Assembly (NCBI RefSeq): GCF_039614725.1
Contig: NZ_CP154859.1
Span: 2,046,001 to 2,110,000, forward strand
From: Thauera sp. JM12B12
GTDB taxonomy: Bacteria > Pseudomonadota > Gammaproteobacteria > Burkholderiales > Rhodocyclaceae
DNA: 64,000 bases
Direction: 5' to 3'
The position numbers and the translations under genes were made by a program. Under the pieces are notes generated by a model. The model worked only from the letters and a program-made list of their open reading frames with translations, had not been told where the DNA came from and made no database searches. This document shows, in pieces, positions 1 through 64,000 of this stretch (position 1 is its first letter; every line of letters starts with the position of its first letter).

Positions 1-800
1 TCGCTGCGGCCGAGCGCGGGGCGGTGGCGGAAGACATCGTAGCCGACGGCCTCGATGCGCTCGAGGATGCGCAGGCCGCCGAGCACCACCAGGCGCAGTT
101 CCCAGCCGACGCGCCCGGGGAGGCTGCGGGCAAGCGGGGCGCCCACGAGCATCATCGCCCGCGCGCGTTGCACTTCGAAGGCGAGCAGCGCCCGCCACCG
201 TTCGTTGATCGGCGTCGTGCCAGACACGAGCGCATCGAGCGTCGGCTCATCCACCCCAAAGCGCGCCATGTCGTCCTGCGGCAGATAGATGCGTTCCTTG
301 CGCCAGTCGACCGCCACGTCCTGCCAGAAGTTGATCAACTGCAGGCTGGTGCAGATCGCATCCGAGCGCCGGAGGTTGTCGGGCGTGGCCGCGCCGTAGA
401 GGTGCAGCATCAGGCGGCCGACCGGGTCGGCCGAGCGGCGGCAATAGTCGCGCAGTTCGTCGAAATCACGGTAGCGCGTCTTGCCGACGTCCTGCATGAA
501 GGCGTCGAGCAGGTCGCGAAAGGGCTGCAGCGGCAGGGCGTGGGCATGGATCGCACGGCCGAGGCGATCGAACATCGGCGCGATCGAGCCGTCATGCACG
601 GGGTGGCCCTGGGCGCAGGCCTCGAGCGCGATCTGATAGTCGTGCAGGCGGGCGAGGCGGGCGATGGCCGGCGCATCGCCCTCGTCGGCGACGTCGTCGG
701 CACTGCGCGCAAAGGCGTAGATGGCCTCGACCGGCTCGCGCAGGCGGGCCGGCAGCAGCAGCGACGCGACAGGAAAGTTTTCGTAGTGCTCGACCGGCAT
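1..800 (-). CDS. hpnC: Squalene synthase HpnC (partial, 3' end outside window)
   Basis: The minus strand from ATG at 800 reads MPVEHYENFPVASLLLP and continues open to the window edge (about 266 codons), so the C-terminus is missing. The opening HYENFPVASLLLP and the motif YAFARSADDVADEGD (an Asp-rich prenyl diphosphate/Mg2+ site) are typical of the HpnC branch of the squalene/phytoene synthase family. HpnC works with HpnD and HpnE to make squalene from farnesyl diphosphate for hopanoids. A second Asp-containing stretch (LINFWQDVAVDWRKERIYLP) is the usual second metal site. It is transcribed away from the ABC operon starting at 1031. The family call is strong. Choosing HpnC over HpnD rests on the N-terminal signature. 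Confidence 0.85.
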   Translation of the reverse strand, partial: MPVEHYENFPVASLLLPARLREPVEAIYAFARSADDVADEGDAPAIARLARLHDYQIALEACAQGHPVHDGSIAPMFDRLGRAIHAHALPLQPFRDLLDAFMQDVGKTRYRDFDELRDYCRRSADPVGRLMLHLYGAATPDNLRRSDAICTSLQLINFWQDVAVDWRKERIYLPQDDMARFGVDEPTLDALVSGTTPINERWRALLAFEVQRARAMMLVGAPLARSLPGRVGWELRLVVLGGLRILERIEAVGYDVFRHRPALGRS

Positions 801-1030
801 GAGGGGGCGAAGGGCGCAGCGGCTGGGCGAATCCAGCGCAAGGGCGGCGAGTATAACGCGCCAGGCGTGCCCCCTGCCGCCGCATGCGCGCGCGACGCGG
901 CGGCTGCTGGCGGGCGGCGGGCGCAGGCTCATGGGCGGGGGCAATGCAACTTTTCGCGCAGCGCAATGACACAATCGCGTCCTCCCGTCGGGCGCGTGAT
1001 GCCCCGGCCGCTGCCTCCGGATCCGACCGC

Positions 1031-1708
1031 ATGCTCGAACTCAGACACCTTTCCAAGACCCTGCCCGGAATGCCGCCACGCGTGCTCTTCGACCGCCTGG
1101 CGCTGCGCGTGGGGGAGGGCGAGTGCGTGGCCATCGTCGGCGAGTCGGGCGCCGGCAAGTCCACCCTGCTCAACTGCATCGCCGGACTGGAACCGGTCGA
1201 CGGTGGCGAGATCCGCGTTGGCCGCGCGCGCATCGACACGCTCGACGATGACGCCATGGCCCGCCTGCGCCGCAGCCACTTCGGCTTCGTGTTCCAGGCT
1301 TTTCACATCCTGCCCCACCTCGATCTGCTGCAGAACGTGGCGCTGCCGCTGTGGCTGCTCGGCCAGCCGGGGCGGGAGGCGGAGGCCGCCGCGCGCGCGA
1401 TGCTCGAGCGCGTCGGGCTGGGCGCGCGCGCGGGCGATCCGCCGCAGCAGCTGTCGGGGGGCGAGCTGCAGCGGGTCGCGATTGCGCGCGCGCTGGTGCA
1501 CCGCCCGCATCTGGTGCTGGCTGACGAGCCCACCGGCAACCTCGACCCCGGGCGGGCGATGGACGTGCTCGACCTCCTGCTCGGCCAGATCCGCGACAGC
1601 GGGGCGGCCGGGGTGCTGGTCACCCATTCGCGCATCGCCGCCGCGCGCGCCGACCGCGTGCTCGAGCTGCGCGCCGATGGCCTGCACGACATCACGGGGC
1701 GGGCATGA
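1031..1708 (+). CDS. ABC transporter ATP-binding protein (LolD/MacB-type)
   Basis: 225 residues from ATG 1031 (MLELRHLSKTLPG). Open sequence continues upstream to 884, but homology only begins at this ATG. Walker A is GESGAGKST (residues 37-45), the signature is LSGGELQRVAIARAL, and Walker B is LVLADEPTGNLD. The length and the DEPTGNLD motif place it in the LolD/MacB/FtsE group, which powers substrate extraction from the inner membrane and not classical import. The stop overlaps the next start (ATGA at 1705-1708), so it is translationally coupled to the permease. With the lipocalin-like protein that follows it forms a recurrent three-gene cassette. The substrate is unknown. Confidence 0.9.
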   Translation: MLELRHLSKTLPGMPPRVLFDRLALRVGEGECVAIVGESGAGKSTLLNCIAGLEPVDGGEIRVGRARIDTLDDDAMARLRRSHFGFVFQAFHILPHLDLLQNVALPLWLLGQPGREAEAAARAMLERVGLGARAGDPPQQLSGGELQRVAIARALVHRPHLVLADEPTGNLDPGRAMDVLDLLLGQIRDSGAAGVLVTHSRIAAARADRVLELRADGLHDITGRA

Positions 1709-4260
1709 ATCCGCCGCTGCGCCGCATCTTTCTCGCCAGCCTGCTGCGGCGCCGGCTGGCGACCGCGCTGTCGCTGGTGGCGATCGCGCTCGGGGTGGCG
1801 CTCGGGCTGGCTGTCCAGCTCATCCATGGCGCGGCGCTCGATGAGTTCGGCCGCGGCATGCGGCTGGTCGCGGGCGAAGCCGACCTGCAGCTGGTCGGGC
1901 CGCGCGAGGGCTTCGACGAGGCTGTGTTCGCCACGCTTGCCGGACGCCCCGAGGTCGCCGTGGCCAGCCCGGTACTCGAGATCGAGGCGCGCCTGCCCGG
2001 TCGGGACGACACCCTGCGCATCCTCGGCGTGGACCTGTTCCGCGTGCTGCGCGTGCAGCCGGGGCTGGTGCCGCTGGCCGAGGGGGGCAATGACGAGGAT
2101 GGGCGTTTCGCCGCGCTGCAGGCGCGCAACCTGTTCCTCAGCGACGATGCGCGCGCACGGCTCGAGCAGTCGCTGCGCGGCCAGGACGGCGCCATTCAGC
2201 CGCCGGCCCTCGCCGCGGGGGAGGTGCGGGTGCAGTCGGGCGTGAGCGGCTTCCGTCTGCGGCTCGCCGGCCGCGTCCCGGGGGCGGCGGGCCCGCTCGG
2301 GGTGATGGACATCGGCGGAGCGCAACAGGTGTTCGATCGGCTGGGCGTGCTGACCCGGGTGGACCTGAAGCTGGTCGACGGGCTCAGCCCGCAGGTCGGG
2401 ATCGATGCGCTGTCGCCCTTGCTGCCGCCGGGCCTGGCCCTGCGCGTACCCGAGGCGGCGGCGAGCGAGGTGGGTACGCTGTCGCGCGCCTATCGGGTGA
2501 ACCTCACCATGCTGGCAGCGATCGCCCTGCTCACCGGCGGCTTCCTGGTCTTCTCCACCCAGCTGCTGTCGGTGGCGCGGCGGCGGCGCGAATTTGCCCT
2601 GCTGCGTGCGCTCGGGCTGGAGCGCCGGGAGCTGATGCAGGGCCTGCTCGCGGAGGGGGCGGCGGTGGGACTGATCGGCGGTGCCATCGGCGTGGCGCTC
2701 GGGCATGCGCTGGCCGGCGGTGCGTTTCGCCTCGTGGGCGGCGATCTCGGCGCCGGCTTCTTCCGCGGGCTGGTCCCGGAGCTGAGTTTCGATCCGGTGC
2801 TGAGCGTGGGCTACCTGCTGCTGGGCGTGCTCGCCGGTGTTGCGGGCACCTGGTTGCCTGCCCGCGAGGCCGCGCGGGTGGCGCCGGCGCGCGCGCTGCG
2901 CGCGGGGGAGGGCGAGCGCGCCGGGCTGCCGCAGGCGCAGGTGCGGGGCGGGACGGCCCTGGCGATGCTGGTGTTGGCGGTGCTGGCCTGCCTGTTGCCG
3001 CCCGTTGCAGGCATCCCGGTCGGCGGTTATGCGGCGGTGGTGTTCGTGCTCGCTGCGGCGGTGCTGGCCCTGCCTGCCCTGGCGCGGCAGGTGCTGCCGC
3101 TGCTCGGACGCGGTCGCGGGGTGAGCTGGCGGCTTGCCCATGCCCGCTTGTCGGCGACGCCCGGGCAGGCGGTGGTGGCGAGCGCGGGGGTGGTGGCAAG
3201 CGTGGCGCTGGCGGTGTCGATGGCGATCATGGTGAGCTCCTTCCGCGTCTCGGTCGACGACTGGCTGGCGCAGGTATTGCCGGCCGACCTGTATGTGCGC
3301 GCCTCGACCTCGGCAGGCAGCGGCTATCTCGACGCCGGGGCGCTCGCGCGCATCGCCGCGATCCCGGGCGTAGCCTCGGTGGACACCACCCGTCTGGTGA
3401 ACCTGCGCCTGTCGGACGACGAGCCGCTGTTCAGCGTGCTGGCGCGCAAGGCGAGCGGCAACTGGGGCTTGCCGCTGGTGAGCGGTTCGATGGCGCCGGC
3501 GCCAGGCGGCGACGCGCTGCCGCCGATCTGGGTGTCCGAAGCGGCCGCCGACCGCCATCGCCTGCGTGAAGGCAGTCGCTTCGAACTGCCGCTGGGTGGG
3601 CGCCTGCACGCTTTCCGCGTCGCCGGCGTGTGGCGCGACTACGCCCGGCAGCATGGCGCGGCACTGATCGACAGCAATGACTACATCGCCCTCACCGGCG
3701 ACGCGCGCATCAACGATGCCGCGCTGCGCGTCGAGGCAGGCAGCACACCGGCGGCCATCGCCGAGGCGCTGCGTGCGGCCTTCGGCGCCGAGCACATCAC
3801 CATCGCGCTGCCGGGCGAGATCCGCGCGCTCAGCCTGGAGATCTTCGATCGCACCTTCCTCATCACCTACCTCATGGAAGCGGTGGCGGTGGTGATCGGG
3901 CTGTTCGGGATCGCGACCACCTTCGCCGCACTCGCCACCACCCGCCAGGGCGAGTTCGGCATGCTGCGCCACCTCGGCTTCACCCGTGGCGAGATCGGTC
4001 GCCTGATCGCGGTGGAAGGCGCGCTCACCGCTGGTCTCGGCGTGCTCGCCGGTCTGATTGCCGGCGGTGCGATCGCCTGGGTGCTGATCGAGATCATCAA
4101 CCGCCAGAGCTTCCACTGGAGCATGGACCTCGCCGTACCCTGGCTTGCGGTGGCGGTGTTCGCTTGCAGCCTGGTGGTGCTGGCGGCCGTGGTGGCGCGG
4201 CTTGCCGGCCGACAGGCGATGCAGCGCTCGGCGGTGCTGGCGGTGAAGGCTGACTGGTGA
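1705..4260 (+). CDS. ABC transporter permease, FtsX/MacB family, duplicated
   Basis: 851 residues, membrane protein. After an N-terminal membrane segment there is a large periplasmic domain, then a three-helix FtsX core around residues 260-400 (LTMLAAIALLTGGFLVFSTQLLSVARRR), then a second half with another periplasmic domain and a C-terminal FtsX core ending near residue 840. The first core carries the characteristic RRREFALLRALGL and the second carries TRQGEFGMLRHLGFTRGE, so two permease units are fused in one chain. It overlaps the ATPase gene by 4 bases and is followed within a few bases by the AttH-like gene. It probably moves a lipid or hydrophobic molecule outward. The substrate cannot be read from the sequence. 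Confidence 0.88.
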   Translation: MNPPLRRIFLASLLRRRLATALSLVAIALGVALGLAVQLIHGAALDEFGRGMRLVAGEADLQLVGPREGFDEAVFATLAGRPEVAVASPVLEIEARLPGRDDTLRILGVDLFRVLRVQPGLVPLAEGGNDEDGRFAALQARNLFLSDDARARLEQSLRGQDGAIQPPALAAGEVRVQSGVSGFRLRLAGRVPGAAGPLGVMDIGGAQQVFDRLGVLTRVDLKLVDGLSPQVGIDALSPLLPPGLALRVPEAAASEVGTLSRAYRVNLTMLAAIALLTGGFLVFSTQLLSVARRRREFALLRALGLERRELMQGLLAEGAAVGLIGGAIGVALGHALAGGAFRLVGGDLGAGFFRGLVPELSFDPVLSVGYLLLGVLAGVAGTWLPAREAARVAPARALRAGEGERAGLPQAQVRGGTALAMLVLAVLACLLPPVAGIPVGGYAAVVFVLAAAVLALPALARQVLPLLGRGRGVSWRLAHARLSATPGQAVVASAGVVASVALAVSMAIMVSSFRVSVDDWLAQVLPADLYVRASTSAGSGYLDAGALARIAAIPGVASVDTTRLVNLRLSDDEPLFSVLARKASGNWGLPLVSGSMAPAPGGDALPPIWVSEAAADRHRLREGSRFELPLGGRLHAFRVAGVWRDYARQHGAALIDSNDYIALTGDARINDAALRVEAGSTPAAIAEALRAAFGAEHITIALPGEIRALSLEIFDRTFLITYLMEAVAVVIGLFGIATTFAALATTRQGEFGMLRHLGFTRGEIGRLIAVEGALTAGLGVLAGLIAGGAIAWVLIEIINRQSFHWSMDLAVPWLAVAVFACSLVVLAAVVARLAGRQAMQRSAVLAVKADW

Positions 4261-4265
4261 GTGCC

Positions 4266-5414
4266 ATGAAACGCGTATTCGACCTCCTTTCCCTGCTCGC
4301 CGTCGGCGTGCTGCTGCTCGGCGCCGCGCCCGCCCGCGCGGACACGGCCGCATCCGACTATCCGCCCGTCGTGGAGGGGCGCGCGCTCGCGTTTCCGCGC
4401 GACTACGGTGCGCATCCCGACTACCGCACCGAGTGGTGGTACATCACCGGCTGGCTGCGCGACGCCAGGGGTACCGAGCGCGGCTTCCAGCTCACCTTCT
4501 TCCGCGTGCGCACCTTGATCGGCGAGGACAACCCGAGCCGCTTCGCGCCGCGCCAGCTCGTGCTCGCCCATGCGGCGGTCGCCGATCCCGCCAGCGGCCG
4601 CCTGCGCCACGCCGAGCGTTCCGGGCGCACGTACCCCGGGCTGGTCGAGGCCGGCGAAGGCCGCACCGAGGTGCGCGTCGATGGCTGGTTCCTCAGCGGG
4701 GGCGATACGGCCGATGCGCCCTACCGCAGCCACATCGAGGCGGAGGATTTCGGCTTCGCGCTCGATTTCGTTCCTGATCGCCCGCCGGTGCTCAACGGCA
4801 AGGCCGGCTTCAGCCAGAAGGCGCCCGATCCGCTCAATGCCAGCTATTACTACAGCCGTCCGCAGCTGCAGGTGAGCGGAAGCCTGCGCGTGGGCGGCGA
4901 GACCATGGCGGTCAGCGGCCATGCCTGGCTGGACCACGAGTGGTCGAGCGAGATCCTCCCCGAGGGCGCGCGCGGCTGGGACTGGATCGGCATCAACCTG
5001 AACGACGGCAGCGGATTGATGGGCTTCCAGATGCGCGATGCCGAAGGCCGGGCGCTTTGGGGCGCCGGCACCCTGAGCGATGCGCAGGGCAGGGCGACGC
5101 CCCTCGGTCCGCAGGACCTGCGCTTCATCCCGCTGCGGCACTGGCGCTCGCCGCGCACCGGTATCGCGTACCCGGTGGAATGGCGGCTCGAGCTCGGCGA
5201 CGGTCGGCGCTTCCGCATCGAGCCGCTGATGGACGACCAGGAGCTGGACAGTCGCGCCTCGACGGGCGCCATCTACTGGGAGGGCGCGGTGCGCCTGGTG
5301 GAGGAGGGCGCTGCGGCCGGGCCCGCGGCGGACGACCCCGCGGCGGCTGCCGGGCGCGAGGCCGGCCGCGGTTACCTCGAGATGACGGGCTACGCCGAGC
5401 GCTTGCGCATGTGA
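4266..5414 (+). CDS. Secreted AttH/CrtC-type lipocalin-like protein
   Basis: 382 residues from ATG 4266. A GTG at 4257 overlapping the permease stop is an alternative start that adds three residues. Residues 1-25 (MKRVFDLLSLLAVGVLLLGAAPARA) look like a signal peptide with an AxA cleavage site. The mature protein has the hallmark DYRTEWWYITGWL and GHAWLDHEWSS of the AttH / carotenoid 1,2-hydratase-like family (two lipocalin-like barrels). Proteins of this type commonly sit next to an ABC ATPase plus FtsX permease, as here, and are thought to receive or carry the exported molecule in the periplasm. Enzyme activity on carotenoids is not implied. No carotenoid genes are nearby. Confidence 0.85.
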   Translation: MKRVFDLLSLLAVGVLLLGAAPARADTAASDYPPVVEGRALAFPRDYGAHPDYRTEWWYITGWLRDARGTERGFQLTFFRVRTLIGEDNPSRFAPRQLVLAHAAVADPASGRLRHAERSGRTYPGLVEAGEGRTEVRVDGWFLSGGDTADAPYRSHIEAEDFGFALDFVPDRPPVLNGKAGFSQKAPDPLNASYYYSRPQLQVSGSLRVGGETMAVSGHAWLDHEWSSEILPEGARGWDWIGINLNDGSGLMGFQMRDAEGRALWGAGTLSDAQGRATPLGPQDLRFIPLRHWRSPRTGIAYPVEWRLELGDGRRFRIEPLMDDQELDSRASTGAIYWEGAVRLVEEGAAAGPAADDPAAAAGREAGRGYLEMTGYAERLRM

Positions 5415-5519
5415 GCCTTTCCGGCGCGAGGGTGGCGGCGCGAGTGTGCGCCAATGCCTCGTCGGGCCGCTTTCCGGATGCCATAATCCGGGCTTTCCGC
5501 AGCGGACAGGAACGACACC

Positions 5520-6590
5520 GTGATTCTCGTGACAGGCGGCGCCGGCTTCATCGGCGCGAACTTCGTGCTCGACTGGCTGGCCGCCGGGGATGAGCCGGTG
5601 CTCAACCTCGATGCGCTGACCTACGCCGGCAACCTCGAGACGCTCGCCAGCCTGCAGGGCGATCCTCGCCACATCTTCGTGCATGGCGACATCTGCGACC
5701 GCGCCCTGGTCGATCGTCTGTTCGCCGAGCACAAGCCGCGCGCGGTGGTGCATTTCGCCGCCGAGAGCCATGTCGACCGCTCCATCCACGGCCCGGGCGC
5801 CTTCGTGCGCACCAACGTCGAGGGCACCTTCACGCTGCTCGAAGCTGCACGCGCATACTGGGGGGCGCTGCCGGCGGACGAGCGCGAGGCCTTCCGCTTC
5901 CTTCACGTGAGCACGGACGAGGTGTATGGCTCGCTCGGCCCGAACGACCCCGCCTTCACCGAGACCAAGGCCTACGAGCCCAACAGCCCGTATTCGGCGA
6001 GCAAGGCGGCGAGCGACCATCTGGTGCGCGCCTGGCACCACACCTACGGCCTGCCGGTGCTCACCACCAACTGCTCGAACAACTACGGGCCGTATCAGTT
6101 TCCCGAGAAGCTGATCCCGCTCATGATCGTCAACGCGCTCGCCGGCAAGCCGCTGCCGATCTACGGCGACGGCCTCAACGTGCGCGACTGGCTCTACGTC
6201 GGCGATCACTGCAGCGCGATCCGCGAGGTGCTCGCGCGTGGCCGCCTGGGTGAGACCTACAACGTCGGTGGCTGGAACGAGATGGCCAACGTCGACATCG
6301 TCGACACCCTGTGCGCACTGCTCGACGCGCTGCGCCCGGACGCCGCCGGCAGCTATCGCCGCCTGATCACCTACGTCAAGGACCGCCCCGGCCACGACCG
6401 CCGCTACGCCATCGACGCACGCAAGATCGAGCGCGAGCTCGGCTGGCGGCCGGCGGAGACCTTCCAGACCGGCATCCGCAAGACCGTGCAGTGGTATCTC
6501 GACAACCCGGGCTGGATCGCGAACGTGCAGAGCGGCGCCTACCGCGACTGGGTGGCGCGCAACTATGGCGCGCGGGAGGTGCAGGCGTGA
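5520..6590 (+). CDS. rfbB: dTDP-glucose 4,6-dehydratase
   Basis: 356 residues, GTG start at 5520 ([19 protein letters not shown]). An extended short-chain dehydrogenase: the NAD-binding TGGAGFIG lies at the N-terminus, STDEVYGSL carries the catalytic Thr-Asp-Glu, and [10 protein letters not shown] carries the YxxxK pair. It converts dTDP-glucose to dTDP-4-keto-6-deoxyglucose in the rhamnose branch of O-antigen or exopolysaccharide synthesis. Its stop overlaps the rfbD start (GTGA). rfbA and rfbC, which usually share the operon, are absent here and must be elsewhere if rhamnose is made. Confidence 0.95.
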
Positions 6591-7477
6591 AGATCCTGCT
6601 GCTCGGCAAGAACGGCCAGGTCGGCTGGGAACTGCAGCGCGCGCTCGCACCGCTCGGTACCCTTGTCGCGCTCGACCGCGAGGGGGCCGATGGCATCCGT
6701 GGCGATCTCGAGGACCTCGAGGGGCTGAAGCACTGCGTGCGCACGCTCGCCCCCCATGTGATCGTCAATGCCGCGGCCTATACGGCCGTGGACAAGGCCG
6801 AAACCGATGCCGCGCGCGCCCATCGCATCAACGCCGAGGCGGTCGGTGTGCTCGCGGCCGCGGCTGCGGGGTGTGGGGCGCTGCTGGTGCATTACTCGAC
6901 CGACTACGTGTTCGACGGCAGCGGCGACAGGCCCTGGCGCGAGGATGCACCGACGGCGCCGCTGTCGGTCTATGGCCGCAGCAAGCTCGCCGGAGAGGAG
7001 GCGATCGCCGCGAGCGGCTGTGCGCACCTGATCTTTCGCACCTCGTGGGTACATGCGGCGCGCGGCGGCAACTTCGCCCGCACCATGCTTCGCCTCGCCG
7101 GCGAGCGCGAACGCCTGACCGTGATCGCCGACCAGATCGGCGCCCCCACGGGGGCCGAACTGATCGCCGACGTCACCGCCCATGCCATCCGCGCGACCCG
7201 GGCCGACGCCAGCCTGGGCGGCACCTATCACCTGGTGGCCGATGGCGAGACCAGCTGGCACGGCTACGCGCAGTTCGTGGTGGAGGAGGCTCGCCGCCTG
7301 GGCGTGGCGCTCAAGGTGGCCGAGATCACCCCGATCGCAAGCGCCGACTACCCGACCGCCGCCGTGCGCCCGCTCAACTCCCGGCTCGACACCCGCCGCC
7401 TGCGCACGCGCTTCGGACTCAACCTGCCCGACTGGCGAGACGGCGTCGCGCGCATGCTGCGCGAGATCCTCGCCTGA
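6587..7477 (+). CDS. rfbD: dTDP-4-dehydrorhamnose reductase
   Basis: 296 residues, GTG start at 6587 inside the rfbB stop (4-base overlap). The N-terminus [20 protein letters not shown] contains the NADPH loop GKNGQVG. Mid-protein STDYVFDGS and YGRSKLAGE carry the Ser/Thr and YxxxK catalytic residues. [19 protein letters not shown] is characteristic of RfbD. It catalyses the last, NADPH-dependent step to dTDP-L-rhamnose. Coupled to rfbB. The ManC gene follows after a 97-base gap, so all three may be in one surface-polysaccharide transcript. Confidence 0.95.
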
Positions 7478-7574
7478 TACCGGCGCGCGCCTTGTCGGCC
7501 ATCGCGGCGCGCAGCGGCCGGACGGCAAACAGGCTCGCGAGCGAAACGAAGCACATCCCAAGGAAACCGAATCC

Positions 7575-9023
7575 ATGACGATCAAGAGCGTGATTCTCTC
7601 CGGCGGCTCGGGCACCCGATTGTGGCCGGCCTCGCGTGAGAGCTACCCCAAGCAGCTGCTGCCGCTGACCGGCGAGCACTCGCTGTTGCAGGAGACTGCG
7701 GCGCGCCTGAAGGGCTTCGCGGCGGTCGAGGTCGACCCGCGGCCGCTGGTCGTGACCAACGAGGAGTATCGCTTCATCATCGCCGAGCAGTTGCGCCAGA
7801 TGGGCGTGCGCGCGCCGCAGATCGTGCTCGAGCCGGTCGGACGCAACACCGCACCTGCGCTGACTCTGGCTGCGCTGGTGGCGGAGGAGGAGGGCGATCC
7901 GATCCTGCTGGTGATGCCGGCCGACCACGTCATCACCGATCTCCCGGCCTTCCAGCAGGCGATCGCGGTGGGCGCGAAGGCGGCGGCGGGCGGCGCCCTG
8001 GTGACCTTCGGCATCGTTCCCGACCATCCCGAGACCGGGTACGGCTACATCCGCGCCGGTGAAGCGGTCGATGCAGGCGAAGGCGCCCGCGCGCTGCTCG
8101 AGTTCGTCGAAAAACCCGACCGCGCGACCGCCGAGCGCTATGTCGACAGCGGCGCGTATTTCTGGAACAGCGGCATCTTCATGATGCGCGCCTCGGTGTG
8201 GCTGACGGCGATCACCCGCTTCAATCCCGATATGGCCAACGCGTGCCGCGCGGCGATCGCCGGGCGCAGCCACGACGCCGACTTCATTCGCCTCGACGCC
8301 GCGGCCTTCGAGCGCAGCCCGAGCGACTCGATCGACTACGCGGTCATGGAGCGGCTCGCCAGCGCGCCCGAACTGGGCGCGGGCGTGGTCGTGCCCCTGG
8401 CCGCCGGCTGGTCGGACGTGGGCGCGTGGGATGCGCTGTGGGCGGTGTCCGCGAAGGACGGAGACGGCAACGCTGCGCGCGGCGAGGTGCTGTTCGAGTC
8501 CAGCCGGAACACCCTCGTTCATGCGGGCAGCCGTCTGGTCGCCGCGGTCGGTTGCGAGGACATGGTGGTGGTCGAGACGCCGGACGCGGTGATGGTGGCG
8601 CACAAGAGCCACACGCAGGACGTCAAGAAGGTCGTCGCCCGCCTCAAGGCCGAAGGACGCAGCCTGACGCAGAGCCATCGCAAGGTCTATCGGCCGTGGG
8701 GCTGGTACGACTCGATCGACGCCGGCGAGCGCTTCCAGGTCAAGCGCATCGTGGTCAATCCGGGCGCCAAACTGAGCCTGCAGATGCACCATCATCGTGC
8801 CGAGCACTGGATCGTCGTGCGCGGCACGGCCGAGGTGACGAGCGGCGACCGGACCTTCCTGCTCGCGGAGAACGAATCGACCTATATTCCGCTCGGACAC
8901 ACGCACCGCCTGGCGAACCCGGGCAAGGTGCCGCTCGAGATCATCGAGGTGCAGTCGGGCAGCTATCTCGGCGAGGACGACATCGTGCGCTTCGAGGACA
9001 CCTACGGCCGCGCGCCAGCCTGA
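7575..9023 (+). CDS. manC: Mannose-1-phosphate guanylyltransferase / mannose-6-phosphate isomerase
   Basis: 482 residues from ATG 7575. The N-terminal nucleotidyltransferase domain has GGSGTRLWPASRE and YPKQ (GTP/Mg2+ binding) and FVEKPD (a sugar-phosphate contact). The C-terminal 120 residues are the type II phosphomannose isomerase cupin: RPWGWYDSIDAGERFQVK, QMHHHRAEHWIVVRG, with metal-binding His residues. This bifunctional type makes GDP-mannose for GDP-mannose-, rhamnose- or fucose-containing polysaccharides. It lies downstream of rfbBD on the same strand. It could also be named cpsB/xanB/algA. The family is clear and the downstream sugar is not. Confidence 0.92.
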   Translation: MTIKSVILSGGSGTRLWPASRESYPKQLLPLTGEHSLLQETAARLKGFAAVEVDPRPLVVTNEEYRFIIAEQLRQMGVRAPQIVLEPVGRNTAPALTLAALVAEEEGDPILLVMPADHVITDLPAFQQAIAVGAKAAAGGALVTFGIVPDHPETGYGYIRAGEAVDAGEGARALLEFVEKPDRATAERYVDSGAYFWNSGIFMMRASVWLTAITRFNPDMANACRAAIAGRSHDADFIRLDAAAFERSPSDSIDYAVMERLASAPELGAGVVVPLAAGWSDVGAWDALWAVSAKDGDGNAARGEVLFESSRNTLVHAGSRLVAAVGCEDMVVVETPDAVMVAHKSHTQDVKKVVARLKAEGRSLTQSHRKVYRPWGWYDSIDAGERFQVKRIVVNPGAKLSLQMHHHRAEHWIVVRGTAEVTSGDRTFLLAENESTYIPLGHTHRLANPGKVPLEIIEVQSGSYLGEDDIVRFEDTYGRAPA

Positions 9024-9123
9024 GTGCGCGGTGCCGCGCCCTGCGGGTTGCGGTACCGCCTGGCCGCGGAGATGAAGCGGCAAGGGAAGCGGAAAGCACT
9101 CGGGTAGCGCGCGGTGTGCTGTG

Positions 9124-9129
9124 TATAAT
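9124..9129 (+). promoter_or_regulatory. -10 element of the tRNA-Leu promoter
   Basis: A perfect TATAAT hexamer lies about 20 bases before the mature tRNA 5' end at 9150, the expected place for a stable-RNA promoter. I see no convincing -35 hexamer at 17 bases upstream. A GC-rich stretch lies between the -10 and the tRNA. Confidence 0.6.
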
Positions 9130-9149
9130 GCGGCCCGCTTCGCAGCAGT

Positions 9150-9234
9150 GCGGGGATGGCGGAATTGGTAGACGCACTGGATTTAGGTTCCAGCGCCGCA
9201 AGGCGTGAGAGTTCGAGTCTCTTTCCCCGCACCA
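9150..9234 (+). tRNA. tRNA-Leu (anticodon UAG)
   Basis: 85 bases including encoded CCA. The acceptor arm GCGGGGA (9150-9156) pairs with TCCCCGC (9224-9230), followed by ACCA. The D arm contains AATTGGTAGAC, the anticodon loop TTTAGGT gives UAG, and the long variable arm CGCCGCAAGGCG marks a class II tRNA. GTTCGAGTC forms the T arm. It reads CUN leucine codons. Its 3' 56 bases serve as the attachment site of the element that follows, and the tRNA stays intact. Confidence 0.96.
9179..9234 (+). repeat. Attachment site direct repeat, tRNA-side copy (att)
   Basis: These 56 bases, from the anticodon stem through the CCA of tRNA-Leu, are identical to 17805-17860. The flanking base differs on both sides (T versus C before, T versus A after), so the repeat ends here. 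It is the expected product of integrase-mediated recombination within a tRNA gene, and the crossover regenerated a full tRNA at this side. Confidence 0.93.
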
Positions 9235-9297
9235 TCAGATACAGCAAGGGTTTCAAGGCTGTTGAGAAAATCTAGCAATAGCAGAAACGCATAAATT

Positions 9298-9317
9298 GTG
9301 GGGAGTTTTGGGGGAGT
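9298..9317 (+). promoter_or_regulatory. Candidate integrase arm-type site near the tRNA-side att
   Basis: The 20-base string GTGGGGAGTTTTGGGGGAGT matches 17671-17690 (GTGGGGAAATCTGGGGGAAT) at 16 of 20 positions in the same orientation. Each copy lies within 200 bases of an att repeat. An inverted TTCCCCC follows at 9326-9332. Such G-run repeats next to both ends fit integrase arm-type binding sites. This is inference from position and symmetry. Confidence 0.45.
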
Positions 9318-9398
9318 CCCGAAAATTCCCCCGGCTTGTTTGCCCCTTGCGCTGCGTTTCGCTAGTGTCTTGCCCATAGCATCAAAGAGGGCAGGACG

Positions 9399-10463
9399 AT
9401 GGCCTACATAGAGAAGCGCACCACCAAGAAAGGCACCTCTTACCGGGTGCAGATCCGCATGAAGGGGCACCCCCCCGAGAATGCGAGCTTCGACCGCCTG
9501 ACGGATGCGAAGCGGTGGGCAGCCGAGACCGAAGCGGCAATCAGGCAGGGCAAGCACTTCGGCATTGCCCGCCGCCGCACCTTCACCGAGCTGGCGGACA
9601 AGTACGAAGCCGCGATCACCGATCACCTGAAGTCTATGCAGGCCCGCACCGGGCACCTTGCCTACTGGCGCGAGGAGTTCGACGCGCATAGCCTGGAAGA
9701 TGTGACGTCGGCTCTCATTGCGGACGCTTACGCCAAGCTGCACAAGGACGGCGCCCGCTCCGTGGCGACCGCTAACCGCTACCTCGCCACCCTATCGGCG
9801 TGCTTCACCTTCGCGGTGAAGGAACTCGGCTGGATCGAGCGCAACCCCTGCGCCCGCGTCCGCAAGGGCAAGGAATCGGCAGGCCGCGTGCGTTACCTCA
9901 CTGACGACGAGCGCACCCGCCTGATTGCAGCGTGCAAGGAATCCAGCAACCCGCTGTTGTATCCCGCCTTTGTGGTCGCGCTCTCGACCGGCGCACGGCA
10001 GGGTGAAGTGATGAACCTGCGCTGGCCTCAAGTCGATTTCACCCGGCGCACGATACTGTTGCGCGATGGCGAGACGAAGAACGGGGCAGGGCGCGTGCTA
10101 CCGCTGACGGGCGAAGCCTTCGACCTGCTGCGCGACCGCGCCAAGGTGCGCGACCTCAAGGACGATCGTGTCTTCCCGGTTCCCGCTGAGGGCAGAGGAT
10201 TCGGCAGCCTGCGCACAGCCTGGCTGAAGGCACTCGACCGCGCTGAAGTGCAGGATTTTCGCTGGCATGACCTGAGGCACACCGCCGCAAGCTATCTGAC
10301 GATGGCCGGCATCGGTTCAATGGAAGTCGCCAAGGTGCTAGGCCACAAGACCCTAGCCATGACCGCGCGCTATTCGCACCTGTCGCCGGAGCGGACGGTC
10401 GAGCTTGGCGACGTGCTGGCGCAGCGGTTAGGACTGGCCAGCAAGAAGAACACCGCCGCCTGA
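9399..10463 (+). CDS. int: Tyrosine-type site-specific integrase
   Basis: 354 residues from ATG 9399. The N-terminal part (MAYIEKRTTKKGTSYRVQIR) is an arm-binding-like domain, residues 60-150 are the core-binding SAM-like domain, and the rest is catalytic. Visible catalytic residues are Arg200 (STGARQGEV), His290 and Arg293 (HDLRH), the LGHKTLAMTARYSHL box and its Tyr. It integrates and excises the element at tRNA-Leu. It sits 165 bases from the att site and reads inward. It has its own upstream region with the G-run repeats described separately. Confidence 0.95.
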   Translation: MAYIEKRTTKKGTSYRVQIRMKGHPPENASFDRLTDAKRWAAETEAAIRQGKHFGIARRRTFTELADKYEAAITDHLKSMQARTGHLAYWREEFDAHSLEDVTSALIADAYAKLHKDGARSVATANRYLATLSACFTFAVKELGWIERNPCARVRKGKESAGRVRYLTDDERTRLIAACKESSNPLLYPAFVVALSTGARQGEVMNLRWPQVDFTRRTILLRDGETKNGAGRVLPLTGEAFDLLRDRAKVRDLKDDRVFPVPAEGRGFGSLRTAWLKALDRAEVQDFRWHDLRHTAASYLTMAGIGSMEVAKVLGHKTLAMTARYSHLSPERTVELGDVLAQRLGLASKKNTAA

Positions 10464-10542
10464 CGGACTCAGGCAAGCGGGCCGGCATAGTGTAGAGACC
10501 GTGCCGACCCTGACCATGAAGCAATCACAGGAGAATCACATC

Positions 10543-10875
10543 ATGGCTACCACGAACACTATCACCGACCGCGAGTTTTTCACCTACCCGTTCGTATATG
10601 CGGAGCTTGCAGCCTGCGCGCGGAAGCACGACCCCGAGATGTTCGTCCGCATGGGGCAGATGCTGGACATGTGCCCGTCTCAGACCCTTCGAGGCCTGAG
10701 CTACGCCGCGTTCATGCTTTTGGATATTGACGAGAGCGAGCGCAACCCGCAATGGGCTCTTGCGCAGCAGGCAATCGCGGAACTCTCATCCTTTGTCGCC
10801 GCATTGCTTGAGCACCAGAACGATGCCGCGTGCCTGGAGATCGCCACGGATGAACGAGCCGCCAGACCTGTCTGA
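10543..10875 (+). CDS. Hypothetical protein of the satellite-like element
   Basis: 110 residues starting MATTNTITDREFFTYPFVYAE. ATG 10543 is preceded by AGGAGA at 10529-10534 (8-base spacing), which decides this start over upstream in-frame codons. It is predicted soluble, mostly helical and acidic, with no motif I recognise. It follows the integrase by 79 bases, and a terminator lies directly after it, so it may be the last gene of the integrase transcript. Confidence 0.7.
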   Translation: MATTNTITDREFFTYPFVYAELAACARKHDPEMFVRMGQMLDMCPSQTLRGLSYAAFMLLDIDESERNPQWALAQQAIAELSSFVAALLEHQNDAACLEIATDERAARPV

Positions 10876-10893
10876 TTGACCGCTCGCCACTAC

Positions 10894-10916
10894 GCCCGGA
10901 TTCGTCCGGGCTTTCT
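10894..10916 (+). terminator. Intrinsic terminator
   Basis: A perfect 7-bp stem (GCCCGGA / TCCGGGC) closed by a TTCG tetraloop and followed by TTTCT. It lies 18 bases after the stop of the previous gene and before the start of the next at 10930. The T-tract is short, so termination may be partial. Confidence 0.75.
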
Positions 10917-10929
10917 CATTGAGGGCAAC

Positions 10930-11547
10930 ATGGCCGGCAGGATCACATTCAAGAACGGCATACACCCGTCGCGCGTGGGCGGATGGGAAGAACCCGTAAA
11001 ACTCACTGACGCGCAACTGGCGAGCCTGGGCAACTTCGTCGGCAGGGCGGTCACCGCCGACGAAGTGCTCTACCTCGAGGACATGCTCGAGACGGTCAAG
11101 GGCATCCGTGACGCTGGCGACGACACCAGGGCGCAGGACGTGATAGAGACGCTGGCGGCAATCGCCCGGGCTGACGACGACGCGGTTCATCAGGCGCTAG
11201 ATCACTGCGACGAATTCACCCGGGCAGTGATGACCGACGCGCTACGCCAAATGGGCGAGCCTGTGCCGTGGGAGTTCGCCCGGTTCCGGCCTGCCAAGCT
11301 GAAAGCCGCCGCCGCCTTCGCCCGCGTGCAAGGCAACGATGGCCGGCCTGTGAAAGGCTATCGCATCATCTTCGCCCGCGCCTTCGTCGAGATATGGCTC
11401 GCCATGACCGGCGCACCCGTCAAGCCGTGGGAGGCAGGCGGCAGCGCCTCGCGCGACGTACAGGCGGCACAACTGCTGCTCGACGCGATAGGCGACCCCC
11501 TGAGCGCGTCGCCCGTCGCTAAATTGCTTCGGAAGGTTATCGCCTAA
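10930..11547 (+). CDS. Hypothetical protein of the satellite-like element
   Basis: 205 residues from ATG 10930 (MAGRITFKNGIHPSRVGGWEE), chosen because GAGGG precedes it at 10921-10925 and because the terminator hairpin occupies the sequence upstream. It appears helical and soluble, with an acidic centre (VTADEVLYLEDMLETVKGIRDAGDD). I do not recognise a family. It lies alone between a terminator and the excisionase-like gene. Confidence 0.65.
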   Translation: MAGRITFKNGIHPSRVGGWEEPVKLTDAQLASLGNFVGRAVTADEVLYLEDMLETVKGIRDAGDDTRAQDVIETLAAIARADDDAVHQALDHCDEFTRAVMTDALRQMGEPVPWEFARFRPAKLKAAAAFARVQGNDGRPVKGYRIIFARAFVEIWLAMTGAPVKPWEAGGSASRDVQAAQLLLDAIGDPLSASPVAKLLRKVIA

Positions 11548-11674
11548 CCCGCGCCAATCAAGGCATTCCGGGCAACGATCACCGGAAAGTTAATGCATTA
11601 TTCATAGCCTCAGCATTTCGCCAATCTTCACCGCAACCGGCAATAACCCAAGGCCGGCAAATGGAGATTGCAAA

Positions 11675-11947
11675 ATGCACGTACAGCACGACACCCCCGC
11701 CGCAGCAATTCAACCCCGTCGCCGCGTGGCGACCGTCGCACAACTCGCCGCCGCCTATCCGGTTTTCTCTCAGGCCGCGCTGCGTGATCTGATTTTCAAA
11801 TCTGCCGACCGCTTCAACTCTCGAGGCGATCGTATCCCCGGCAATGGTCTGGCCGAAGCCGGCGCAATTCTTCGCGTCGGTCGCAGGGTGCTTATCGACC
11901 TCGACGCATTCGAGGCATGGCTCGATTCCCGCGCATCTTCGCACTGA
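11675..11947 (+). CDS. Small excisionase-like DNA-binding protein
   Basis: 90 residues. The pattern TVAQLAAAYPVFSQAALRDLIF followed by GRRVLIDLDAFEAWL is that of a winged-helix excisionase/AlpA-like protein: a helix-turn-helix entry, then the strand-plus-helix V-L-I-D-x-x-A-F-x-x-W-L end typical of this group. Such proteins bend att DNA for excision or activate satellite operons. The region upstream (11548-11674) is probably its promoter. Family membership is inferred from the pattern. Confidence 0.6.
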   Translation: MHVQHDTPAAAIQPRRRVATVAQLAAAYPVFSQAALRDLIFKSADRFNSRGDRIPGNGLAEAGAILRVGRRVLIDLDAFEAWLDSRASSH

Positions 11948-11961
11948 GGAGGGCGCAGACC

Positions 11962-12102
11962 ATGCACGCAAAAAATTGGGCGCAAGCCCTATACAAAGCC
12001 GCGCCCCAAGCGAAAACCACTGATCGCAATTCTACCGCATCGCCCGCTGCGTGGATTATCGCCGCCGCCCTCGTTGCACTGATTGGCGAGGTGGCGCGAT
12101 GA
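11962..12102 (+). CDS. Small membrane-spanning protein
   Basis: 46 residues (MHAKNWAQALYKAAPQAK start). ATG 11962 is preceded by AGGAGG at 11946-11951. The C-terminal half, AAWIIAAALVALIGEVA, is a plausible single transmembrane helix. The stop overlaps the start of the primase gene (ATGA at 12099-12102), which supports translation. Function unknown. Confidence 0.5.
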   Translation: MHAKNWAQALYKAAPQAKTTDRNSTASPAAWIIAAALVALIGEVAR

Positions 12103-14231
12103 ATGTCATCTTTTCACCTGATCTGCGGTCTGCGTTTGAACATGCCGGCCTGCCTTTCCCGGATTGCGATCCCGAAGCAGGGCGCATCGTTCGATTCTCG
12201 ACGAACGGCAGGAACGACGATTGCGCCGGCTGGATTCGCGTTTTCGAGGATCAGAACGGCGCGATCTTTGGAGATTGGCGGACCGGCGACAACTTCGTCT
12301 GGCAGCGCGGGCGTGAAGGCCAACCCCGCGATGCTGCGGACTTTGCCGAGATCCGCGCAAAGGCCGATGCAGCCCGCAAGGCGGCAGAGGACGAGCGCGA
12401 GGAAGGCTATCGACAGGCAGCGCGCAAAGCCCTTGCAACATGGCAAGCCGCCGAGCCTGCAAAACATCATGCTTACCTTTCCGCCAAGGGCATCGCACCG
12501 CACATCGCCCGCGAGCGTAACGGCTCGCTGTTGATTCCCGTTTTCGACCAGGACGGCGCGATTCAGTCGATGCAGTCCATTAGCGCGAGCGGTCAAAAGC
12601 TATTCCTGCCCGGCGGGAGGATGGCCGGCGGCTGCTGCTGGATTGGCGAGCCGAGCGAATCCGGCCCGCTGCTGGTGGCAGAAGGTTTTGCAACCGCTGC
12701 AACGCTTCACGAGGCGACCGGCTGGCCGACCTGCGTGGCCTTCAATGCTGGAAACCTTCGAGCGGTCGCGCTCAGCCTGCGCGAGCAATTCCCCCGCGCA
12801 AAGCTGGTGATCTGTGGCGACGACGACAGGCACACCCAAGGCAATCCCGGGCGGACGAAAGCAATCGAGGCCGCGCAAGCTGTAAAGGGCAGCGCGGCTT
12901 TCCCGACCTTCACCGGCGACGAGGGAACGGACTTCAACGACCTAATGCAGCAGGCTGGCAGCGAAGCGGTTAAACGGCAGATCATCGCCAGCATCGAGAA
13001 GCCGGCAGGCGAATCGAGGGCGGTGCACCTCATCAATGGCGCTGCGATCCGACCCGAGCCGATTGACTGGCTTTGGAATGGATGGCTCGCCGCTGGAAAG
13101 TTGCACATCCTGGCAGGCGCACCGGGCACCGGCAAAACGACGCTTGCGCTTGCGCTCGCCGCTGCATTGACGACGTGCGGACGCTGGCCCGATGGGAGCC
13201 GCGTAAAGGACGCTGGAGCGGTTCTAGTCTGGTCTGGGGAGGATGACCCGACCGACACCCTAGCGCCGCGCCTGCTGGCCTGTGGTGCGGATATGAGCCT
13301 GATTCACTTCGTCGGCAGCGTGCGCGACGGCGAGCAGCATCGCCCGTTCGATCCGGCGTCCGATATGCGCGAACTGGCGGAGGCCGCGCGCCGAGTTGGC
13401 AACGTCCGATTGCTGATTACGGACCCGGTAGTTTCGGCGGTTCAAGGTGACTCGCACAACAACGCCGAGACCCGTCGTGCGCTGCAACCCCTCGTTGATC
13501 TGGGGCACGAGATCGGGGCGGCAATCCTGGGCATCAGTCACTTCTCCAAGGGCAGCCAAGGACGCGACCCGACCGAGCGCGTAGCCGGCTCGCTGGCCTT
13601 CGGTGCGCTTGCCCGCGTGGTGCTCGCCGCCGCGAAGGTGCAGGACGATGCAGAGGGGGCAGGGCGTCGAATCCTTGCGCGCGCCAAGTCGAACATCGGC
13701 CCGGACGATGGCGGTTTCTACTACGACCTCGAACAAGTCGAATTGCAGGACTTTGCCGGCGTATGGGCATCGCGCGTCCTGTGGGGCGAGGAAATCGAAG
13801 GCAGCGCCCGCGAAATCCTCGCCGCAGCAGACACCGTTACCGAGCGCGACGAGGACGGCAACGAGGACCGCAACGAGGTAGATAAATGGCTTCGTGACCT
13901 ACTGACCGACGAGGGCGAGATTGCCAAGGCGGACGTAATCAAGGCTGGTCGCGCCTGCGGATTCAAGGAACGGACGATTCAGCACGCCAGAAAGCGAATC
14001 GGCGCAGAAACCAAGATTCACGGATTCGGAAAGGAAAAGGTCTCTGTCTGGTCGCTGCCCATTCGTGCCAACAACTCGACCATGCATGCCAGCCATAAAA
14101 AACATGGCATGAATGGCACGAATGACGATTCGGAACCATTCGTGCCATTTGTGCCATGCGATTTAAGGCTAGAGGAAGGTGGCACGGATGATTGCACGAA
14201 TGACGAGGAGGAGGCCGACGAATGGCTATAA
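12099..14231 (+). CDS. TOPRIM primase / RepA-like AAA helicase fusion
   Basis: 710 residues from ATG 12099, overlapping the previous stop by 4 bases. The N-terminal third resembles phage DNA primase: a DNA-binding-like start, then a TOPRIM-like core (LLVAEGFATAATLHEATGWP ... KLVICGDDDRH). Residues about 330-560 form a RepA/AAA_25 P-loop ATPase with Walker A GAPGTGKTT (340-348) and Walker B RLLITDPV. The C-terminus is a winged-helix-like tail (DLLTDEGEIAKADVIKAGRACGF). This architecture is common in satellites and phages that replicate autonomously. It probably initiates replication at the iteron-like repeats that overlap its own 3' end. Confidence 0.88.
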   Translation: MNVIFSPDLRSAFEHAGLPFPDCDPEAGRIVRFSTNGRNDDCAGWIRVFEDQNGAIFGDWRTGDNFVWQRGREGQPRDAADFAEIRAKADAARKAAEDEREEGYRQAARKALATWQAAEPAKHHAYLSAKGIAPHIARERNGSLLIPVFDQDGAIQSMQSISASGQKLFLPGGRMAGGCCWIGEPSESGPLLVAEGFATAATLHEATGWPTCVAFNAGNLRAVALSLREQFPRAKLVICGDDDRHTQGNPGRTKAIEAAQAVKGSAAFPTFTGDEGTDFNDLMQQAGSEAVKRQIIASIEKPAGESRAVHLINGAAIRPEPIDWLWNGWLAAGKLHILAGAPGTGKTTLALALAAALTTCGRWPDGSRVKDAGAVLVWSGEDDPTDTLAPRLLACGADMSLIHFVGSVRDGEQHRPFDPASDMRELAEAARRVGNVRLLITDPVVSAVQGDSHNNAETRRALQPLVDLGHEIGAAILGISHFSKGSQGRDPTERVAGSLAFGALARVVLAAAKVQDDAEGAGRRILARAKSNIGPDDGGFYYDLEQVELQDFAGVWASRVLWGEEIEGSAREILAAADTVTERDEDGNEDRNEVDKWLRDLLTDEGEIAKADVIKAGRACGFKERTIQHARKRIGAETKIHGFGKEKVSVWSLPIRANNSTMHASHKKHGMNGTNDDSEPFVPFVPCDLRLEEGGTDDCTNDEEEADEWL
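14107..14203. repeat. Iteron-like repeats, candidate replication origin
   Basis: The 11-mer GGCACGAATGA occurs at 14115-14125, inverted at about 14137-14147, as GGCACGGATGA at 14181-14191, and as GCACGAATGA at 14194-14203. A looser copy (GGCATGAATGG) starts at 14107. The first two form a perfect inverted repeat (AATGGCACGAATG / CATTCGTGCCATT). All lie within the last 130 bases of the primase gene, where the encoded residues are low-complexity. Repeated sites beside a primase-helicase suggest an origin. This is inference. Confidence 0.5.
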
Positions 14232-14518
14232 CCGACCTTCTCGACCAGGCCGCAGAGGCCGGCGTGATCTTCGTTTTGAGCGGCAATCGTGTCGGCCTGC
14301 GTGGCGATCCGACTGCGATCAAGGAATGGGCACCTCGCCTGCGAAAGCAGCGCGGCGCAGTCCTGCGTGAGGTGCAGAAGCGGCAGGCCGGAATGCATCG
14401 GATATGGATCATCCGCCCACCGATGCGAGCCGCCTTTACCGTCGCCTGCCCTCAAGGTGCGACCGCCGCAGAGGTGCGCGCGGTGTGGATTAACGCGGAC
14501 GTGGAGCCTCAAGAATGA
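14222..14518 (+). CDS. Small protein with TubC-docking-like N-terminus
   Basis: 98 residues from ATG 14222, overlapping the primase gene by 10 bases. The first 50 residues (TDLLDQAAEAGVIFVLSGNR ... AIKEWAPRLRKQRGAVLREV) have the helix-hairpin-helix look of the TubC N-terminal docking fold, often seen in small phage proteins next to primases. The C-terminal half is basic and aromatic. Role unknown, perhaps a primase partner. The following gene overlaps it by 4 bases. Confidence 0.6.
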   Translation: MAITDLLDQAAEAGVIFVLSGNRVGLRGDPTAIKEWAPRLRKQRGAVLREVQKRQAGMHRIWIIRPPMRAAFTVACPQGATAAEVRAVWINADVEPQE

Positions 14519-14715
14519 AACGGAGAACCCCGACCCCCGCCGCGATCCGCGCGGCATTGGCGGCACAAAGTCTGCGCACGTCCGCACGATGGTTGATCCA
14601 TTGGCGCGACCGCTCGCCGACCGTCGTCAAGTATCAATGGCGCGTCCCGCTGTCGCGCGTTCTGGGCGAGCACGTCGCCTGCGTGGCAGCCGAGCCGCTG
14701 GAGGACGGTCTATGA
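14515..14715 (+). CDS. Hypothetical small basic protein
   Basis: 66 residues from ATG 14515, overlapping the previous stop (ATGA). Rich in Arg (MKRRTPTPAAIRAALAAQSL). No recognised motif. Its place in an unbroken chain of 4-base overlaps is the main reason to call it. Confidence 0.5.
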   Translation: MKRRTPTPAAIRAALAAQSLRTSARWLIHWRDRSPTVVKYQWRVPLSRVLGEHVACVAAEPLEDGL

Positions 14716-14804
14716 AGTCCGCATCGTGGCACCCGCTCTTGACCGCCTTCGTATTCCGGCACTACGTCCCGCACATCGTCGAGCATTTGGAGAATGAGCA
14801 ATGA
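14712..14804 (+). CDS. Possible 30-residue peptide in the overlap chain
   Basis: A short frame, MKSASWHPLLTAFVFRHYV then PHIVEHLENEQ, starts with ATG 14712 overlapping the previous stop and ends at 14804 overlapping the next start (ATGA at both ends). It bridges what would otherwise be an 85-base gap. Existence is inferred only from this coupling. Confidence 0.35.
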   Translation: MKSASWHPLLTAFVFRHYVPHIVEHLENEQ

Positions 14805-15052
14805 GCCTGATCGTTGAAAGATATTTCTCGGCTACGTCGCAACTGGTGGCCGGCTTCCTCGAAAACCTGAAGCACGACGACCCGGCAGGCTATCGACGCT
14901 TGCAAGTCGCAGCGGTCGGCGGCGCAGTGTTCCGGCTCGAAACCGGATTCAGCACGGCGGGAATTCTCGACTGCAAATTGTTCGTGATCGACCCGGCAGG
15001 CAATTCGCTAGAGATCGGCTCAATTGAGGTGCAAAACCATGTTCCCAATTAA
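14801..15052 (+). CDS. Hypothetical protein of the satellite-like element
   Basis: 83 residues from ATG 14801 (MSLIVERYFSATSQLVAGFL), coupled to the preceding frame by ATGA. Predicted alpha/beta and soluble. No family recognised. It is the last gene before the LexA-controlled promoter of the capsid unit and so probably ends the replication transcript. Confidence 0.55.
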   Translation: MSLIVERYFSATSQLVAGFLENLKHDDPAGYRRLQVAAVGGAVFRLETGFSTAGILDCKLFVIDPAGNSLEIGSIEVQNHVPN

Positions 15053-15068
15053 CACAAATGAATTGCGG

Positions 15069-15084
15069 CTGTATATACTTACAG
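15069..15084 (+). promoter_or_regulatory. LexA (SOS) box over the capsid-unit promoter
   Basis: CTGTATATACTTACAG matches the proteobacterial LexA operator (CTG-N10-CAG with the AT-rich TATATA core). It overlaps a TATACT -10 candidate at 15074-15079. A TTAACA at 15049-15054 is a possible -35 with a long spacer of 19 bases. The box lies 150 bases before the capsid start. It implies that the capsid unit is repressed by host LexA and turned on by DNA damage, when helper or resident prophages are also induced. Confidence 0.75.
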
Positions 15085-15234
15085 TGCGACCAACCCAAAC
15101 GCGGGATGCGCAAGGGTGATCGCGTCGAAACCGCTGCTGCTGCGGCAGCGTTTCGATTGTCTTACTGCCGGCACGCGGGATGCGGAGGGCGAACAAGCAG
15201 CACCATTCCATAAGCATCCCAAAAGGTACGCAAA
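15085..15234 (+). promoter_or_regulatory. Structured leader of the capsid gene
   Basis: 150 bases without a reading frame of note. ACGCGGGATGCG occurs twice (15099-15110 and 15173-15184), flanking a stem-loop whose outer arms are TCGAAAC (15125-15131) and GTTTCGA (15150-15156), with a GC-rich CGCTGC/GCAGCG inner stem. This may be a 5' UTR control structure or a small RNA. The ribosome binding site before ATG 15235 is weak (AAAAGGTACGCAAAATG). Confidence 0.4.
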
Positions 15235-16290
15235 ATGACTGAATTTCAGGAAGTGATCGAAGGCATCGGAAAAGCCTTTGATGAGTTCAAGGCCGACCAG
15301 GCCGCCCGCCTCGACGACATCGAGAAGCGCATGAATCGCCCGGGTGCACCGGGCAACGCCGACACCAAGCCGCGCATGCTCAAGGCTGTAGATGGCCGCG
15401 AGTATCCGATCATCGGCAAGGGTGACCGGCTCGCAGACCGCAAGAGCGAAAACGCTGATTTCTCGATTGGCGAGTTCTGCCGCGAGCAAATCATCGGCAG
15501 CCGCAAGGCAATCGGCAGCGGTCCTGCGTTGGTGCCGACCGGCCTCTCCGATGCGTTCATCGACGACATCCGGGCGCAGACCGTGATCGTGGAGGCCGGC
15601 GCGCAGACCGTCATCATCGACGGCCCGCGAACCTTCGCTAAGATCACCCAAGACCCGACGGTCCATCAGCACACCGAGAACACCGACGACATCGTCGAAT
15701 CGGACATGACCGCTGCCCCGGTTACGGTCGATCCGAAACTGTTGGTCGCGCTGGTCCCGCTGTCGGAGGAAGTGGTGCAGGACTCGCCCAACCTCGACGC
15801 ACTGCTCCGTGTGAGTCTGGCCGGCGCCTTCGCGCAGAAGCTGGAAGCCCTGATCCTGGCCAAACTGGCAGCCGATGCGAACATCCCCGATTCGGCAGCC
15901 GGTCAAGACCCTGCGCTGTGGGCGAAGGTGATGGAGGCAATCTCGGCGGCAATGACCGCAGGGCAGCCCCTGCCGCGAGCGATGATCTCGGCAGCCGCCG
16001 ACTACATGGCCCGCGCTGCACAGTTGGCCTCGACCGCTGGTTCCTGGCTTGGCAAGCCGCCCGCCCTGGCGAACATGCTGGAACTGCCGACCTCGAACCT
16101 CGCAGCAGGTACGGGATTCTTTGGCGACTTCTCGCGCGGTCTGCTGATCGCGGCACGCTCCGAGCTGCGCCTCGAGGTGATCCGCTGGAAGGCCGCAACC
16201 AAGGCGCAGCATGCCCTCGTTGCACATGCCCGGATGGATGGCTACGTGGTGCAGCCTAAGGCGCTGTTCCGCCAACTCAAGACCGTTTAA
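15235..16290 (+). CDS. HK97-fold phage major capsid protein
   Basis: 351 residues. The N-terminal 60 residues (FQEVIEGIGKAFDEFKADQAARLDDIEKRM) form a coiled-coil delta-like region. The rest follows the HK97 capsid pattern: ALVPTGLSDAFIDDIRAQTVIVEAGA, then HTENTDDIVESDMT, then VTVDPKLLVALVPLSEEVVQDSPN (the P-domain signature), ending in a variable A-domain. A delta-domain normally needs a maturation protease, but none is encoded nearby. The capsid gene stands alone: no portal, terminase, protease or head-tail gene flanks it. It either builds particles with helper components or remodels helper capsids. Confidence 0.85.
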   Translation: MTEFQEVIEGIGKAFDEFKADQAARLDDIEKRMNRPGAPGNADTKPRMLKAVDGREYPIIGKGDRLADRKSENADFSIGEFCREQIIGSRKAIGSGPALVPTGLSDAFIDDIRAQTVIVEAGAQTVIIDGPRTFAKITQDPTVHQHTENTDDIVESDMTAAPVTVDPKLLVALVPLSEEVVQDSPNLDALLRVSLAGAFAQKLEALILAKLAADANIPDSAAGQDPALWAKVMEAISAAMTAGQPLPRAMISAAADYMARAAQLASTAGSWLGKPPALANMLELPTSNLAAGTGFFGDFSRGLLIAARSELRLEVIRWKAATKAQHALVAHARMDGYVVQPKALFRQLKTV

Positions 16291-16414
16291 CCACCGTAGC
16301 GCGGACGGGGCGCAAGCCAAAGCCGCGACGGGTATTAGCCGTGAGTGTCCCGTTTCTGAATAACCACGGCGGCAAGGGGCGGACGCATTGCCCGCTGACC
16401 TTGCCAACCCTCAG

Positions 16415-16442
16415 CGCCCGGGCCTTCGAGCCTGGGCGTTTT
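16415..16442 (+). terminator. Intrinsic terminator after the capsid gene
   Basis: A 9-bp stem CGCCCGGGC / GCCTGGGCG (one G-T pair) with a six-base loop, followed by TTTT at 16439-16442. It sits 125 bases after the capsid stop and 17 bases before the next start. Confidence 0.75.
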
Positions 16443-16458
16443 CACGTCTGGAGTGACC

Positions 16459-16647
16459 ATGTACGCAACCAAGAGCCGCCGCGAAGTCATCAAGGATCTG
16501 ATCGAGCAACGAGGACTTACGCTAACCCAAGTGGGCAAGGTCTGGCGCATCCGTGGATTCGGCGTGCATATCGACACGCTCGACCTGCAAAACGTCCTGC
16601 CTGACCAGTTGCAGCCCTATCAGCAGCGGAAGGGCAGGCAGTGGTGA
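16459..16647 (+). CDS. Hypothetical protein, 62 residues
   Basis: ATG 16459, starting MYATKSRREVIKDLIEQRGL and continuing VGKVWRIRGFGVHIDTLDL. Basic with a short beta-rich centre. The stop (16645-16647) overlaps the next start (GTG 16644). No family recognised. DNA binding is possible from its charge and size, but I see no HTH signature. Confidence 0.5.
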   Translation: MYATKSRREVIKDLIEQRGLTLTQVGKVWRIRGFGVHIDTLDLQNVLPDQLQPYQQRKGRQW

Positions 16648-16934
16648 GCCTGGAGGACTGCGCCGCCGAGCTAAGCCTATGGGGCGCAGTGGTCGCGCAA
16701 CTGATCGAGGACGCGCTCGACTATCGCCGGCTCGGACCTGACCGGCATGGCTTTCGCGAGGAAGCGCACCACGCACTGAACCGACCTGGGCCGATGCTGC
16801 AACGCCTGACCGGGCTGGCCGGCGTTGATCCTGACACGGTGCTGACGTGCTACCAGCGCAGGCTAGGGGATATGCGCCCCGAAATGTCTGGAGCATCGAA
16901 CCCGGGAACCGCACGGTTAGCCTTTCAACCATAA
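16644..16934 (+). CDS. Hypothetical helical protein, 96 residues
   Basis: GTG 16644 (or 16641) start, LEDCAAELSLWGAVVAQLIE onwards. Helical, acidic at the N-terminus, basic at the C-terminus. Coupled to the preceding gene by overlap. I do not recognise it. Confidence 0.5.
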   Translation: MSLEDCAAELSLWGAVVAQLIEDALDYRRLGPDRHGFREEAHHALNRPGPMLQRLTGLAGVDPDTVLTCYQRRLGDMRPEMSGASNPGTARLAFQP

Positions 16935-16974
16935 ACGTGGTCTTTTTAGGTCGACTCCCCGGAGGATTCCCCCG

Positions 16975-17229
16975 ATGACGGAGAATTGCAGAGTCTGCGG
17001 AAAGCCCCTAGAACGGCCCGCACGCGGTCGCAGGAAGGTCTATTGCAGCATCCCATGCCGACGCGCTCAGGAAGTCGCTATCGACCGATTACGGGGCAGG
17101 CTGGCGGACGTGCAAGGCAAGATCGAGCGTTACACCGCGCACCCGTCGGCGTGGGGCAATCACCAGCTACCGATCCTGCTGCCCAAGCGCGAGCGCATCC
17201 TCGAGGAGCTTGCGATGCTGACGGGGTAG
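16975..17229 (+). CDS. Small zinc-finger-like protein
   Basis: 84 residues from ATG 16975. CRVCGKPLERPARGRRKVYC followed by SIPCRR gives a CxxC ... CxxxC arrangement with basic residues between, as in phage HNH-like and zinc-ribbon proteins, followed by a long helix (IDRLRGRLADVQGKIERYT). No HNH catalytic His/Asn is visible, so nucleic-acid binding is more likely than cleavage. A GGAGG lies upstream of the start. Confidence 0.55.
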   Translation: MTENCRVCGKPLERPARGRRKVYCSIPCRRAQEVAIDRLRGRLADVQGKIERYTAHPSAWGNHQLPILLPKRERILEELAMLTG

Positions 17230-17655
17230 GCCGGCGAAAAGTCTGGAACCCTGGCCGGCTGTAATCCCCTCGGCATCGCACGCGCAGAAAAATCCCCTCT
17301 TTTTGAAAACAATCAAATTGACCTCGACGCACTGAAGGTAGAGCGCGACGAGAACGATCAGCGCAAGGAGCCGACGATCAGCGAGAAGGTCGCGTTGGCG
17401 GAGGCGATTGCGGAGCGGCTGAACGACCGAAAGGGAAGCAACCAGTACGTCAAGAAAGAGGGTCCGGAAATATTTCCGGATGCTCACGGCGACACCCGCG
17501 ACATCGCCGCCGCGAAAGCCGGCCTCGGTTCCGGCAAGACGCTGGAAGCCGCGCAGAAAGTCATCGAGCGCAACATCCCCGAGCTGGTGGATGCGATGGC
17601 GCGCGTTCCCCCACGTTCCCCCATGGATCGTGTCCCACTGGGCTTATCGGACTGA
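17230..17655 (+). pseudogene. Fragment of a ParB-like nuclease-domain protein
   Basis: In frame after the zinc-finger gene stop, 17275-17600 encodes IDLDALKVERDENDQRKEPT, SEKVALAEAIAERLNDRKGS and DIAAAKAGLGSGKTLEAAQK with VIERNIPELVDAM. This is the middle of a ParB/KorB-type protein (the region around the HTH of plasmid and phage ParB-like or ParB-methylase fusions). There is no credible start before it, and the conserved continuation after PELVDAM is lost in a run of unrelated residues before the stop at 17653. It looks cut at both ends and lies beside the distal att site. Confidence 0.6.
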
Positions 17656-17670
17656 AAGTCCCGCGCGAAC

Positions 17671-17690
17671 GTGGGGAAATCTGGGGGAAT
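17671..17690 (+). promoter_or_regulatory. Candidate integrase arm-type site near the distal att
   Basis: Partner of 9298-9317 (16 of 20 positions shared). Two inverted GTTCCCCC copies lie at 17605-17612 and 17615-17622. All are within 200 bases of the distal att repeat. Confidence 0.45.
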
Positions 17691-17804
17691 GAACCGCAAA
17701 ACAGCACAACAAACGGCAATCTTACACAGTGTTACAAGTGTCCCAAGCCATTGAATATATTGCGCTAGTTTGCTGTGCTCTGTTGCTGAATATTGATGCC
17801 ATTC

Positions 17805-17860
17805 GGATTTAGGTTCCAGCGCCGCAAGGCGTGAGAGTTCGAGTCTCTTTCCCCGCACCA
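17805..17860 (+). repeat. Attachment site direct repeat, distal copy (att)
   Basis: Identical to the last 56 bases of tRNA-Leu (9179-9234) including CCA. The 5' half of a tRNA is absent upstream, so this is an attachment scar and not a second tRNA gene. It marks the distal end of the integrated element. Confidence 0.93.
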
Positions 17861-18135
17861 ACAATTGAATCAATGGCTTGCAGGCTTGCAGGCTTGCTGC
17901 GGTGTTCGCGCAGGCCCTGAGGCTCTTCGGCGGCACACTTGGGGAGCAGTGATCTCGAGGCGGTGCCGTTTTTCTCGTCCTCATCTGGAAAGCCAAGAAT
18001 CTGCGTTATGTAAACTATATTCCGAGATTCCGAATCACCAAGTCTGTTCACGTTCATTTAACTAAAGTTGTTACCAGTATTTTTGTAATTTTGTAACCAC
18101 CGTCGTGGAGAGCTACAAGGGGCTGACGCGAATGG
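17861..18135. other. Intergenic region between the element end and the recombination genes
   Basis: 275 bases, AT-richer than the surroundings. An 8-base unit CTTGCAGG is repeated in tandem at about 17876-17895. No gene or clear promoter is visible. Confidence 0.4.
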
Positions 18136-19227
18136 CTAGTCACTATTTGCCCGTTTCGCATCTGTCTCTTCCTTACTCCTAAGAGAGCTCTCTTCTGATG
18201 CACGGCTCTTGACGCGTCTCCTCCTAAGATTTGCAATTTCTTGCCGCAGTTGTCCGATTTCCTCAGCCTGGACGTTAAGCCTGACCGTTGCCTCTTGCCG
18301 GAGTTGATCAGCCATCTCGTGCCGCACTCTCACCGCAGCAAGGTCACGCTCCGATATGGAGAGTTGGGCCTCCGCTTTCTCGAGGCTGCTTCGCAGGGTC
18401 TCCATTGAGGCTGTTGCCTCTGTCAGCCTCTCACATGCCTTGACGCTCTCTCCCTTGAGTCGAGCGCAGTCCTCACGCAGCGCTATGAACTCCTCTCGCG
18501 CCGTGGCAGCGTCCTTGCGTGCGCGCTCTACCTCTTCGTTCTGTTGCCTCCGTTCCTTGCTGGCAGCTTGACGTTCGTTGTCCAGTTGCTGCAACAGCCG
18601 ATGGGTCTCCAGGCGGTGATGTTCATTAGTTTGCTCGATGGCAAGTCTCGCCGCGTCCAGCGAGGAGAACTGGCGCACGAGCTCGGCATCCTTTTCGTCG
18701 ATCGTGCGCTGGTGCTCAAGGACCCTATGCGACTCTTTCGCCAGCTTCCTCTGACACTCCGCAAGGTTGGCCTCCAGGTCTCCGATCCTCATTTTCAAGG
18801 CCGCGACCTCACTCTCCATGCGTAGGCGGAGCTGATCGGATTCGAGGGCACGCTCGTTCGCCTCCTGAACGGTTGCCTCCATTTCTCTGGATCGCTTGTC
18901 CAGATGGGCCTCTCGCTCCCTGAGGCCCTCCTCAGCAAGTCTCTTAGCAACCTGCACCATATCGCCAAGTGCGCGATCGATGATCGTTACGAAGGCCTCG
19001 GGGATCCCGTCCACCGCCCGCACGGGCACCTGCAGCGTGTTTGCCATGGCACTCCAGAACTCTTGAATGTGGTTCTGGACGACGGCGTTGCTGCCTTTCT
19101 GGCCAACATACCGGTCAGTGGAAAGCAGCTCCTGGACGGCTGGACGGGTTGGTCGTTCCCCTTTGGCGAGGATCTCGTAGCAGGCCTGACGGACATGCTC
19201 GTATGTAACAACGGAGCTACGGCTCAT
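18136..19227 (-). CDS. TnpT/KfrA-like coiled-coil DNA-binding protein
   Basis: 363 residues from the ATG at 19227 (MSRSSVVTYEHVRQACYEIL). In-frame codons upstream to 19338 lack homology-like features. Residues 1-110 form a KfrA_N-type helical DNA-binding domain (EHVRQACYEILAKGERPTRP), followed by a coiled coil of about 200 residues (REREAHLDKRSREMEATVQE onward). Divergently transcribed from a tyrosine recombinase, this is the layout of the TnpT-TnpS cointegrate-resolution pair of Tn4651-like Tn3-family transposons, where TnpT stimulates recombination at the site between the genes. No TnpA is present. A free-standing integrase plus partner is the alternative reading. Confidence 0.65.
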   Translation of the reverse strand: MSRSSVVTYEHVRQACYEILAKGERPTRPAVQELLSTDRYVGQKGSNAVVQNHIQEFWSAMANTLQVPVRAVDGIPEAFVTIIDRALGDMVQVAKRLAEEGLREREAHLDKRSREMEATVQEANERALESDQLRLRMESEVAALKMRIGDLEANLAECQRKLAKESHRVLEHQRTIDEKDAELVRQFSSLDAARLAIEQTNEHHRLETHRLLQQLDNERQAASKERRQQNEEVERARKDAATAREEFIALREDCARLKGESVKACERLTEATASMETLRSSLEKAEAQLSISERDLAAVRVRHEMADQLRQEATVRLNVQAEEIGQLRQEIANLRRRRVKSRASEESSLRSKEETDAKRANSD

Positions 19228-19344
19228 TTTTTGGCTCGGATCTTTGACCAATGTCAGGATGGTAGCTGCCTTGGCGGTGGAATCAACTAAAACAGACGGA
19301 CCAGTCCGGAAACCGGTCAGTTCTGCCCGTATTATCATTAACTT

Positions 19345-19368
19345 TAGACATTATTCCTATAATGTGTA
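19345..19368. promoter_or_regulatory. Palindromic candidate recombination site between TnpT- and TnpS-like genes
   Basis: ACATTAT (19348-19354) and ATAATGT (19359-19365) form perfect 7-bp arms around TCCT, and the match extends to 10 positions with one mismatch (TAGACATTAT / ATAATGTGTA). It lies in the 170-base gap between the divergent genes. Paired half-sites with a short spacer are what a tyrosine recombinase crossover core looks like. It could instead be a promoter operator. Confidence 0.5.
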
Positions 19369-19396
19369 GTAACGTGCGGAATCCGCCGTTCTGGAT

Positions 19397-20590
19397 GTGA
19401 CCCTCGTGAATTTGATGCCCCGAAACGCGTTCGGCCCGTTGGAACTGGTCAACTTGCCAAGCGACCTCAACGGAAGTGTCGGTAATAACCGCGCCGTTGG
19501 CGGTCGGCCGCAGATTTCAGCGCAGAACGACGTCGATGCCGTCAGAGCGTGGCTCGCCCGCTTTGTCGACACCCGAACGACGTTCGACAGCTACCGCAAG
19601 GAGGCTGAGCGCCTCCTCCTCTGGACGGTCACGGAGTTGGGTAAGCCCCTTTCCAGCCTCAGTCACGAGGATCTGTTGTTGTACAGGCGGTTTCTCTCAG
19701 ACCCACAGCCCGTTGCACGCTGGGTCATGGCCAAAGGCCGCAAATGGCCGCGAAATGATCCTGGCTGGAGACCGTTCTCTGGGCCGCTGTCTGCCAGCAG
19801 TCAGCGACAAGCGATTGTCATCCTGAACACGATGTTCGCCTGGCTTGTGAATGCTGGGTACCTTGCTGGCAATCCGCTATCCCTCTCTCGACAGCGCCAG
19901 CGGCGGTCGAAGCCCCGAATCACCCGATTCCTCGATGAGCCTACCTGGGTGGAAGTCAAGGCATCGATCGAATCGATGCCAAACGAGACGGATCGCGAGC
20001 GCGAGCATTACTTCCGCGTGCGCTGGCTCTTCAGTTTGCTGTACCTGTGCGGCCTTCGGATCACGGAGGTCACGACCAATACCATGGGGTGCTTCTTTTC
20101 CCGGCGTGACCGAAACGGGGACGACCTTTGGTGGCTTGAAGTAACGGGCAAAGGTGAGAAGACGAGGATCGTCCCTGCCACGAACGAACTGATGATGGAG
20201 TTGGTGCGCTACCGCCGGGAGTACGCGTTGGCGCCCTATCCAGTTCCAGGCGAGCCGACCCCCCTCCTCCTCCCAATCGGCGGACAGCGTCGGACTCTGA
20301 CGCGCGGGGCCGTGCATCTAGTCGTGAAAGAAGTCTTTGAGCGTGCAGCGAAGCGAGTTGAGGAGCGTGGCGATGAGTTTGTGTCGCGGGCAAATGCACT
20401 GCGTGCGGCTTCGGCGCACTGGCTACGTCACACGGCCGGTTCGAACATGGCAGGCGCCGAGGTCGACTTGCGGTTCGTCCGCGATAACTTAGGCCACGAG
20501 TCAATCACAACCACGAGCCTATACCTCCATGGCGACGATGATGAACGCCACAAGGCTACAGAGCGCGGTCACCGCATCGCCTGGTCCTGA
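19397..20590 (+). CDS. TnpS-like tyrosine recombinase
   Basis: 397 residues, GTG start at 19397. The N-terminal 180 residues form a core-binding domain (TFDSYRKEAERLLLWTVTEL). The catalytic domain shows Arg in CGLRITEV, Lys in TGKGEKTRIVP, His-Arg in HWLRHTAG, and LGHESITTTSLYLH with the His and the nucleophile Tyr. Long among tyrosine recombinases because of extra N-terminal residues, as in TnpS-type enzymes. It probably acts at the palindrome in front of it, helped by the divergent coiled-coil protein. Confidence 0.8.
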   Translation: MTLVNLMPRNAFGPLELVNLPSDLNGSVGNNRAVGGRPQISAQNDVDAVRAWLARFVDTRTTFDSYRKEAERLLLWTVTELGKPLSSLSHEDLLLYRRFLSDPQPVARWVMAKGRKWPRNDPGWRPFSGPLSASSQRQAIVILNTMFAWLVNAGYLAGNPLSLSRQRQRRSKPRITRFLDEPTWVEVKASIESMPNETDREREHYFRVRWLFSLLYLCGLRITEVTTNTMGCFFSRRDRNGDDLWWLEVTGKGEKTRIVPATNELMMELVRYRREYALAPYPVPGEPTPLLLPIGGQRRTLTRGAVHLVVKEVFERAAKRVEERGDEFVSRANALRAASAHWLRHTAGSNMAGAEVDLRFVRDNLGHESITTTSLYLHGDDDERHKATERGHRIAWS

Positions 20591-20618
20591 TGCTGGCGTG
20601 CGGGCCCTCGATTGACCT

Positions 20619-20963
20619 CTAACTCAGGCCCGATGCAACACGGCCGCCGTTGCGATCCTCGTACTCAAGAAGCTTAGAGGGCGGGAGCTCCAGCGCGTTT
20701 GCCAAGCGAATGATGTTCAGAAGCGCGATGTTCCGCTGCCCACGCTCAACGCCGCCTAAGTAACTCCGCGCGAGACCGCTCTCAAGCGCGAGGTATTCCT
20801 GGGACCATCCGCGGCTTCGGCGAAGCTCGGCAAGGTGCTTACCGAAGAGGACCCTGGGGTCGGAGGAAGAAGTCACAGCAGTCGGAAATGGATTTTCGAC
20901 TGATGCTAGGAGTGTGGCCTCTATGAGGCGACGCTCTATGAGTGACAATGGGCGCGCCGACAC
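20619..20963 (-). CDS. XRE-family regulator, copy 1 of a mirrored pair
   Basis: 114 residues, GTG start at 20963. The C-terminal 70 residues are a Cro/CI-type HTH: LFGKHLAELRRSRGWSQEYL, ALESGLARSYLGGVERGQRN, IALLNIIRLANALELPPSKL. The N-terminal 40 residues are unlike other XRE proteins. It is divergent from the DUF2726 gene at 21008 with only 44 bases between them, so it probably represses that promoter. A close relative at 34292 lies in the same divergent arrangement with a second DUF2726 gene. Confidence 0.8.
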   Translation of the reverse strand: MSARPLSLIERRLIEATLLASVENPFPTAVTSSSDPRVLFGKHLAELRRSRGWSQEYLALESGLARSYLGGVERGQRNIALLNIIRLANALELPPSKLLEYEDRNGGRVASGLS

Positions 20964-21007
20964 GTACCATTCCCACTCGATTCTGACGACTTAGACGACG
21001 AGACTTC

Positions 21008-21934
21008 GTGCAGACAAGGGATAAAGCAAGCGTCATTCGGACGTTGCGTGGGCATCTGCATCGGCGGGAGCATGCCGCCTTTGTCACTTTATTTCTCGAC
21101 GGTGAGGTTCGGGTTTTCCGGAGGAACGACGACTACTTGAAGGCCCTCGCCGGCGAGGCCTTATGTCTCCTCCTGGAAGCACCGCAAGCAGCAGAGGACC
21201 TACTGACTGAGTATGAGCAGCTCCTTCTCGCTGGTGAGATATCAGCTCCTTACTCAACCGTCCTCGGCCTCGCCGAGCGCTTGGATTCAAGCGCGTTGCA
21301 CGCTATCGCGAGGACACTTCGCGACGAGCATCGACGTTGGTCCGAACGACGCCAAAATACCAATCGAAAGCAGTTGGAAGCAGCCAAGGCTCTTTCCGAG
21401 CCCGTCATTGAGGTGCGGCGCGTTGTCAGCAGCACACTTATGCGCTTCGGCGATCCAAACGCGTCCGACGCAATGGGAATCCGGCGTTCGGTTTTCAGGA
21501 GTAGCCAGGAGAGAGCGTTTCTCAAGGCCTTGTCGCTGAGATTTCCCGCGCTACTTGCGCTGCCGAATTATCCACTTGACCAGATGATCGAGTTCAGTCG
21601 CCTGCGTGAGCTCGTCGGTAAGTCGACGTGGGCCTACGCAAAAAACTCCCGGGTCGATGCGGTGCTGATCGTGCCGGATGAAGGGGATCCCGTTGCCGCG
21701 TTCGAGCTCGATAGCTCATATCATGATCGGCCCGAAATCAAGACCCGCGATGAGATGAAGAACGCGATTTTCGGTCTCGTTGGACTTCCCTTTTATCGTC
21801 TGCGCGCCGAATCTCCGGAGACGATGACGACAGACGACTGGTATGCATTCCTGACGGAAGAAGTCGCTCCAAACATTGACGTCGGTAAGCGGTTACGAAC
21901 GCGATCCACTGGAACGAAGTTCATTCCCGCCTGA
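21008..21934 (+). CDS. DUF2726-type predicted nuclease, copy 1
   Basis: 308 residues, GTG start at 21008. Residues 1-110 are a helical N-terminal domain (VIRTLRGHLHRREHAAFVTL). Residues about 150-300 carry the DUF2726 region: RSSQERAFLKALSLRFPALL, then NSRVDAVLIVPDEGDPVAAF, then ELDSSYHDRPEIKTRDEMKN. The spaced Asp, the E-x-D and the following His/basic residues fit a PD-(D/E)XK-like nuclease fold, as predicted for this family. The 3' end overlaps the convergent HD gene by 42 bases. Paired with an XRE regulator. Confidence 0.7.
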   Translation: MQTRDKASVIRTLRGHLHRREHAAFVTLFLDGEVRVFRRNDDYLKALAGEALCLLLEAPQAAEDLLTEYEQLLLAGEISAPYSTVLGLAERLDSSALHAIARTLRDEHRRWSERRQNTNRKQLEAAKALSEPVIEVRRVVSSTLMRFGDPNASDAMGIRRSVFRSSQERAFLKALSLRFPALLALPNYPLDQMIEFSRLRELVGKSTWAYAKNSRVDAVLIVPDEGDPVAAFELDSSYHDRPEIKTRDEMKNAIFGLVGLPFYRLRAESPETMTTDDWYAFLTEEVAPNIDVGKRLRTRSTGTKFIPA

Positions 21935-22642
21935 TGCGTCGCTGCTGGCCTCCACAAGCACCGCTGGACCATGATGGGCTGAGCCCTCGTCCCCGTTCCA
22001 CTCCTCGAGAAAGCGCTCGACGAAGGAGGCCATGAACTGGTGTCGCTCCTGCGCGAGCAGGCGTCCGGTCGCGGTGTTCATGCGGTCCTTCAGCAAGAAG
22101 AGCTTCTCGTAGAAGTGATTGACGCTCGTACCCTTGGCGGCCTTGTAGGCATCAGCGGTCGCGTGCAGGACAGGCGGCACTTCGGGGTCGTACATCAGGC
22201 GTCCCGCATGGCCGCCGTATGCGAAACAGCGGGCGATACCGATCGCTCCGATCGCATCGAGCCGGTCGGCATCCTGGACGCACTGCCCCTCGAGCGTCCG
22301 CATGGGCTGCCGGACCCCTGCGCCTTTGAACGAGATCGTCGCCACGATCTCGACAACCGGCTCAACGAGGTCGTTCCCGGCGCCTTCCTCGCGCAACAGC
22401 CGCTCTGCCTCGCGTGGCCCGATGGCGTCGTCACCGCCGTGGAACTTCCAGTCGGCAATGTCATGGACGAGCGCGGCCAACTCGACCACGTCGAGCCTCG
22501 CCCCCTCGGCCACGGCGATCTTCCGGGCCAACCGCCAGACACGGTGGATGTGGTGCCAGTCATGGCCCGAGGCCTCCTCGGCGAACCGGGACCGGATGCG
22601 GGCGGCGACACGCTGCACCAGGTTGTCGGCGTCCGCCAGCAT
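21893..22642 (-). CDS. HD-domain phosphohydrolase
   Basis: 249 residues from ATG 22642 (MLADADNLVQRVAARIRSRF). A TTG at 22690 with a GGAGGG before it is an alternative start inside the upstream gene. HD motifs are visible: GHDWHHIHRVWRLA (first His), ALVHDIADWKF (His-Asp pair), and QDADRLDAIGAIGIARCF (a later Asp). It resembles the YedJ/YpgQ group that hydrolyses nucleotides or phosphodiesters. It is last in a run of five same-strand genes with HNH, RtcB, VIT-VWA and MerR. The C-terminal 30 residues are low-complexity and overlap the opposing DUF2726 gene. Confidence 0.8.
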   Translation of the reverse strand: MLADADNLVQRVAARIRSRFAEEASGHDWHHIHRVWRLARKIAVAEGARLDVVELAALVHDIADWKFHGGDDAIGPREAERLLREEGAGNDLVEPVVEIVATISFKGAGVRQPMRTLEGQCVQDADRLDAIGAIGIARCFAYGGHAGRLMYDPEVPPVLHATADAYKAAKGTSVNHFYEKLFLLKDRMNTATGRLLAQERHQFMASFVERFLEEWNGDEGSAHHGPAVLVEASSDASGGNELRSSGSRS

Positions 22643-22673
22643 CACGTTGCCCGCCGCGACGGCAGTGTTGGGA

Positions 22674-23264
22674 TCAGAGCTTGTAGGCAACCTTGCCCTC
22701 CGTGATCGTCACCTGACCGCGCTGCTGAAGTTCGGCAAGCAGCTTCTTCAGGTTGGCGTCGGAAATCGGCTGGTTCGTACGCTGCTTGATCAGGGCCTGG
22801 ATCGTCGTCATCAGGGTCGCCTCCTTGCGCGGTCGCGAGTTGCCGCGCCTGCGAAGGTCCGCGAGGACGAGCGCAAGCCGCTCCAGATGTGTGTCCCGGG
22901 TCGGCGCGGCCGCTGCAGGCGCACTGGCGGCGACAGCGGGCGGCTTCACGACCGGTGGGGTCGGGTTGTCGCCTTCAGGCAGGGGCAGCGCACCTGGCGG
23001 GGTAGCGGACTCTCGCGGCCGGGGGCAGCGGAAGTCGCCGCGCTGATTCAGCACAATCTGCAGCTTTTCCTTGATCGACTTCGATCCGAGCAGGCTGTTG
23101 AGGGTACGGCAGCAGGCGACACAGTTGTCCTCGCTGTTCGTGCCCCCGTTGGCGCTGGCCACCAGATGCTCGATTGAGGCCTCACCACGAGGCAAGGGCT
23201 GCCGGCAGAAGAAACACTGGCCGCCCTGCATGAAGAGAAGCCGATCGAGGTGTGGAGTGCTCAT
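22674..23264 (-). CDS. HNH endonuclease-like protein with a C-terminal wHTH tail
   Basis: 196 residues. The N-terminus CFFCRQPLPRGEASIEHLVA, then SANGGTNSEDNCVACCRTLN, is a compact HNH: two Cys pairs bind zinc, and His plus the Asn/His positions form the active site. A Pro/Ala-rich linker (residues 80-120) joins a C-terminal helical domain (TTIQALIKQRTNQPISDANL) that looks like a small winged helix. It lies 85 bases downstream of RtcB on the same strand. Target unknown. With RtcB upstream, an RNA or DNA end-processing role is possible. Confidence 0.7.
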   Translation of the reverse strand: MSTPHLDRLLFMQGGQCFFCRQPLPRGEASIEHLVASANGGTNSEDNCVACCRTLNSLLGSKSIKEKLQIVLNQRGDFRCPRPRESATPPGALPLPEGDNPTPPVVKPPAVAASAPAAAAPTRDTHLERLALVLADLRRRGNSRPRKEATLMTTIQALIKQRTNQPISDANLKKLLAELQQRGQVTITEGKVAYKL

Positions 23265-23349
23265 GCGCGGATTCTATGAGCGGCTTGCATCCCGCATCAA
23301 TTCAAGAAAGACATGCGATGTGAGAGATTGCCTGACGCGCCGTCGCCCC

Positions 23350-24546
23350 CTACCCCTTCACGCACACCACCTGCTTCAAGGTATGCAGGATCTGGGTCAG
23401 GTCGCGCTGGTTGGCCATCACTTCGTCGATGTCCTTGTACGCGCCGGGGATCTCATCGACCACGCCCTTGTCCTTGCGGCAGATCACCCCTTCGGTCTGG
23501 CGTGCGAGATCGGCCTCGGTGAAGCGTTTGGTCGCCGCCGTGCGGCTCATGCGCCGGCCGGCGCCGTGCGCGCTGGAACAGAAGCTCTCCGGGTTGCCCT
23601 TGCCGCGCACGATGTAGCTGCGCGCGCCCATGCTGCCGGGGACGATGCCGAGTTCCCCCTTCCCCGCCCGGATCGCGCCCTTGCGCGTCACCCAGACGTC
23701 GGCGCCGTAGTGGTGCTCGCGAGCGACGTAGTTGTGATGGCAGTTCACGGCTTCGGTCGTGACCGCAAACGGCGGCAGGTGGCGCCCCAGCCCCGCGAGC
23801 ACGAGCTCAAGCATCGCCTGGCGGTTGGCCATCGCGTACTTCTGCGCCCAATGCACCGCCTCGACGTAATCGGCAAAGTGCTCGCTGCCCTCGGCAAAGT
23901 AGGCCAGATCGCGATCAGGCAAGTGGATCATGTGGCGCGCCATGTCCTTTCTCGCCAGCTCGATGAAGTACGTCGCGATGGCATTGCCGATACCCCGACT
24001 TCCCGAGTGCAGCATCACCCAGACCTGCTCATGCTCGTCCAGGCAGACCTCGATGAAGTGGTTGCCGCCCCCGAGCGTGCCCATCTGGTTCGCCCACTTG
24101 GAGAACTTGCCGAAGGCCTTGAGCAATTGCGGGTGACGCTCGGTCAGGGCCTTGAGGCCCGGCTCGAACGGGCGCACCGCGTCGACCAGTACCCGGCCGT
24201 CCGCATGCTGGTCGCGGCCGACCGGCACATCGCGGCTGATCTGATCGAACACCTTCTTCAGGCGCTTCTCGTCGATGTCGTTGGCGGTGAGCGACAGGCG
24301 CGCCGCGACCATGCCGCAGCCGATGTCGACACCCACCGCCGCCGGAATGATGGCCTGATGGGTGGCGATCACCGAGCCGATGGTCGCGCCGATGCCCAGA
24401 TGCACATCGGGCATGGCAGCCACGTGATGGTGGATGAAGGCCAGGCTGGCGATGTTGGCGAGCTGCGCTTTCGAGCCCTCGTCGATGTCGTCGGTCCAGA
24501 TCCTGACCGGTACGGCGCTGCCGTCGAGGACGGTCTTCACGGGCAT
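23350..24546 (-). CDS. rtcB: RtcB-family RNA ligase
   Basis: 398 residues from ATG 24546. It shows the RtcB signatures in order: PDVHLGIGATIGSVIAT, GVDIGCGMVAARL (the metal Cys), LGGGNHFIEVC, HSGSRGIGN, CSSAHGAGRRMSR (the His that takes GMP), and a C-terminal GAYKDIDEVMANQRDL. RtcB joins 2',3'-cyclic phosphate or 3'-phosphate RNA ends to 5'-OH with GTP and Mn2+, repairing cleaved tRNA or rRNA. It is 26 bases downstream of the VIT-VWA gene. No RtcA or RtcR is present. A MerR-type regulator heads the operon instead. Confidence 0.95.
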   Translation of the reverse strand: MPVKTVLDGSAVPVRIWTDDIDEGSKAQLANIASLAFIHHHVAAMPDVHLGIGATIGSVIATHQAIIPAAVGVDIGCGMVAARLSLTANDIDEKRLKKVFDQISRDVPVGRDQHADGRVLVDAVRPFEPGLKALTERHPQLLKAFGKFSKWANQMGTLGGGNHFIEVCLDEHEQVWVMLHSGSRGIGNAIATYFIELARKDMARHMIHLPDRDLAYFAEGSEHFADYVEAVHWAQKYAMANRQAMLELVLAGLGRHLPPFAVTTEAVNCHHNYVAREHHYGADVWVTRKGAIRAGKGELGIVPGSMGARSYIVRGKGNPESFCSSAHGAGRRMSRTAATKRFTEADLARQTEGVICRKDKGVVDEIPGAYKDIDEVMANQRDLTQILHTLKQVVCVKG

Positions 24547-24572
24547 GACTGCTCCCTTACGTTTCCCTGCCT

Positions 24573-27074
24573 CTATCCAACGCCGACACCCGACTGTTCG
24601 AGCGCCGACGCCCCGTCCTGGAGCGCAAAGACGCAGTCGGGCCAGCGCTCTGCCCGCAGCGTACTTACAAACACCTGCAGGCGAGCAAGGATCGACGCAG
24701 CCGCAGGGTCATCCTGCCTGACCTTCAGCGCCGCGCCCGGTGCCACGCGTTGTGCCAAGGCCTTGAGCCGACCCAGCGCGCCGGTGTCCGACAGCAGCGC
24801 TTCGTGCACATCGCGCTGCGCCATCGCCTGAACGAAGCAGGCGACCACCAGGGCCTCGCCCTCCCCTTCAGCCAGCACGAACTCGAGCCAGTCGAGCACC
24901 GCCGCCCCGACACCGATTCGGCGCAGCTCGGCATAAGTTTGCGGCCATTCGGCCTGCGGGTGGCTGCGCAGCCACTGTGTCAGACCCAGGGGAGTGAGAC
25001 CTGTGTAATGCGGTTCGGCACGCCAGTAACGCGGATCGTCCCGGGGTGGCTGCCCGGCGTCCTGGTTCGCGCTTCGGCGCAGGAACGCCGGGATGTCATA
25101 GGTCCCAGCCTTGTTGGGCGTATCGCCGTGATCCGCACGTCGACCCGAGCGCAGCACCACGGGCGCATCGAAGGGATCGTCGAAGTCGAGATACGCACCG
25201 CTTGCCGCAGCCGGCGAGCCGTAATGCTCCGGCGCCTCATTCACGCTGAGCGGCGCCATGCAGGGGTCGATGCAGAAGTCGAGACTGCCGAGGCCGCCAA
25301 AGCCGGCAGGCAGCATCGAGGGCACCTTCACGAGATCGGGCATGTCCGCCGGTTTGTCGGCTTCGGCACGCGTCTCGACGAGCAGGAAATGCGTCAGCGG
25401 GCTGACCAGCTGATAGGCGACGGCCAGTTCCAGCGCCTGACGCGAGTGGGCGCCCTCGGCGGCGAGTAGGGTTTCGATCTGCGCGGCCACGGCCATACGG
25501 CTGAGCGCCGAATCATGCTCGGCAGCAGTCAGGCTGGCCTCGCCCAGCGACTCGGGCGCCTCGGCATGCGCGCGCGTGCCGACCAAACGCACCGTCCCAT
25601 CCGGCACCTGCGCAAAGCGTGCCCATACGGTCACCGCGTCGCCGTCGAACACCGAGCCCGGTAGCGCGCTCATCCAAACGGGCTTCGCACCTGCGGGCCA
25701 CACCAAGTCCAGGGACGCCATGCGCTGCGAGCGCAGGCGCGCAAACATGCGCAGGACGGCCGGTTCCACGGCCTCTCCCGGTGCGACGAAGTCACAGGCC
25801 CCGCCGGTCTCGTCGGCCAGGCGGCGCAGCACACCCTCGGCAGGGGCGCTGCCAATACCGACGACGAAGACCCGGTGACCCAGCGCGCGCGCTTTCGCTA
25901 CCGTGCGCTCGATCGCGTGGATCTGTCCGTCCGTGATCAGCAGCAAATCGAACGGCGCGGCACCTTCCACAGCGCCGGGGCTTGCGTCGGTATCGCCGGC
26001 CAGGGCCAGCGTGGAATCCAGCGCCTTCTCCATCTCGGTCCCACCCAGATCCGCCTGCAACCCGGCCGCCCAGCGCTGCCCGGCCAGCCGGGTCGCGGGA
26101 CTCGTGCGCCAAAGCGCGCGGGAGCGATGCTCGACAGTGCTGCCGAAACGTGACAGCGAGAACCGCTCACCCTCGCGCAGGCCGGCGACGATGGCCTGCA
26201 GCGCACGACGCGCGGCGGCGATGCTGTCGCCCTGCATCGAGCCCGAGCAGTCCACGAGGATCTTCACCGCGAGCGGATGAACCGACGCCGGCACGCGCGG
26301 GCAGAAGCTCGCCAGCACGCTGACCGCGCCCGCGTGCTGCGTGTCCTGCGCGCACAGGGCGAGCGAATCCTGCGCGACCTCATCGAGCACGAGGATGAAG
26401 TCGCGATCGAGGCGGCCACCGCGCGCAAGCGATACGAGCATCGTCGTCGTCTCCCCCTCGCCTTCGAGCCGCATCGACAGCGGATGACTCGGCGAGCCGA
26501 TCCGGGCGCGTGCGAGGGCGCCCTCGACGCGCAGGCTGAGCTCGAACGGATGCACGACCATCAGATCATGCTCGACCACCTGGTGCGGCTTCAATCCGGC
26601 ATCGGCCACCGGATCGCCATAACGCGGGGCGATGACCGTGGGCACCACCAGGCGCAGGCCATGCTGCTCGAACTGGAGCACCTGGGCGTAGCGTAGCCGC
26701 ACCACACAGGTCTCCCCGGGTGCGAGGTTGCCCAGGTTCAGCGTGTAGCTGTCATCGAAATTCTGCTCGAGCAGGATGGCGGTGTTGCCTTCGGCAATTG
26801 CGTCCTCGTAGCCCTGCTCCGCCTGCTTTCGCTCCACGACCGCACCGGACAGGCGGCGATCGCCAATCAGGACCTCGACCCCGAGCAGCACGGCCGCCCA
26901 GGGCAGCGGGAAGCAGTAGACGAGCTCGACATGGCGCTCGAAGGGGTTGGCAAAGCGCTGTTCGAGATCCGCTTCGAAGAGCGTGCCGCACAAGGTGCCG
27001 GTGAACCGCACGCCCTGCAGCGTCAGTGCCTCACCCGCCCTCGTCTCGAGTCGTGCCGATTGTTGCTGCATCAT
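24573..27074 (-). CDS. VIT and von Willebrand A domain protein
   Basis: 833 residues from ATG 27074 with GGGAG upstream. Its start overlaps the MerR stop (ATGA). Residues 1-140 are a VIT domain (GVRFTGTLCGTLFEADLEQR). Residues about 270-440 are a VWA domain with a complete MIDAS start DCSGSMQGDS and LLITDGQI. The C-terminal 250 residues are not recognised and include RRIGVGAAVLDWLEFVLAEG, perhaps a helical repeat. No signal peptide, so cytoplasmic. VWA proteins usually scaffold assemblies. Operon linkage to RtcB suggests a link to RNA handling, as Ro60-type VWA proteins do elsewhere, but this is a different VWA family. Confidence 0.85.
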   Translation of the reverse strand: MMQQQSARLETRAGEALTLQGVRFTGTLCGTLFEADLEQRFANPFERHVELVYCFPLPWAAVLLGVEVLIGDRRLSGAVVERKQAEQGYEDAIAEGNTAILLEQNFDDSYTLNLGNLAPGETCVVRLRYAQVLQFEQHGLRLVVPTVIAPRYGDPVADAGLKPHQVVEHDLMVVHPFELSLRVEGALARARIGSPSHPLSMRLEGEGETTTMLVSLARGGRLDRDFILVLDEVAQDSLALCAQDTQHAGAVSVLASFCPRVPASVHPLAVKILVDCSGSMQGDSIAAARRALQAIVAGLREGERFSLSRFGSTVEHRSRALWRTSPATRLAGQRWAAGLQADLGGTEMEKALDSTLALAGDTDASPGAVEGAAPFDLLLITDGQIHAIERTVAKARALGHRVFVVGIGSAPAEGVLRRLADETGGACDFVAPGEAVEPAVLRMFARLRSQRMASLDLVWPAGAKPVWMSALPGSVFDGDAVTVWARFAQVPDGTVRLVGTRAHAEAPESLGEASLTAAEHDSALSRMAVAAQIETLLAAEGAHSRQALELAVAYQLVSPLTHFLLVETRAEADKPADMPDLVKVPSMLPAGFGGLGSLDFCIDPCMAPLSVNEAPEHYGSPAAASGAYLDFDDPFDAPVVLRSGRRADHGDTPNKAGTYDIPAFLRRSANQDAGQPPRDDPRYWRAEPHYTGLTPLGLTQWLRSHPQAEWPQTYAELRRIGVGAAVLDWLEFVLAEGEGEALVVACFVQAMAQRDVHEALLSDTGALGRLKALAQRVAPGAALKVRQDDPAAASILARLQVFVSTLRAERWPDCVFALQDGASALEQSGVGVG

Positions 27075-27550
27075 CGTTCTCCCGCCTGTCGGTCGTTCTT
27101 GTCCGTGTTGTTCGAAGCAGCGCTCTGCGACGCCGCCCCGCCTTGCCCCTGCACCGCCTCGAAGGCGGCCATCACGCCCTGGATGAACTGGCGCACCGCC
27201 TCCGGACTCAGGCCCGCGCGCTGCGGATCGATCACCACCTCGACCCCCTCGGCCACCGCCAGATGGCTGCACACCGACACGCTGCCGATGGCGCGTTCGC
27301 GAGGCGGCACCGGCGGCGGCGCACCGTGGAGCAACTCGCGGATGCGCTCGAGCGAGACGCCGGCAGCGGTCCATTTGCGGATCTGCAGCAGCTGCTCGAG
27401 ATGCCGAGCGCCGTAGCGGGCCGCCCGGGTCTCGCCCTCGGGGCGGTCGACCAGGCCGATCTGCACGTAGTAGCGCACCGTGCGGGGCGGCAGGTCCGCG
27501 AGCACGGCCAAATCGGCCAGCGGATAGCTTGGGGAGGCGTCGGTGTTCAT
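27071..27550 (-). CDS. MerR-family regulator
   Basis: 159 residues from ATG 27550. The N-terminal HTH (LADLAVLADLPPRTVRYYVQ) is followed by the MerR wing and helix (RYGARHLEQLLQIRKWTAAG). The C-terminal 90 residues lack the cysteines of metal sensors, so an organic or protein signal is more likely. It heads the MerR/VIT-VWA/RtcB run and probably controls it and itself through the inverted repeat at 27576-27592. Confidence 0.88.
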   Translation of the reverse strand: MNTDASPSYPLADLAVLADLPPRTVRYYVQIGLVDRPEGETRAARYGARHLEQLLQIRKWTAAGVSLERIRELLHGAPPPVPPRERAIGSVSVCSHLAVAEGVEVVIDPQRAGLSPEAVRQFIQGVMAAFEAVQGQGGAASQSAASNNTDKNDRQAGER

Positions 27551-27575
27551 GGCGCCTATTAAGCCACTTTTATTT

Positions 27576-27592
27576 GCACAGTACAACTGTGC
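27576..27592. promoter_or_regulatory. Inverted repeat operator for the MerR-type regulator
   Basis: GCACAG-TACAA-CTGTGC, 6-bp perfect arms with a 5-base spacer, 25 bases before the MerR start and 63 bases before the divergent gene at 27656. AT-rich strings (TTTTATTT, TTTAAAA) beside it could be promoter elements. Position and symmetry fit MerR autoregulation. Confidence 0.6.
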
Positions 27593-27655
27593 TTTAAAAC
27601 CGGCAGAGGGCTGATAGCATCCGGCAGTCTCCTGACCCGACCTGCCCGTTACACC

Positions 27656-28021
27656 ATGTCCCCACATCCCCGCCCGACACCGCCCGCAGACAGCCGGGGC
27701 ACGCGCGCCGCGCTGATCTTCGCGCTCACTGCCGAGCGCCTGTCGATCCACTACGAGCATGGCCAGTGGCTCACCGAGGCCCAGGGCGCGAGCTTCATTG
27801 CCGACTGGCTCCGGCGCAGCGAGCGCACGCTGCCGCTGGCCGAGCGCCGCCAGCTCTCCGCGCTCAGCGACGGGCTGGCGCGCCAGATCGCGGACTCGCT
27901 GTCACGGGAAGCGGGTCTCTACACTACGCACGAGATGATGGAAGCGCTCGATCCGAACTACGACTCGGAGTTGGCGCGCTCGATGATGGACGAATGCGCG
28001 CGCCTGCTGAACGCCGAGTGA
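27656..28021 (+). CDS. Hypothetical protein divergent from the MerR gene
   Basis: 121 residues from ATG 27656. Helical and acidic (ERLSIHYEHGQWLTEAQGAS, LARSMMDECARLLNAE). No transmembrane segment or recognised motif. It shares the promoter region with the MerR-headed operon, so it may respond to the same signal. Confidence 0.65.
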   Translation: MSPHPRPTPPADSRGTRAALIFALTAERLSIHYEHGQWLTEAQGASFIADWLRRSERTLPLAERRQLSALSDGLARQIADSLSREAGLYTTHEMMEALDPNYDSELARSMMDECARLLNAE

Positions 28022-28058
28022 TGCGGGACGCTGACTGAGCCTCGAGGGCACCGATCCG

Positions 28059-28463
28059 TCAGTCGCTGACCTTTCCGCGTGCAGCCTTGATCGACCCCCG
28101 CCGCGCCTTCCCCTCCAGCCTGCGGGTGACCGACGCGCGCGTTGGCCGGGTCGCACGACGCGCCTTCGGGGGCGCCGCGACACGCTCGATCAGCTCTTCC
28201 AGCCGGCGCAGCGCCTCGGCGCGGTTCTTCTCCAGGCTGCGAAACTTCTGCGCCTTGATGATCACCACGCCCTCCTTGCTGATCCGATGGTCGTGCAGGG
28301 CGAGCAGTCGCGCGCGGATGTCCTCGGGCAGGCTCGACGCCGCGATGTCGAAGCGCAGGTGCACGGCGTTCGACACCTTGTTGACGTTCTGGCCGCCCGC
28401 GCCTTGCGCGCGGATCGCGGTGATCTCGATCTCGTCGGGCGAGAGGGTGAAGCGGGTCGTCAT
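28059..28463 (-). CDS. arfB: Peptidyl-tRNA hydrolase / ribosome rescue factor ArfB
   Basis: 134 residues from ATG 28463. The GGQ motif lies in [20 protein letters not shown] near residue 23. The C-terminal tail from residue 95 is very basic ([20 protein letters not shown]), as needed to enter the empty mRNA channel of stalled ribosomes. Length and layout match ArfB (YaeJ). A host-type gene, with no functional link to the neighbours seen. Confidence 0.95.
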
Positions 28464-28500
28464 CGCTCAGTCCGTATCCGCGCGACCCGGTGCACGCGCA

Positions 28501-28897
28501 TCAGCATCCCCGGGCAGCGGCCAGGCATCTTGGCAGCTGCGCCTTCGACGCGCGCTGGATCTGGCGCAGCAGATCGACCGACACGCTGGGCACCTGGTGC
28601 CGCAGCCGCAGCTCATCCTCGAGCCGCAGCAGCAGGCTCGCGGCCATCTCGGCATCGGCCAGCGCACGGTGGTAGCGCCCGGCGACCGGCAGGTTGGCGT
28701 ACTCGACCAGGACGCCCAGCTTGTGGCTCGGAGCGAGCGGCAGAAGGCGTCGGGACAGCAGCAGCGAGCACACGAAGTCCTGCTTCCTGCTGCGCTGGAT
28801 CCGCGCGAGCTCCGCGTCCCAGAACTTGGCGTCGAACGAGGCATTGTGGGCGATGATCGGCATGTCGCCGACGAAATCGGACACCTCGTGCGTAAAC
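28501..28897 (-). pseudogene. C-terminal fragment of a DnaQ-like 3'-5' exonuclease
   Basis: The frame reads VSDFVGDMPIIAHNASFDAK, FWDAELARIQRSRKQDFVCS, and later HRALADAEMAASLLLRLEDE. These are the second and third exonuclease motifs (HNASFD, and HRALADA with its His and Asp). The first motif with its Asp-x-Glu is missing: upstream of about 28897 the sequence changes to the end repeats of an IS21-family element. The missing N-terminal half is not found on the other side of that element, so a deletion or rearrangement accompanied the insertion. Confidence 0.8.
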
Positions 28898-28904
28898 CAC
28901 CCCA

Positions 28905-29042
28905 ATACCACCGCGCATTCCGACCCAAACCCTACCAGCTATTCCAGTTGAAACCCGCCACAGCTTCCACCTGAAACCCTGCCAATCGTTCCAGTCCAAA
29001 GTCGGCCACCGCTTCCAAAGCAAACCCGCCACGGGGGCGGGT
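28905..29042 (-). repeat. 24-base subterminal repeats of IS21 element 1
   Basis: Read on the minus strand, about five units of 23-24 bases follow each other with GGC at positions 1-3, TTT at 8-10 and GGA at 16-18, for example GGCAGGGTTTCAGGTGGAAG. IS21-family ends are known to carry repeated transposase-binding sites. The same spacing is seen at 63895-64000. Confidence 0.65.
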
Positions 29043-29062
29043 CGATCCTGGAGGACGCGAGG

Positions 29063-29815
29063 TCAGGCGTTGGCCAACCTCTTGGTGCGTTGCTTCCGCA
29101 TGGACTCACCTCTCAGTTCGAGCCGATGTGAGCCGCTGACCAACCGGTCTAGAATCGCGTCGGCGACGGTCGGATTGCCGCCGCTCAAGTAGTCGTGCCA
29201 GCGATCCACCGGCAACTGGCTCGTTATCAACGTAGAACGCGCACCATTTCTGCACTCAATGACCTCAAGCAAGTCATTGCGTCCCACTGCATTCAGGGCC
29301 GCCATGCCGAAGTCGTCAAGGATCAAGAGGTCAACCTTGGACAACTGCTGCAGCCGCTTGCGGAAGCTTCCATCACCGTGCGATACAGCTAGATCCTCGA
29401 GCAGCAGCGGTAAGCGCAGGAAGTTGACCGACAGTCCGTGTCGGCATGCTTGGTTGCCCAGTGCGCAGGCGAGCCAAGTCTTACCGCCGCCGGTGGGGCC
29501 AGTGATAATCAAGTTGTGCCCGTGTTGGATCCAGTTACACAACGCCAGGGATGCGATCTCAGATCGCTCAAGCCCACGCCCTGGGCGATAATCAATGTCT
29601 TCGACACAGGCGTTCTCGCGTAGCTTTGCGAGTTGCAACAGACGCTGAAGTCGCCGATTCTCACGCCAGGTAACCTCCTGGTCGACTAGGAGACCGAGCC
29701 GCTCCTCAAAGCTCAGCGGGCCAGTCATCGTGCTAGAGAGTTGCTCCTGGAGGCCTTTGGCCATCCCAAAGAGCTTCATCTCATTTAGTTTCCGAAGAGT
29801 GTCGTTTATCATCAT
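29063..29815 (-). CDS. istB: IS21-family helper ATPase IstB
   Basis: 250 residues from ATG 29815. A TTG at 29836 would add seven residues. The N-terminus MMINDTLRKLNEMKLFGMAK is typical. Walker A is GPTGGGKT, Walker B LLILDDFGM, and STLITSQLPVDRWHDYL is the sensor region. IstB assembles on DNA, selects targets and activates IstA. It starts 18 bases after the istA stop and appears intact. Confidence 0.93.
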   Translation of the reverse strand: MMINDTLRKLNEMKLFGMAKGLQEQLSSTMTGPLSFEERLGLLVDQEVTWRENRRLQRLLQLAKLRENACVEDIDYRPGRGLERSEIASLALCNWIQHGHNLIITGPTGGGKTWLACALGNQACRHGLSVNFLRLPLLLEDLAVSHGDGSFRKRLQQLSKVDLLILDDFGMAALNAVGRNDLLEVIECRNGARSTLITSQLPVDRWHDYLSGGNPTVADAILDRLVSGSHRLELRGESMRKQRTKRLANA

Positions 29816-29832
29816 GATGTTTTCTCTTCCGT

Positions 29833-31368
29833 TCAATGGTAATAGCCGGACCCACGCACATTGGAGTGATGAAAGGCCGCCTCTTGGATGTCGCTCTCTG
29901 GCGCTTTCTGGCGGTCTAGGCCAGTATTCAGGATGGAGCGAACGCTCGTGAGCGAACTGGCGCCGATGCTTAGGGCGCGACTACAGGCGGCCTCTAACCG
30001 CTCGGGCCCATATTCTTTTGCCATCCGTTTTAACGCCCCCGCCGCGCGGTAGCCCTGCTCCTTAAACTTCTTGCCTGCGAGCAGATGCTCAAGGAATTCT
30101 TTGGTTCTGAGCCCTACGGTGGCCGCCCATGCCAGCTCTTGATCAGCAACCCACATCCCAAAGTAGCGATCTTTAGTCTGCAAGTGTTGCGGGTCAATCA
30201 CGGGATCCTTGCCCGCGGTCCGTTCGTGACTTGCAACACGCCGGCCTCGATGGAGAACCTCTATCACGTTGGCAGTGATGCGCAGTTCAATCGGCTTCCG
30301 AGATAACGTGTAAGGTGCGCTGTAGAGTTGGCCGTCGACGTCGAAGCATCCATCCAATCCGACCACCGCCTTACGGAATTCGGTGTACTCAAAGGGCTCG
30401 GTCGGCAACGCTTTAAGCGCAGGTAGATCGATCTCCTCGAACTGGCTCCGCCGTGAGCCGGATATTCTCTGAAACGGCCGATTGTTCAGATCGACAAGTA
30501 GCTCCATGATTGCCGCATTGAGTTCAGCCAGTGATGTAAACACCCGCTTGCGCAGCCGGAAGAGAATCCAACGTTCAACCACGAGTACGGCATTCTCGAC
30601 CTTAGCCTTGTCCTTCGGCTTCCGGGGCCGGGTCGGGATGATCAGCATTGTGTAGTGGTCAGCCAAGTGCTGATATATCGGATGTAGTTTGGGTTCAGTG
30701 CGGCTCGCCTTTGTGACAGCGGATTTCAGGTTGTCACAAACGACGACCTCCGGTACGCCGCCAAAGAATTCAAACATCCGAACGTGCGCAGCTATCCAGT
30801 CGTGTAGCTGCTGGCTCCAGTGCGCCTCTGCGAATGTGTAGTTAGAGGCGCCGAGGATTCCAACGAAGATCTGCGCCTTGCGCATCTCACCAGTCTCAGG
30901 ATCGAGAATACCCACTGTCGGTCCTGCGTAGTCGACGAACACTCGCTCACCGGCAATGTGAACTTGCCTCAGATACCGCTTTAGACATTTCGCCCAATCA
31001 CGATAACGCTCACAAAACAAGCTGTAGCCGATCCCGTGCGGCTGGTCCGCTAAGAACTCCTCATGCAAGACCTGGAGCGTTGCACCTTTGCGCTTCATCT
31101 CCTGATGGATGACAGCCCAGTCTGGCTCAGGCTTTCGGAGAAGATTGATTGCAAGTTGCGGAAATAGGCGGTCCTCAAGCTGTGCATCATCGAGGTCGGG
31201 CGGCAGTGGCCAAGTGAGACCTGCGGCTGCCGCTCGGGTCAAGTAGTCAGTCACCACATCTCGGCTAAGCCCGAGGCTCCTGGAAATGCTTCGTCGGCTC
31301 ACGCCGGCGTCGAGGGCAAGTCGTAACACCTGCCGTATTTTGCGCATGGCAATTCTCCTGTTGGCCAT
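29833..31368 (-). CDS. istA: IS21-family transposase IstA
   Basis: 511 residues from ATG 31368 (MANRRIAMRKIRQVLRLALD). The N-terminal HTH (GVSRRSISRSLGLSRDVVTD) recognises the ends. The DDE core shows VFVDYAGPTVG (first Asp), VVVCDNLKSAVTKA (second Asp), and the Glu in PKDKAKVENAVLVVERW. The C-terminal beta-barrel region is followed by a tail reaching istB. Appears intact. Confidence 0.93.
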   Translation of the reverse strand: MANRRIAMRKIRQVLRLALDAGVSRRSISRSLGLSRDVVTDYLTRAAAAGLTWPLPPDLDDAQLEDRLFPQLAINLLRKPEPDWAVIHQEMKRKGATLQVLHEEFLADQPHGIGYSLFCERYRDWAKCLKRYLRQVHIAGERVFVDYAGPTVGILDPETGEMRKAQIFVGILGASNYTFAEAHWSQQLHDWIAAHVRMFEFFGGVPEVVVCDNLKSAVTKASRTEPKLHPIYQHLADHYTMLIIPTRPRKPKDKAKVENAVLVVERWILFRLRKRVFTSLAELNAAIMELLVDLNNRPFQRISGSRRSQFEEIDLPALKALPTEPFEYTEFRKAVVGLDGCFDVDGQLYSAPYTLSRKPIELRITANVIEVLHRGRRVASHERTAGKDPVIDPQHLQTKDRYFGMWVADQELAWAATVGLRTKEFLEHLLAGKKFKEQGYRAAGALKRMAKEYGPERLEAACSRALSIGASSLTSVRSILNTGLDRQKAPESDIQEAAFHHSNVRGSGYYH

Positions 31369-31616
31369 GATGATGTCCGCCACGCAAGCGCATAAGCGGC
31401 TGTTTCTCCAGGTAATGCCACCCCGTGCCACCCCTTGGATGGCAACTAGATTGGCTATTGGAAACAAGGATGAAAGGCCGCCAGCCTTGACAGGCCAGCC
31501 AGAGGAACCGCAAAATCTATGCGCAGATGTTGCATAGAAGTTCTGAAGGGGTCTGGAGTTGGCGCTCCGGGCCCTTTTGCTTTTCCTGGCCTCGAATCTG
31601 GTCGAGCGTCATTTCA
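31369..31616. other. Junction of IS21 element 1 and a truncated phage gene
   Basis: 248 bases. The IS-proximal part should hold the istA promoter and the right IS end, which I cannot pin down. On the minus strand a short frame at 31517-31612 (MTLDQIRGQEKQKGPERQ) starts just after the Ner-like gene stop and runs out after 31 residues, as if the next phage gene had been cut off by the insertion. Confidence 0.4.
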
Positions 31617-31880
31617 TCAGGGCACCTCCCCATCAGAATTGGTGTCGGCGAGCAGCATCCGCCGTGCAGGCACGCGTGGCTTGAAACGGTAGCGTTCCGG
31701 CCAGAGGTCCTCCACTCGCATCTCCAGCAGATCGGCGATATAGCTCGCTACGCCGTGGGCTGTGGCGCGGTTATGGATGACATTGCTGACGACCCCCTGA
31801 CGAACCCCGAGCTCGCGCGCTATCTGGGCCTGGGTCTTCCCGAGACGTTTTAAGCGGTAAGAAATATCGAGGGCATCCAT
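31617..31880 (-). CDS. Ner/Nlp-like phage HTH regulator
   Basis: 87 residues from ATG 31880. MDALDISYRLKRLGKTQAQI, ARELGVRQGVVSNVIHNRAT and LLEMRVEDLWPERYRFKPR follow the Ner/Nlp family pattern (an HTH close to the N-terminus, then the ED-LWP-RY-F ending). In Mu-like phages Ner is the first gene of the lytic operon and is divergent from the repressor, as here. The rest of the phage is missing. Confidence 0.8.
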   Translation of the reverse strand: MDALDISYRLKRLGKTQAQIARELGVRQGVVSNVIHNRATAHGVASYIADLLEMRVEDLWPERYRFKPRVPARRMLLADTNSDGEVP

Positions 31881-31976
31881 CGGGCAGGCCGTGACAGGCG
31901 ATCCACTACCGGAGTAACCTATCACTAATAGTAAGCGCATATATACGCGATAGCGACAAATATACTCCTATTGAGA
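31881..31976. promoter_or_regulatory. Divergent phage-type operator region
   Basis: 96 bases between the Ner-like and CI-like genes, AT-rich for this window. It contains a near-palindrome GCGCATATATACGC (about 31936-31949) and the related ATATACTCC downstream. Likely bound by one or both regulators. Confidence 0.45.
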
Positions 31977-32633
31977 ATGGCTGGGCAATACATGGCTGCA
32001 CCTACTTCCGATGGCCTTGATGGTCTCGGCGCGCGACTGTCGCTCGCCATTCTTCACCTCGCAATCAGTCAGTCCGAGTTTGCGCGGCGGGTGGGTGCGT
32101 CGCCAGGCTTCGTGAGCGACGTCGTGCGTGGTGTGAAGAGACCGGGAGCCGAATTTCTCTTCGGCATCAAGCAGACGTTCGGGATCAGTAGCGACTGGTT
32201 GTTGTCGGGCGACGGCACGATGTTCGGAGGGGCTGGTATCAATTTGGATCTGCTGCGCGCCATCCGCCTGCAGGTTGCGGTGGCCCGGGCCGCGGTGGTG
32301 GATGACAACCCGACAGCCAAGGCTTTGCTGTTGTTGATCCGGGATGGGCGATTGGGGGAGGCAACTGCCGATCCCACATTGGGCGCCTTCCTAGATCAGC
32401 TTTGTGCTAACGGCGACGACTTCGAGTTGGTCACGGAGCTTTATAACGGCCACCTGTGGACATCCGACCCTGCTGCCCAGCAACGCAACCTTCTGGCTGC
32501 AGCCGTCGCGCACTTCGAAGCACGTAAACCAATGGACAAGATCGCCTCGCTAGCCAAGGCTTCTGGTGCCACTATCCAGATCAACATAGGCACCCACCAG
32601 CGCAATGCTGGCAGAGATCATCACGGGCGCTGA
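31977..32633 (+). CDS. CI-like phage repressor
   Basis: 218 residues from ATG 31977. An ATG at 31992 is possible. The N-terminal XRE HTH (ARLSLAILHLAISQSEFARR then VGASPGFVSDVVRGVKRPGA) is followed by LFGIKQTFGISSDWLLSGDG, a Bro/CI hallmark. There is no LexA-type protease domain. The C-terminus is helical and ends in QINIGTHQRNAGRDHHGR, a tail whose QRNAGRD recurs in the next protein. It was probably the lysogeny regulator of the phage remnant. Confidence 0.75.
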   Translation: MAGQYMAAPTSDGLDGLGARLSLAILHLAISQSEFARRVGASPGFVSDVVRGVKRPGAEFLFGIKQTFGISSDWLLSGDGTMFGGAGINLDLLRAIRLQVAVARAAVVDDNPTAKALLLLIRDGRLGEATADPTLGAFLDQLCANGDDFELVTELYNGHLWTSDPAAQQRNLLAAAVAHFEARKPMDKIASLAKASGATIQINIGTHQRNAGRDHHGR

Positions 32634-32678
32634 CGAGTTACGGAGAGCGATGTTTAACCCCGGCATGGAGAATCCCGC

Positions 32679-33239
32679 ATGAAGCCCGCACAAGACGCCC
32701 CAAAAATGCAACTCAACCTGGCGAAGCTCCAACGCAATGCGGGACGCGACTACAACGAGTACTTCATGCCACGGAACATCAGGATGGTGCTCGCGACGAC
32801 CCCCGAAGAGGAGCTGGATGATATCGCCGAGAGCAACGGCAGAATGTTCCGCTACCGTTTTGGATTCGAGGCAACGCCACCTGTTCGCCAGCAGGTGATC
32901 GAACTGCGCGAGAAGTATGAACTGTCAGATGGCGACATTCGGTGGCTCAAGCGTGCTGGCCACCTCCGTATCTCGCGGACGGGTGTAACTATTGATCCCA
33001 GCCGTTTGATGCCGATAGCTGGCTGGATTCAGATCACTTTGTTCAGCATTCTCTGCGTCGGGATGATCTTCCAGGTAGCCTTTTCCGGAGCGCCAGAATG
33101 GAAGCAGGGGCTGGGGCAGACGCTTGTCGCGATACTTTGGCTTGCGGGTGCTTCGCTTCTTTTCAAGTGCCATATCGCTCCATGGAACACGTTGAAGCGA
33201 TCAGGCGCGATCGAGTTCCGTCCTGCCCCCAGGGAGTAA
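32679..33239 (+). CDS. Two-helix membrane protein beside the phage repressor
   Basis: 186 residues. The N-terminal 100 residues are soluble (LQRNAGRDYNEYFMPRNIRM), then two transmembrane helices span about residues 110-160 (AGWIQITLFSILCVGMIFQV; GLGQTLVAILWLAGASLLF). It shares QRNAGRD with the repressor C-terminus. Function unknown. Small membrane proteins beside prophage repressors are often superinfection-exclusion or abortive-infection proteins, which is only a guess here. Confidence 0.6.
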   Translation: MKPAQDAPKMQLNLAKLQRNAGRDYNEYFMPRNIRMVLATTPEEELDDIAESNGRMFRYRFGFEATPPVRQQVIELREKYELSDGDIRWLKRAGHLRISRTGVTIDPSRLMPIAGWIQITLFSILCVGMIFQVAFSGAPEWKQGLGQTLVAILWLAGASLLFKCHIAPWNTLKRSGAIEFRPAPRE

Positions 33240-33250
33240 CGGCAAGGGCC

Positions 33251-34165
33251 CTATCCGAATGAGGTGGCCCTGCAAAACAGGCGTTGACCAAGATCCAGTC
33301 GCGGCACGACTTCGTCCGTCAGGATGGCGTACCACTCGTCGCTCGTAGCTGAATGTGGCGACTGGATGCGAAGCCGGAAGAATGGCATCCCGAGCAGGCG
33401 GAATATCGCGTCCTTCATCTCGTCGCGTAGGCGAATCTTGGGTTGATCGTGGTAGCTGCTGTCCAACTCGAACGCTGCGACTGGGCTGCCCTCATCCGGC
33501 AAGACAAGAAGGGCGTCGATACGGCAATGCTTACCGTACGACCACACCTTTTCTCCAAGCGGCTTGCGCAGACTCGAAAGCTCAGCGACCTGATCGAGAG
33601 GATAATTTGGAAGAGCCAGGAGTGCCGGAAAGCGCAACGACAGCGCCTTCAGAAAGGCACGCTCTTGTTCGCTGCGGAAAATCGACTTACGCATCCCCAA
33701 AGTCTCGGCTGCAGTACGAGGCGTAAACTCCATGAAGGTGCTCTGGACGAAGCGACGTACTTCGATAATTGGGCCTTTCAGGTTCTCGGTTCGCGCGCTG
33801 CGAACAGGCTCGCGGGGTTGTGCGCGAGAAAGACGGTTCTCGAGCAAGCGAAGACGTTCACCAAGCAACTTGAGGGCCTTGGACTGCAGGCGTGTCGCCA
33901 AATCGAGAACAACACTGCAGGGAACGAGTAGCGCCCCATCGAGTAGAAGTGCTTCATAGCCACTCAAGAGATGTTCTGGTGGCTCGGCCTCCTCCTCAAG
34001 AAGTAGGCAAAGTGCCTCACCCCCAAGCGCCTTGACGTAGTTGTCCCCGCTCGCAAGGGCAAGGAGGCTGGGAGTCTTGAAGGCAGACAGGAAGGCCTCA
34101 TGCTCTCGCTTGTGCAGGTGATCGCGTAACTGCTTGATCGGCAATCCGCTGTATTTCGAGCCCAC
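33251..34165 (-). CDS. DUF2726-type predicted nuclease, copy 2
   Basis: 304 residues from GTG 34165, chosen because it aligns residue for residue with the start of copy 1 (21008). A GTG at 34225 would add 20 residues. It shares RSEQERAFLKALSLRFPALL, ALPNYPLDQ, RIDALLVLPDEGSPVAAFEL and DSSYHDQPKIRLRDEMK with copy 1, so both carry the same PD-(D/E)XK-like core. The N-terminal domains (LRDHLHKREHEAF) also match. It is divergent from an XRE gene at 34292. The BREX operon begins just beyond that gene. Confidence 0.7.
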   Translation of the reverse strand: MGSKYSGLPIKQLRDHLHKREHEAFLSAFKTPSLLALASGDNYVKALGGEALCLLLEEEAEPPEHLLSGYEALLLDGALLVPCSVVLDLATRLQSKALKLLGERLRLLENRLSRAQPREPVRSARTENLKGPIIEVRRFVQSTFMEFTPRTAAETLGMRKSIFRSEQERAFLKALSLRFPALLALPNYPLDQVAELSSLRKPLGEKVWSYGKHCRIDALLVLPDEGSPVAAFELDSSYHDQPKIRLRDEMKDAIFRLLGMPFFRLRIQSPHSATSDEWYAILTDEVVPRLDLGQRLFCRATSFG

Positions 34166-34291
34166 AGTCTGGTCACGTCTGATTGTCTGAAAACAGATAG
34201 TAGGGTTCGGCGCGCCGATTGTCACTCATAGCGCGTGGCCCCATAGGATCCTGGTACCTAGCATCGGCCGAAATCACTCATTCGGCCTCAA

Positions 34292-34519
34292 GTGGACTCC
34301 CACGACCCCAGAATTCTCTTCGGCCGGCATCTGGCCAGCCTGCGCAGGCAGCGTGGATGGTCCCAGGAGTCTCTCGCGCTGGAGAGCGGGCTGGCTCGGA
34401 GCTACCTCGGCGGAGTCGAGCGCGGCCAACGCAACATCGCTCTGGTGAACATCTGCAGGCTGGCTCAAGCTCTTGGGCTGCCGCCCTCAGAGTTGCTGAA
34501 CTTCACCATTCCCGAATAG
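34292..34519 (+). CDS. XRE-family regulator, copy 2 of a mirrored pair
   Basis: 75 residues, GTG start at 34292. The HTH is almost that of copy 1: LFGRHLASLRRQRGWSQESL, ALESGLARSYLGGVERGQRN, IALVNICRLAQALGLPPSEL. It lacks the N-terminal extension of copy 1. It lies between the second DUF2726 gene and the BREX operon and could regulate either. Confidence 0.8.
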   Translation: MDSHDPRILFGRHLASLRRQRGWSQESLALESGLARSYLGGVERGQRNIALVNICRLAQALGLPPSELLNFTIPE

Positions 34520-34819
34520 CCAGATCGAACCTTCGGGTGAGCCGAGTCAGTCTGCGGGCTGAGGTTGCACTGGGCCATGAACGGATTGGGTCCCGGGAAG
34601 ACGTCCTCGCCCGCATCCGGTGACAGGCTCCCGTGTTCGAGTTCTTCGTCGGCCGCCGCTGCGAGCGCGGATCAGCCGTTACTTCTTCAAACCGACTTTC
34701 AACGATCTTCCCAGATTTCAGCAGCGCTTGAACGCCTGCGTTCGAGCGTGATAGGGTACCGTGGCGCGCCGCTTCGGCGCACGTGACTTCTGTCCGTTTC
34801 GCCCCGCTGGAGTCGGTCA
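34520..34819 (+). promoter_or_regulatory. Regulatory region upstream of the BREX operon
   Basis: 300 bases with no credible gene. TTGAAC at 34728-34733 and GATAGG at 34750-34755 (16-base spacing) are a possible promoter, with a short palindrome AACGC-CT-GCGTT (34731-34742) in between. A GCGCCG/CGGCGC hairpin at 34766-34780 precedes the first gene. These are weak signals. Confidence 0.35.
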
Positions 34820-35023
34820 ATGCAAGAACAAGAGCCATGGGTCTCTGTGGATGACGTTGCTAGGCATCTCGGGATCGCCAAGGACACGGTCTATCGCTGG
34901 ATCGAGTCGAAGTCCCTCCCTGCGCACCGCGTGGGTCGGCTGTGGAAATTCAAGATCTCGCAGGTCGATGCCTGGATTGAGGCAGGCGGAGCAGCAGAGC
35001 CTGACGACAAGGAGATCGAGTGA
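34820..35023 (+). CDS. Excisionase/MerR-type HTH protein heading the BREX operon
   Basis: 67 residues from ATG 34820. WVSVDDVARHLGIAKDTVYR then WIESKSLPAHRVGRLWKFKI is the classic helix-turn-helix_17 (excisionase) pattern, ending with the S-Q-V-D-A-W helix. Its stop overlaps the next start (GTGA). As the first gene of the operon it may be a regulator of BREX, in place of the WYL-type BrxR seen in other systems. Confidence 0.8.
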   Translation: MQEQEPWVSVDDVARHLGIAKDTVYRWIESKSLPAHRVGRLWKFKISQVDAWIEAGGAAEPDDKEIE

Positions 35024-35604
35024 GTACGGCTAGCCACAACATCGACTTCGATCGCCTGCTTCGGCTGCGACTAGTCGTCGCGCGCTATGGCGAAATGGAT
35101 GCGGCGCGTTGGTGGAACACGGGCGACTCCGCACGGCGCACCGCTCTGCTTGGGCGCGCGGGTTCCGTCCTGATGAGCCGCGGTTTTCCGCGAACGCATC
35201 GCTTTGCTCAGGCTCGGCTTGTTTTTGAAGTTGCGCGAGCGCGCTGTGCAGAGGTCTTTGACCCTCCGGGGTGCGTCACGCTCTGGAATCTACCGCCGGC
35301 GATCGAGGATCAGTTCGATGCCCGTTGGGCCCGATGGCTGGAGAACCGTGCGGACTGGGCGGGCTTCTTCGCGTCCATCGAGTCTGCACCGAACGAGCTG
35401 CTCGAGACCATCCAAGCGCTTGGCTTGGCAAGTGAGAACGAGCTCGAAGCCGTCTCGAAGTTGCGCAGATCTGCCGAGGGGCGAGCGGTGCCATTGCCCG
35501 GCGTTCATGTGGTGACCGATGCTCTGATTACCCAGCTTGCAGCCGGCTTCTCTCGCGGAGAACCGGGCAAACTGGCTGTGCCTTACGCACGGATGGATGA
35601 CTGA
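35020..35604 (+). CDS. brxE: BrxE-like BREX protein
   Basis: 194 residues, GTG start at 35020. IDFDRLLRLRLVVARYGEMD, AARWWNT, RGFPRTHRFAQARLVFEVA and CAEVFDPPGCVTLWNLPP match my recollection of the BrxE family found at the head of type 6 BREX operons. Helical, with no enzymatic motif. Coupled by overlap to the HTH gene before and to brxA after (TGATG). The name is a family recollection and not confirmed. Confidence 0.55.
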   Translation: MSTASHNIDFDRLLRLRLVVARYGEMDAARWWNTGDSARRTALLGRAGSVLMSRGFPRTHRFAQARLVFEVARARCAEVFDPPGCVTLWNLPPAIEDQFDARWARWLENRADWAGFFASIESAPNELLETIQALGLASENELEAVSKLRRSAEGRAVPLPGVHVVTDALITQLAAGFSRGEPGKLAVPYARMDD

Positions 35605-36383
35605 TGGGTGGCAGCCGCGCGTCAGTGGTCTCCTCGTTCACGATCATCAAGGGCTCCTTGATTGACGAGACCTACACGGTTTTCCGGGGCTGGGACTTCT
35701 CTCAGTCACCAGAGAAGAACCTCGATTTCGTGCGGCGGACGAACTCGGTGGGCGCAAAGAGTGCGAGTTGGCTTGTCGACATCTACAAGGTTCTGCATCG
35801 ACGTTTCGACCCTGAGGGTCGGGATCGGATTCTGGTCGAGCTCGCTCAGCGCGGGTGCCCACTTGAGCTCTGGAAGCCACTGCTCCTCTGGCACATGACA
35901 CGCGATGAATTTCTTCTTCGTGACTTTCTCGTTGAATGGCTCTACGAACGCTTCGCTCAAGGTGTCCTGCGTGTTCGAGCCGACGATCTGTGGCCGTATC
36001 TCCGTGGTCTCCACGAAAAGGGGCTCGTAGCAGAGCCTTGGAAGGAAAGCACGTTGAAGCGGGTGTCCTCAGAGCTGCTTCGCATCGCGGTCGATTTTGG
36101 CCTCATGCGCGGCACGGTGACGCGCGAGTTCGCCTCATACCGCCTTCCCGACGAGTCCTTTCTCTATCTACTTCACGCGATGATCGACTTGCAGCCAAAT
36201 GCAAACCAGGTCGTGCACAGCACGGATTGGCGGATGTTTTTGATGGACGCCGGCGACGTCGAGCGTGAGCTGTTCCGTCTCCATCAGTTTCGCCGCGTTC
36301 ACTACGAGGTCGCCGGTTCGCTTGCGCAGCTCAAGCTGCCATTCAACTCCGTTAGCGACTACGCACGGGAGATGGTTGCATGA
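35604..36383 (+). CDS. brxA: BrxA (DUF1819) BREX protein
   Basis: 259 residues from ATG 35604. SSFTIIKGSLIDETYTVFRG and later RVSSELLRIAVDFGLMRGTV are typical of DUF1819/BrxA, a helical protein with winged-helix folds that binds DNA and is required in several BREX types. Followed by brxB with a 4-base overlap. Confidence 0.85.
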   Translation: MGGSRASVVSSFTIIKGSLIDETYTVFRGWDFSQSPEKNLDFVRRTNSVGAKSASWLVDIYKVLHRRFDPEGRDRILVELAQRGCPLELWKPLLLWHMTRDEFLLRDFLVEWLYERFAQGVLRVRADDLWPYLRGLHEKGLVAEPWKESTLKRVSSELLRIAVDFGLMRGTVTREFASYRLPDESFLYLLHAMIDLQPNANQVVHSTDWRMFLMDAGDVERELFRLHQFRRVHYEVAGSLAQLKLPFNSVSDYAREMVA

Positions 36384-36958
36384 GCGACTGGAAGCAACGC
36401 CTCACGAGGGACCTCGAACCGGTGCTACGCGAAATGGATCCGAGGGCGCGCATCAGCGCGTACCACAACATGCCCTACGCCATCTTCCATTACCCTCCGG
36501 AAGAGGAAATCCCGCTGCGAGCCGAGTTGGCCATGCTCACCACACGCTTGGAACAAATCGGCAAGCGTGTCACGACGATATCGTTGGCTGAATGCTTGGC
36601 GGATGCCCTCGCAGCCGAGGGGCTGACAACGGCGCGCATCGCAAATGCCGAGAAGCGCACCGGCACCGAGAAAATGACGGACACCATCCATAAGGTGATC
36701 AGTGAGCGTCGGCCTCTTGACGATCTGGTTGCGGCCCGGATGCCAAAGGAGGCGGACCCCCTCCGTGACGTCGTGTTCATCGTGCGTGCCGGCTCGCTAT
36801 TTCCGTTTTACCGAACGTCCTCCTTGCTCGAACAGCTCAAGGGGAAGCTAGACGTGCCTGCAGTGCTTTTCTACCCGGGTGAGCTCGACGGGGTGGCTGG
36901 CCTGAAGTTCATGGGCGTGCTGGACGCAGACCATAACTACCGACCGAAGATCTTCTAG
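36380..36958 (+). CDS. brxB: BrxB (DUF1788) BREX protein
   Basis: 192 residues. The pattern PYAIFHYPPEEEIPLRAELA ... VFIVRAGSLFPFYRTSSLLE ... VPAVLFYPGELDG is the DUF1788/BrxB signature. It probably bridges PglZ and other BREX components. ATG 36380 overlaps the brxA stop. brxC follows after 11 bases. Confidence 0.87.
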   Translation: MSDWKQRLTRDLEPVLREMDPRARISAYHNMPYAIFHYPPEEEIPLRAELAMLTTRLEQIGKRVTTISLAECLADALAAEGLTTARIANAEKRTGTEKMTDTIHKVISERRPLDDLVAARMPKEADPLRDVVFIVRAGSLFPFYRTSSLLEQLKGKLDVPAVLFYPGELDGVAGLKFMGVLDADHNYRPKIF

Positions 36959-36969
36959 GAGTGCGATCA

Positions 36970-39900
36970 ATGAGCAACACGCAAATCAAGGAGCTCTTTG
37001 CCGGCGACATCTACCGTCGCATTGAGGAAGTCATCAAGGTCGACCAGACCGATGAAGCCATCCTGCATGAAGAACTCGGCGAGTATGTACTGACGGACGC
37101 TATCCGTAGCCACTACAAGAACATCCTCCGCAGCTACTGGGAGACGCCCAACAAGCCCCACGAGGGCATCGCTATCTGGGTCTCTGGTTTCTTCGGGTCA
37201 GGTAAGTCAAGCTTCGCAAAAATGCTTGGGCTTGCACTCCAGAACCGCCAAGTGCTGGGTGAAGCAGCGTCCGAGATCTTCGCGGGTCGTTCTGGCGACA
37301 CTGAGCTCACAGTGCTGTTGAAGCAGATCACGGAGCACATCCCCACCGATGCCGTCATTTTCGACGTATCGACCGACCGTGGTATCAAGAGTGGGAACCA
37401 GACGCTCACCGAAATCATGTACCGGCTCTTCCTCAAGAGCCTTGGCTACGCAGAAGATCTGGATCTTGCCGAGCTTGAGATCACGCTCGAGCAGAAGGGT
37501 GAACTGGAGCGGTACGAGACAACGTATCGGGAGATGTTCGAGCAGGATTGGAACGCCAACAAGGACCTGATCGCCTTTTCGCTCGGTGAGGCGAGCGCAG
37601 TCATGCATCAGCTTTTTCCGAACCGTTACCAGACTCAGGATTCCTGGGTCCAGGGTGTTCAGGATCGCGCTGACATCACCGCGGGCCGGCTGGCAGAACG
37701 CTGCAAGGATCTGATGGGGCGCCGCCGTCCGCAGCGGAACTTGATATTCGTTATCGACGAGGTCGGCCAGTTTGTCGCGCGTGACGTTCAGAAGATGCTC
37801 GATCTTCAGGCGGCTGTGCAGAGCTTGGGTCGGGTTGGTCGCGGCAAGATCTGGATCGTCGTTACCTCGCAGGAGAAGCTGACGGAGCTGGTCGGCGGCC
37901 TAGACGACAAACGGGTAGAACTCGCCCGCCTGATGGATCGGTTCCCACTACAGGTTCATCTCGAGCCTTCCGACATCTCCGAAGTCACGAGCAAACGCGT
38001 CCTTGCCAAGAACGCCGCGGCGCTCGACGTCTTGCGCGAGCTGTATAGCAGGCACAGTGGCCGTGTGGCGGCAAACACGCGCCTTACGGCGGACATTCAA
38101 CTCCCGGAGCTCACTACCGAGCGTTTCCAGGACCTCTACCCGCTGCTTCCTTATCAGATCGACTTGATCATCCAGGTCGTCTCTGGGCTGCGCACGCAAG
38201 GTGGAGCGACCAAGCACGTAGGTGGTGCGAATCGCACCATCATCAAGCTTGCGCAGCAGCTACTGATCCATGAGGGCGTGAAGCTCGCCGAGCAACCGGT
38301 CGGTAAGCTGGCGACAATCGACCAGATCTACGTTCTTATCGCAAGCAACATCCCCAGCGAGATCCGCGGGAAGATTGCCGCGATTCAGACCGAGGTCCCA
38401 CATCCGTTTGCCCAGCCCGTGGCGAAGGCGATCTGCCTGCTTCAGTACGTCAAGAGCATCCACCGCACGGCCGAGAACATTGCCTCTGCGTTGCATCCTG
38501 CGGTCGATGGCGACTCGGTGCTGCCCGAGGTCAAGGAGGCGCTGCGGCAACTCGTCGACGCACACAAGGTGCGTGTCACCGATGGCCAGTACCGAATCCC
38601 GACCCCCGCTGAAGACGACTGGGAGGTCACGCGCGCCAGTTTTCAACCCAAGCCCGGTGACGTCCACCGTATCCACGCAGACGCAGTCACAACCTTCTGG
38701 GAGCCCAGGCCGTCACATAACCTGCAGGATGCCCGCACCTTCAAGGGCGGGCTGACCTTCAATGGCAGGTCAGTCTTGGATGAGGACATCGCGTTTCACG
38801 TTGCGTTTGCCGAACGTGGGACCGAGCTTGAGCGGCAGGCTGGCGAAGCACGCGCCCGCTCCCAAGTGGAGCGCAAGGCGGTGTTCTGGGTCGCTGGCCT
38901 CGATGAACACATCGATCGAGAGACGGTTGAGGTTTTCCGATCGCGTGAGATCCTCGCGCGCAAGGAGCGTGCGGCAAAGACAAAGGACGAAACGTCGCTC
39001 GTAGCTGACGAGAAACTGCGTCTTCGAACACACGAGTCCGAGCTGCGCCGCCTGCTTCGCGAGGCCCTCCTTGGCGGCTCCGTCTTCTTCCAAGGCAACG
39101 ACCGTAGTCCGAGCGATTCAGCGACCACAGTGAGCCAGGCTGCGAGCCGGGTGCTCGGTCAAGTGCTGCCGGACGTCTATGAGCGCTTTGGCGAAGGCGC
39201 CGCACGGGTCACGACGAAGGATCTCGACACCCTGATGACGAATGAGAACCTCAGGGGGCTCACGCCAGTCTTCGGGCAGTTGAACCTGGTGCGCGACGAG
39301 AAGGGCCAGACCGTCTTCAACACAGAAACCGGCGTGCTGAAGGAGGTGATGGACCGGATCGAGAACAAGACGAGTTACGGCGAAACGGCGACGGGTCGCT
39401 ACCTGGCTGACGAGTTCGAGAAGGAACCTTTTGGCTGGAACCTCGACGTGGTTCGCCTCTTCGTTGTTGCACTGGTTCGCGCCGGCAAGGTCAAGGCGAC
39501 AAGCAAGGGCACGACCATCGACTCTGCCCTCTCTGTCGAGGCGCGCAACACCTTTTCGAGCAACAACCTCTTCCGAGCATGTTCGTTCCAGAAGCGCGTC
39601 TCCGGCACCGACATCAACGACTGGCTCGAAGCTGAGGCTGCCTACCGAGAGGTGTTCGGCAAGCAGCTACCGGAGCTCCAGGCGAGCGTAATCGCCGATG
39701 CAATCCGTAGGGAGGTTGGCGAGGCTGAGGAGAAGCTTCATGAAGTCCACTCCACGTTGCTGAGCCATGCGCTACCCGGCGCCACCGTGCTCCAGGAAGC
39801 CATTGACCAGATGCGGGCCATCCGTGGGGGAAATGAGGATGATGCCATCCTCAGTTTCAACGGGGCGCACAAGGGTCTGAAGGAGGCTGTGAAGCGCGCG

Positions 39901-40512
39901 AGCGAGCTTTCTGCCGCGCTGACTGAACCGCGACTCCTCGACCTCAGGCGTGCGCGCCAAGCGCTCGATACTCACTGGGCCTTCCTGGATCAGGAAGCCG
40001 ACCTGCCTGATGAGCTTCGGCCGAAGGCTCAGGTACTGGCAGACGTGATGGCGCGGGAAACCTTCTACCGCGATCTCGCGCAAATCGATCAGTTCGCAAC
40101 GGCCATTGAGTCCGAGTACGCGGCTCGCTTCGAGGCAGCGGTTGTCGCGCGCACTGAGTGCTACCAGCAGGCGCTGGGGACACTGCACGGCAACCCCGCC
40201 TGGACCGAGCTGAACGAGGAGCAGCAGGCACGCGTCTCCGCTCCGATCGCAAGCCGAGCATCGGCAACCGTGCCCGCGTCGGCGACTATCCCATTCCTCC
40301 GTTCTGAGCTGAGCGCATGCCCGCAGCACCTGAAAACCGCACTTCAGCAGATGATGGAGCTCATCGAGGGCAATTGCCTCGTCACCATCAACGTGGGGGA
40401 CTTCTTCTCCGGGCGTGTCGAGACTCCGGAACAACTCGAAGCGGCTATCGTCGCCCTTCGCCAGCGCATCGAGAAGTTGCTCGGCGAAGGCAAGAAGGTC
40501 TGGATTCAGTAG
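36970..40512 (+). CDS. brxC: BrxC, BREX ATPase
   Basis: 1180 residues from ATG 36970, preceded by AGGAG at 36957-36961. Walker A is GFFGSGKS (residues 73-80) in the typical context IAIWVSGFFGSGKSSFAKML. Walker B is NLIFVIDEVGQFVA. The rest is long and helical, matching the usual BrxC/PglY size near 1200 residues. It is an AAA+/ORC-like ATPase required for both methylation and phage exclusion. A stop-to-start gap of 9 bases leads to pglX. Confidence 0.93.
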   Translation: MSNTQIKELFAGDIYRRIEEVIKVDQTDEAILHEELGEYVLTDAIRSHYKNILRSYWETPNKPHEGIAIWVSGFFGSGKSSFAKMLGLALQNRQVLGEAASEIFAGRSGDTELTVLLKQITEHIPTDAVIFDVSTDRGIKSGNQTLTEIMYRLFLKSLGYAEDLDLAELEITLEQKGELERYETTYREMFEQDWNANKDLIAFSLGEASAVMHQLFPNRYQTQDSWVQGVQDRADITAGRLAERCKDLMGRRRPQRNLIFVIDEVGQFVARDVQKMLDLQAAVQSLGRVGRGKIWIVVTSQEKLTELVGGLDDKRVELARLMDRFPLQVHLEPSDISEVTSKRVLAKNAAALDVLRELYSRHSGRVAANTRLTADIQLPELTTERFQDLYPLLPYQIDLIIQVVSGLRTQGGATKHVGGANRTIIKLAQQLLIHEGVKLAEQPVGKLATIDQIYVLIASNIPSEIRGKIAAIQTEVPHPFAQPVAKAICLLQYVKSIHRTAENIASALHPAVDGDSVLPEVKEALRQLVDAHKVRVTDGQYRIPTPAEDDWEVTRASFQPKPGDVHRIHADAVTTFWEPRPSHNLQDARTFKGGLTFNGRSVLDEDIAFHVAFAERGTELERQAGEARARSQVERKAVFWVAGLDEHIDRETVEVFRSREILARKERAAKTKDETSLVADEKLRLRTHESELRRLLREALLGGSVFFQGNDRSPSDSATTVSQAASRVLGQVLPDVYERFGEGAARVTTKDLDTLMTNENLRGLTPVFGQLNLVRDEKGQTVFNTETGVLKEVMDRIENKTSYGETATGRYLADEFEKEPFGWNLDVVRLFVVALVRAGKVKATSKGTTIDSALSVEARNTFSSNNLFRACSFQKRVSGTDINDWLEAEAAYREVFGKQLPELQASVIADAIRREVGEAEEKLHEVHSTLLSHALPGATVLQEAIDQMRAIRGGNEDDAILSFNGAHKGLKEAVKRASELSAALTEPRLLDLRRARQALDTHWAFLDQEADLPDELRPKAQVLADVMARETFYRDLAQIDQFATAIESEYAARFEAAVVARTECYQQALGTLHGNPAWTELNEEQQARVSAPIASRASATVPASATIPFLRSELSACPQHLKTALQQMMELIEGNCLVTINVGDFFSGRVETPEQLEAAIVALRQRIEKLLGEGKKVWIQ

Positions 40513-40521
40513 GAGCATCAC

Positions 40522-42468
40522 GTGGAGAAGGAGACACGACAGAAACTGGAGCGCCTCACCCAGCAAGCACGACGGCTTCTCGAGGAGGAGTTTCGGGAGC
40601 AGTTGGAGGGGCGCTACGACATCCTGCTGGACGGGAGGATCCCGCTCGCCCCTGGGGCGCACCTGCCTCCTCGGGAGCGCGTGATCTGGGACAAGCTTGT
40701 GGCCGCCGTCGCTCACAAGCGCTCGCTGGGCATCACGTCTGCGGGTGCTGTCGCAGCCTACCTGCGCGAGGCAGCCTTCCATACGCTCAATCGCTTCGTC
40801 GCCTTGAAGATGCTCGAGGCGCGCAAACTTGTGCAGGAGTGCATCTCGCGGGGTGAAGACTCGGCCGGCTTCAAGGAGTACATCGCCCTCGCGCCCGGGC
40901 TCGTGACGCTGCCCGACAAGGGCTACCGGATTTACGTTGAAACGATTTTCGACGAGATCGCGCAGGAAGTGCGTGCGCTTTTCGATCGGCGTGACGCTGC
41001 GACCATTCTCTGGCCACGACGCCAGGCGCTGCACGATCTTCTGGCTGCCCTGAACGACCCCGAGATCGCTTCCGTATGGATTGAGGACGAAACCATCGGC
41101 TGGGTCTACCAGTACTTCAACGGGGAGGACGAGCGGCGCCAGATGCGTGCGGAAAGCCAGGCACCGCGCAATAGCCGCGAACTGGCCGTTCGCAATCAGT
41201 TCTTTACGCCACGGTACGTCGTACAGTTTCTAACTGACAACTCCCTTGGCCGAACCTGGTGCGAGATGCGTGGCGCCAATACGCAACTCACCCACCTCGA
41301 CTACCTGGTGAAGTCCGAGGAGGGTTTCGAGGGACGCGCTTCGAAGGATCCACGCGACATGCGCGTGCTCGATCCCGCCTGCGGCTCCGGTCACTTCCTT
41401 CTTTACGCGTTTGACTTGCTTGCCGGCGATCCGACGCGCAGCTTCTTCGGCATCTACGAGGAAGCGTGGCGCACTGAGGGTGCACCCAAGTCCGAGGTCA
41501 CCGGCCGGACGCTCCGCGAAGACTACGAGTCCGAGTCAGCCTTGCACCGCGCAGTGCCCGAACTGATTCTCCGTCACAACCTCTACGGCATCGATATCGA
41601 CCCGCGCGCTGCGCAGATCGCAGCCCTCGCACTATGGATGCGCGCCCAGCGCGCATACAACGACCGCAAGGTCCAGGCCCAAGAGCGTCCGATCATTGGG
41701 CGAACGAATATCGTCGTCGCGGAGCCGATGCCGGGCGATCGAAGCATGGTGGCCGAGTTTGCCGCGACACTGCGACCGAACGTGCTCGGGGAGCTCTTCC
41801 AGCGCATGGTCGACGAGATGCAACTTGCGGGTGAGCTTGGCTCCTTGCTCAAGATTGACCGCGCCATCAGGAGCGCGGTCGCCAAGGCCCGTCAGCAATT
41901 TGTTCAGGCACAGCGTGCGCCACAGGACAGTCTCCCTGGCTTCGAGCGTCCTCCCAGTCATCAGTTGGAGTTCGATCTATCGGGCATCTCGGACGAGTCC
42001 TTCTTCGACTCGGCTGAGGAACGCATCATCGAGGCACTTCAGGAATACGTTGCTGGGGCGCCAACTGCAGTGGGTGTCCGGCGGCAACTCTTCGCCGATG
42101 ATGCCGCGCAGGGCATCGCATTCATTGATTTGTGCCGCAAGCATTTCGACGTCGTGCTGATGAATCCACCTTTCGGTGCAGCGAGCCTGGCAGCGAAGAA
42201 GGAGTTCGAGTCGGCCTATCCGCGCACGAAGAACGACATTTACGCAGCCTTCGTGGAGCGCGGCATCGAACTGCTTCATCCCAATGGTTACCTCGGTGCC
42301 ATCACCTCCCGAACCGGCTTCTTCCTCTCCAGCTTCCAAAAATGGCGGGAAGAGATTCTGCTGAAGGAGGCCCCACCCATCGTTTTTGCCGATCTCGGGC
42401 AAGGCGTCCTTGACAGTGCCATGGTTGAGGTCGCGGCCTACTGCCTTCGCAAGGAAGCAACTGAATGA
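40522..42468 (+). CDS. pglX: PglX N-terminal half: adenine methyltransferase
   Basis: 648 residues, GTG start at 40522 with AGGAG upstream. The SAM-binding motif is DPACGSGHFLLYA (starting residue 284) and the catalytic motif is NPPF (548-551, in VLMNPPFGAAS), so the N6-adenine methyltransferase core is complete. TRTKNDIYAAFVERGIELL-type sequence follows. The chain stops after VEVAAYCLRKEATE, just where an intact PglX would continue into its specificity half. That half is encoded at 45741-48173. The stop overlaps the next start (ATGA), so the split is built into the operon and is not a fresh break. Confidence 0.9.
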   Translation: MEKETRQKLERLTQQARRLLEEEFREQLEGRYDILLDGRIPLAPGAHLPPRERVIWDKLVAAVAHKRSLGITSAGAVAAYLREAAFHTLNRFVALKMLEARKLVQECISRGEDSAGFKEYIALAPGLVTLPDKGYRIYVETIFDEIAQEVRALFDRRDAATILWPRRQALHDLLAALNDPEIASVWIEDETIGWVYQYFNGEDERRQMRAESQAPRNSRELAVRNQFFTPRYVVQFLTDNSLGRTWCEMRGANTQLTHLDYLVKSEEGFEGRASKDPRDMRVLDPACGSGHFLLYAFDLLAGDPTRSFFGIYEEAWRTEGAPKSEVTGRTLREDYESESALHRAVPELILRHNLYGIDIDPRAAQIAALALWMRAQRAYNDRKVQAQERPIIGRTNIVVAEPMPGDRSMVAEFAATLRPNVLGELFQRMVDEMQLAGELGSLLKIDRAIRSAVAKARQQFVQAQRAPQDSLPGFERPPSHQLEFDLSGISDESFFDSAEERIIEALQEYVAGAPTAVGVRRQLFADDAAQGIAFIDLCRKHFDVVLMNPPFGAASLAAKKEFESAYPRTKNDIYAAFVERGIELLHPNGYLGAITSRTGFFLSSFQKWREEILLKEAPPIVFADLGQGVLDSAMVEVAAYCLRKEATE

Positions 42469-42884
42469 GCACCAGCTTCTTGGACGCCTCCGATCGCCAC
42501 TTCCATGACGCTGAATTGCTGCTCGCGCAAGCGCGTGGGGCGAACGCTGACCATCTATTTGGGCTCTCTGCAGAGTGCTCTCTCAAGGCAGTCATGCTTG
42601 CACTGGGCATGGCGGTGAGCCCGGACGGAGCACCGCAGGACAAGGGGCACAGGGTCCACATGCCCGAGCTCTGGGCGGCTTTTCAGAGTTTTGCTGAGGG
42701 TGGCCTTGCGTCGCGATACCTTGAGCCGCTGGAAAAGTCGAATCCCTTTGCCGACTGGTCGATCGATCAACGCTACTGGGCCCGCGATGCGATTACGGCA
42801 TCCGCCATTCCGAGCCACAGGGCTGCAGCAAATCAATGCCGCCTGAGCTTGGAGAAGCTAATCCTTGACGGGGTGACTGCATGA
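42465..42884 (+). CDS. HEPN-like protein, first gene of the nested module
   Basis: 139 residues from ATG 42465. FLDASDRHFHDAELLLAQAR followed by HLFGLSAECSLKAVMLALGM is the helical pattern of HEPN proteins (paired long helices, the second with E-C-x-L-K-A). I cannot see the R-x4-6-H motif of active HEPN RNases with certainty, so it may be a structural or nucleotide-binding member. Coupled at both ends by 4-base overlaps. It lies directly after the methyltransferase half of PglX. Confidence 0.6.
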   Translation: MSTSFLDASDRHFHDAELLLAQARGANADHLFGLSAECSLKAVMLALGMAVSPDGAPQDKGHRVHMPELWAAFQSFAEGGLASRYLEPLEKSNPFADWSIDQRYWARDAITASAIPSHRAAANQCRLSLEKLILDGVTA

Positions 42885-44164
42885 ACTTCAACGACGCCCT
42901 CGAGAAGGCAACGCAGCTCGCGCAAGCACGACTCCCGGACCTCAAGGAACACGTATTTCTTGTCCGCGACCTGCATGGCCGCATTCGGGTTTTGCTGAAG
43001 AAGCGGCGAGACGATAAGTCACCGTTCTATCCACACATTCAAGGTCTCATTACTGATATTGCCCAAGCACTGGGGGCCTACGCATACCCGGCGAACGATT
43101 TGGTCATGTACCGTGAGGACCTCAAGTCGATCCAGTTGCCGGACGATCAGGCATCTGCTGTGCTGGCCGAAAACGCAGGTCACAAGGTTTGTCTTCACGA
43201 CCGACTGCTGATGGGGGCAGAGTGGAGTGCGTCTCCCCCCCTGGGGACCCCTCGCAGCAAGCGCTTCACACTGTTCTCTATGAAGGGGGGCGTGGGGCGC
43301 TCGACGACGGCCACGATCCTTGCTTGGCATCTTGCCAAGAAGGGGAAGCGAGTCCTTGTCTTCGATCTGGACCTTGAATCACCGGGCGTCGGCGCCGCGC
43401 TTCTCGGTGCCGACCTACCTCGCTTTGGCATTGTGGACTGGTTTGTCGAGGATGCGCTTGGTCAGGGCGATGCTGTGCTCGGCGAGATGGTTCGGCAGAG
43501 CACATTGGCTAATGGTCCAGGCACGATCACTGTTGTGCCGGCCTTTGGCTCTGACACCGGGGATTACCTCGCGAAGCTGGGGCGGGCTTACCTCGAGCGC
43601 GGGCCAAACGGTCACGAGCCTTGGCCGAGCCGTCTCAAGCGGTTGGTTGAGGGCATCGAAGGACAGGAGATGCCTGACGTCGTGCTCCTCGATAGCCGCA
43701 CCGGGCTGCACGATACGAGCGCAGCCTTGATTCTCGCGATGGGCGCCGACACGCTGATGTTTGCCGTGGATACGCCGCAGACATGGAGCGCTTATGGGTT
43801 CCTATTCAAACATTGGGCAATCCATCCAGACCGCCGCGCGTTTCGCGAGAAGCTCTGGGTGGTTGGGGCGCAGGTACCCGACACCGGCCGGGACGACTAC
43901 ATCAACGCCTTATCGGACAACGCGTGGGATCTTTTCCGCGACACCCTCTACGACGAGCAAGGTGACGGACTCGACCCCGACATCTTTTACTCGCCTGCGG
44001 ATGATCCATCCGGACGGCACTACCCAAGGACCGTCTTCTGGCAGCGTGCCCTCATGGCCTTTGATCCGCAGAAAGCGTGGGCCGAGAACGATGTGGCGGC
44101 GGCCTACGGGGGATTTCTGGCGTGGTTTGATCGCGTCCTGCTAGAGGAAGAGGAGGCGCCGTGA
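42881..44164 (+). CDS. ParA/MinD-like ATPase with KGGVGR deviant Walker A
   Basis: 427 residues from ATG 42881. About 120 N-terminal residues are unassigned (VFLVRDLHGRIRVLLKKRRD). Then FTLFSMKGGVGRSTTATILA (KGGVGRS at residues 135-141) starts a SIMIBI-class ATPase, with RVLVFDLDLESPGVG and VVLLDSRTGLHDTSAALILA as switch regions. In ParA/MinD the motif is KGGVGK-S/T. Here Arg replaces the second Lys while the signature first Lys is kept. Coupled by overlaps to the HEPN-like gene and to the P-loop gene. Probably a nucleotide-switched partner of that protein. Confidence 0.8.
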   Translation: MNFNDALEKATQLAQARLPDLKEHVFLVRDLHGRIRVLLKKRRDDKSPFYPHIQGLITDIAQALGAYAYPANDLVMYREDLKSIQLPDDQASAVLAENAGHKVCLHDRLLMGAEWSASPPLGTPRSKRFTLFSMKGGVGRSTTATILAWHLAKKGKRVLVFDLDLESPGVGAALLGADLPRFGIVDWFVEDALGQGDAVLGEMVRQSTLANGPGTITVVPAFGSDTGDYLAKLGRAYLERGPNGHEPWPSRLKRLVEGIEGQEMPDVVLLDSRTGLHDTSAALILAMGADTLMFAVDTPQTWSAYGFLFKHWAIHPDRRAFREKLWVVGAQVPDTGRDDYINALSDNAWDLFRDTLYDEQGDGLDPDIFYSPADDPSGRHYPRTVFWQRALMAFDPQKAWAENDVAAAYGGFLAWFDRVLLEEEEAP

Positions 44165-45741
44165 ACACCCGCATGCGCACAACAGATCTCCGCGAGCTGA
44201 TTCGCGATGCCCTTCCGGTAGAAAGCGCCGAGTACGGAGCGCCTCCGCCAAGGCATCAATTCTTCGTGCCAAAAACGCACGCACGGGCGCTCCACATCAA
44301 TATTCCTGTGGTGCTAGGCGATCGCGGTATGGGCAAGAGCTACTGGTGGGCGGCGCTTCAATCCCGCGAGCACCGTGGCCTTTTGGCGCGTCTAGCGCCT
44401 GATGTCCGAATCCGAGAGGAAACACTCGTTTTCCCGGGCTTCGGTAAGACGCGCGATTCCACCCAGTACCCGAGCAAAGACACGTTGACGCCTCTTATTG
44501 ATGCAGGTCAGAAGTCGCGCCTTATCTGGAAGGCGGTTGTCGTTTGGAGCGCAGGACGTTTCGCAGAACAGCACGGGTTCGGTCGAGATGTGGCTGAGGG
44601 GGGCGGAGTGGGATTCGCGGATGGTCGTCAGATTCCACTCGTCAACCTGGTCCTTCCCGGCATCGACGCTTGGGAAGAGCGAGTTGCTTGGACCGTGGCA
44701 AACCCCGAGGCGGCTGATCGCCTGCTGGAGCAATTCGACGCGACCCTGCATGCCATCGATCGTGACTGTATCTGGGTCTTTGACGCCCTGGACTATGCTG
44801 CGGACGACGCTGCCAACTTTTACGTCCTGGTGGAAGGCCTCTGCCAGTTCGCACTCGAGCTTCGATCTTTTAGGCACTTACGTGCCAAAGTCTTCCTGCG
44901 CACGGATCAGTTTGAAGACCCTAGAGTGGGCCGATTCCCCGACGCATCTAAGCTGCGGGCATCGACGGCATCGCTACGCTGGCTAACAACGGAGCTCTAC
45001 GGGCTACTTTGGCAGTTGCTCGGCAACCATCCTCTGCATGGCGCAGAGTACCGTCAGGATCTGTACACCACGCTGTTTGAGCAAAAGCTCAAGGGTCGGG
45101 GCCTGGGCCGGGTAGAGTTAAAGGAGATCCTGAAGCTATCGCAAGCCGCAAACTGGACACTTCCTCCTGAATCGCAGTTCGAACCTGCGATTCAGGAGCG
45201 ACTGTTTCACCGGCTCACCGGGCCCTTCATGGGCGAAAGTGCACGTAGGGGGTTCCCATATCGCTGGCTGCCGATACACCTTGCCGACGCTCGTAACGAC
45301 ATCAGCCCGCGCTCTTTTCTTTCGGCGTTGGCGACGGCAGTGTCACACACGGCAGACCAGCATGCCGATCACGAGTACGCCATTCACTTCCGTAGCCTTC
45401 ATGCGGGTGTCCAAAGAGCGTCTGACATCCGGCTTGAAGAGATCCGTGAGGAGCATCCTTGGGTCGGGCAACTAATGGCCGCGCTCGCGGGGCATGTGGC
45501 CGTGCCGTTCGAGTTCGCCGAGGCAGCTAAGCGATGGGACGACGTAGGAGCGCTCGCTGCTCCCGAAGTCTTCGCAGCTGAGATCGACTCAACCGATAGC
45601 GCTCGAAAGCGCCTTGTGGAACTTGGGATCTGGCGCGAGATGACAACCGGCCGGATCGATGTGCCGGACATCTACCGTCTTGGCTTTAGACTCGCACGCC
45701 GCGGGGGCGTGCCGCTCAAACGCGATGGGGAGGCGCGCTGA
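44161..45741 (+). CDS. P-loop ATPase, third gene of the nested module
   Basis: 526 residues, GTG start at 44161 overlapping the previous stop. Walker A is GDRGMGKS (53-60) and Walker B is CIWVFDALD (203-211). The rest is helical (LVEGLCQFALELRSFRHLRA), and the C-terminus looks like a winged helix (KRLVELGIWREMTTGRIDVP). The layout resembles STAND or AAA+ ATPases with DNA- or protein-binding tails. I do not know the family. It ends with TGATG, leading into the second PglX half. Confidence 0.65.
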   Translation: MNTRMRTTDLRELIRDALPVESAEYGAPPPRHQFFVPKTHARALHINIPVVLGDRGMGKSYWWAALQSREHRGLLARLAPDVRIREETLVFPGFGKTRDSTQYPSKDTLTPLIDAGQKSRLIWKAVVVWSAGRFAEQHGFGRDVAEGGGVGFADGRQIPLVNLVLPGIDAWEERVAWTVANPEAADRLLEQFDATLHAIDRDCIWVFDALDYAADDAANFYVLVEGLCQFALELRSFRHLRAKVFLRTDQFEDPRVGRFPDASKLRASTASLRWLTTELYGLLWQLLGNHPLHGAEYRQDLYTTLFEQKLKGRGLGRVELKEILKLSQAANWTLPPESQFEPAIQERLFHRLTGPFMGESARRGFPYRWLPIHLADARNDISPRSFLSALATAVSHTADQHADHEYAIHFRSLHAGVQRASDIRLEEIREEHPWVGQLMAALAGHVAVPFEFAEAAKRWDDVGALAAPEVFAAEIDSTDSARKRLVELGIWREMTTGRIDVPDIYRLGFRLARRGGVPLKRDGEAR

Positions 45742-48173
45742 TGAAGACGGTGTTCATTCGTGCCATTGAGGCGCCCGTTTCGGAAAAGGCTTCACTTTTG
45801 CGCGAGGCCATTCGTGGTGCGAGCCCAGCTCGATTCGAGGCGTCCATCACGACCTTTGGCCAAATCCCTCGCGCCCCGTTTGCGTACTGGGTAAGCGAAC
45901 GAGTACGACATCTCTTTAGCGACCTGGCCTCGTTTGCTTCAAGCGGGAGAACCGTCAAACAAGGCCTCGCAACTGCCGACGATTTCCGGTTTCTACGCCT
46001 TTGGTCCGAAGTTGATCCTCGTGGTGCGTCGGAGCGATGGTTTGCTTTCGCGAAAGGGGGAAGGCTGTCTCCGTTCTACGCGGATTTGTATTTGGTCGTG
46101 AACTGGGCGCGTAATGGCTTAGAAATCCAGAATAATCTTAACGAACGGGGTGGAGTTCGCTCGAATGTTTGGATGCTCCGAGATACTGCCACAAACTATT
46201 TTCTTCGGCGGGGGCTAACTTATCCAGCCAGACCACACAGTGCAGGTTGGTTTGCTGCGGTGCCAGCCGGATGCCTTTTCGGCCACAACGGCCCAATGGC
46301 GTTCGTTGAGCGTGGCTGCGAGTTGGCTTGGCTCGCGCTGCTCAACTCAAGGGTCTTTCACTTTCTCGTCCAGTTAATGATGTCCAGAGGGCACGCCGGA
46401 TCTGGTCAGACTCTAACGTATGAAGTCGGAATGATCGCAGCTACGCCGATCCCACTTTTGAATCCCGGAGCAGCAAACGAGCTCGCGGAACGCGCCCTGC
46501 GAAGCTGGTCCCTGAAGCGGCGGCTTGATACTAGCAACGAGACTTCTCACGCTTTTCTTCTTCCAGCTCTGCTCCAGGTACACGCCGATCGGCTAACGGC
46601 TCGTGCGCAGGCCTGGGAAGCGGTTACGGCAACCACGCAAGCGGAGTTGGAGAGGCTCGCGGCAGAGATCGACGACCATGCCTACCGCCTCTACGAACTC
46701 TCGGCAGAAGACCGGAAGCGTATCGAGGAAGGATTCGGGGTAAGTACCGAGAACGTAAGGGCAGAGCAGGAGGAAGGTGATGCCAATGATTCCGACGAGG
46801 AGATCGTCGAGCTCGACGCGCTACCAATGCTAATTTCGCTGCTCTCATGGTCGGTAGGCGTGGCGCTTGGTCGGTTCGACGTATGCCTAGCGACAGGAGA
46901 GCGTGCCGCCCCTCCCGAACCCGAGCCGTTCGACCCTCTGCCCGCCTGCGCCCCCGGGATGCTCACTGGCGTCGACGGCTTTCCCCTCAGAGTACATCCG
47001 GAAGGCTACCCGCTGAGTTTCCCAATAGACGGATTTCTTGTTGACGACCCTGGGCACCCGCGTGATCTCGTCGACGCCGTTCGGGCGGTTTTCGAGGCGG
47101 TGTTCGACGACGCCAACGCCCGATGGCACGAGGCCGCCGAGCTGCTCGGTGTCGCGGACCTGCGCACTTGGTATGCCACTCAGTTCTTTGAGCTGCACAT
47201 CAAGCGCTACAGCAAGAGTCGCCGCAAAGCGCCCATCTACTGGCAACTCGCAACTGCGTCGGGTTCTTACTCCGTGTGGATCTATATCCACCGAGCAACC
47301 AGCGACACACTTTTCAGACTTCTCGAAGCCGACGTTCTTGGCGGTAAGCTTGATCACGAGAAGTCGAAGCTCGACAGCCTCACTCAGGAGGCGGGAGCGA
47401 ACCCCTCGGCAGCTGCGCGGCGCGAGATCGAGCTACAGGAGATCTTTGTCGGTGAACTCAGTGCGCTTAGAACTGAGATCGCGCGAGTTGCGCCGCTCTG
47501 GAAGCCGAACCTCGACGATGGGGTCATCCTCAACTTCGCACCACTCTGGCGGTTAGTTCCTCAGAGCAGGAGTTGGCAGGCCGAATGCAAGAAGGCTTGG
47601 GACAAGCTCGTCAGTGGCGAGTACGACTGGGCGCACCTCGCCATGCACTTGTGGCCGGAAAGAGTGGTCCTCAAGTGCATCGACGACCGCAGCCTTGCAA
47701 TTGCCCACGGTCTAGAAGAAGTGTTCTGGCATGAGGACGCGTCCGGCACCTGGCAAAAGCAGCAAGTCGATGAGACTACGGTTCAGAAACTCATCGACGA
47801 GCGGACCTCTGCGACGGTCAAGGCTGCGCTGAAGGACCTGCTGTCTGCCGCGACACCGGCAGTGAGTAAGGGTCGGAAGCCGAAGGCCAAAAGCTCGTCG
47901 CCGCAAAGCGCGGCGCCGAAGTCTGTTCCGACCGCCGCTCGTGCTCCGACTGCGGAGGCGATCGTTGATGAGGCGACCCTCAACGCGGTCAAGGCTGCCA
48001 TCGCCCGCGTTGCCGGAGGCGCCTCAAAAGCCGACGTCCTCACCGCCACCGGTCTATCCGATACGGACTGGAACAAAGCAGTCGCCGTCTTGCTCGACCG
48101 AGGCGATGTCATTCGCAGCGGACAGAAGCGGGGCACGCGCTACCACGTGGGCACGCACGGGGAGGACAGATAG
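45741..48173 (+). CDS. pglX: PglX C-terminal half: target-recognition and accessory region
   Basis: 810 residues from ATG 45741. It begins MKTVFIRAIEAPVSEKASLL and continues FGQIPRAPFAYWVSERVRHL, then LATADDFRFLRLWSEV. In an intact PglX this segment follows the methyltransferase core directly. PVEYFAYWVS-like and NDLYLVVNWARNG-like regions make up the target-recognition part. Residues 270-360 and 600-760 are accessory, and the last 60 residues form a small wHTH (NAVKAAIARVAGGASKADVL). There is no methyltransferase motif of its own. It must associate with the N-terminal half to form a working enzyme. The stop overlaps the pglZ start (TAGTG). Confidence 0.87.
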   Translation: MKTVFIRAIEAPVSEKASLLREAIRGASPARFEASITTFGQIPRAPFAYWVSERVRHLFSDLASFASSGRTVKQGLATADDFRFLRLWSEVDPRGASERWFAFAKGGRLSPFYADLYLVVNWARNGLEIQNNLNERGGVRSNVWMLRDTATNYFLRRGLTYPARPHSAGWFAAVPAGCLFGHNGPMAFVERGCELAWLALLNSRVFHFLVQLMMSRGHAGSGQTLTYEVGMIAATPIPLLNPGAANELAERALRSWSLKRRLDTSNETSHAFLLPALLQVHADRLTARAQAWEAVTATTQAELERLAAEIDDHAYRLYELSAEDRKRIEEGFGVSTENVRAEQEEGDANDSDEEIVELDALPMLISLLSWSVGVALGRFDVCLATGERAAPPEPEPFDPLPACAPGMLTGVDGFPLRVHPEGYPLSFPIDGFLVDDPGHPRDLVDAVRAVFEAVFDDANARWHEAAELLGVADLRTWYATQFFELHIKRYSKSRRKAPIYWQLATASGSYSVWIYIHRATSDTLFRLLEADVLGGKLDHEKSKLDSLTQEAGANPSAAARREIELQEIFVGELSALRTEIARVAPLWKPNLDDGVILNFAPLWRLVPQSRSWQAECKKAWDKLVSGEYDWAHLAMHLWPERVVLKCIDDRSLAIAHGLEEVFWHEDASGTWQKQQVDETTVQKLIDERTSATVKAALKDLLSAATPAVSKGRKPKAKSSSPQSAAPKSVPTAARAPTAEAIVDEATLNAVKAAIARVAGGASKADVLTATGLSDTDWNKAVAVLLDRGDVIRSGQKRGTRYHVGTHGEDR

Positions 48174-50767
48174 TGCACGGTCTCCATCAACAGATCGCGT
48201 CGACGCTCGACCGGCTCCTTCGAGAGCGCAGGATCGTCGTGTTTTACGACCTGCGCGAGGAGTTCCAACTCTTTTTCGAGGAACCTGAGGTCGTGGGTGC
48301 TGGCGTGGGCGATCTCCCACGTGTCCGCATCCTTGATACGTTGGCCTGTTTGGCCCGCTTTGACGGTTCGTTCTTTGCCCTAAAGGCCGCGGTCGAGCCT
48401 ATCCTCGCTGCGCCATTCCCTGAGCCTCTCCTGGTGTACGTTCCCGGCTATGCCAAACAGAAGCTGGGCAAGCTGCGGGCGCCGGCTGGCCCGAATACCG
48501 CGCAGGGTAAAGAGGTTTGGAATGTGCTCTTCGAGCTCGACTGCGCCGGCAGGTCTTACGAGCCCAGCCTGCGGGCGCTCGCACGGAACGAACTGCGGCG
48601 GCGATACACCGATGGCGATATTGACGAGATGCTTGCGCCGACATCGCTGACCTATCAGGACGTCGTGAGATTCTTGGTCGACCAGAGCAGCACTGAGGGC
48701 GGATCCGCATCCCTGGTTAAGCTCGTCCTCGGTAAAGGGTCGAGTGAGGAGCTGATCTGTCGTTGGCTCGCCGATGATGCTTGGGACGCTGATCTCGAGG
48801 CAAAGCAGGCCGTACCGGAATTGCACAGGCTTGTACAGGCCCGCCTTGGCCTCCCGTTATCCGATGCCAGCCTTGTCAAGGCTCGGCACCAGACCCTGCG
48901 CTACGTACTTATCAATGAGTTCCGCGCTGATCTTGCGAGCGAGGCGCCTAGTCAGCTGAATGTGATCCCGACGCCGCCGACGAAGGACGAGGTGCAACGG
49001 GTTCGTGATGTTGCCGAACGCCTTCGCCACGAGTATCCGGATGCTTACACGGAGATCGCTGATGGACTCGAACGCGAGCTCAGCCTCCCTGCGCTAGCGA
49101 TCGATGCTGATGCACTCGGAACGGTCGACACCTTCCGCTTCGAGGAAACGATTTTGCTCGAACATGCGGCGAAGCTGATTGGGGACGCACATTACGAGCG
49201 CGCCCTTGACTTGGTGCTAGCCCGCCGACGCAGTTTTTGGGTGGATCGCAGTCTCGGCAGACTCGGACAGTGGGAAACATGCCGCTTGATGGCCGAGCTG
49301 GGGCGGGCGGTTGCCACTACTCGTCCGCTGCTCAAGAAGGGCAACGGTACCCCGAAAAGCTGGGTCGAAGGCTATGCGAGTGAGTGGTATCGGGCCGACC
49401 TCGCCCAGCGTGCGCTTGAGTCCTGGGTAGCGAAGCTCGAGGACGAGCCTGAGCCTTCGCTCGAAAGAGCACTTGGGCTGGTTCGTCGTAACCATGAGGC
49501 GCTGCTGAAGGAGATGACCCAGGGTTACACGGCTGCGCTGGCCGCAGCCGGGTGGTCAGTTAATGGGGTTCTCCACCAGACCCGCATCTATCCGGAGCTC
49601 GTTGAGCCGATACGCGGCCGGATCGCCTACTTCTTTGTCGACGCGATGCGCTTCGAGATGGCGGCCGACCTGGTCGAGCAGCTCGAAGGGGCTCAGGAGC
49701 TCCGCCTTGTGCCTGCTGTGGGGGCGCTCCCCTCGATCACACCGATCGGCATGGCAGCGCTGCTGCCAGGCGCATCGTCGAGCTTTTCGGTGATCGATCA
49801 CAAAGGAAAGCTGGCTGCCCGGATTGGTGACACGACCATGCCGGGGCTCTCGGAACGGATGAAGTATCTCAAAGCCGTTCGCCCCGAAGCCGTCGACATC
49901 GACCTTGGCGAGCTCCTGCAGAAGTCGACGCGATCGCTAGAGAAGCAACTCGCTGATGCGCCGTTGACCATCGTTCGATCGCAGTCGATTGATGGTCTTG
50001 GTGAGATGGACGGTGGCCTGCTTGCCCGACAGATCATGGACACGATCATCGGCAATCTCGCCCGAGCCGTTCGAAAGCTCGCCCGCACTGGCGTCGAGCA
50101 TTTTGTCATCACCGCAGACCATGGCCATCAGTTCTCGATCCGCAAGGAAGAGGACATGCTGATGGATAAGCCAGGGGGCGATACGGTGGACCAGCACCGG
50201 CGATGCTGGGCCGGCCGCGGTGCGCACACCCCCGCAGCCGCGACCCGTGTGTCTGGTGCGGAGCTCGGTTACGACACTGATCTCGACTTCATCTTCCCTA
50301 AAGGGCTTGCTGTGTTCCGGGCCGGTGGCGATCTGGCGTTCCATCATGGCGGCCCGAGCCTTCAGGAAATGATTGTGCCGGTGGTCACGCTGCGGATGCC
50401 GTCGGCGGGGGCGCCGGAGGCAGCGTCCGGCTCAAAAGTTGCGCTCGAGGGCTACCCCAGTGTGCTCACCAACCGTACGTTCGGTATGCGCGTGCTGGTG
50501 GCTGCAGAGCTCTTCTCTCAAGAGCAAGTGCCCGTTCGTCTCATTCTTCTGGCGGATGGGCTCGAAGTTGGCCGCTGTGGCATGGCATTGGATGCTGAGC
50601 TCGACCGAGCGTCTGGCGTCTTGATGCTGCAGCCCGGTAAGCCAGCAAATGTGGCGATGATGCTCACCCGGGATGAGGTCAACAAGATCCGCATCGTCGC
50701 GCAGGACCCCGCCACCGACGCGGTTCTCGCCCAATCTGCTGACATCGATGTGAAGCTGGGAATGTGA
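48173..50767 (+). CDS. pglZ: PglZ, BREX alkaline-phosphatase-fold protein
   Basis: 864 residues, GTG start at 48173. The PglZ domain lies in the C-terminal half: RIAYFFVDAMRFEMA with metal-ligand Asp490, and VEHFVITADHGHQFSIR with Asp649, His650 and His652. These are alkaline-phosphatase superfamily ligands. The N-terminal half (LLRERRIVVFYDLREEFQLF) is the usual PglZ preface. PglZ is essential in all BREX types and may be a nuclease or phosphodiesterase. brxL follows at once. Confidence 0.92.
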   Translation: MHGLHQQIASTLDRLLRERRIVVFYDLREEFQLFFEEPEVVGAGVGDLPRVRILDTLACLARFDGSFFALKAAVEPILAAPFPEPLLVYVPGYAKQKLGKLRAPAGPNTAQGKEVWNVLFELDCAGRSYEPSLRALARNELRRRYTDGDIDEMLAPTSLTYQDVVRFLVDQSSTEGGSASLVKLVLGKGSSEELICRWLADDAWDADLEAKQAVPELHRLVQARLGLPLSDASLVKARHQTLRYVLINEFRADLASEAPSQLNVIPTPPTKDEVQRVRDVAERLRHEYPDAYTEIADGLERELSLPALAIDADALGTVDTFRFEETILLEHAAKLIGDAHYERALDLVLARRRSFWVDRSLGRLGQWETCRLMAELGRAVATTRPLLKKGNGTPKSWVEGYASEWYRADLAQRALESWVAKLEDEPEPSLERALGLVRRNHEALLKEMTQGYTAALAAAGWSVNGVLHQTRIYPELVEPIRGRIAYFFVDAMRFEMAADLVEQLEGAQELRLVPAVGALPSITPIGMAALLPGASSSFSVIDHKGKLAARIGDTTMPGLSERMKYLKAVRPEAVDIDLGELLQKSTRSLEKQLADAPLTIVRSQSIDGLGEMDGGLLARQIMDTIIGNLARAVRKLARTGVEHFVITADHGHQFSIRKEEDMLMDKPGGDTVDQHRRCWAGRGAHTPAAATRVSGAELGYDTDLDFIFPKGLAVFRAGGDLAFHHGGPSLQEMIVPVVTLRMPSAGAPEAASGSKVALEGYPSVLTNRTFGMRVLVAAELFSQEQVPVRLILLADGLEVGRCGMALDAELDRASGVLMLQPGKPANVAMMLTRDEVNKIRIVAQDPATDAVLAQSADIDVKLGM

Positions 50768-50769
50768 CC

Positions 50770-52812
50770 ATGATGAACGAGACCGTAGCGAGGCGAGACG
50801 ACCTCGACGACAAGGTCAACCGCGTGTTTGCAGGCAAGGTCGTCCGCAAGGATCTTGTCCGCAAGGTGAAGGTCGGCGCCAACGTGCCGGTTTTCGTCCT
50901 CGAGTACCTGTTGGGCAAGTACTGTGCGTCGTCGGACGAGATGGCCATCCAGATGGGGATGCAGGTTGTCATGGATACGCTGTCCGACAACTACATTCGT
51001 CCTGACGAGTCGATGAAAGCCCAGAGCAAGGTGAAGGAGAAGCAGCGCTGGACCTTCCTCGACAAGGTCAAGGTGCGGCTGGTCGACTCCGACTACTGGG
51101 CTGAGCTCTCCCACTTCGACCACAAGTACGTGCATGTTCCCGACCACTATGTCCGGGACTTCGATCGCTTGCTCACCGGCGGCATCTGGGCTCAGGTGGA
51201 CATGCGCTTCGAGTACGACGAGGAGAACCGCGGCAAGTATCCGTTCTGGATCGACAAGTTAACGCCCATTCAGCTCGCCGCTTTTGACCTGGAGGAGTAC
51301 CGCAGGCTGCGCGCCGAGTTCACCACCGACGAGTGGATGGACTTCATCCTTCGCAGTATGGGATACGAGCCCACGGTCATGGAGCGACGGCTCAAGCTCC
51401 TTTTCCTGCTGCGTCTTGCACCGCTTTGTGAACAGAACTACAACCTCGTCGAGCTCGGCCCGCGCGGCACGGGGAAGTCATACGCAGTTCAGGAGCTCTC
51501 GCCGTACTCATCGCTGCTCACGGGCGGAACCACGGTCGCAAACCTCTTCGGGCACATGTCGGGCCGGCAGAAAGGTCTTGTTCAGATCTGGGATGTAGTC
51601 GGCTTCGACGAGGTTGCTGATCTCCAGAAGATGCCGAAAGAGGTCATCACAACGCTCAAGACCTACTGCGAGTCTGGGCGCTACCAACGGGGTCAGGAGG
51701 AAGTTTCCGGCTACGCCAGCATCGCGCTCTTCGGCAACACGCAGCAGCCGATCGACGTCATGGTGCAGACGGGTCACCTCTTCGCGCCGATGCCGGACAT
51801 CATCCGGGACGACATGGCCTTCATCGATCGCCTGCACTTCTACCTTCCGGGCTGGGAAGTGCCGAAGATGCAGAACGACCATTTCACCGATCACTACGGA
51901 TTCGTGGTCGACTATTTGGCAGAGGCGCTGCGCGAGCTCCGCAAGTCGAACTTCACCGAGGTCATCGACCATCACTTTGGTCTCGGGAGCCATCTCAACG
52001 CCCGGGACCGCAAGGCGGTGCGTCGCACGGTGTCGGCGATGATGAAAATCTTGCACCCCCACGGGCAGGTTTCAAAGGAGGACCTCGAGGACATTCTCGC
52101 TTTTGCCATCGAAGGCCGTCGGCGCGTAAAGGAGCAGCTCAAGAAGATGGGCGGCTTCGAATACCACCACACCAGCTTCAGCTACCTGGATAGCGCTACG
52201 GGTGAGGAGCGCTTCGTGGGCGTGCCGGAGCAAGGTGGTCGTGATCTCATCTCCGCCGATCCGTTGCCGCCGGGGACCGTCTACACAGCGTCAGTCAGCA
52301 GTGACGGAACTGTGGGCCTCTATCGCGTGGAGGTGTCGCAGTCTTCAGGCACCGGCAAGCTCAAGCTTGCCGGCGGTGTAAGCGGCACGATGAAGGAGTC
52401 CGTCAGCCGCGCATTCAGCTACCTGCAGGCGAACAAAGTGTCTTTCGGTATTGGCCGGGAGCTCGACACCTCCGACTTCCACGTCGAGGTCATCGACCTA
52501 CTCGGAAATCGAGTGGAGGCCGAGATTGGTGTCGCGTTCTTCGTCGCCGCGTTCAGCATCACCCGCAAAGCGCAGCCACAACCCGGCCTTCTCGTGTTGG
52601 GCGACATGAGCGTCCAGGGCAACATCAAGCCAGTTCGATCGCTGGCCGAACCTCTTCAGGTCGCGATGGACAATGGAGCGAAACGCGCGTTGTTGCCGGT
52701 AGGAAACAAGCGACAGGTGCTGGAGCTCGCTCCGGATGTGTTGGAGCATGTCGACCCGATTTTCTATGGTGATGTGCGACAGGCTGCGTTCAAGGCGCTG
52801 GGGTTGAACTGA
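50770..52812 (+). CDS. brxL: BrxL, AAA+ Lon-like BREX protein
   Basis: 680 residues from ATG 50770. GTG 50764 overlaps the pglZ stop and ATG 50773 is also possible. The N-terminal domain (VFAGKVVRKDLVRKVKVGAN) is followed by an AAA+ core with GPRGTGKS (230-237) and IWDVVGFDEVADLQKMPKEV. The last 200 residues are the Lon-like fold (PGLLVLGDMSVQGNIKPVRS). The DGPSAG box with the Lon catalytic Ser is not visible: GNRVEAEIGVAFFVA stands where it is expected. BrxL is a type 1 (and type 4) component that acts on DNA in phage exclusion. Confidence 0.93.
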   Translation: MMNETVARRDDLDDKVNRVFAGKVVRKDLVRKVKVGANVPVFVLEYLLGKYCASSDEMAIQMGMQVVMDTLSDNYIRPDESMKAQSKVKEKQRWTFLDKVKVRLVDSDYWAELSHFDHKYVHVPDHYVRDFDRLLTGGIWAQVDMRFEYDEENRGKYPFWIDKLTPIQLAAFDLEEYRRLRAEFTTDEWMDFILRSMGYEPTVMERRLKLLFLLRLAPLCEQNYNLVELGPRGTGKSYAVQELSPYSSLLTGGTTVANLFGHMSGRQKGLVQIWDVVGFDEVADLQKMPKEVITTLKTYCESGRYQRGQEEVSGYASIALFGNTQQPIDVMVQTGHLFAPMPDIIRDDMAFIDRLHFYLPGWEVPKMQNDHFTDHYGFVVDYLAEALRELRKSNFTEVIDHHFGLGSHLNARDRKAVRRTVSAMMKILHPHGQVSKEDLEDILAFAIEGRRRVKEQLKKMGGFEYHHTSFSYLDSATGEERFVGVPEQGGRDLISADPLPPGTVYTASVSSDGTVGLYRVEVSQSSGTGKLKLAGGVSGTMKESVSRAFSYLQANKVSFGIGRELDTSDFHVEVIDLLGNRVEAEIGVAFFVAAFSITRKAQPQPGLLVLGDMSVQGNIKPVRSLAEPLQVAMDNGAKRALLPVGNKRQVLELAPDVLEHVDPIFYGDVRQAAFKALGLN

Positions 52813-52893
52813 CGGGTGGACCGAGCGCGCAATAGTTGCCACCCTTCGGCCATCTGATCGAGAACGATGCTGAGTGGAGTCGGGAGATGCTCG

Positions 52894-54378
52894 ATGGCCG
52901 ATTTCGGTGATCTGATCGTGGTAATTCCGGGCATTTTTGGCTCTCGGCTCGAGCGAGAAGACGGCACACTGCTTTACGACCTCACGCTCGCCGCCTTACC
53001 AAGAACCTTACGGACCCTGACTTCGGAGGGGCTCCATGATTTGAGTATGGACAGCCCCCCAAATGACGGAGTCACTGCAAGAGCCGTCTTCAAGTACCAA
53101 TTGCTACCCGGCTTTTTCGGCAATGATGACTACGACTCGCTCATTGCCATGCTGCGCCGCTGCGTGAAGTGCCCTGACGAACAGGTTCTCACATTTCCAT
53201 ATGACTGGCGTGCCTCGAACCGATGGGCCGCCGAGCACCTCGACCATGTGGTGCGCCCTGCGTTGAATGCATGGAAGCGCTCCAGCGGAAACGAGGGCGC
53301 CAAACTCTGGCTCGTGGCCCACTCGATGGGCGGGCTGGTCGCCCGATACTTTTGCGAACATCTCGGTGGGGCCGACATCACGCGGGAACTCATCACCCTT
53401 GGCACGCCTCACCGGGGCACTGCCAAGGCACTCGACGTGCTCGTCAATGGCATGTGTTTAGCAGGCATCATCGACGTGTCGTCGTTCGTTCGTAGCCTGC
53501 CTTCAGTCTATGAACTGTTGCCTCAATATCCGGTTCTGCGTCCAATGCTGAGCGAGCCTGGCGGTGAAATTGGCCAAGCGTTTGGGCTGTTCGATGTCTA
53601 CGGCTTAGGGGATTACCTGCCGGTTCCGCAGTGCTCCACCCGGCCCTCAGGCAATGTGCCTTCAAAGTGGGATGCCTTGCTGAAGCTGGACCGGCGCATG
53701 CTCCAGCATGCCGCAAAATTCCACGCGGCGATCCGCGAGCCGGTGGTAAAGAGGATGGATGCGGAAGCGGCACCGCCTTATAACATTCGCTGCCTCATCA
53801 ACCGACGCCAGCCGACCATCCTGTCCGCGATTCTTCATCATGGCAGGCTAGAAGCGTCCACCGTTGACCCCATGGCTGCACCTGGGGGAATGACTGACCC
53901 AGCTAACCGTGGGGACGGCACGGTGGCCGCAGTCTCCGCGATCCCCTTGGAATGGGGCGACACGTCGAATGCCGTCGTCGTCGCCGAGAAGCATGTAGGC
54001 ATGCCGGCCTCATCGCAGGTACTGGAGGTCTTGAAGAACTGGCTTCTTCCCCAGGATGCAAGGGCCTACATGGGGGGCAGCACAGTCACGGACCGTGCCA
54101 TCCTTGGTCTCAAGTCTCCAGCTGCGATCCGGGAGGGCGACCGATTGGTGATCGAGGTGGACACGCTGGATAAAGGTGCCAACGTCACAGCGAGTTTGAG
54201 TCCGGTCGGGGTTCCCAAGCCTTGGCTCTCGACGCGAGCACGTGTACCAGGCAGCGGTCAGCCCTTGGACATCGACCTTGGCACACCGACGGAAGGAAGT
54301 TGGCTTCTCACGGTGCAGCCTGAGGATGGGCGATGGTCGCGGGTATCAGATTATGTCTTGGTGGTCGCAGAAGGATGA
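52894..54378 (+). CDS. Cytoplasmic LCAT-type alpha/beta hydrolase
   Basis: 494 residues from ATG 52894 (MADFGDLIVVIPGIFGSRLE), with GGGAG upstream. ATG 52867 is an alternative. DLIVVIPGIFGSRL, QVLTFPYDWRASN and LVAHSMGGLVARYFCEHLGG (nucleophile Ser) are hallmarks of the lecithin:cholesterol acyltransferase-like lipase family. The Asp and His of the triad lie later (GDGTVAAVSAIPLEW; AEKHVGMPASS). The C-terminal 110 residues look like a beta-sandwich (RLVIEVDTLDKGANVTASLS). There is no signal peptide, so it acts inside the cell, perhaps on membrane lipid. Its 3' end overlaps the convergent STAND gene by 28 bases. Confidence 0.8.
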   Translation: MADFGDLIVVIPGIFGSRLEREDGTLLYDLTLAALPRTLRTLTSEGLHDLSMDSPPNDGVTARAVFKYQLLPGFFGNDDYDSLIAMLRRCVKCPDEQVLTFPYDWRASNRWAAEHLDHVVRPALNAWKRSSGNEGAKLWLVAHSMGGLVARYFCEHLGGADITRELITLGTPHRGTAKALDVLVNGMCLAGIIDVSSFVRSLPSVYELLPQYPVLRPMLSEPGGEIGQAFGLFDVYGLGDYLPVPQCSTRPSGNVPSKWDALLKLDRRMLQHAAKFHAAIREPVVKRMDAEAAPPYNIRCLINRRQPTILSAILHHGRLEASTVDPMAAPGGMTDPANRGDGTVAAVSAIPLEWGDTSNAVVVAEKHVGMPASSQVLEVLKNWLLPQDARAYMGGSTVTDRAILGLKSPAAIREGDRLVIEVDTLDKGANVTASLSPVGVPKPWLSTRARVPGSGQPLDIDLGTPTEGSWLLTVQPEDGRWSRVSDYVLVVAEG

Positions 54379-57300
54379 TCGGACGGCGTCACAAGATCAA
54401 TCAAGATTAGATGGCCCAAGCTGTCCCCAGCTGCAATTTGCAGGTGTGACGTGCTACCGCAAACTGCCACTGCATACACGGATGCGTCCAGCCTCAACAC
54501 CGCTTGGCACTCGCCGGTTATTGAGTTCCAGACCCGTACGGTCTCGTCTTCGGTACCGGACACCAGTTGGGTGCTATCGGGGCCAAAGGCGACACTGACC
54601 ATCATCGCCATCGGAGCATGCACGTCCAACGGTTCGCCCTTTGCTGAACCCGTGCGGACATCCCACAGCCACACCTTCCCATGTGCACCGCCCAACGCCA
54701 GCCGGTGACCGTCGGGGCTAAAGGCCATCCTCCAGACCCACAAAATATGCCCGCGCAGCGGCTCGCCCTGTGCCGCGCCTGTGTTGGCGTCCCAAAATCG
54801 CACCATCCCGTCATCACCACCCGTCGCCAGCCGACTACCGTCGGGGCTGAAGGCCACGCTCCGGACGCACCCTTCATGTCCGCGCAGCGGCTCGCCCTGT
54901 GCCGCGCCTGTGTTGGCGTCCCACAAACGTACTGTCCTATCAGTACCGCCCGACGCCAGTCGGCGACCGTCGGGGCTGAAGGCCACGCTCAAGACATAGT
55001 TATCATGCCCGCGCAGCGACTCGCCCTGTGCCGCGCCTGTGTTGGCGTCCCACAAACGTACTGTCCCATCAGTACCGCCCGACGCCAGTCGGCGACCGTC
55101 TGGGCTGAAGGCCAAGCTCCAGACGCCCCCTCTATGGCGGCGCAGCGGCTCGCCCTGTGCCGCGCCTGTTTTGGTGTCCCACAGCCGCCCCGTACCGTCA
55201 TCGCCGAGCGACGCCAGTCGGCGACCGTCGGGGCTGAAGGCCACGTGACTGACAGCCCCCTCATGCCCGCGCAGCGGCTCGCCATGTGCTGCGCCTGTTT
55301 TGGTGTCCCAAAATCGCACCATCCCGTCATCACCACCCGTCGCCAGCCGACTACCGTCGGGGCTGAAGGCCACGCTCAAGACATAGTTATCATGCCCGCG
55401 CAGCGGCTCGCCCCGTGCCGCGCCTGTGCTGGCGTCCCACAATCGCACCATCCCGTCGTGACCACCCGTCGCCAGCCGACTAGCGTCGGGGCTGAAGGCC
55501 ACGCTACTGACAGTCCCCTCATGCCCGCGCAGCGGCTCGCCTTGTGCCGCGCCCGTTTTGGTGTCCCACAGCCGCACCGTACCGTCATTGCCGCCCGACG
55601 CCAGTCGACGACCGTCGGGGCTGAAGGCCACGCTACTGACAGTCCCCTCATGCCCGCGCAGCGGCTCGCCCTGTGCCGCGCCTGTTTTGCTGTCCCACAA
55701 ACGTACTGTCCCATCAGTACCGCTCGACGCCAGTCGGCGACCGTCGGGGCTGAAGGCCACGTGACTGACAGGCCCCTCATGCCCGCGCAGCGGCTCGGCC
55801 TGTGCCGCGCCTGTGTTGGCGTCCCACAAACGTACTGTCCCATCAGTACCGCCCGACGCCAGTCGGCGACCGTCTGGGCTAAAGGCGACGCTACTGACAG
55901 TCCCGTCATGCCCGCACAGCGACCCGCCCAGTGCCGCGCCTGTGTTGGCGTCCCACAATCGCACCATCCCGCAGAAACCACCCGTCGCCAGCCGACTACC
56001 GTCGGGACTAAAGGCGATGCCGCCGAGTCGACCCGCCACGGGCGTTATGTGTAGGACCCGAATCAGACTGCCGAGCTGACGAAGTCCGCCCAGTCGGGGA
56101 ACCAACACCGTCCTATCGATCGCCTGACGTGCGTCATTGCGCAACTGCTCACATCGTCCGTCGTCCGGTGGAAGCCGCCCAAGTAACTGGGGAATGAGTT
56201 GCTGTGGGTCCTCGAACAGGATGTGCGCCGTCAGCGACAGGGTTCGAGCTACCTGTGAAATGGGCAAGGGCTGTGGCTCATCGACACGGTCATAGTCACT
56301 CAGCAGCGCTTGGATACCCGTCTTGTTCAAGCGCGCGCGGATGAAGGCGAAATCCAGCAGCAACTGATGCAAACCTACCTGGGGTTGGCAGGCAGCCCAA
56401 TGTGCGGCCATGTGCCGCAGTAGGTAGGGATTGGCATGCCGCCATCCACCCTGTATGCCGACCACGTGGTCGAGCGCCAAAGCGACGGCGTGAGCCTTGC
56501 CCGATTCGGCCTCGGAATAAGGGTGAAAGTGTTCGATCAGTGACTGATGAAAGAGTCGATAGACTGCCTGTTCGCCGTCTCCATCTTCAAGAATGTAGCG
56601 GCCGGCTTCGGCGAGTAACCAATGGATATGCTCGTCCTTCACTTCAGTCAGGGCGCTCGCTGCTAGGGGCGTCAGAAGGGCGTTGGCGATCGCCGCCCAC
56701 AGGCCATCTCGAACCGGGACGCCGTTGCCCTGCGCCCATGCCAAGGCCGTGAGCATCCGGGTCGCGCCGCGGTCGCGCCGTTTGAAACGGGCCTGGAACG
56801 CCCCGTCGAGCAGCTTGAGGTCCTTCTCGAAAACCTCGCCTATGTCCTGGCCGTTGCCGAGCAGGGCATCGAGCGTCTTCTCGGTAATCTCATCGATGCA
56901 ACGCAGCAGGTTAGATGTGGCAATCCTCGCGTACAGAAACTTGCCGCTTGCTCGCTCCGCAATCTTCTCGCTTGCGGACTCGATCAGTGAAGGGTTGCCG
57001 TCGAACTGAGGTGAGTTTCCGTTACGCAAGCGCTCGCAGACGTAGGCCTTGATGTCGTTGTGCGTCTGCGGCTCTGCATCCAAATCGCGCACCGTGCCGG
57101 AGCTGGCGAGGAGTGCGATCAAGTCGTCTGTCCCCCGCGCTGCTGCGCTGCGGCGGGTGGCGACGATTATCCGCCAGCCCACCCTTGCCAGCGGACGTAT
57201 TACACGAAGGGCAATGGCCCCGGGGGTTTCTGCTTCGTCGAGAGCATCGAGCACGAGCAGCGTGCCGGGTTTGCCACTCTCCTCGGCGTGTTCGACGAAA

Positions 57301-58565
57301 GACTCCGCAGAATCGGGACGATTCAGTGCAAGCAACTCCGCCAGCTGCTCGACAGTGTCCTGGGCCGTCAGGCTGCGCAAATGCAGGGCCGCAGCGAACG
57401 CGTCGTCGGGTGGCACCGTACCTCTGGCACGATCCTCGTCTTCCTTCCAGCCTGTGGCCCGAATATGCTCTCGAACATCACGGTCTGATAGCGCAATCAA
57501 GCGGCCCATCAAGGCGGACTTCCCGGTTCCGCCTTCTCCCGTCAAGACGTAAATTCCCCGCTTGCTGTTCGAAGGGGAGGCTATCCATTCGAGAACGTCC
57601 CGCGTTGCCTGGACGCGGCCTGCGAAATGCCAGCCGTCGTCGTCGATATCGTTGAACTCGATCCCGCGCGCCTTGGGCAGGAAATGCGTTTCCAGCGCAT
57701 GGCGATCTACAAGACAGGCCCGCGCATTGGGGCGAAAGCGCGGATTCGGAAAGAGGTACTGCCTGCCAAACACGGAAGCTCCGGGGATGCGGACCCCATG
57801 CGCATTCGCGGGGTTTGCGAGGGTTTCCCCGAGAATACCTTGGTCCAGTTCCTGCGCACTGAGCAGGCGATTCTTATCGCTGAAGCCGAAGTTGCCGTAT
57901 ATCCCACGCAATTTGGCCTCAGCCTGCTCGGATGGACCTCGATCCAGCACTGAAGCCATCAGGTTGAGATAGACACCGTCCTTCGCTTCCTGGAAGGGGT
58001 AACTTGCATAGAACGCTGCGAACGAACGGTCATGCTCGACCGGACTCCATTGGACCGACGCAGCCACGCCGGCGAAATCGAGGAACGCACCGCCGGCCTC
58101 ACAGGAGTCGATCACGACGCAGAAGTTGCGCGCCATCTTCGCGCCGCACTGCGTGATGAGTTCGTCAGCGGGCACCCCGGATGCCTCGTCGAGCGGATCC
58201 ACGCACTCTGGCGTGGCCAGCCTCAGGCGACGATCGAAAGTCCGCGCGTGACCGCTCCACACCAGCACCACGTTTAGTTCAGGGCGTGACGTGATCAGGT
58301 CACGGACCTCCTTTAGCCGCTTCAGGACTGCACCCGCGTCAGGGCAGGGCGCAAGATCCAGTACCTTGAACCCTGCCTCGCGAAAGCGCGGCGCTTCGAA
58401 GACTGCCCTCAACCTCGCCTGCGCCTCAGCGCTGCCTTTCAAAGACTTCAGGCTCTGCTGCTCCCCCTGTCCAGGCGCGTAGTCGCAAAAACTGAACATG
58501 GCCACTAGCGTCTTGATCGTATCGTCCGGATTGGCCGGACTATCGATTCGTTGCCTTATATTCAC
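54351..58565 (-). CDS. Caspase-NACHT-WD40 STAND protein
   Basis: 1404 residues from GTG 58565, with GGTGGA upstream. An open stretch to 58676 lacks homology-like sequence. Residues 1-290 are a caspase-like peptidase with His106 (VLVWSGHA) and Cys155 (VVIDSCEAGG). Residues 310-800 are a NACHT/AAA ATPase: Walker A GEGGTGKS (343-350) and Walker B LLVLDALDE (436-444). Residues about 855-1390 are 12-13 WD40 repeats of 43 residues, many almost identical (VAFSPDGRRLASGG ... TVRLWD). This is an NLR-like design: the repeats sense a ligand, the NTPase oligomerises, and the protease kills or signals. Likely an antiphage or programmed-death protein. Its promoter region is now next to an IS21 insertion. 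Confidence 0.9.
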   Translation of the reverse strand: MNIRQRIDSPANPDDTIKTLVAMFSFCDYAPGQGEQQSLKSLKGSAEAQARLRAVFEAPRFREAGFKVLDLAPCPDAGAVLKRLKEVRDLITSRPELNVVLVWSGHARTFDRRLRLATPECVDPLDEASGVPADELITQCGAKMARNFCVVIDSCEAGGAFLDFAGVAASVQWSPVEHDRSFAAFYASYPFQEAKDGVYLNLMASVLDRGPSEQAEAKLRGIYGNFGFSDKNRLLSAQELDQGILGETLANPANAHGVRIPGASVFGRQYLFPNPRFRPNARACLVDRHALETHFLPKARGIEFNDIDDDGWHFAGRVQATRDVLEWIASPSNSKRGIYVLTGEGGTGKSALMGRLIALSDRDVREHIRATGWKEDEDRARGTVPPDDAFAAALHLRSLTAQDTVEQLAELLALNRPDSAESFVEHAEESGKPGTLLVLDALDEAETPGAIALRVIRPLARVGWRIIVATRRSAAARGTDDLIALLASSGTVRDLDAEPQTHNDIKAYVCERLRNGNSPQFDGNPSLIESASEKIAERASGKFLYARIATSNLLRCIDEITEKTLDALLGNGQDIGEVFEKDLKLLDGAFQARFKRRDRGATRMLTALAWAQGNGVPVRDGLWAAIANALLTPLAASALTEVKDEHIHWLLAEAGRYILEDGDGEQAVYRLFHQSLIEHFHPYSEAESGKAHAVALALDHVVGIQGGWRHANPYLLRHMAAHWAACQPQVGLHQLLLDFAFIRARLNKTGIQALLSDYDRVDEPQPLPISQVARTLSLTAHILFEDPQQLIPQLLGRLPPDDGRCEQLRNDARQAIDRTVLVPRLGGLRQLGSLIRVLHITPVAGRLGGIAFSPDGSRLATGGFCGMVRLWDANTGAALGGSLCGHDGTVSSVAFSPDGRRLASGGTDGTVRLWDANTGAAQAEPLRGHEGPVSHVAFSPDGRRLASSGTDGTVRLWDSKTGAAQGEPLRGHEGTVSSVAFSPDGRRLASGGNDGTVRLWDTKTGAAQGEPLRGHEGTVSSVAFSPDASRLATGGHDGMVRLWDASTGAARGEPLRGHDNYVLSVAFSPDGSRLATGGDDGMVRFWDTKTGAAHGEPLRGHEGAVSHVAFSPDGRRLASLGDDGTGRLWDTKTGAAQGEPLRRHRGGVWSLAFSPDGRRLASGGTDGTVRLWDANTGAAQGESLRGHDNYVLSVAFSPDGRRLASGGTDRTVRLWDANTGAAQGEPLRGHEGCVRSVAFSPDGSRLATGGDDGMVRFWDANTGAAQGEPLRGHILWVWRMAFSPDGHRLALGGAHGKVWLWDVRTGSAKGEPLDVHAPMAMMVSVAFGPDSTQLVSGTEDETVRVWNSITGECQAVLRLDASVYAVAVCGSTSHLQIAAGDSLGHLILIDLVTPSDHPSATTKT
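54600..56050 (-). repeat. 129-base tandem repeats encoding WD40 blades
   Basis: About eleven units of 129 bases, each encoding one 43-residue WD40 blade. The strings GCGCAGCGGCTCGCC and CGACCGTCGGGGCTGAAGG (plus strand) recur nearly unchanged in successive units. High DNA identity between units, and not only protein similarity, implies recent amplification or gene conversion, so copy number may vary between strains. Confidence 0.85.
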
Positions 58566-58775
58566 GTTAATCCACCGGTTAGGCGATCTGCATCGGGGCA
58601 AGAGAGGCGCGTTCTTGATTCTATCTTCCCGACGGTGATCACAGCTAACGGAACGCTTGGGCTCCAAGCGGGGCAAATGCGCCTATGGCGGATGGCTCCA
58701 GGTGTCAGGCGACACCGTAAATTGACCCCCTAGCGACACGAGGAACTGACCCCCTCGTTCGCAAGGAGGTCATCG

Positions 58776-60056
58776 TTGGAAACGAAGCACATGGAGTTGA
58801 ATCCTGTACGCCGTCTGGTTTGCGGAGTGCAGGAGATGTTGGAGCCGGAGGCGGTCACGACGATCGTTCGGTTGGGGCAGTCAGGGTGGGGTGCGAAGCG
58901 GATCGCGAGAGCGTTGGGCATCGCGCGCAACACGGTGCGGCGGTATCTGAACGCGGGCGGGCCGGTGCCCTACCGACAGCCGCAGCGCGACAGCGTGCTG
59001 GGCGGTCATGAAACATGGCTGCGGGAGCGTTTCCTGCAGCACCGGGGCAACTGCGACGTGGTACGTCAGCAGTTGAGCAAGGAGCTCGGGATCGACACGA
59101 GCCTGCGCACGGTCGAGCGCGCGTGCCGAGGGTTCCGCCAGGAACTGGAGGCGAGTCGTCGTGCGACGATCCGCTTCGAGACCGCGCCGGGCGAGCAGAT
59201 GCAGATCGACTTCGGCCAGACGCGTGTGCTGATCGGCGGCGAGCCGGTGCGGGTCTTCCTGTTCGTGGCGACGCTGGGCTTTTCGCGCCGGGGGTTTGCA
59301 TGCGCGTTCCGGCACGAGCGCCAGAGCGCGTGGTTTGCCGGGATCGAGGCAGCGTTTGCCCATTTCGGCGGACGGCCGCAGACGCTGCTCATCGACAACG
59401 CCAAGGCGCTGGTCGACAAGCACGACATGCAGACCCGCCAGGTCCGACTCAACAGCCGCTTCGAGGCGTTCTGCCGGCACTGGGATATCCGGGCCAAGGC
59501 GTGCGCGCCGTTTCGGGCCCGCACCAAGGGCAAGACCGAGAACGGCGTAGGCTACGTGAAGAAGAACGCCATCGCCGGTCACGCCTTCGAGAGCTGGGCC
59601 GCGATGGAGGCGCACCTGGCGCGCTGGCAGCGCGAGGTGGCCGATGTGCGCATTCACGGCACGACGGGCGTCATGCCCGCCGAGCGCTTCGAGTTGGAGC
59701 GCGATCACCTGCGTCCAGTCGACGGGATCGTGCCCTTCCTGCAGGTGCGTGAGCTCGTGCGCCGGGTCAATGCCGAGGGCTGCATCGAGCTCGACACCAA
59801 CGCCTATAGCGTGCCGTGGCGCTTGATTGGCGAGACCGTCACGGTCGTCGTCAGCGCCGACACCGTGGTGTTCGAGTACGCCGGCGAGGAAGTGGCTCGC
59901 CATGCGGAGCTCTCCGGCAGTCGGGGGCGCAGCATCGAGCGCAGCCATCTGCTGGGTGGATCGCCGCCGCCGGTCGAGATCGAGGCGCCGCCGCCCACCG
60001 ATGCGTTGCTGCGCCCGCTGGCCGAGTACGAGGCGCTCGTCGGAGGAGGCTGGTGA
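58776..60056 (+). CDS. istA: IS21-family transposase IstA (element 2)
   Basis: 426 residues. A TTG start at 58776 is favoured because AAGGAGGT (58763-58770) lies 5 bases upstream. ATG 58791 is the alternative. HTH: GWGAKRIARALGIARNTVRR. DDE core: MQIDFGQTRV (first Asp), LLIDNAKALVDK (second Asp), and the Glu in KGKTENGVGYVKKNAI. Intact. The stop overlaps the istB start (TGATG). It belongs to a different IS21 subgroup than element 1: shorter and divergent. Confidence 0.92.
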   Translation: METKHMELNPVRRLVCGVQEMLEPEAVTTIVRLGQSGWGAKRIARALGIARNTVRRYLNAGGPVPYRQPQRDSVLGGHETWLRERFLQHRGNCDVVRQQLSKELGIDTSLRTVERACRGFRQELEASRRATIRFETAPGEQMQIDFGQTRVLIGGEPVRVFLFVATLGFSRRGFACAFRHERQSAWFAGIEAAFAHFGGRPQTLLIDNAKALVDKHDMQTRQVRLNSRFEAFCRHWDIRAKACAPFRARTKGKTENGVGYVKKNAIAGHAFESWAAMEAHLARWQREVADVRIHGTTGVMPAERFELERDHLRPVDGIVPFLQVRELVRRVNAEGCIELDTNAYSVPWRLIGETVTVVVSADTVVFEYAGEEVARHAELSGSRGRSIERSHLLGGSPPPVEIEAPPPTDALLRPLAEYEALVGGGW

Positions 60057-60418
60057 TGATCGATCCCGACCGACTCGACGAATTACTCACTCGGCTGCGC
60101 CTGACGGCGATCCGCGACCAGCTCGACAGCCTGCTCGACGAAGCCAGCCGGGCACAGATGACGCTGCGCGAAGCGCTGCTATTCCTGGCCGAGCGCGAGG
60201 TCGCCCGACGCGACAGCCGACGCATCCAGATGGGCATGAAGCTCGCCCGCTTCCCATGCGTGCGCACGCTCGAAGGCTTCGACTTCGACGCCCAGCCCTC
60301 GATCGATCCGGGGCAGATTCGGGATCTGTCCACCGGTCGCTGGATCGGGCATGGCCAGGCCCTGCTGCTGCTCGGTCCGCCTGGCGTGGGCAAGACGCAT
60401 CTGGCGGTCGCCCTCGGT
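60056..60418 (+). pseudogene. istB: IstB of element 2, 5' part
   Basis: The first 121 codons of istB (MIDPDRLDELLTRLRLTAIR), up to the Walker A region LLLLGPPGVGKTHLAVALG. The frame then enters IS91 sequence. The rest of the gene resumes at 63004. The ATPase is therefore lost unless the IS91 element excises precisely. Confidence 0.9.
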
Positions 60419-60420
60419 CT

Positions 60421-60499
60421 AGCTTTGTTCGACGCCTGCCCCTCCCGCGCGAGGCGCGATGGCCTGCCCGGGCCGGACGGGCAGGCGTTGGACAAAGCT
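60421..60499. repeat. Long hairpin at the IS91 left end (origin or terminus candidate)
   Basis: Arms of 21 bases at 60421-60441 and 60479-60499 (AGCTTTGTTCGACGCCTGCC versus AGCTTTGTCCAACGCCTGCC when inverted) differ at two positions, with a GC-rich loop of 37 bases. It lies downstream of the transposase gene, where IS91 elements carry the origin end with a hairpin that the HUH enzyme recognises. Confidence 0.7.
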
Positions 60500-60775
60500 C
60501 CAGGGAGGAAACCGCGAAACGAGGCGAGGCCGTTCAGTCGGCGAGCGGCGCTATGGGCATTTGAGTGCCGCCCGATCGCGCAGGTACGCGATGAGCATGG
60601 TGCTGCGCCAGGCGCGGCGTGTTGCGTGAAGCCGTTGCGCGCCTTCGGTGGCATGGGCGACGTTCCTGCAGCGCAGGCTTATGACGCGAATGCCAGTGGC
60701 GGGCGCAGCGGGGCTCGACCAGGCCCGTCCGAACGGGTGCTGGCGGTAGGCTACGGGCGTGGAGACGATGCCTGG

Positions 60776-61984
60776 TCATGAGGTCGCCCTTTGGAGTGGC
60801 GGTGCGCGGATCGTCGCACCCCGAGCAAAGGTCTCAATGACACGCATCACCGATCCACAGCAGCGACACACGAAGCCGGTGGTGGGCGTGGTCGACATCG
60901 CCGTGGCTTCCGGCACCGAGGCGAGGGTGCGTGGCTCGTCTGGAGGCGTTGCGCCAAGCAGTTCCCGCGCACGTGCCAGGTTCTGCCGCCGTCCCACGTT
61001 GGCGAGCAAGCCGTAGTGCCGGATGCGATGGAAGCCGCATGGCAGCACGTGCAGCAGGAAGCGGCGCATGAACTCCTCGGCAGTGAGCGTCATCGTCTTG
61101 TGGCGGGTGCGCCCCTTGGCACGGTAGTCCTTCCAGCGGAACGAGACGCTGCCCGCGTCGAGCGACACCAGGCGACGGTTCGAGATCGCCACCCGATGGG
61201 TGTAGCGCGACAGGTAGGCGAGCACCGCCTCGGGGCCGGCGAAGGGTCGCTTGGCATAGACGACCCATTCGCTCGTGCGCAGCGGCGCGAGCCAGCGCAG
61301 GAACGCGGCCGTCTGTGCCAGCGGGGCGAACTCGCCGAAGAAGCGCAGCGCCCCGGCGTGATGCGCCTTCGCCAGCTCTTCCAGGAAACGCCGCCGGAAC
61401 AGCCGCGAGAGCACGCGGACCGGCAAGAAGAAGCCATGCAGGCAGGCAATCCAGCGTTGCCCGTCGGCCGACAGGCCGCCGCCGGGGACGATGCCGTGCA
61501 CGTGCGGGTGGTGCGTCATCGCCGAACCCCACGTGTGCAGCACGAGCGTGGCGCCGATCGTCGCGCCGAGGTGCTTCGGATCGGCAGCGATGGTGAGCAG
61601 CGTCTCGGCGGCGACCTCGAACAGCAGCCGATAGACGAGCGCCTTGTTGGTGTAGGCGAATGCGCTGATCGGCGCCGGCAGCGTGAAGACCACGTGGTAA
61701 TACTCGACCGGCAGCAGATCCGCCTGCCGGGCCTCGAGCCAACGCTGGGCGGCCCGCGCCTGACACTTCGGGCAGTGCCGGTTGCGGCACGAGTTGTAGC
61801 TGATGTCGATCTGCTCGCAGGCCTCACAGCGCAGCACGTGCCCGCCCAGCGCCGCAGTGCGGCACTGTTCGATCGCCGACATGACCTTCAACTGCCCGAG
61901 GCTCAGGTGGCCGTGCTGGGCGAGGCGCCAAGCCGGCCCGAAGGCGCGGAAGATGTCCGCGACCTCCAGTGCGGGGCGGACCAC
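60776..61984 (-). CDS. IS91-family Y2 HUH transposase
   Basis: 402 residues, GTG start at 61984. N-terminal zinc-binding region: CEACEQIDISYNSCRNRHC then PKCQ. HUH motif: MTHHPHVHGIVPGGG. Catalytic tyrosines lie three residues apart in LAYLSRYTHRVAIS. The C-terminus carries CRCCGSVM, another Cys pair. It nicks at the origin end and transfers a single strand by rolling-circle transposition. Appears complete. Confidence 0.93.
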   Translation of the reverse strand: MVRPALEVADIFRAFGPAWRLAQHGHLSLGQLKVMSAIEQCRTAALGGHVLRCEACEQIDISYNSCRNRHCPKCQARAAQRWLEARQADLLPVEYYHVVFTLPAPISAFAYTNKALVYRLLFEVAAETLLTIAADPKHLGATIGATLVLHTWGSAMTHHPHVHGIVPGGGLSADGQRWIACLHGFFLPVRVLSRLFRRRFLEELAKAHHAGALRFFGEFAPLAQTAAFLRWLAPLRTSEWVVYAKRPFAGPEAVLAYLSRYTHRVAISNRRLVSLDAGSVSFRWKDYRAKGRTRHKTMTLTAEEFMRRFLLHVLPCGFHRIRHYGLLANVGRRQNLARARELLGATPPDEPRTLASVPEATAMSTTPTTGFVCRCCGSVMRVIETFARGATIRAPPLQRATS

Positions 61985-61991
61985 GATGCGC

Positions 61992-62867
61992 CTACACCGG
62001 CTGCAGTTTCTCCAGCGGACTGACGACTTCGTGAAGGAGGTCGGCAGCGACCTGGGTGTAGATCACCGTGGTGTCGAGCTTCTTGTGGCCGAGCAGCGCT
62101 TGGATGATGCGGATGTCGACCTTCTGTTCGAGCAGGTGGGTCGCGAAGCAGTGGCGAAGCGTGTGCATCGACACCCGCTTGTCGATGTCGGCCGCCAGGG
62201 CGGCGGCACGAATGGCGCGATTGAGCTGGCGCGGGCTCAGCGGGTCGATCGGGTTAAGGCCCGGGAACAGCCAGCCGCCGTCGAGCATCTTGCCCTGCGC
62301 CCGAGCGACCCGCCACCAGACACGCAACCGCTCGAGCAGCAAGGGCGGAAGCATCGCGTAGCGATCCTTGCGGCCCTTGCCTTGCTCGACCCGCAAGGTC
62401 ATGCGAGAGCTGTCGATGTCGCTCACCTTGAGCGAGACCACTTCGCTTGCTCGCAGTCCGGTCGCGTAGGCGAGCGAGAGCGCCGTCTGGTGCTTGAGAT
62501 TGGTGCAGGCGGCGATCAGGCGCGCGACTTCTTCGCGACTCAGCACCACCGGCAAGCGCTGCGGCAACCGGACCGGCTGCATTCGCGCCATCAGCTCGCC
62601 GCGCTCGAGCGTGATGTCGAAGAAGAACTTCAGTCCGCTGATCGCGGCGTTGAGTGACATCGGCGACGTGCCGGTATCGACCAGGTGCAACTGGTAGTTG
62701 CGCAGGTCGTCCACGGTGGCGGTATCGGGCGAGCGTCCCAAGTAGCGCGTGAACCGGCACACCGCGCGAATGTATGCACTCTGCGTCTTGGGGGTGAGCT
62801 TGCGCATCCGCATGTCGTCGAGCATGCGCTGGCGCAAGGGGCTGACGGGACGAGTCGGGCTGTCCAT
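61992..62867 (-). CDS. IS91-associated tyrosine recombinase
   Basis: 291 residues from ATG 62867. The XerD-like layout shows Arg in ATGLRASEVVSL, Lys in GKGRKDRYAMLP, His-xx-Arg in HTLRHCFATHLL, and LLGHKKLDTTVIYTQVA with the nucleophile Tyr. It ends 7 bases before the transposase start, in the same transcript. Some IS91 elements carry such an accessory recombinase, possibly to resolve replication products. Confidence 0.93.
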   Translation of the reverse strand: MDSPTRPVSPLRQRMLDDMRMRKLTPKTQSAYIRAVCRFTRYLGRSPDTATVDDLRNYQLHLVDTGTSPMSLNAAISGLKFFFDITLERGELMARMQPVRLPQRLPVVLSREEVARLIAACTNLKHQTALSLAYATGLRASEVVSLKVSDIDSSRMTLRVEQGKGRKDRYAMLPPLLLERLRVWWRVARAQGKMLDGGWLFPGLNPIDPLSPRQLNRAIRAAALAADIDKRVSMHTLRHCFATHLLEQKVDIRIIQALLGHKKLDTTVIYTQVAADLLHEVVSPLEKLQPV

Positions 62868-63003
62868 GGCTTGCTCCTGTCGAAGACGAGGCCAATTGCC
62901 TCATCTCCCAACATGGCAAGCCTGCTGCCGATGGAAACCACGAACTCCGATGCTCGTCACGAGCGGTTCAGCACACCCCTACCGCGCGAGCGGTTTAGTC
63001 CGT

Positions 63004-63450
63004 GGGCGTGAAGCGGTCGATCGTGGCTATACGGTGCTCTTCACCTCGGCGGCGGCGCTGATGGCCGGGCTCACCAAGGCGCACGCCGACGGGCGGCTCG
63101 AGGAGAAACTGCTGCAGCTCTCGAAGCCCAAGCTGCTGATCATCGATGAGCTGGGCTACCTGCCGCTCGAGCCGGCTGCTGCGCACCTGTTCTTCCAGCT
63201 CGTGTCGCGGCGCTACGAGCGGGCCAGCATGTTGATCACCAGCAACCGGCCGGTCGGCGAGTGGGGACAGGTGTTTGGCGACGCGGTGGCCGCCACCGCG
63301 ATCCTCGATCGGCTGCTGCACCACAGCCAGGTCATCACGATCCGGGGCGACAGCTACCGGCTGCGCGACAAGCGCCGCAGCGGCCTTCTGCAGAAGGCCG
63401 CTGCCCCCACCCCCACCCCCACCCCCACCCCGATCACGTCGGAGAGTTGA
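63004..63450 (+). pseudogene. istB: IstB of element 2, 3' part
   Basis: The remaining istB frame starts GREAVDRGYTVLFTSAAALM and contains Walker B LLIIDELGYL and the sensor stretch MLITSNRPVGEWGQVFGD. It ends in a run of Pro-Thr pairs encoded by tandem CCCACC units (63405-63430). It has no start of its own. Confidence 0.88.
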
Positions 63451-63787
63451 TTAACCCAGGGAGGGTCAATTCCAGATGTCGTCAGGGGGTTAAATCTTCG
63501 TGTCGCTTGACACCAGGCGAAGGCGGGCTCCGGAAATATGTCGTGTACGCGGCTTATCGGACCGGCAGAAGCGGACGGCTCGCGTTGGTCCGTTGATGAC
63601 CTGCTACACCCGTACTGCAGCCGGTGGCAATCGATGGGGGCCGCCAATGGGGACAACGGGTTAGTTCCGACAGTTAGCTCGACTACGTTGGCGGACCAAC
63701 TGATTGCGCTCTGTCAAGCGATACAAGCGGGGGCGACTACGCAAGAGGGGCCTGGTTCACAGAGTCCGCGCCAACCGGTCGGGCGAC

Positions 63788-63850
63788 GCTCGGCGCTCCC
63801 GCCCCTACGTTCAGGCCTACGGCCTTCTCTTCGGGGCGGGAGCGCCGAGC
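63788..63850. repeat. 18-bp perfect inverted repeat
   Basis: GCTCGGCGCTCCCGCCCC (63788-63805) pairs perfectly with GGGGCGGGAGCGCCGAGC (63833-63850). The 27-base loop contains a second small palindrome (AGGCC-TAC-GGCCT). No T-tract follows, so it is not a standard terminator. It could be a REP-type or mobile-element end structure. Confidence 0.6.
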
Positions 63851-63894
63851 ACGCGACTGTGATCGAGGCTTATCGGCGAAATCTGCATTGATAC

Positions 63895-64000
63895 CTGGTG
63901 ACAGACTTCGGAATCCATGGCCAACTTTGAGGTGGATTCGCTGGCTGGGTTTAGACCGGGATCGATGGCCCCGTTTGGCGTGGAATGAGTGGCATGCATT
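63895..64000 (+). repeat. 24-base degenerate tandem repeats, possible IS21-type end
   Basis: Units start at 63919, 63943, 63967 and 63991, each beginning GGC with T residues around position 8-10. GG occurs near position 16-17, and GGA in the first and third units, plus a weaker unit before. The spacing and key positions are those of the end repeats at 28905-29042. This may be the end of another IS21-family element, or a leftover end, cut by the window edge. Confidence 0.45.

Follow-up and report, generated by a model that had tools for sequence, protein, structure and literature searches.

The BREX methyltransferase has been described as one protein (BrxX, PMC12839542), and nuclease modules inside BREX loci are widely described in the same paper, whose main text contains none of the terms 'split', 'KGGVGR' and 'MinD'. 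For Salmonella PglX, passages of PMC11341690 place the hinge at residues 654-659 and state that the N-terminal domain can be expressed alone, while the C-terminal domain cannot. Embedding of one system in the operon of another is already known as such: passages of PMC12255303 describe DarTG2 inside a type I RM locus, and the PDC candidates derive from the guilt-by-embedding approach of Payne et al. 2024, as described in passages of PMC12988326 and PMC12255303. The candidate system PDC-M28, which we encounter below, was probably itself found in this way. Among the titles listed in our literature searches (20 of 190 and 8 of 8), none concerned a split PglX.

The window, by which we mean the whole stretch of 64,000 nucleotides of Thauera sp. 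JM12B12 that was analysed, contains a BREX-1 operon at 35604-52812, with all ORFs called on the + strand in the order BrxA-BrxB-BrxC-PglX(N)-A-B-C-PglX(C)-PglZ-BrxL. Family searches recovered the complete gene content of BREX type 1 in order (BrxA, BrxB, BrxC, PglX, PglZ, BrxL). The genes and their order are thus those of BREX type 1, except that PglX here consists of two genes:

35604..36383, + strand: BrxA (Pfam BrxA, 4.4e-16)
36380..36958, + strand: BrxB (Pfam BrxB, 6.1e-21)
36961..40512, + strand: BrxC (PADLOC PDLC02476, 1704.6 bits; NF033441 above its cutoff)
40522..42468, + strand: N-half of PglX, 648 aa (PADLOC PDLC02526, 912.7 bits, 1-643; PDLC02527, 3-662; Pfam Eco57I, 8.2e-22)
42465..42884, + strand: gene A, 139 aa (PDC-M28A, PADLOC, 5.5e-48; HEPN fold)
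42881..44164, + strand: gene B, 427 aa (PDC-M28B, PADLOC PDLC04559, 9.5e-139; NF047398, 176.4 bits)
44161..45741, + strand: gene C, 526 aa (PDC-M28C, PADLOC PDLC04561, 7.6e-150; P-loop protein)
45741..48173, + strand: C-half of PglX, 810 aa (PADLOC PDLC02532, 744.8 bits; PDLC02527, 666-1330)
48173..50767, + strand: PglZ (PADLOC PDLC02559, 875 bits)
50764..52812, + strand: BrxL (TIGR02653, 968.7 bits, cutoff 628.25)

The earlier note on this DNA had placed three genes between the PglX halves, joined at ATGA, ATGA, GTGA and TGATG, and the junctions read exactly so. It had called the layout designed-looking. We reject the overlaps as a sign of a special design of the trio: seven of the nine junctions from BrxA to BrxL overlap, and overlaps are therefore not specific to the trio. 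Just 5' of BrxA lies a 194-aa ORF (35020-35604) with no match in Pfam or PADLOC; BrxE occupies that place in a plasmid locus described below (L127). Immediately 3' of BrxL is a gene for a 503-aa alpha/beta hydrolase (LCAT/PGAP1-like; 52867-54378).

Because the two halves together cover the full-length PglX profile PDLC02527 with hardly any position lost, we call the window system a split-PglX variant of BREX-1. The definition by gene content does not require a single polypeptide, although the described systems have one; here PglX is found as two ORFs. The N-half comprises the N-terminal region and the methyltransferase domain (PACGSGHF, NPPF), and the C-half comprises the end of the N-terminal domain followed by the target-recognition and C-terminal regions. 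Residue 644 of the N-half aligns to residue 610 of Salmonella PglX, and residue 38 of the C-half to residue 649. The break thus corresponds to about residues 611-615 (extrapolated across a short unaligned stretch), some 40 residues before the hinge. An insertion at the boundary between the catalytic and specificity parts had been proposed; the gene is indeed split there approximately, but the alignment rejects a break exactly at the hinge, and the final part of the N-terminal domain hence belongs to the C-half as well. The failure of the Salmonella C-terminal domain to be expressed alone is consistent with a C-half that needs its partner. As with HsdM and HsdS of type I RM, the catalytic and specificity parts lie on separate genes, although the halves in the window are derived from PglX and the C-half includes the final part of the N-terminal domain.

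The split recurs. The nearest relative, of the same genus (L108), has the same layout, and PglX is split at the same place in relatives that are about 43% identical (L109, L111 and L131), which rejects a sequencing error and bears out the earlier view of a real layout rather than a disrupted gene. PADLOC holds profiles that fit each half in size (PDLC02526 with 640 positions and PDLC02532 with 682), and from these sizes it seems probable that sequences with a split PglX went into the making of the library. The best 120 of 5006 PglX-N homologues measured 577-678 aa at 69-97% identity, proteins above 1134 aa lying outside the search. Among the best 120 of 3905 PglX-C homologues (proteins above 1417 aa excluded), 109, including the window's own, measured 781-827 aa and nine were shorter pieces; the listed matches also include a stand-alone C-half with an insert (P0279, 977 aa) and a C-half fused to a methyltransferase part (P0359, 1144 aa). 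We do not conclude from the C-half search that the split is the rule, since the window's halves, if fused, would measure 1458 aa and exceed the 1417 aa limit; the protein searches establish that many halves stand alone, but not that fused forms are rare. A fairer, if small, measure comes from whole-genome searches, which have no protein-size limit.

These searches, run with the PglX-N profile at an E-value of 1e-60, matched eight different genomes (2/369 genomes of the class, 4/101 relatives, 1/398 of the phylum and 4/399 of the order; the sets overlap and the window's genome is in each). Five carry a split and three an intact PglX, and all three intact genes (G126, L113; G871, L133; G1029, L132) are without the trio. 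The trio lies between the halves in two of the five split genomes, namely the window's and that of its nearest relative (G001, L108). In G026 (L109), the halves overlap by one base and the trio lies downstream, its gene C falling in a distant clade, while in G005 (L111) and G1049 (L131) the halves are adjacent and the trio is absent. L109 and L111 have identical junction letters and are close kin, and hence do not count as independent cases. The split PglX at L131:7737-11527, with its halves adjacent, belongs to a BREX operon that has no trio and comes from the same order as the window.

The trio likewise occurs without the split. The gene-C profile matched 11/369 class genomes, eight of them strongly (E < 1e-100), and 6/101 relatives, four of them strongly; weak matches were left out of the trio count. 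In another genome of the same genus (G024, L112), the trio sits in a DUF1156-methyltransferase/PLD-helicase system and there is no PglX-N match at E 1e-60, and in L072 it accompanies an intact PglX. The expectation that split and trio always go together did not hold: L111 and L131 have the split without the trio, L127 has other cargo, and L072 has the trio with intact PglX. Nor can the trio have caused the split, as nothing lies between the halves in L109, L111 and L131. The earlier suggestion that the making of both halves depends on the module found no support in these data, and nothing in them speaks for or against a trio silenced by PglX assembly. At the level of individual loci, split and trio are separable.

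Other genes also occupy the positions around the PglX halves. On plasmid pTHIMO01 of the cultured Thioflavicoccus mobilis (L127), a UvrD-type helicase and a DUF2290 protein lie between the halves; the region L127:5561-13371 also carries a UPF0175/DUF3368 pair 5' of PglZ, and the plasmid is typed as conjugative. In L029, the end of an OLD-TOPRIM gene lies immediately 5' of a separate PglX-C, and the N-half would fall past the contig edge. A short broken contig (L012) has gene C and an AAA_21 ATPase between PglX halves; apparent remnants of B and of a second gene-C tail beside this ATPase (L012:2100-6068) suggest a turnover of modules in the slot. The nearest relative, which has the trio too, carries a Septu pair (PtuA, PtuB) between PglX-C and PglZ (L108:4271-6084). 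In L111 (regions 5588-7701 and 11330-12093), HEC-01A/B lie between PglX-C and PglZ, and what we read as an RHH/PIN-like pair lies between BrxC and PglX-N. With Septu, HEC-01 and helicase/DUF2290 found there too, a location next to pglX characterises these operons and not the trio.

The three genes themselves are not new. The earlier note was aware of no description of the arrangement; as for the trio, PADLOC models A, B and C of the uncharacterised candidate PDC-M28 match it side by side in the order A-B-C. PADLOC gives models only, and neither the name PDC-M28 nor the term KGGVGR occurs in the literature searched. The genes and their order are the same as in PDC-M28, while a placement between PglX halves is not described in the parts of the literature examined. 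As with other embedded defences, such as DarTG2 in type I RM, one system sits inside the operon of another, but here the slot falls within what canonical BREX has as a single gene.

Gene A was rightly called HEPN-like, as a HEPN fold was found. A conserved RX4-6H motif is the hallmark of HEPN RNases. Gene A lacks this canonical motif: the best conserved positions in an alignment of 71 rows (some duplicating the window or L108), namely R11, H12, D15, G33, E37, K41, H65, W98, R103 and Y104, do not form it, and a role of gene A as an RNase is therefore uncertain. The readings of gene B as a KGGVGR ATPase and of gene C as a P-loop protein were upheld. Gene B is a KGGVGR-variant ATPase of the ParA/MinD type (176.4 bits to NF047398 against a cutoff of 90), with K, G, G, G and R of the motif invariant and V present in 81 of 84 rows, again with some duplicates of the window or L108. 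Gene C has invariant G53, G56, G58 and K59 in 32 sequences; it matches no Pfam family at 0.1 and stays below the cutoff for the Sll1717 P-loop ATPase (NF047389, 41.1 of 75 bits). A similarity to SIN3 in a search of PDB sequences was local only (E 0.03-0.05) and is unconvincing. The trio is also distinct from PARIS (AriA ABC ATPase with AriB TOPRIM), as neither B nor C had an AriA match in PADLOC at 0.001.

To count trios, we used gene C, as the gene-B profile matches all 14 control genomes. All three genes are present at 80 of the 91 gene-C loci, which include two pairs of the same sequence from two sources, and four loci (L030, L050, L051 and L057) have B and C fused in one open frame. At 23 of the 91 loci, the trio lies in or beside a methylation-based operon, with classes assigned by PADLOC on one or two loci each (L086, L115, L120, L051, L068) and by phmmer similarity for the rest. 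Besides the window, BREX-1 trios occur in L012 (where BREX is indicated by PglX pieces only), L023 (where BrxC and PglX are incomplete), L029, L072, L108 and L109, and in L038 on the opposite strand beside a broken PglX and BrxL. In BREX-2, the trio sits beside PglX in L054, L075, L078, L079, L086 and L088 and, in addition to the 23, on a plasmid record (L122), while on a second such record (L126) two small genes separate it from PglX. In the latter, Thiodictyon plasmid pTs417 (L126:2881-7842), the annotation gives the BREX-2 PglX in two pieces; toxin-antitoxin genes are close by, and the trio follows downstream.

Further trios are flanked by a DUF1156 methyltransferase and a PLD helicase (L112, L115, L117) or by the HsdS and HsdM genes of a type I RM operon (L120:7340-16652), and six lie in DISARM loci, directly beside DrmMI in L030 and apart from it in the other five. 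The remaining 68 of 91 gene-C loci have no assigned context; 31 of these are flanked by 5 kb or more on both sides, and four of the 31 (L014, L024, L064, L089) show weaker helicase or methyltransferase matches nearby. A few context-unassigned loci lie near type III RM or HmaA- and DrmD-like helicases, and on the further plasmid records L123, L124 and L125 the trio was found with no partner system detected. One locus collection took in 80 of 238 loci. Of 219 listed flanking proteins, 79, mostly same-strand ones, were picked for a tally, which gave few defence families: no Pfam family occurred in more than four and no PADLOC family in more than two (first 25 families of 129 and 85, respectively), the PADLOC families including type III RM, HmaA, DrmD, ThsB and pAgo models. 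Occurrence of the trio elsewhere had been named as the mark of an independent nested system, and it is indeed found in other BREX, DISARM, RM and DUF1156 loci, or with none of these detected.

One part of the gene-C family nonetheless keeps company with split PglX. Comparing the best 120 of 374 gene-C homologues with the best 120 of 5006 PglX-N homologues, 30 of the 120 gene-C proteins were linked to PglX-N by exactly equal longest-contig size, which indicates co-location and not gene order. A shift control gave no matches at nine of ten offsets and one at the tenth. Among the matches listed, 28 of 63 on contigs of at least 8 kb were linked (28/55 at 45% identity or above, 0/8 below), and with PglX-C added, 41 of the 95 listed gene-C homologues at 45% identity or above were linked. 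Gene C and both halves share 11 contig sizes, and both halves share 18 without a listed gene C. On one contig, the locus tags ABS52_01550 (C) and ABS52_01565 (PglX-N) fit the spacing in the window. Indirectly, then, these contig sizes support a linkage of the trio's gene C with a PglX N-half.

We then placed the gene-C proteins in trees. In the first (FastTree; 121 rows, including 23 of the 30 linked proteins and six unlinked ones), all 26 rows labelled with split PglX fall inside one fully supported clade of 30 rows. In the second (72 rows; six long or odd rows dropped and unlabelled rows thinned), the split-PglX label needs two changes; for the four BREX-1 trios that fall outside the split clade, four changes are required. 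A single insertion for all BREX-1-embedded trios, requiring one clade of all 30 such rows, was rejected (p-AU 5.9e-70). There is one loyal gene-C clade and, besides it, several independent entries into BREX-1.

A comparison with L108 reveals one further feature. The operon is about 97% identical between the window and this relative (0.92-1.00 in 250-base windows), apart from one tract:

44400..47450 (ends approximate), + strand: diverged tract, in gene C (3' part) and PglX-C (first part), from 250-base windows

Identity here falls to 0.72-0.81 in gene C and 0.50-0.78 in PglX-C. At 47501 it has recovered to 0.96, and a second, smaller dip reaches 0.84 at 48001. From this one pair, the simplest reading is that the tract was replaced by recombination, as if swapped.

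How can these observations be explained? We consider it probable, though by no means certain, that the trio (PDC-M28) forms an accessory defence module complete in itself and is cargo of a BREX-1 operon with a stable two-gene PglX. All three proteins match PDC-M28A, B and C, and most gene-C loci have the full trio. The split exists without the trio (L111, L131), the slot takes other cargo (L127, L029, L012), the trio accompanies intact PglX (L072), and it has entered BREX-1 independently and occurs in BREX-2, DISARM, DUF1156 and type I RM settings. However, gene A has no RX4-6H and the roles of all parts are predicted; the clade faithful to split PglX is more loyal than a freely moving cargo would have to be; an intact PglX is found in close relatives (three of eight genomes, plus P0359); and with 68 of 91 loci in no assigned context, only 31 of them flanked by 5 kb on both sides and a few near other defence genes, these counts give no firm frequency of stand-alone trios. 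The same loyalty, and the repeated place beside methyltransferase or specificity genes in BREX-1 (window, L012, L023, L029, L072, L108, L109), BREX-2 (six loci and plasmid L122), DUF1156 (three), type I RM (one) and DISARM (L030), would fit a trio that stays silent while both PglX halves are assembled and functional, with a phage inhibitor of PglX freeing the HEPN effector. The working analogy is PrrC/EcoprrI, where a HEPN-type effector is likewise under NTPase control in a modification-restriction operon. In PrrC, one polypeptide combines the nuclease with an ABC ATPase, whereas the trio consists of three separate proteins, with a ParA/MinD-like KGGVGR ATPase (B) and no RX4-6H. We do not accept adjacency to methyltransferase genes as proof, since other cargo (Septu in L108, HEC-01 in L111, helicase/DUF2290 in L127) occupies the same positions; trios are also found where none of the methylation systems looked for was detected, and apart from DrmMI in five of six DISARM loci. 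Such a guarding role is the main rival reading, but clearly the less probable one.

Position between the halves and the loyal clade, together with the joint divergence of the gene C 3' part and the specificity part of PglX-C in two genomes, might instead suggest that the three proteins belong to the BREX modification complex, as subunits or as assembly factors, and are needed to join the PglX halves. This is very improbable, as split PglX occurs without the trio (L111, L131) or with other cargo (L127), and the trio with intact PglX (L072) or with no BREX detected. A disrupted gene or an assembly artefact, which the split itself and the intact close relatives (G126, G871, G1029) might have indicated, is refuted on present data by the shared layout of L108, the same break in the distant L109, L111 and L131, the numerous stand-alone halves of matching size and the near-complete profile coverage, and deserves almost no credence. 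A more far-reaching proposal is a BREX lineage with a two-subunit methyltransferase and one trio clade as its dedicated guard: assembly of the halves would silence the HEPN effector, gene C would co-evolve with a swappable specificity half, and loss or inhibition of PglX would lead to cell arrest. We regard this as unlikely, if worth stating.

Returning to the trio as an accessory module, which we favour, the N-half and C-half would be made as separate proteins and would have to associate into the methyltransferase/specificity factor. The gap between them may be one of several slots around pglX for exchangeable defence modules. Judging from its domain types, the trio would most likely act as a second, abortive defence layer, with gene A as the candidate effector and B and C as putative nucleotide-driven switches that restrain it until phage infection. 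The split is independent of the present cargo and would make the specificity half a separately exchangeable gene, like HsdS. As split and trio each also occur without the other, the overall picture resembles a slot for cargo within a defence operon and not a damaged gene.

The BREX methyltransferase, described as one polypeptide, thus also recurs in a two-gene form. In such a form, exchange of the specificity part by itself is possible in principle, and the break offers a slot for different defence modules. PDC-M28, for its part, gains a concrete setting and testable partners. Should the trio indeed act as a guard of the two-gene enzyme, it would offer a natural setting for testing how BREX senses that it is inhibited.
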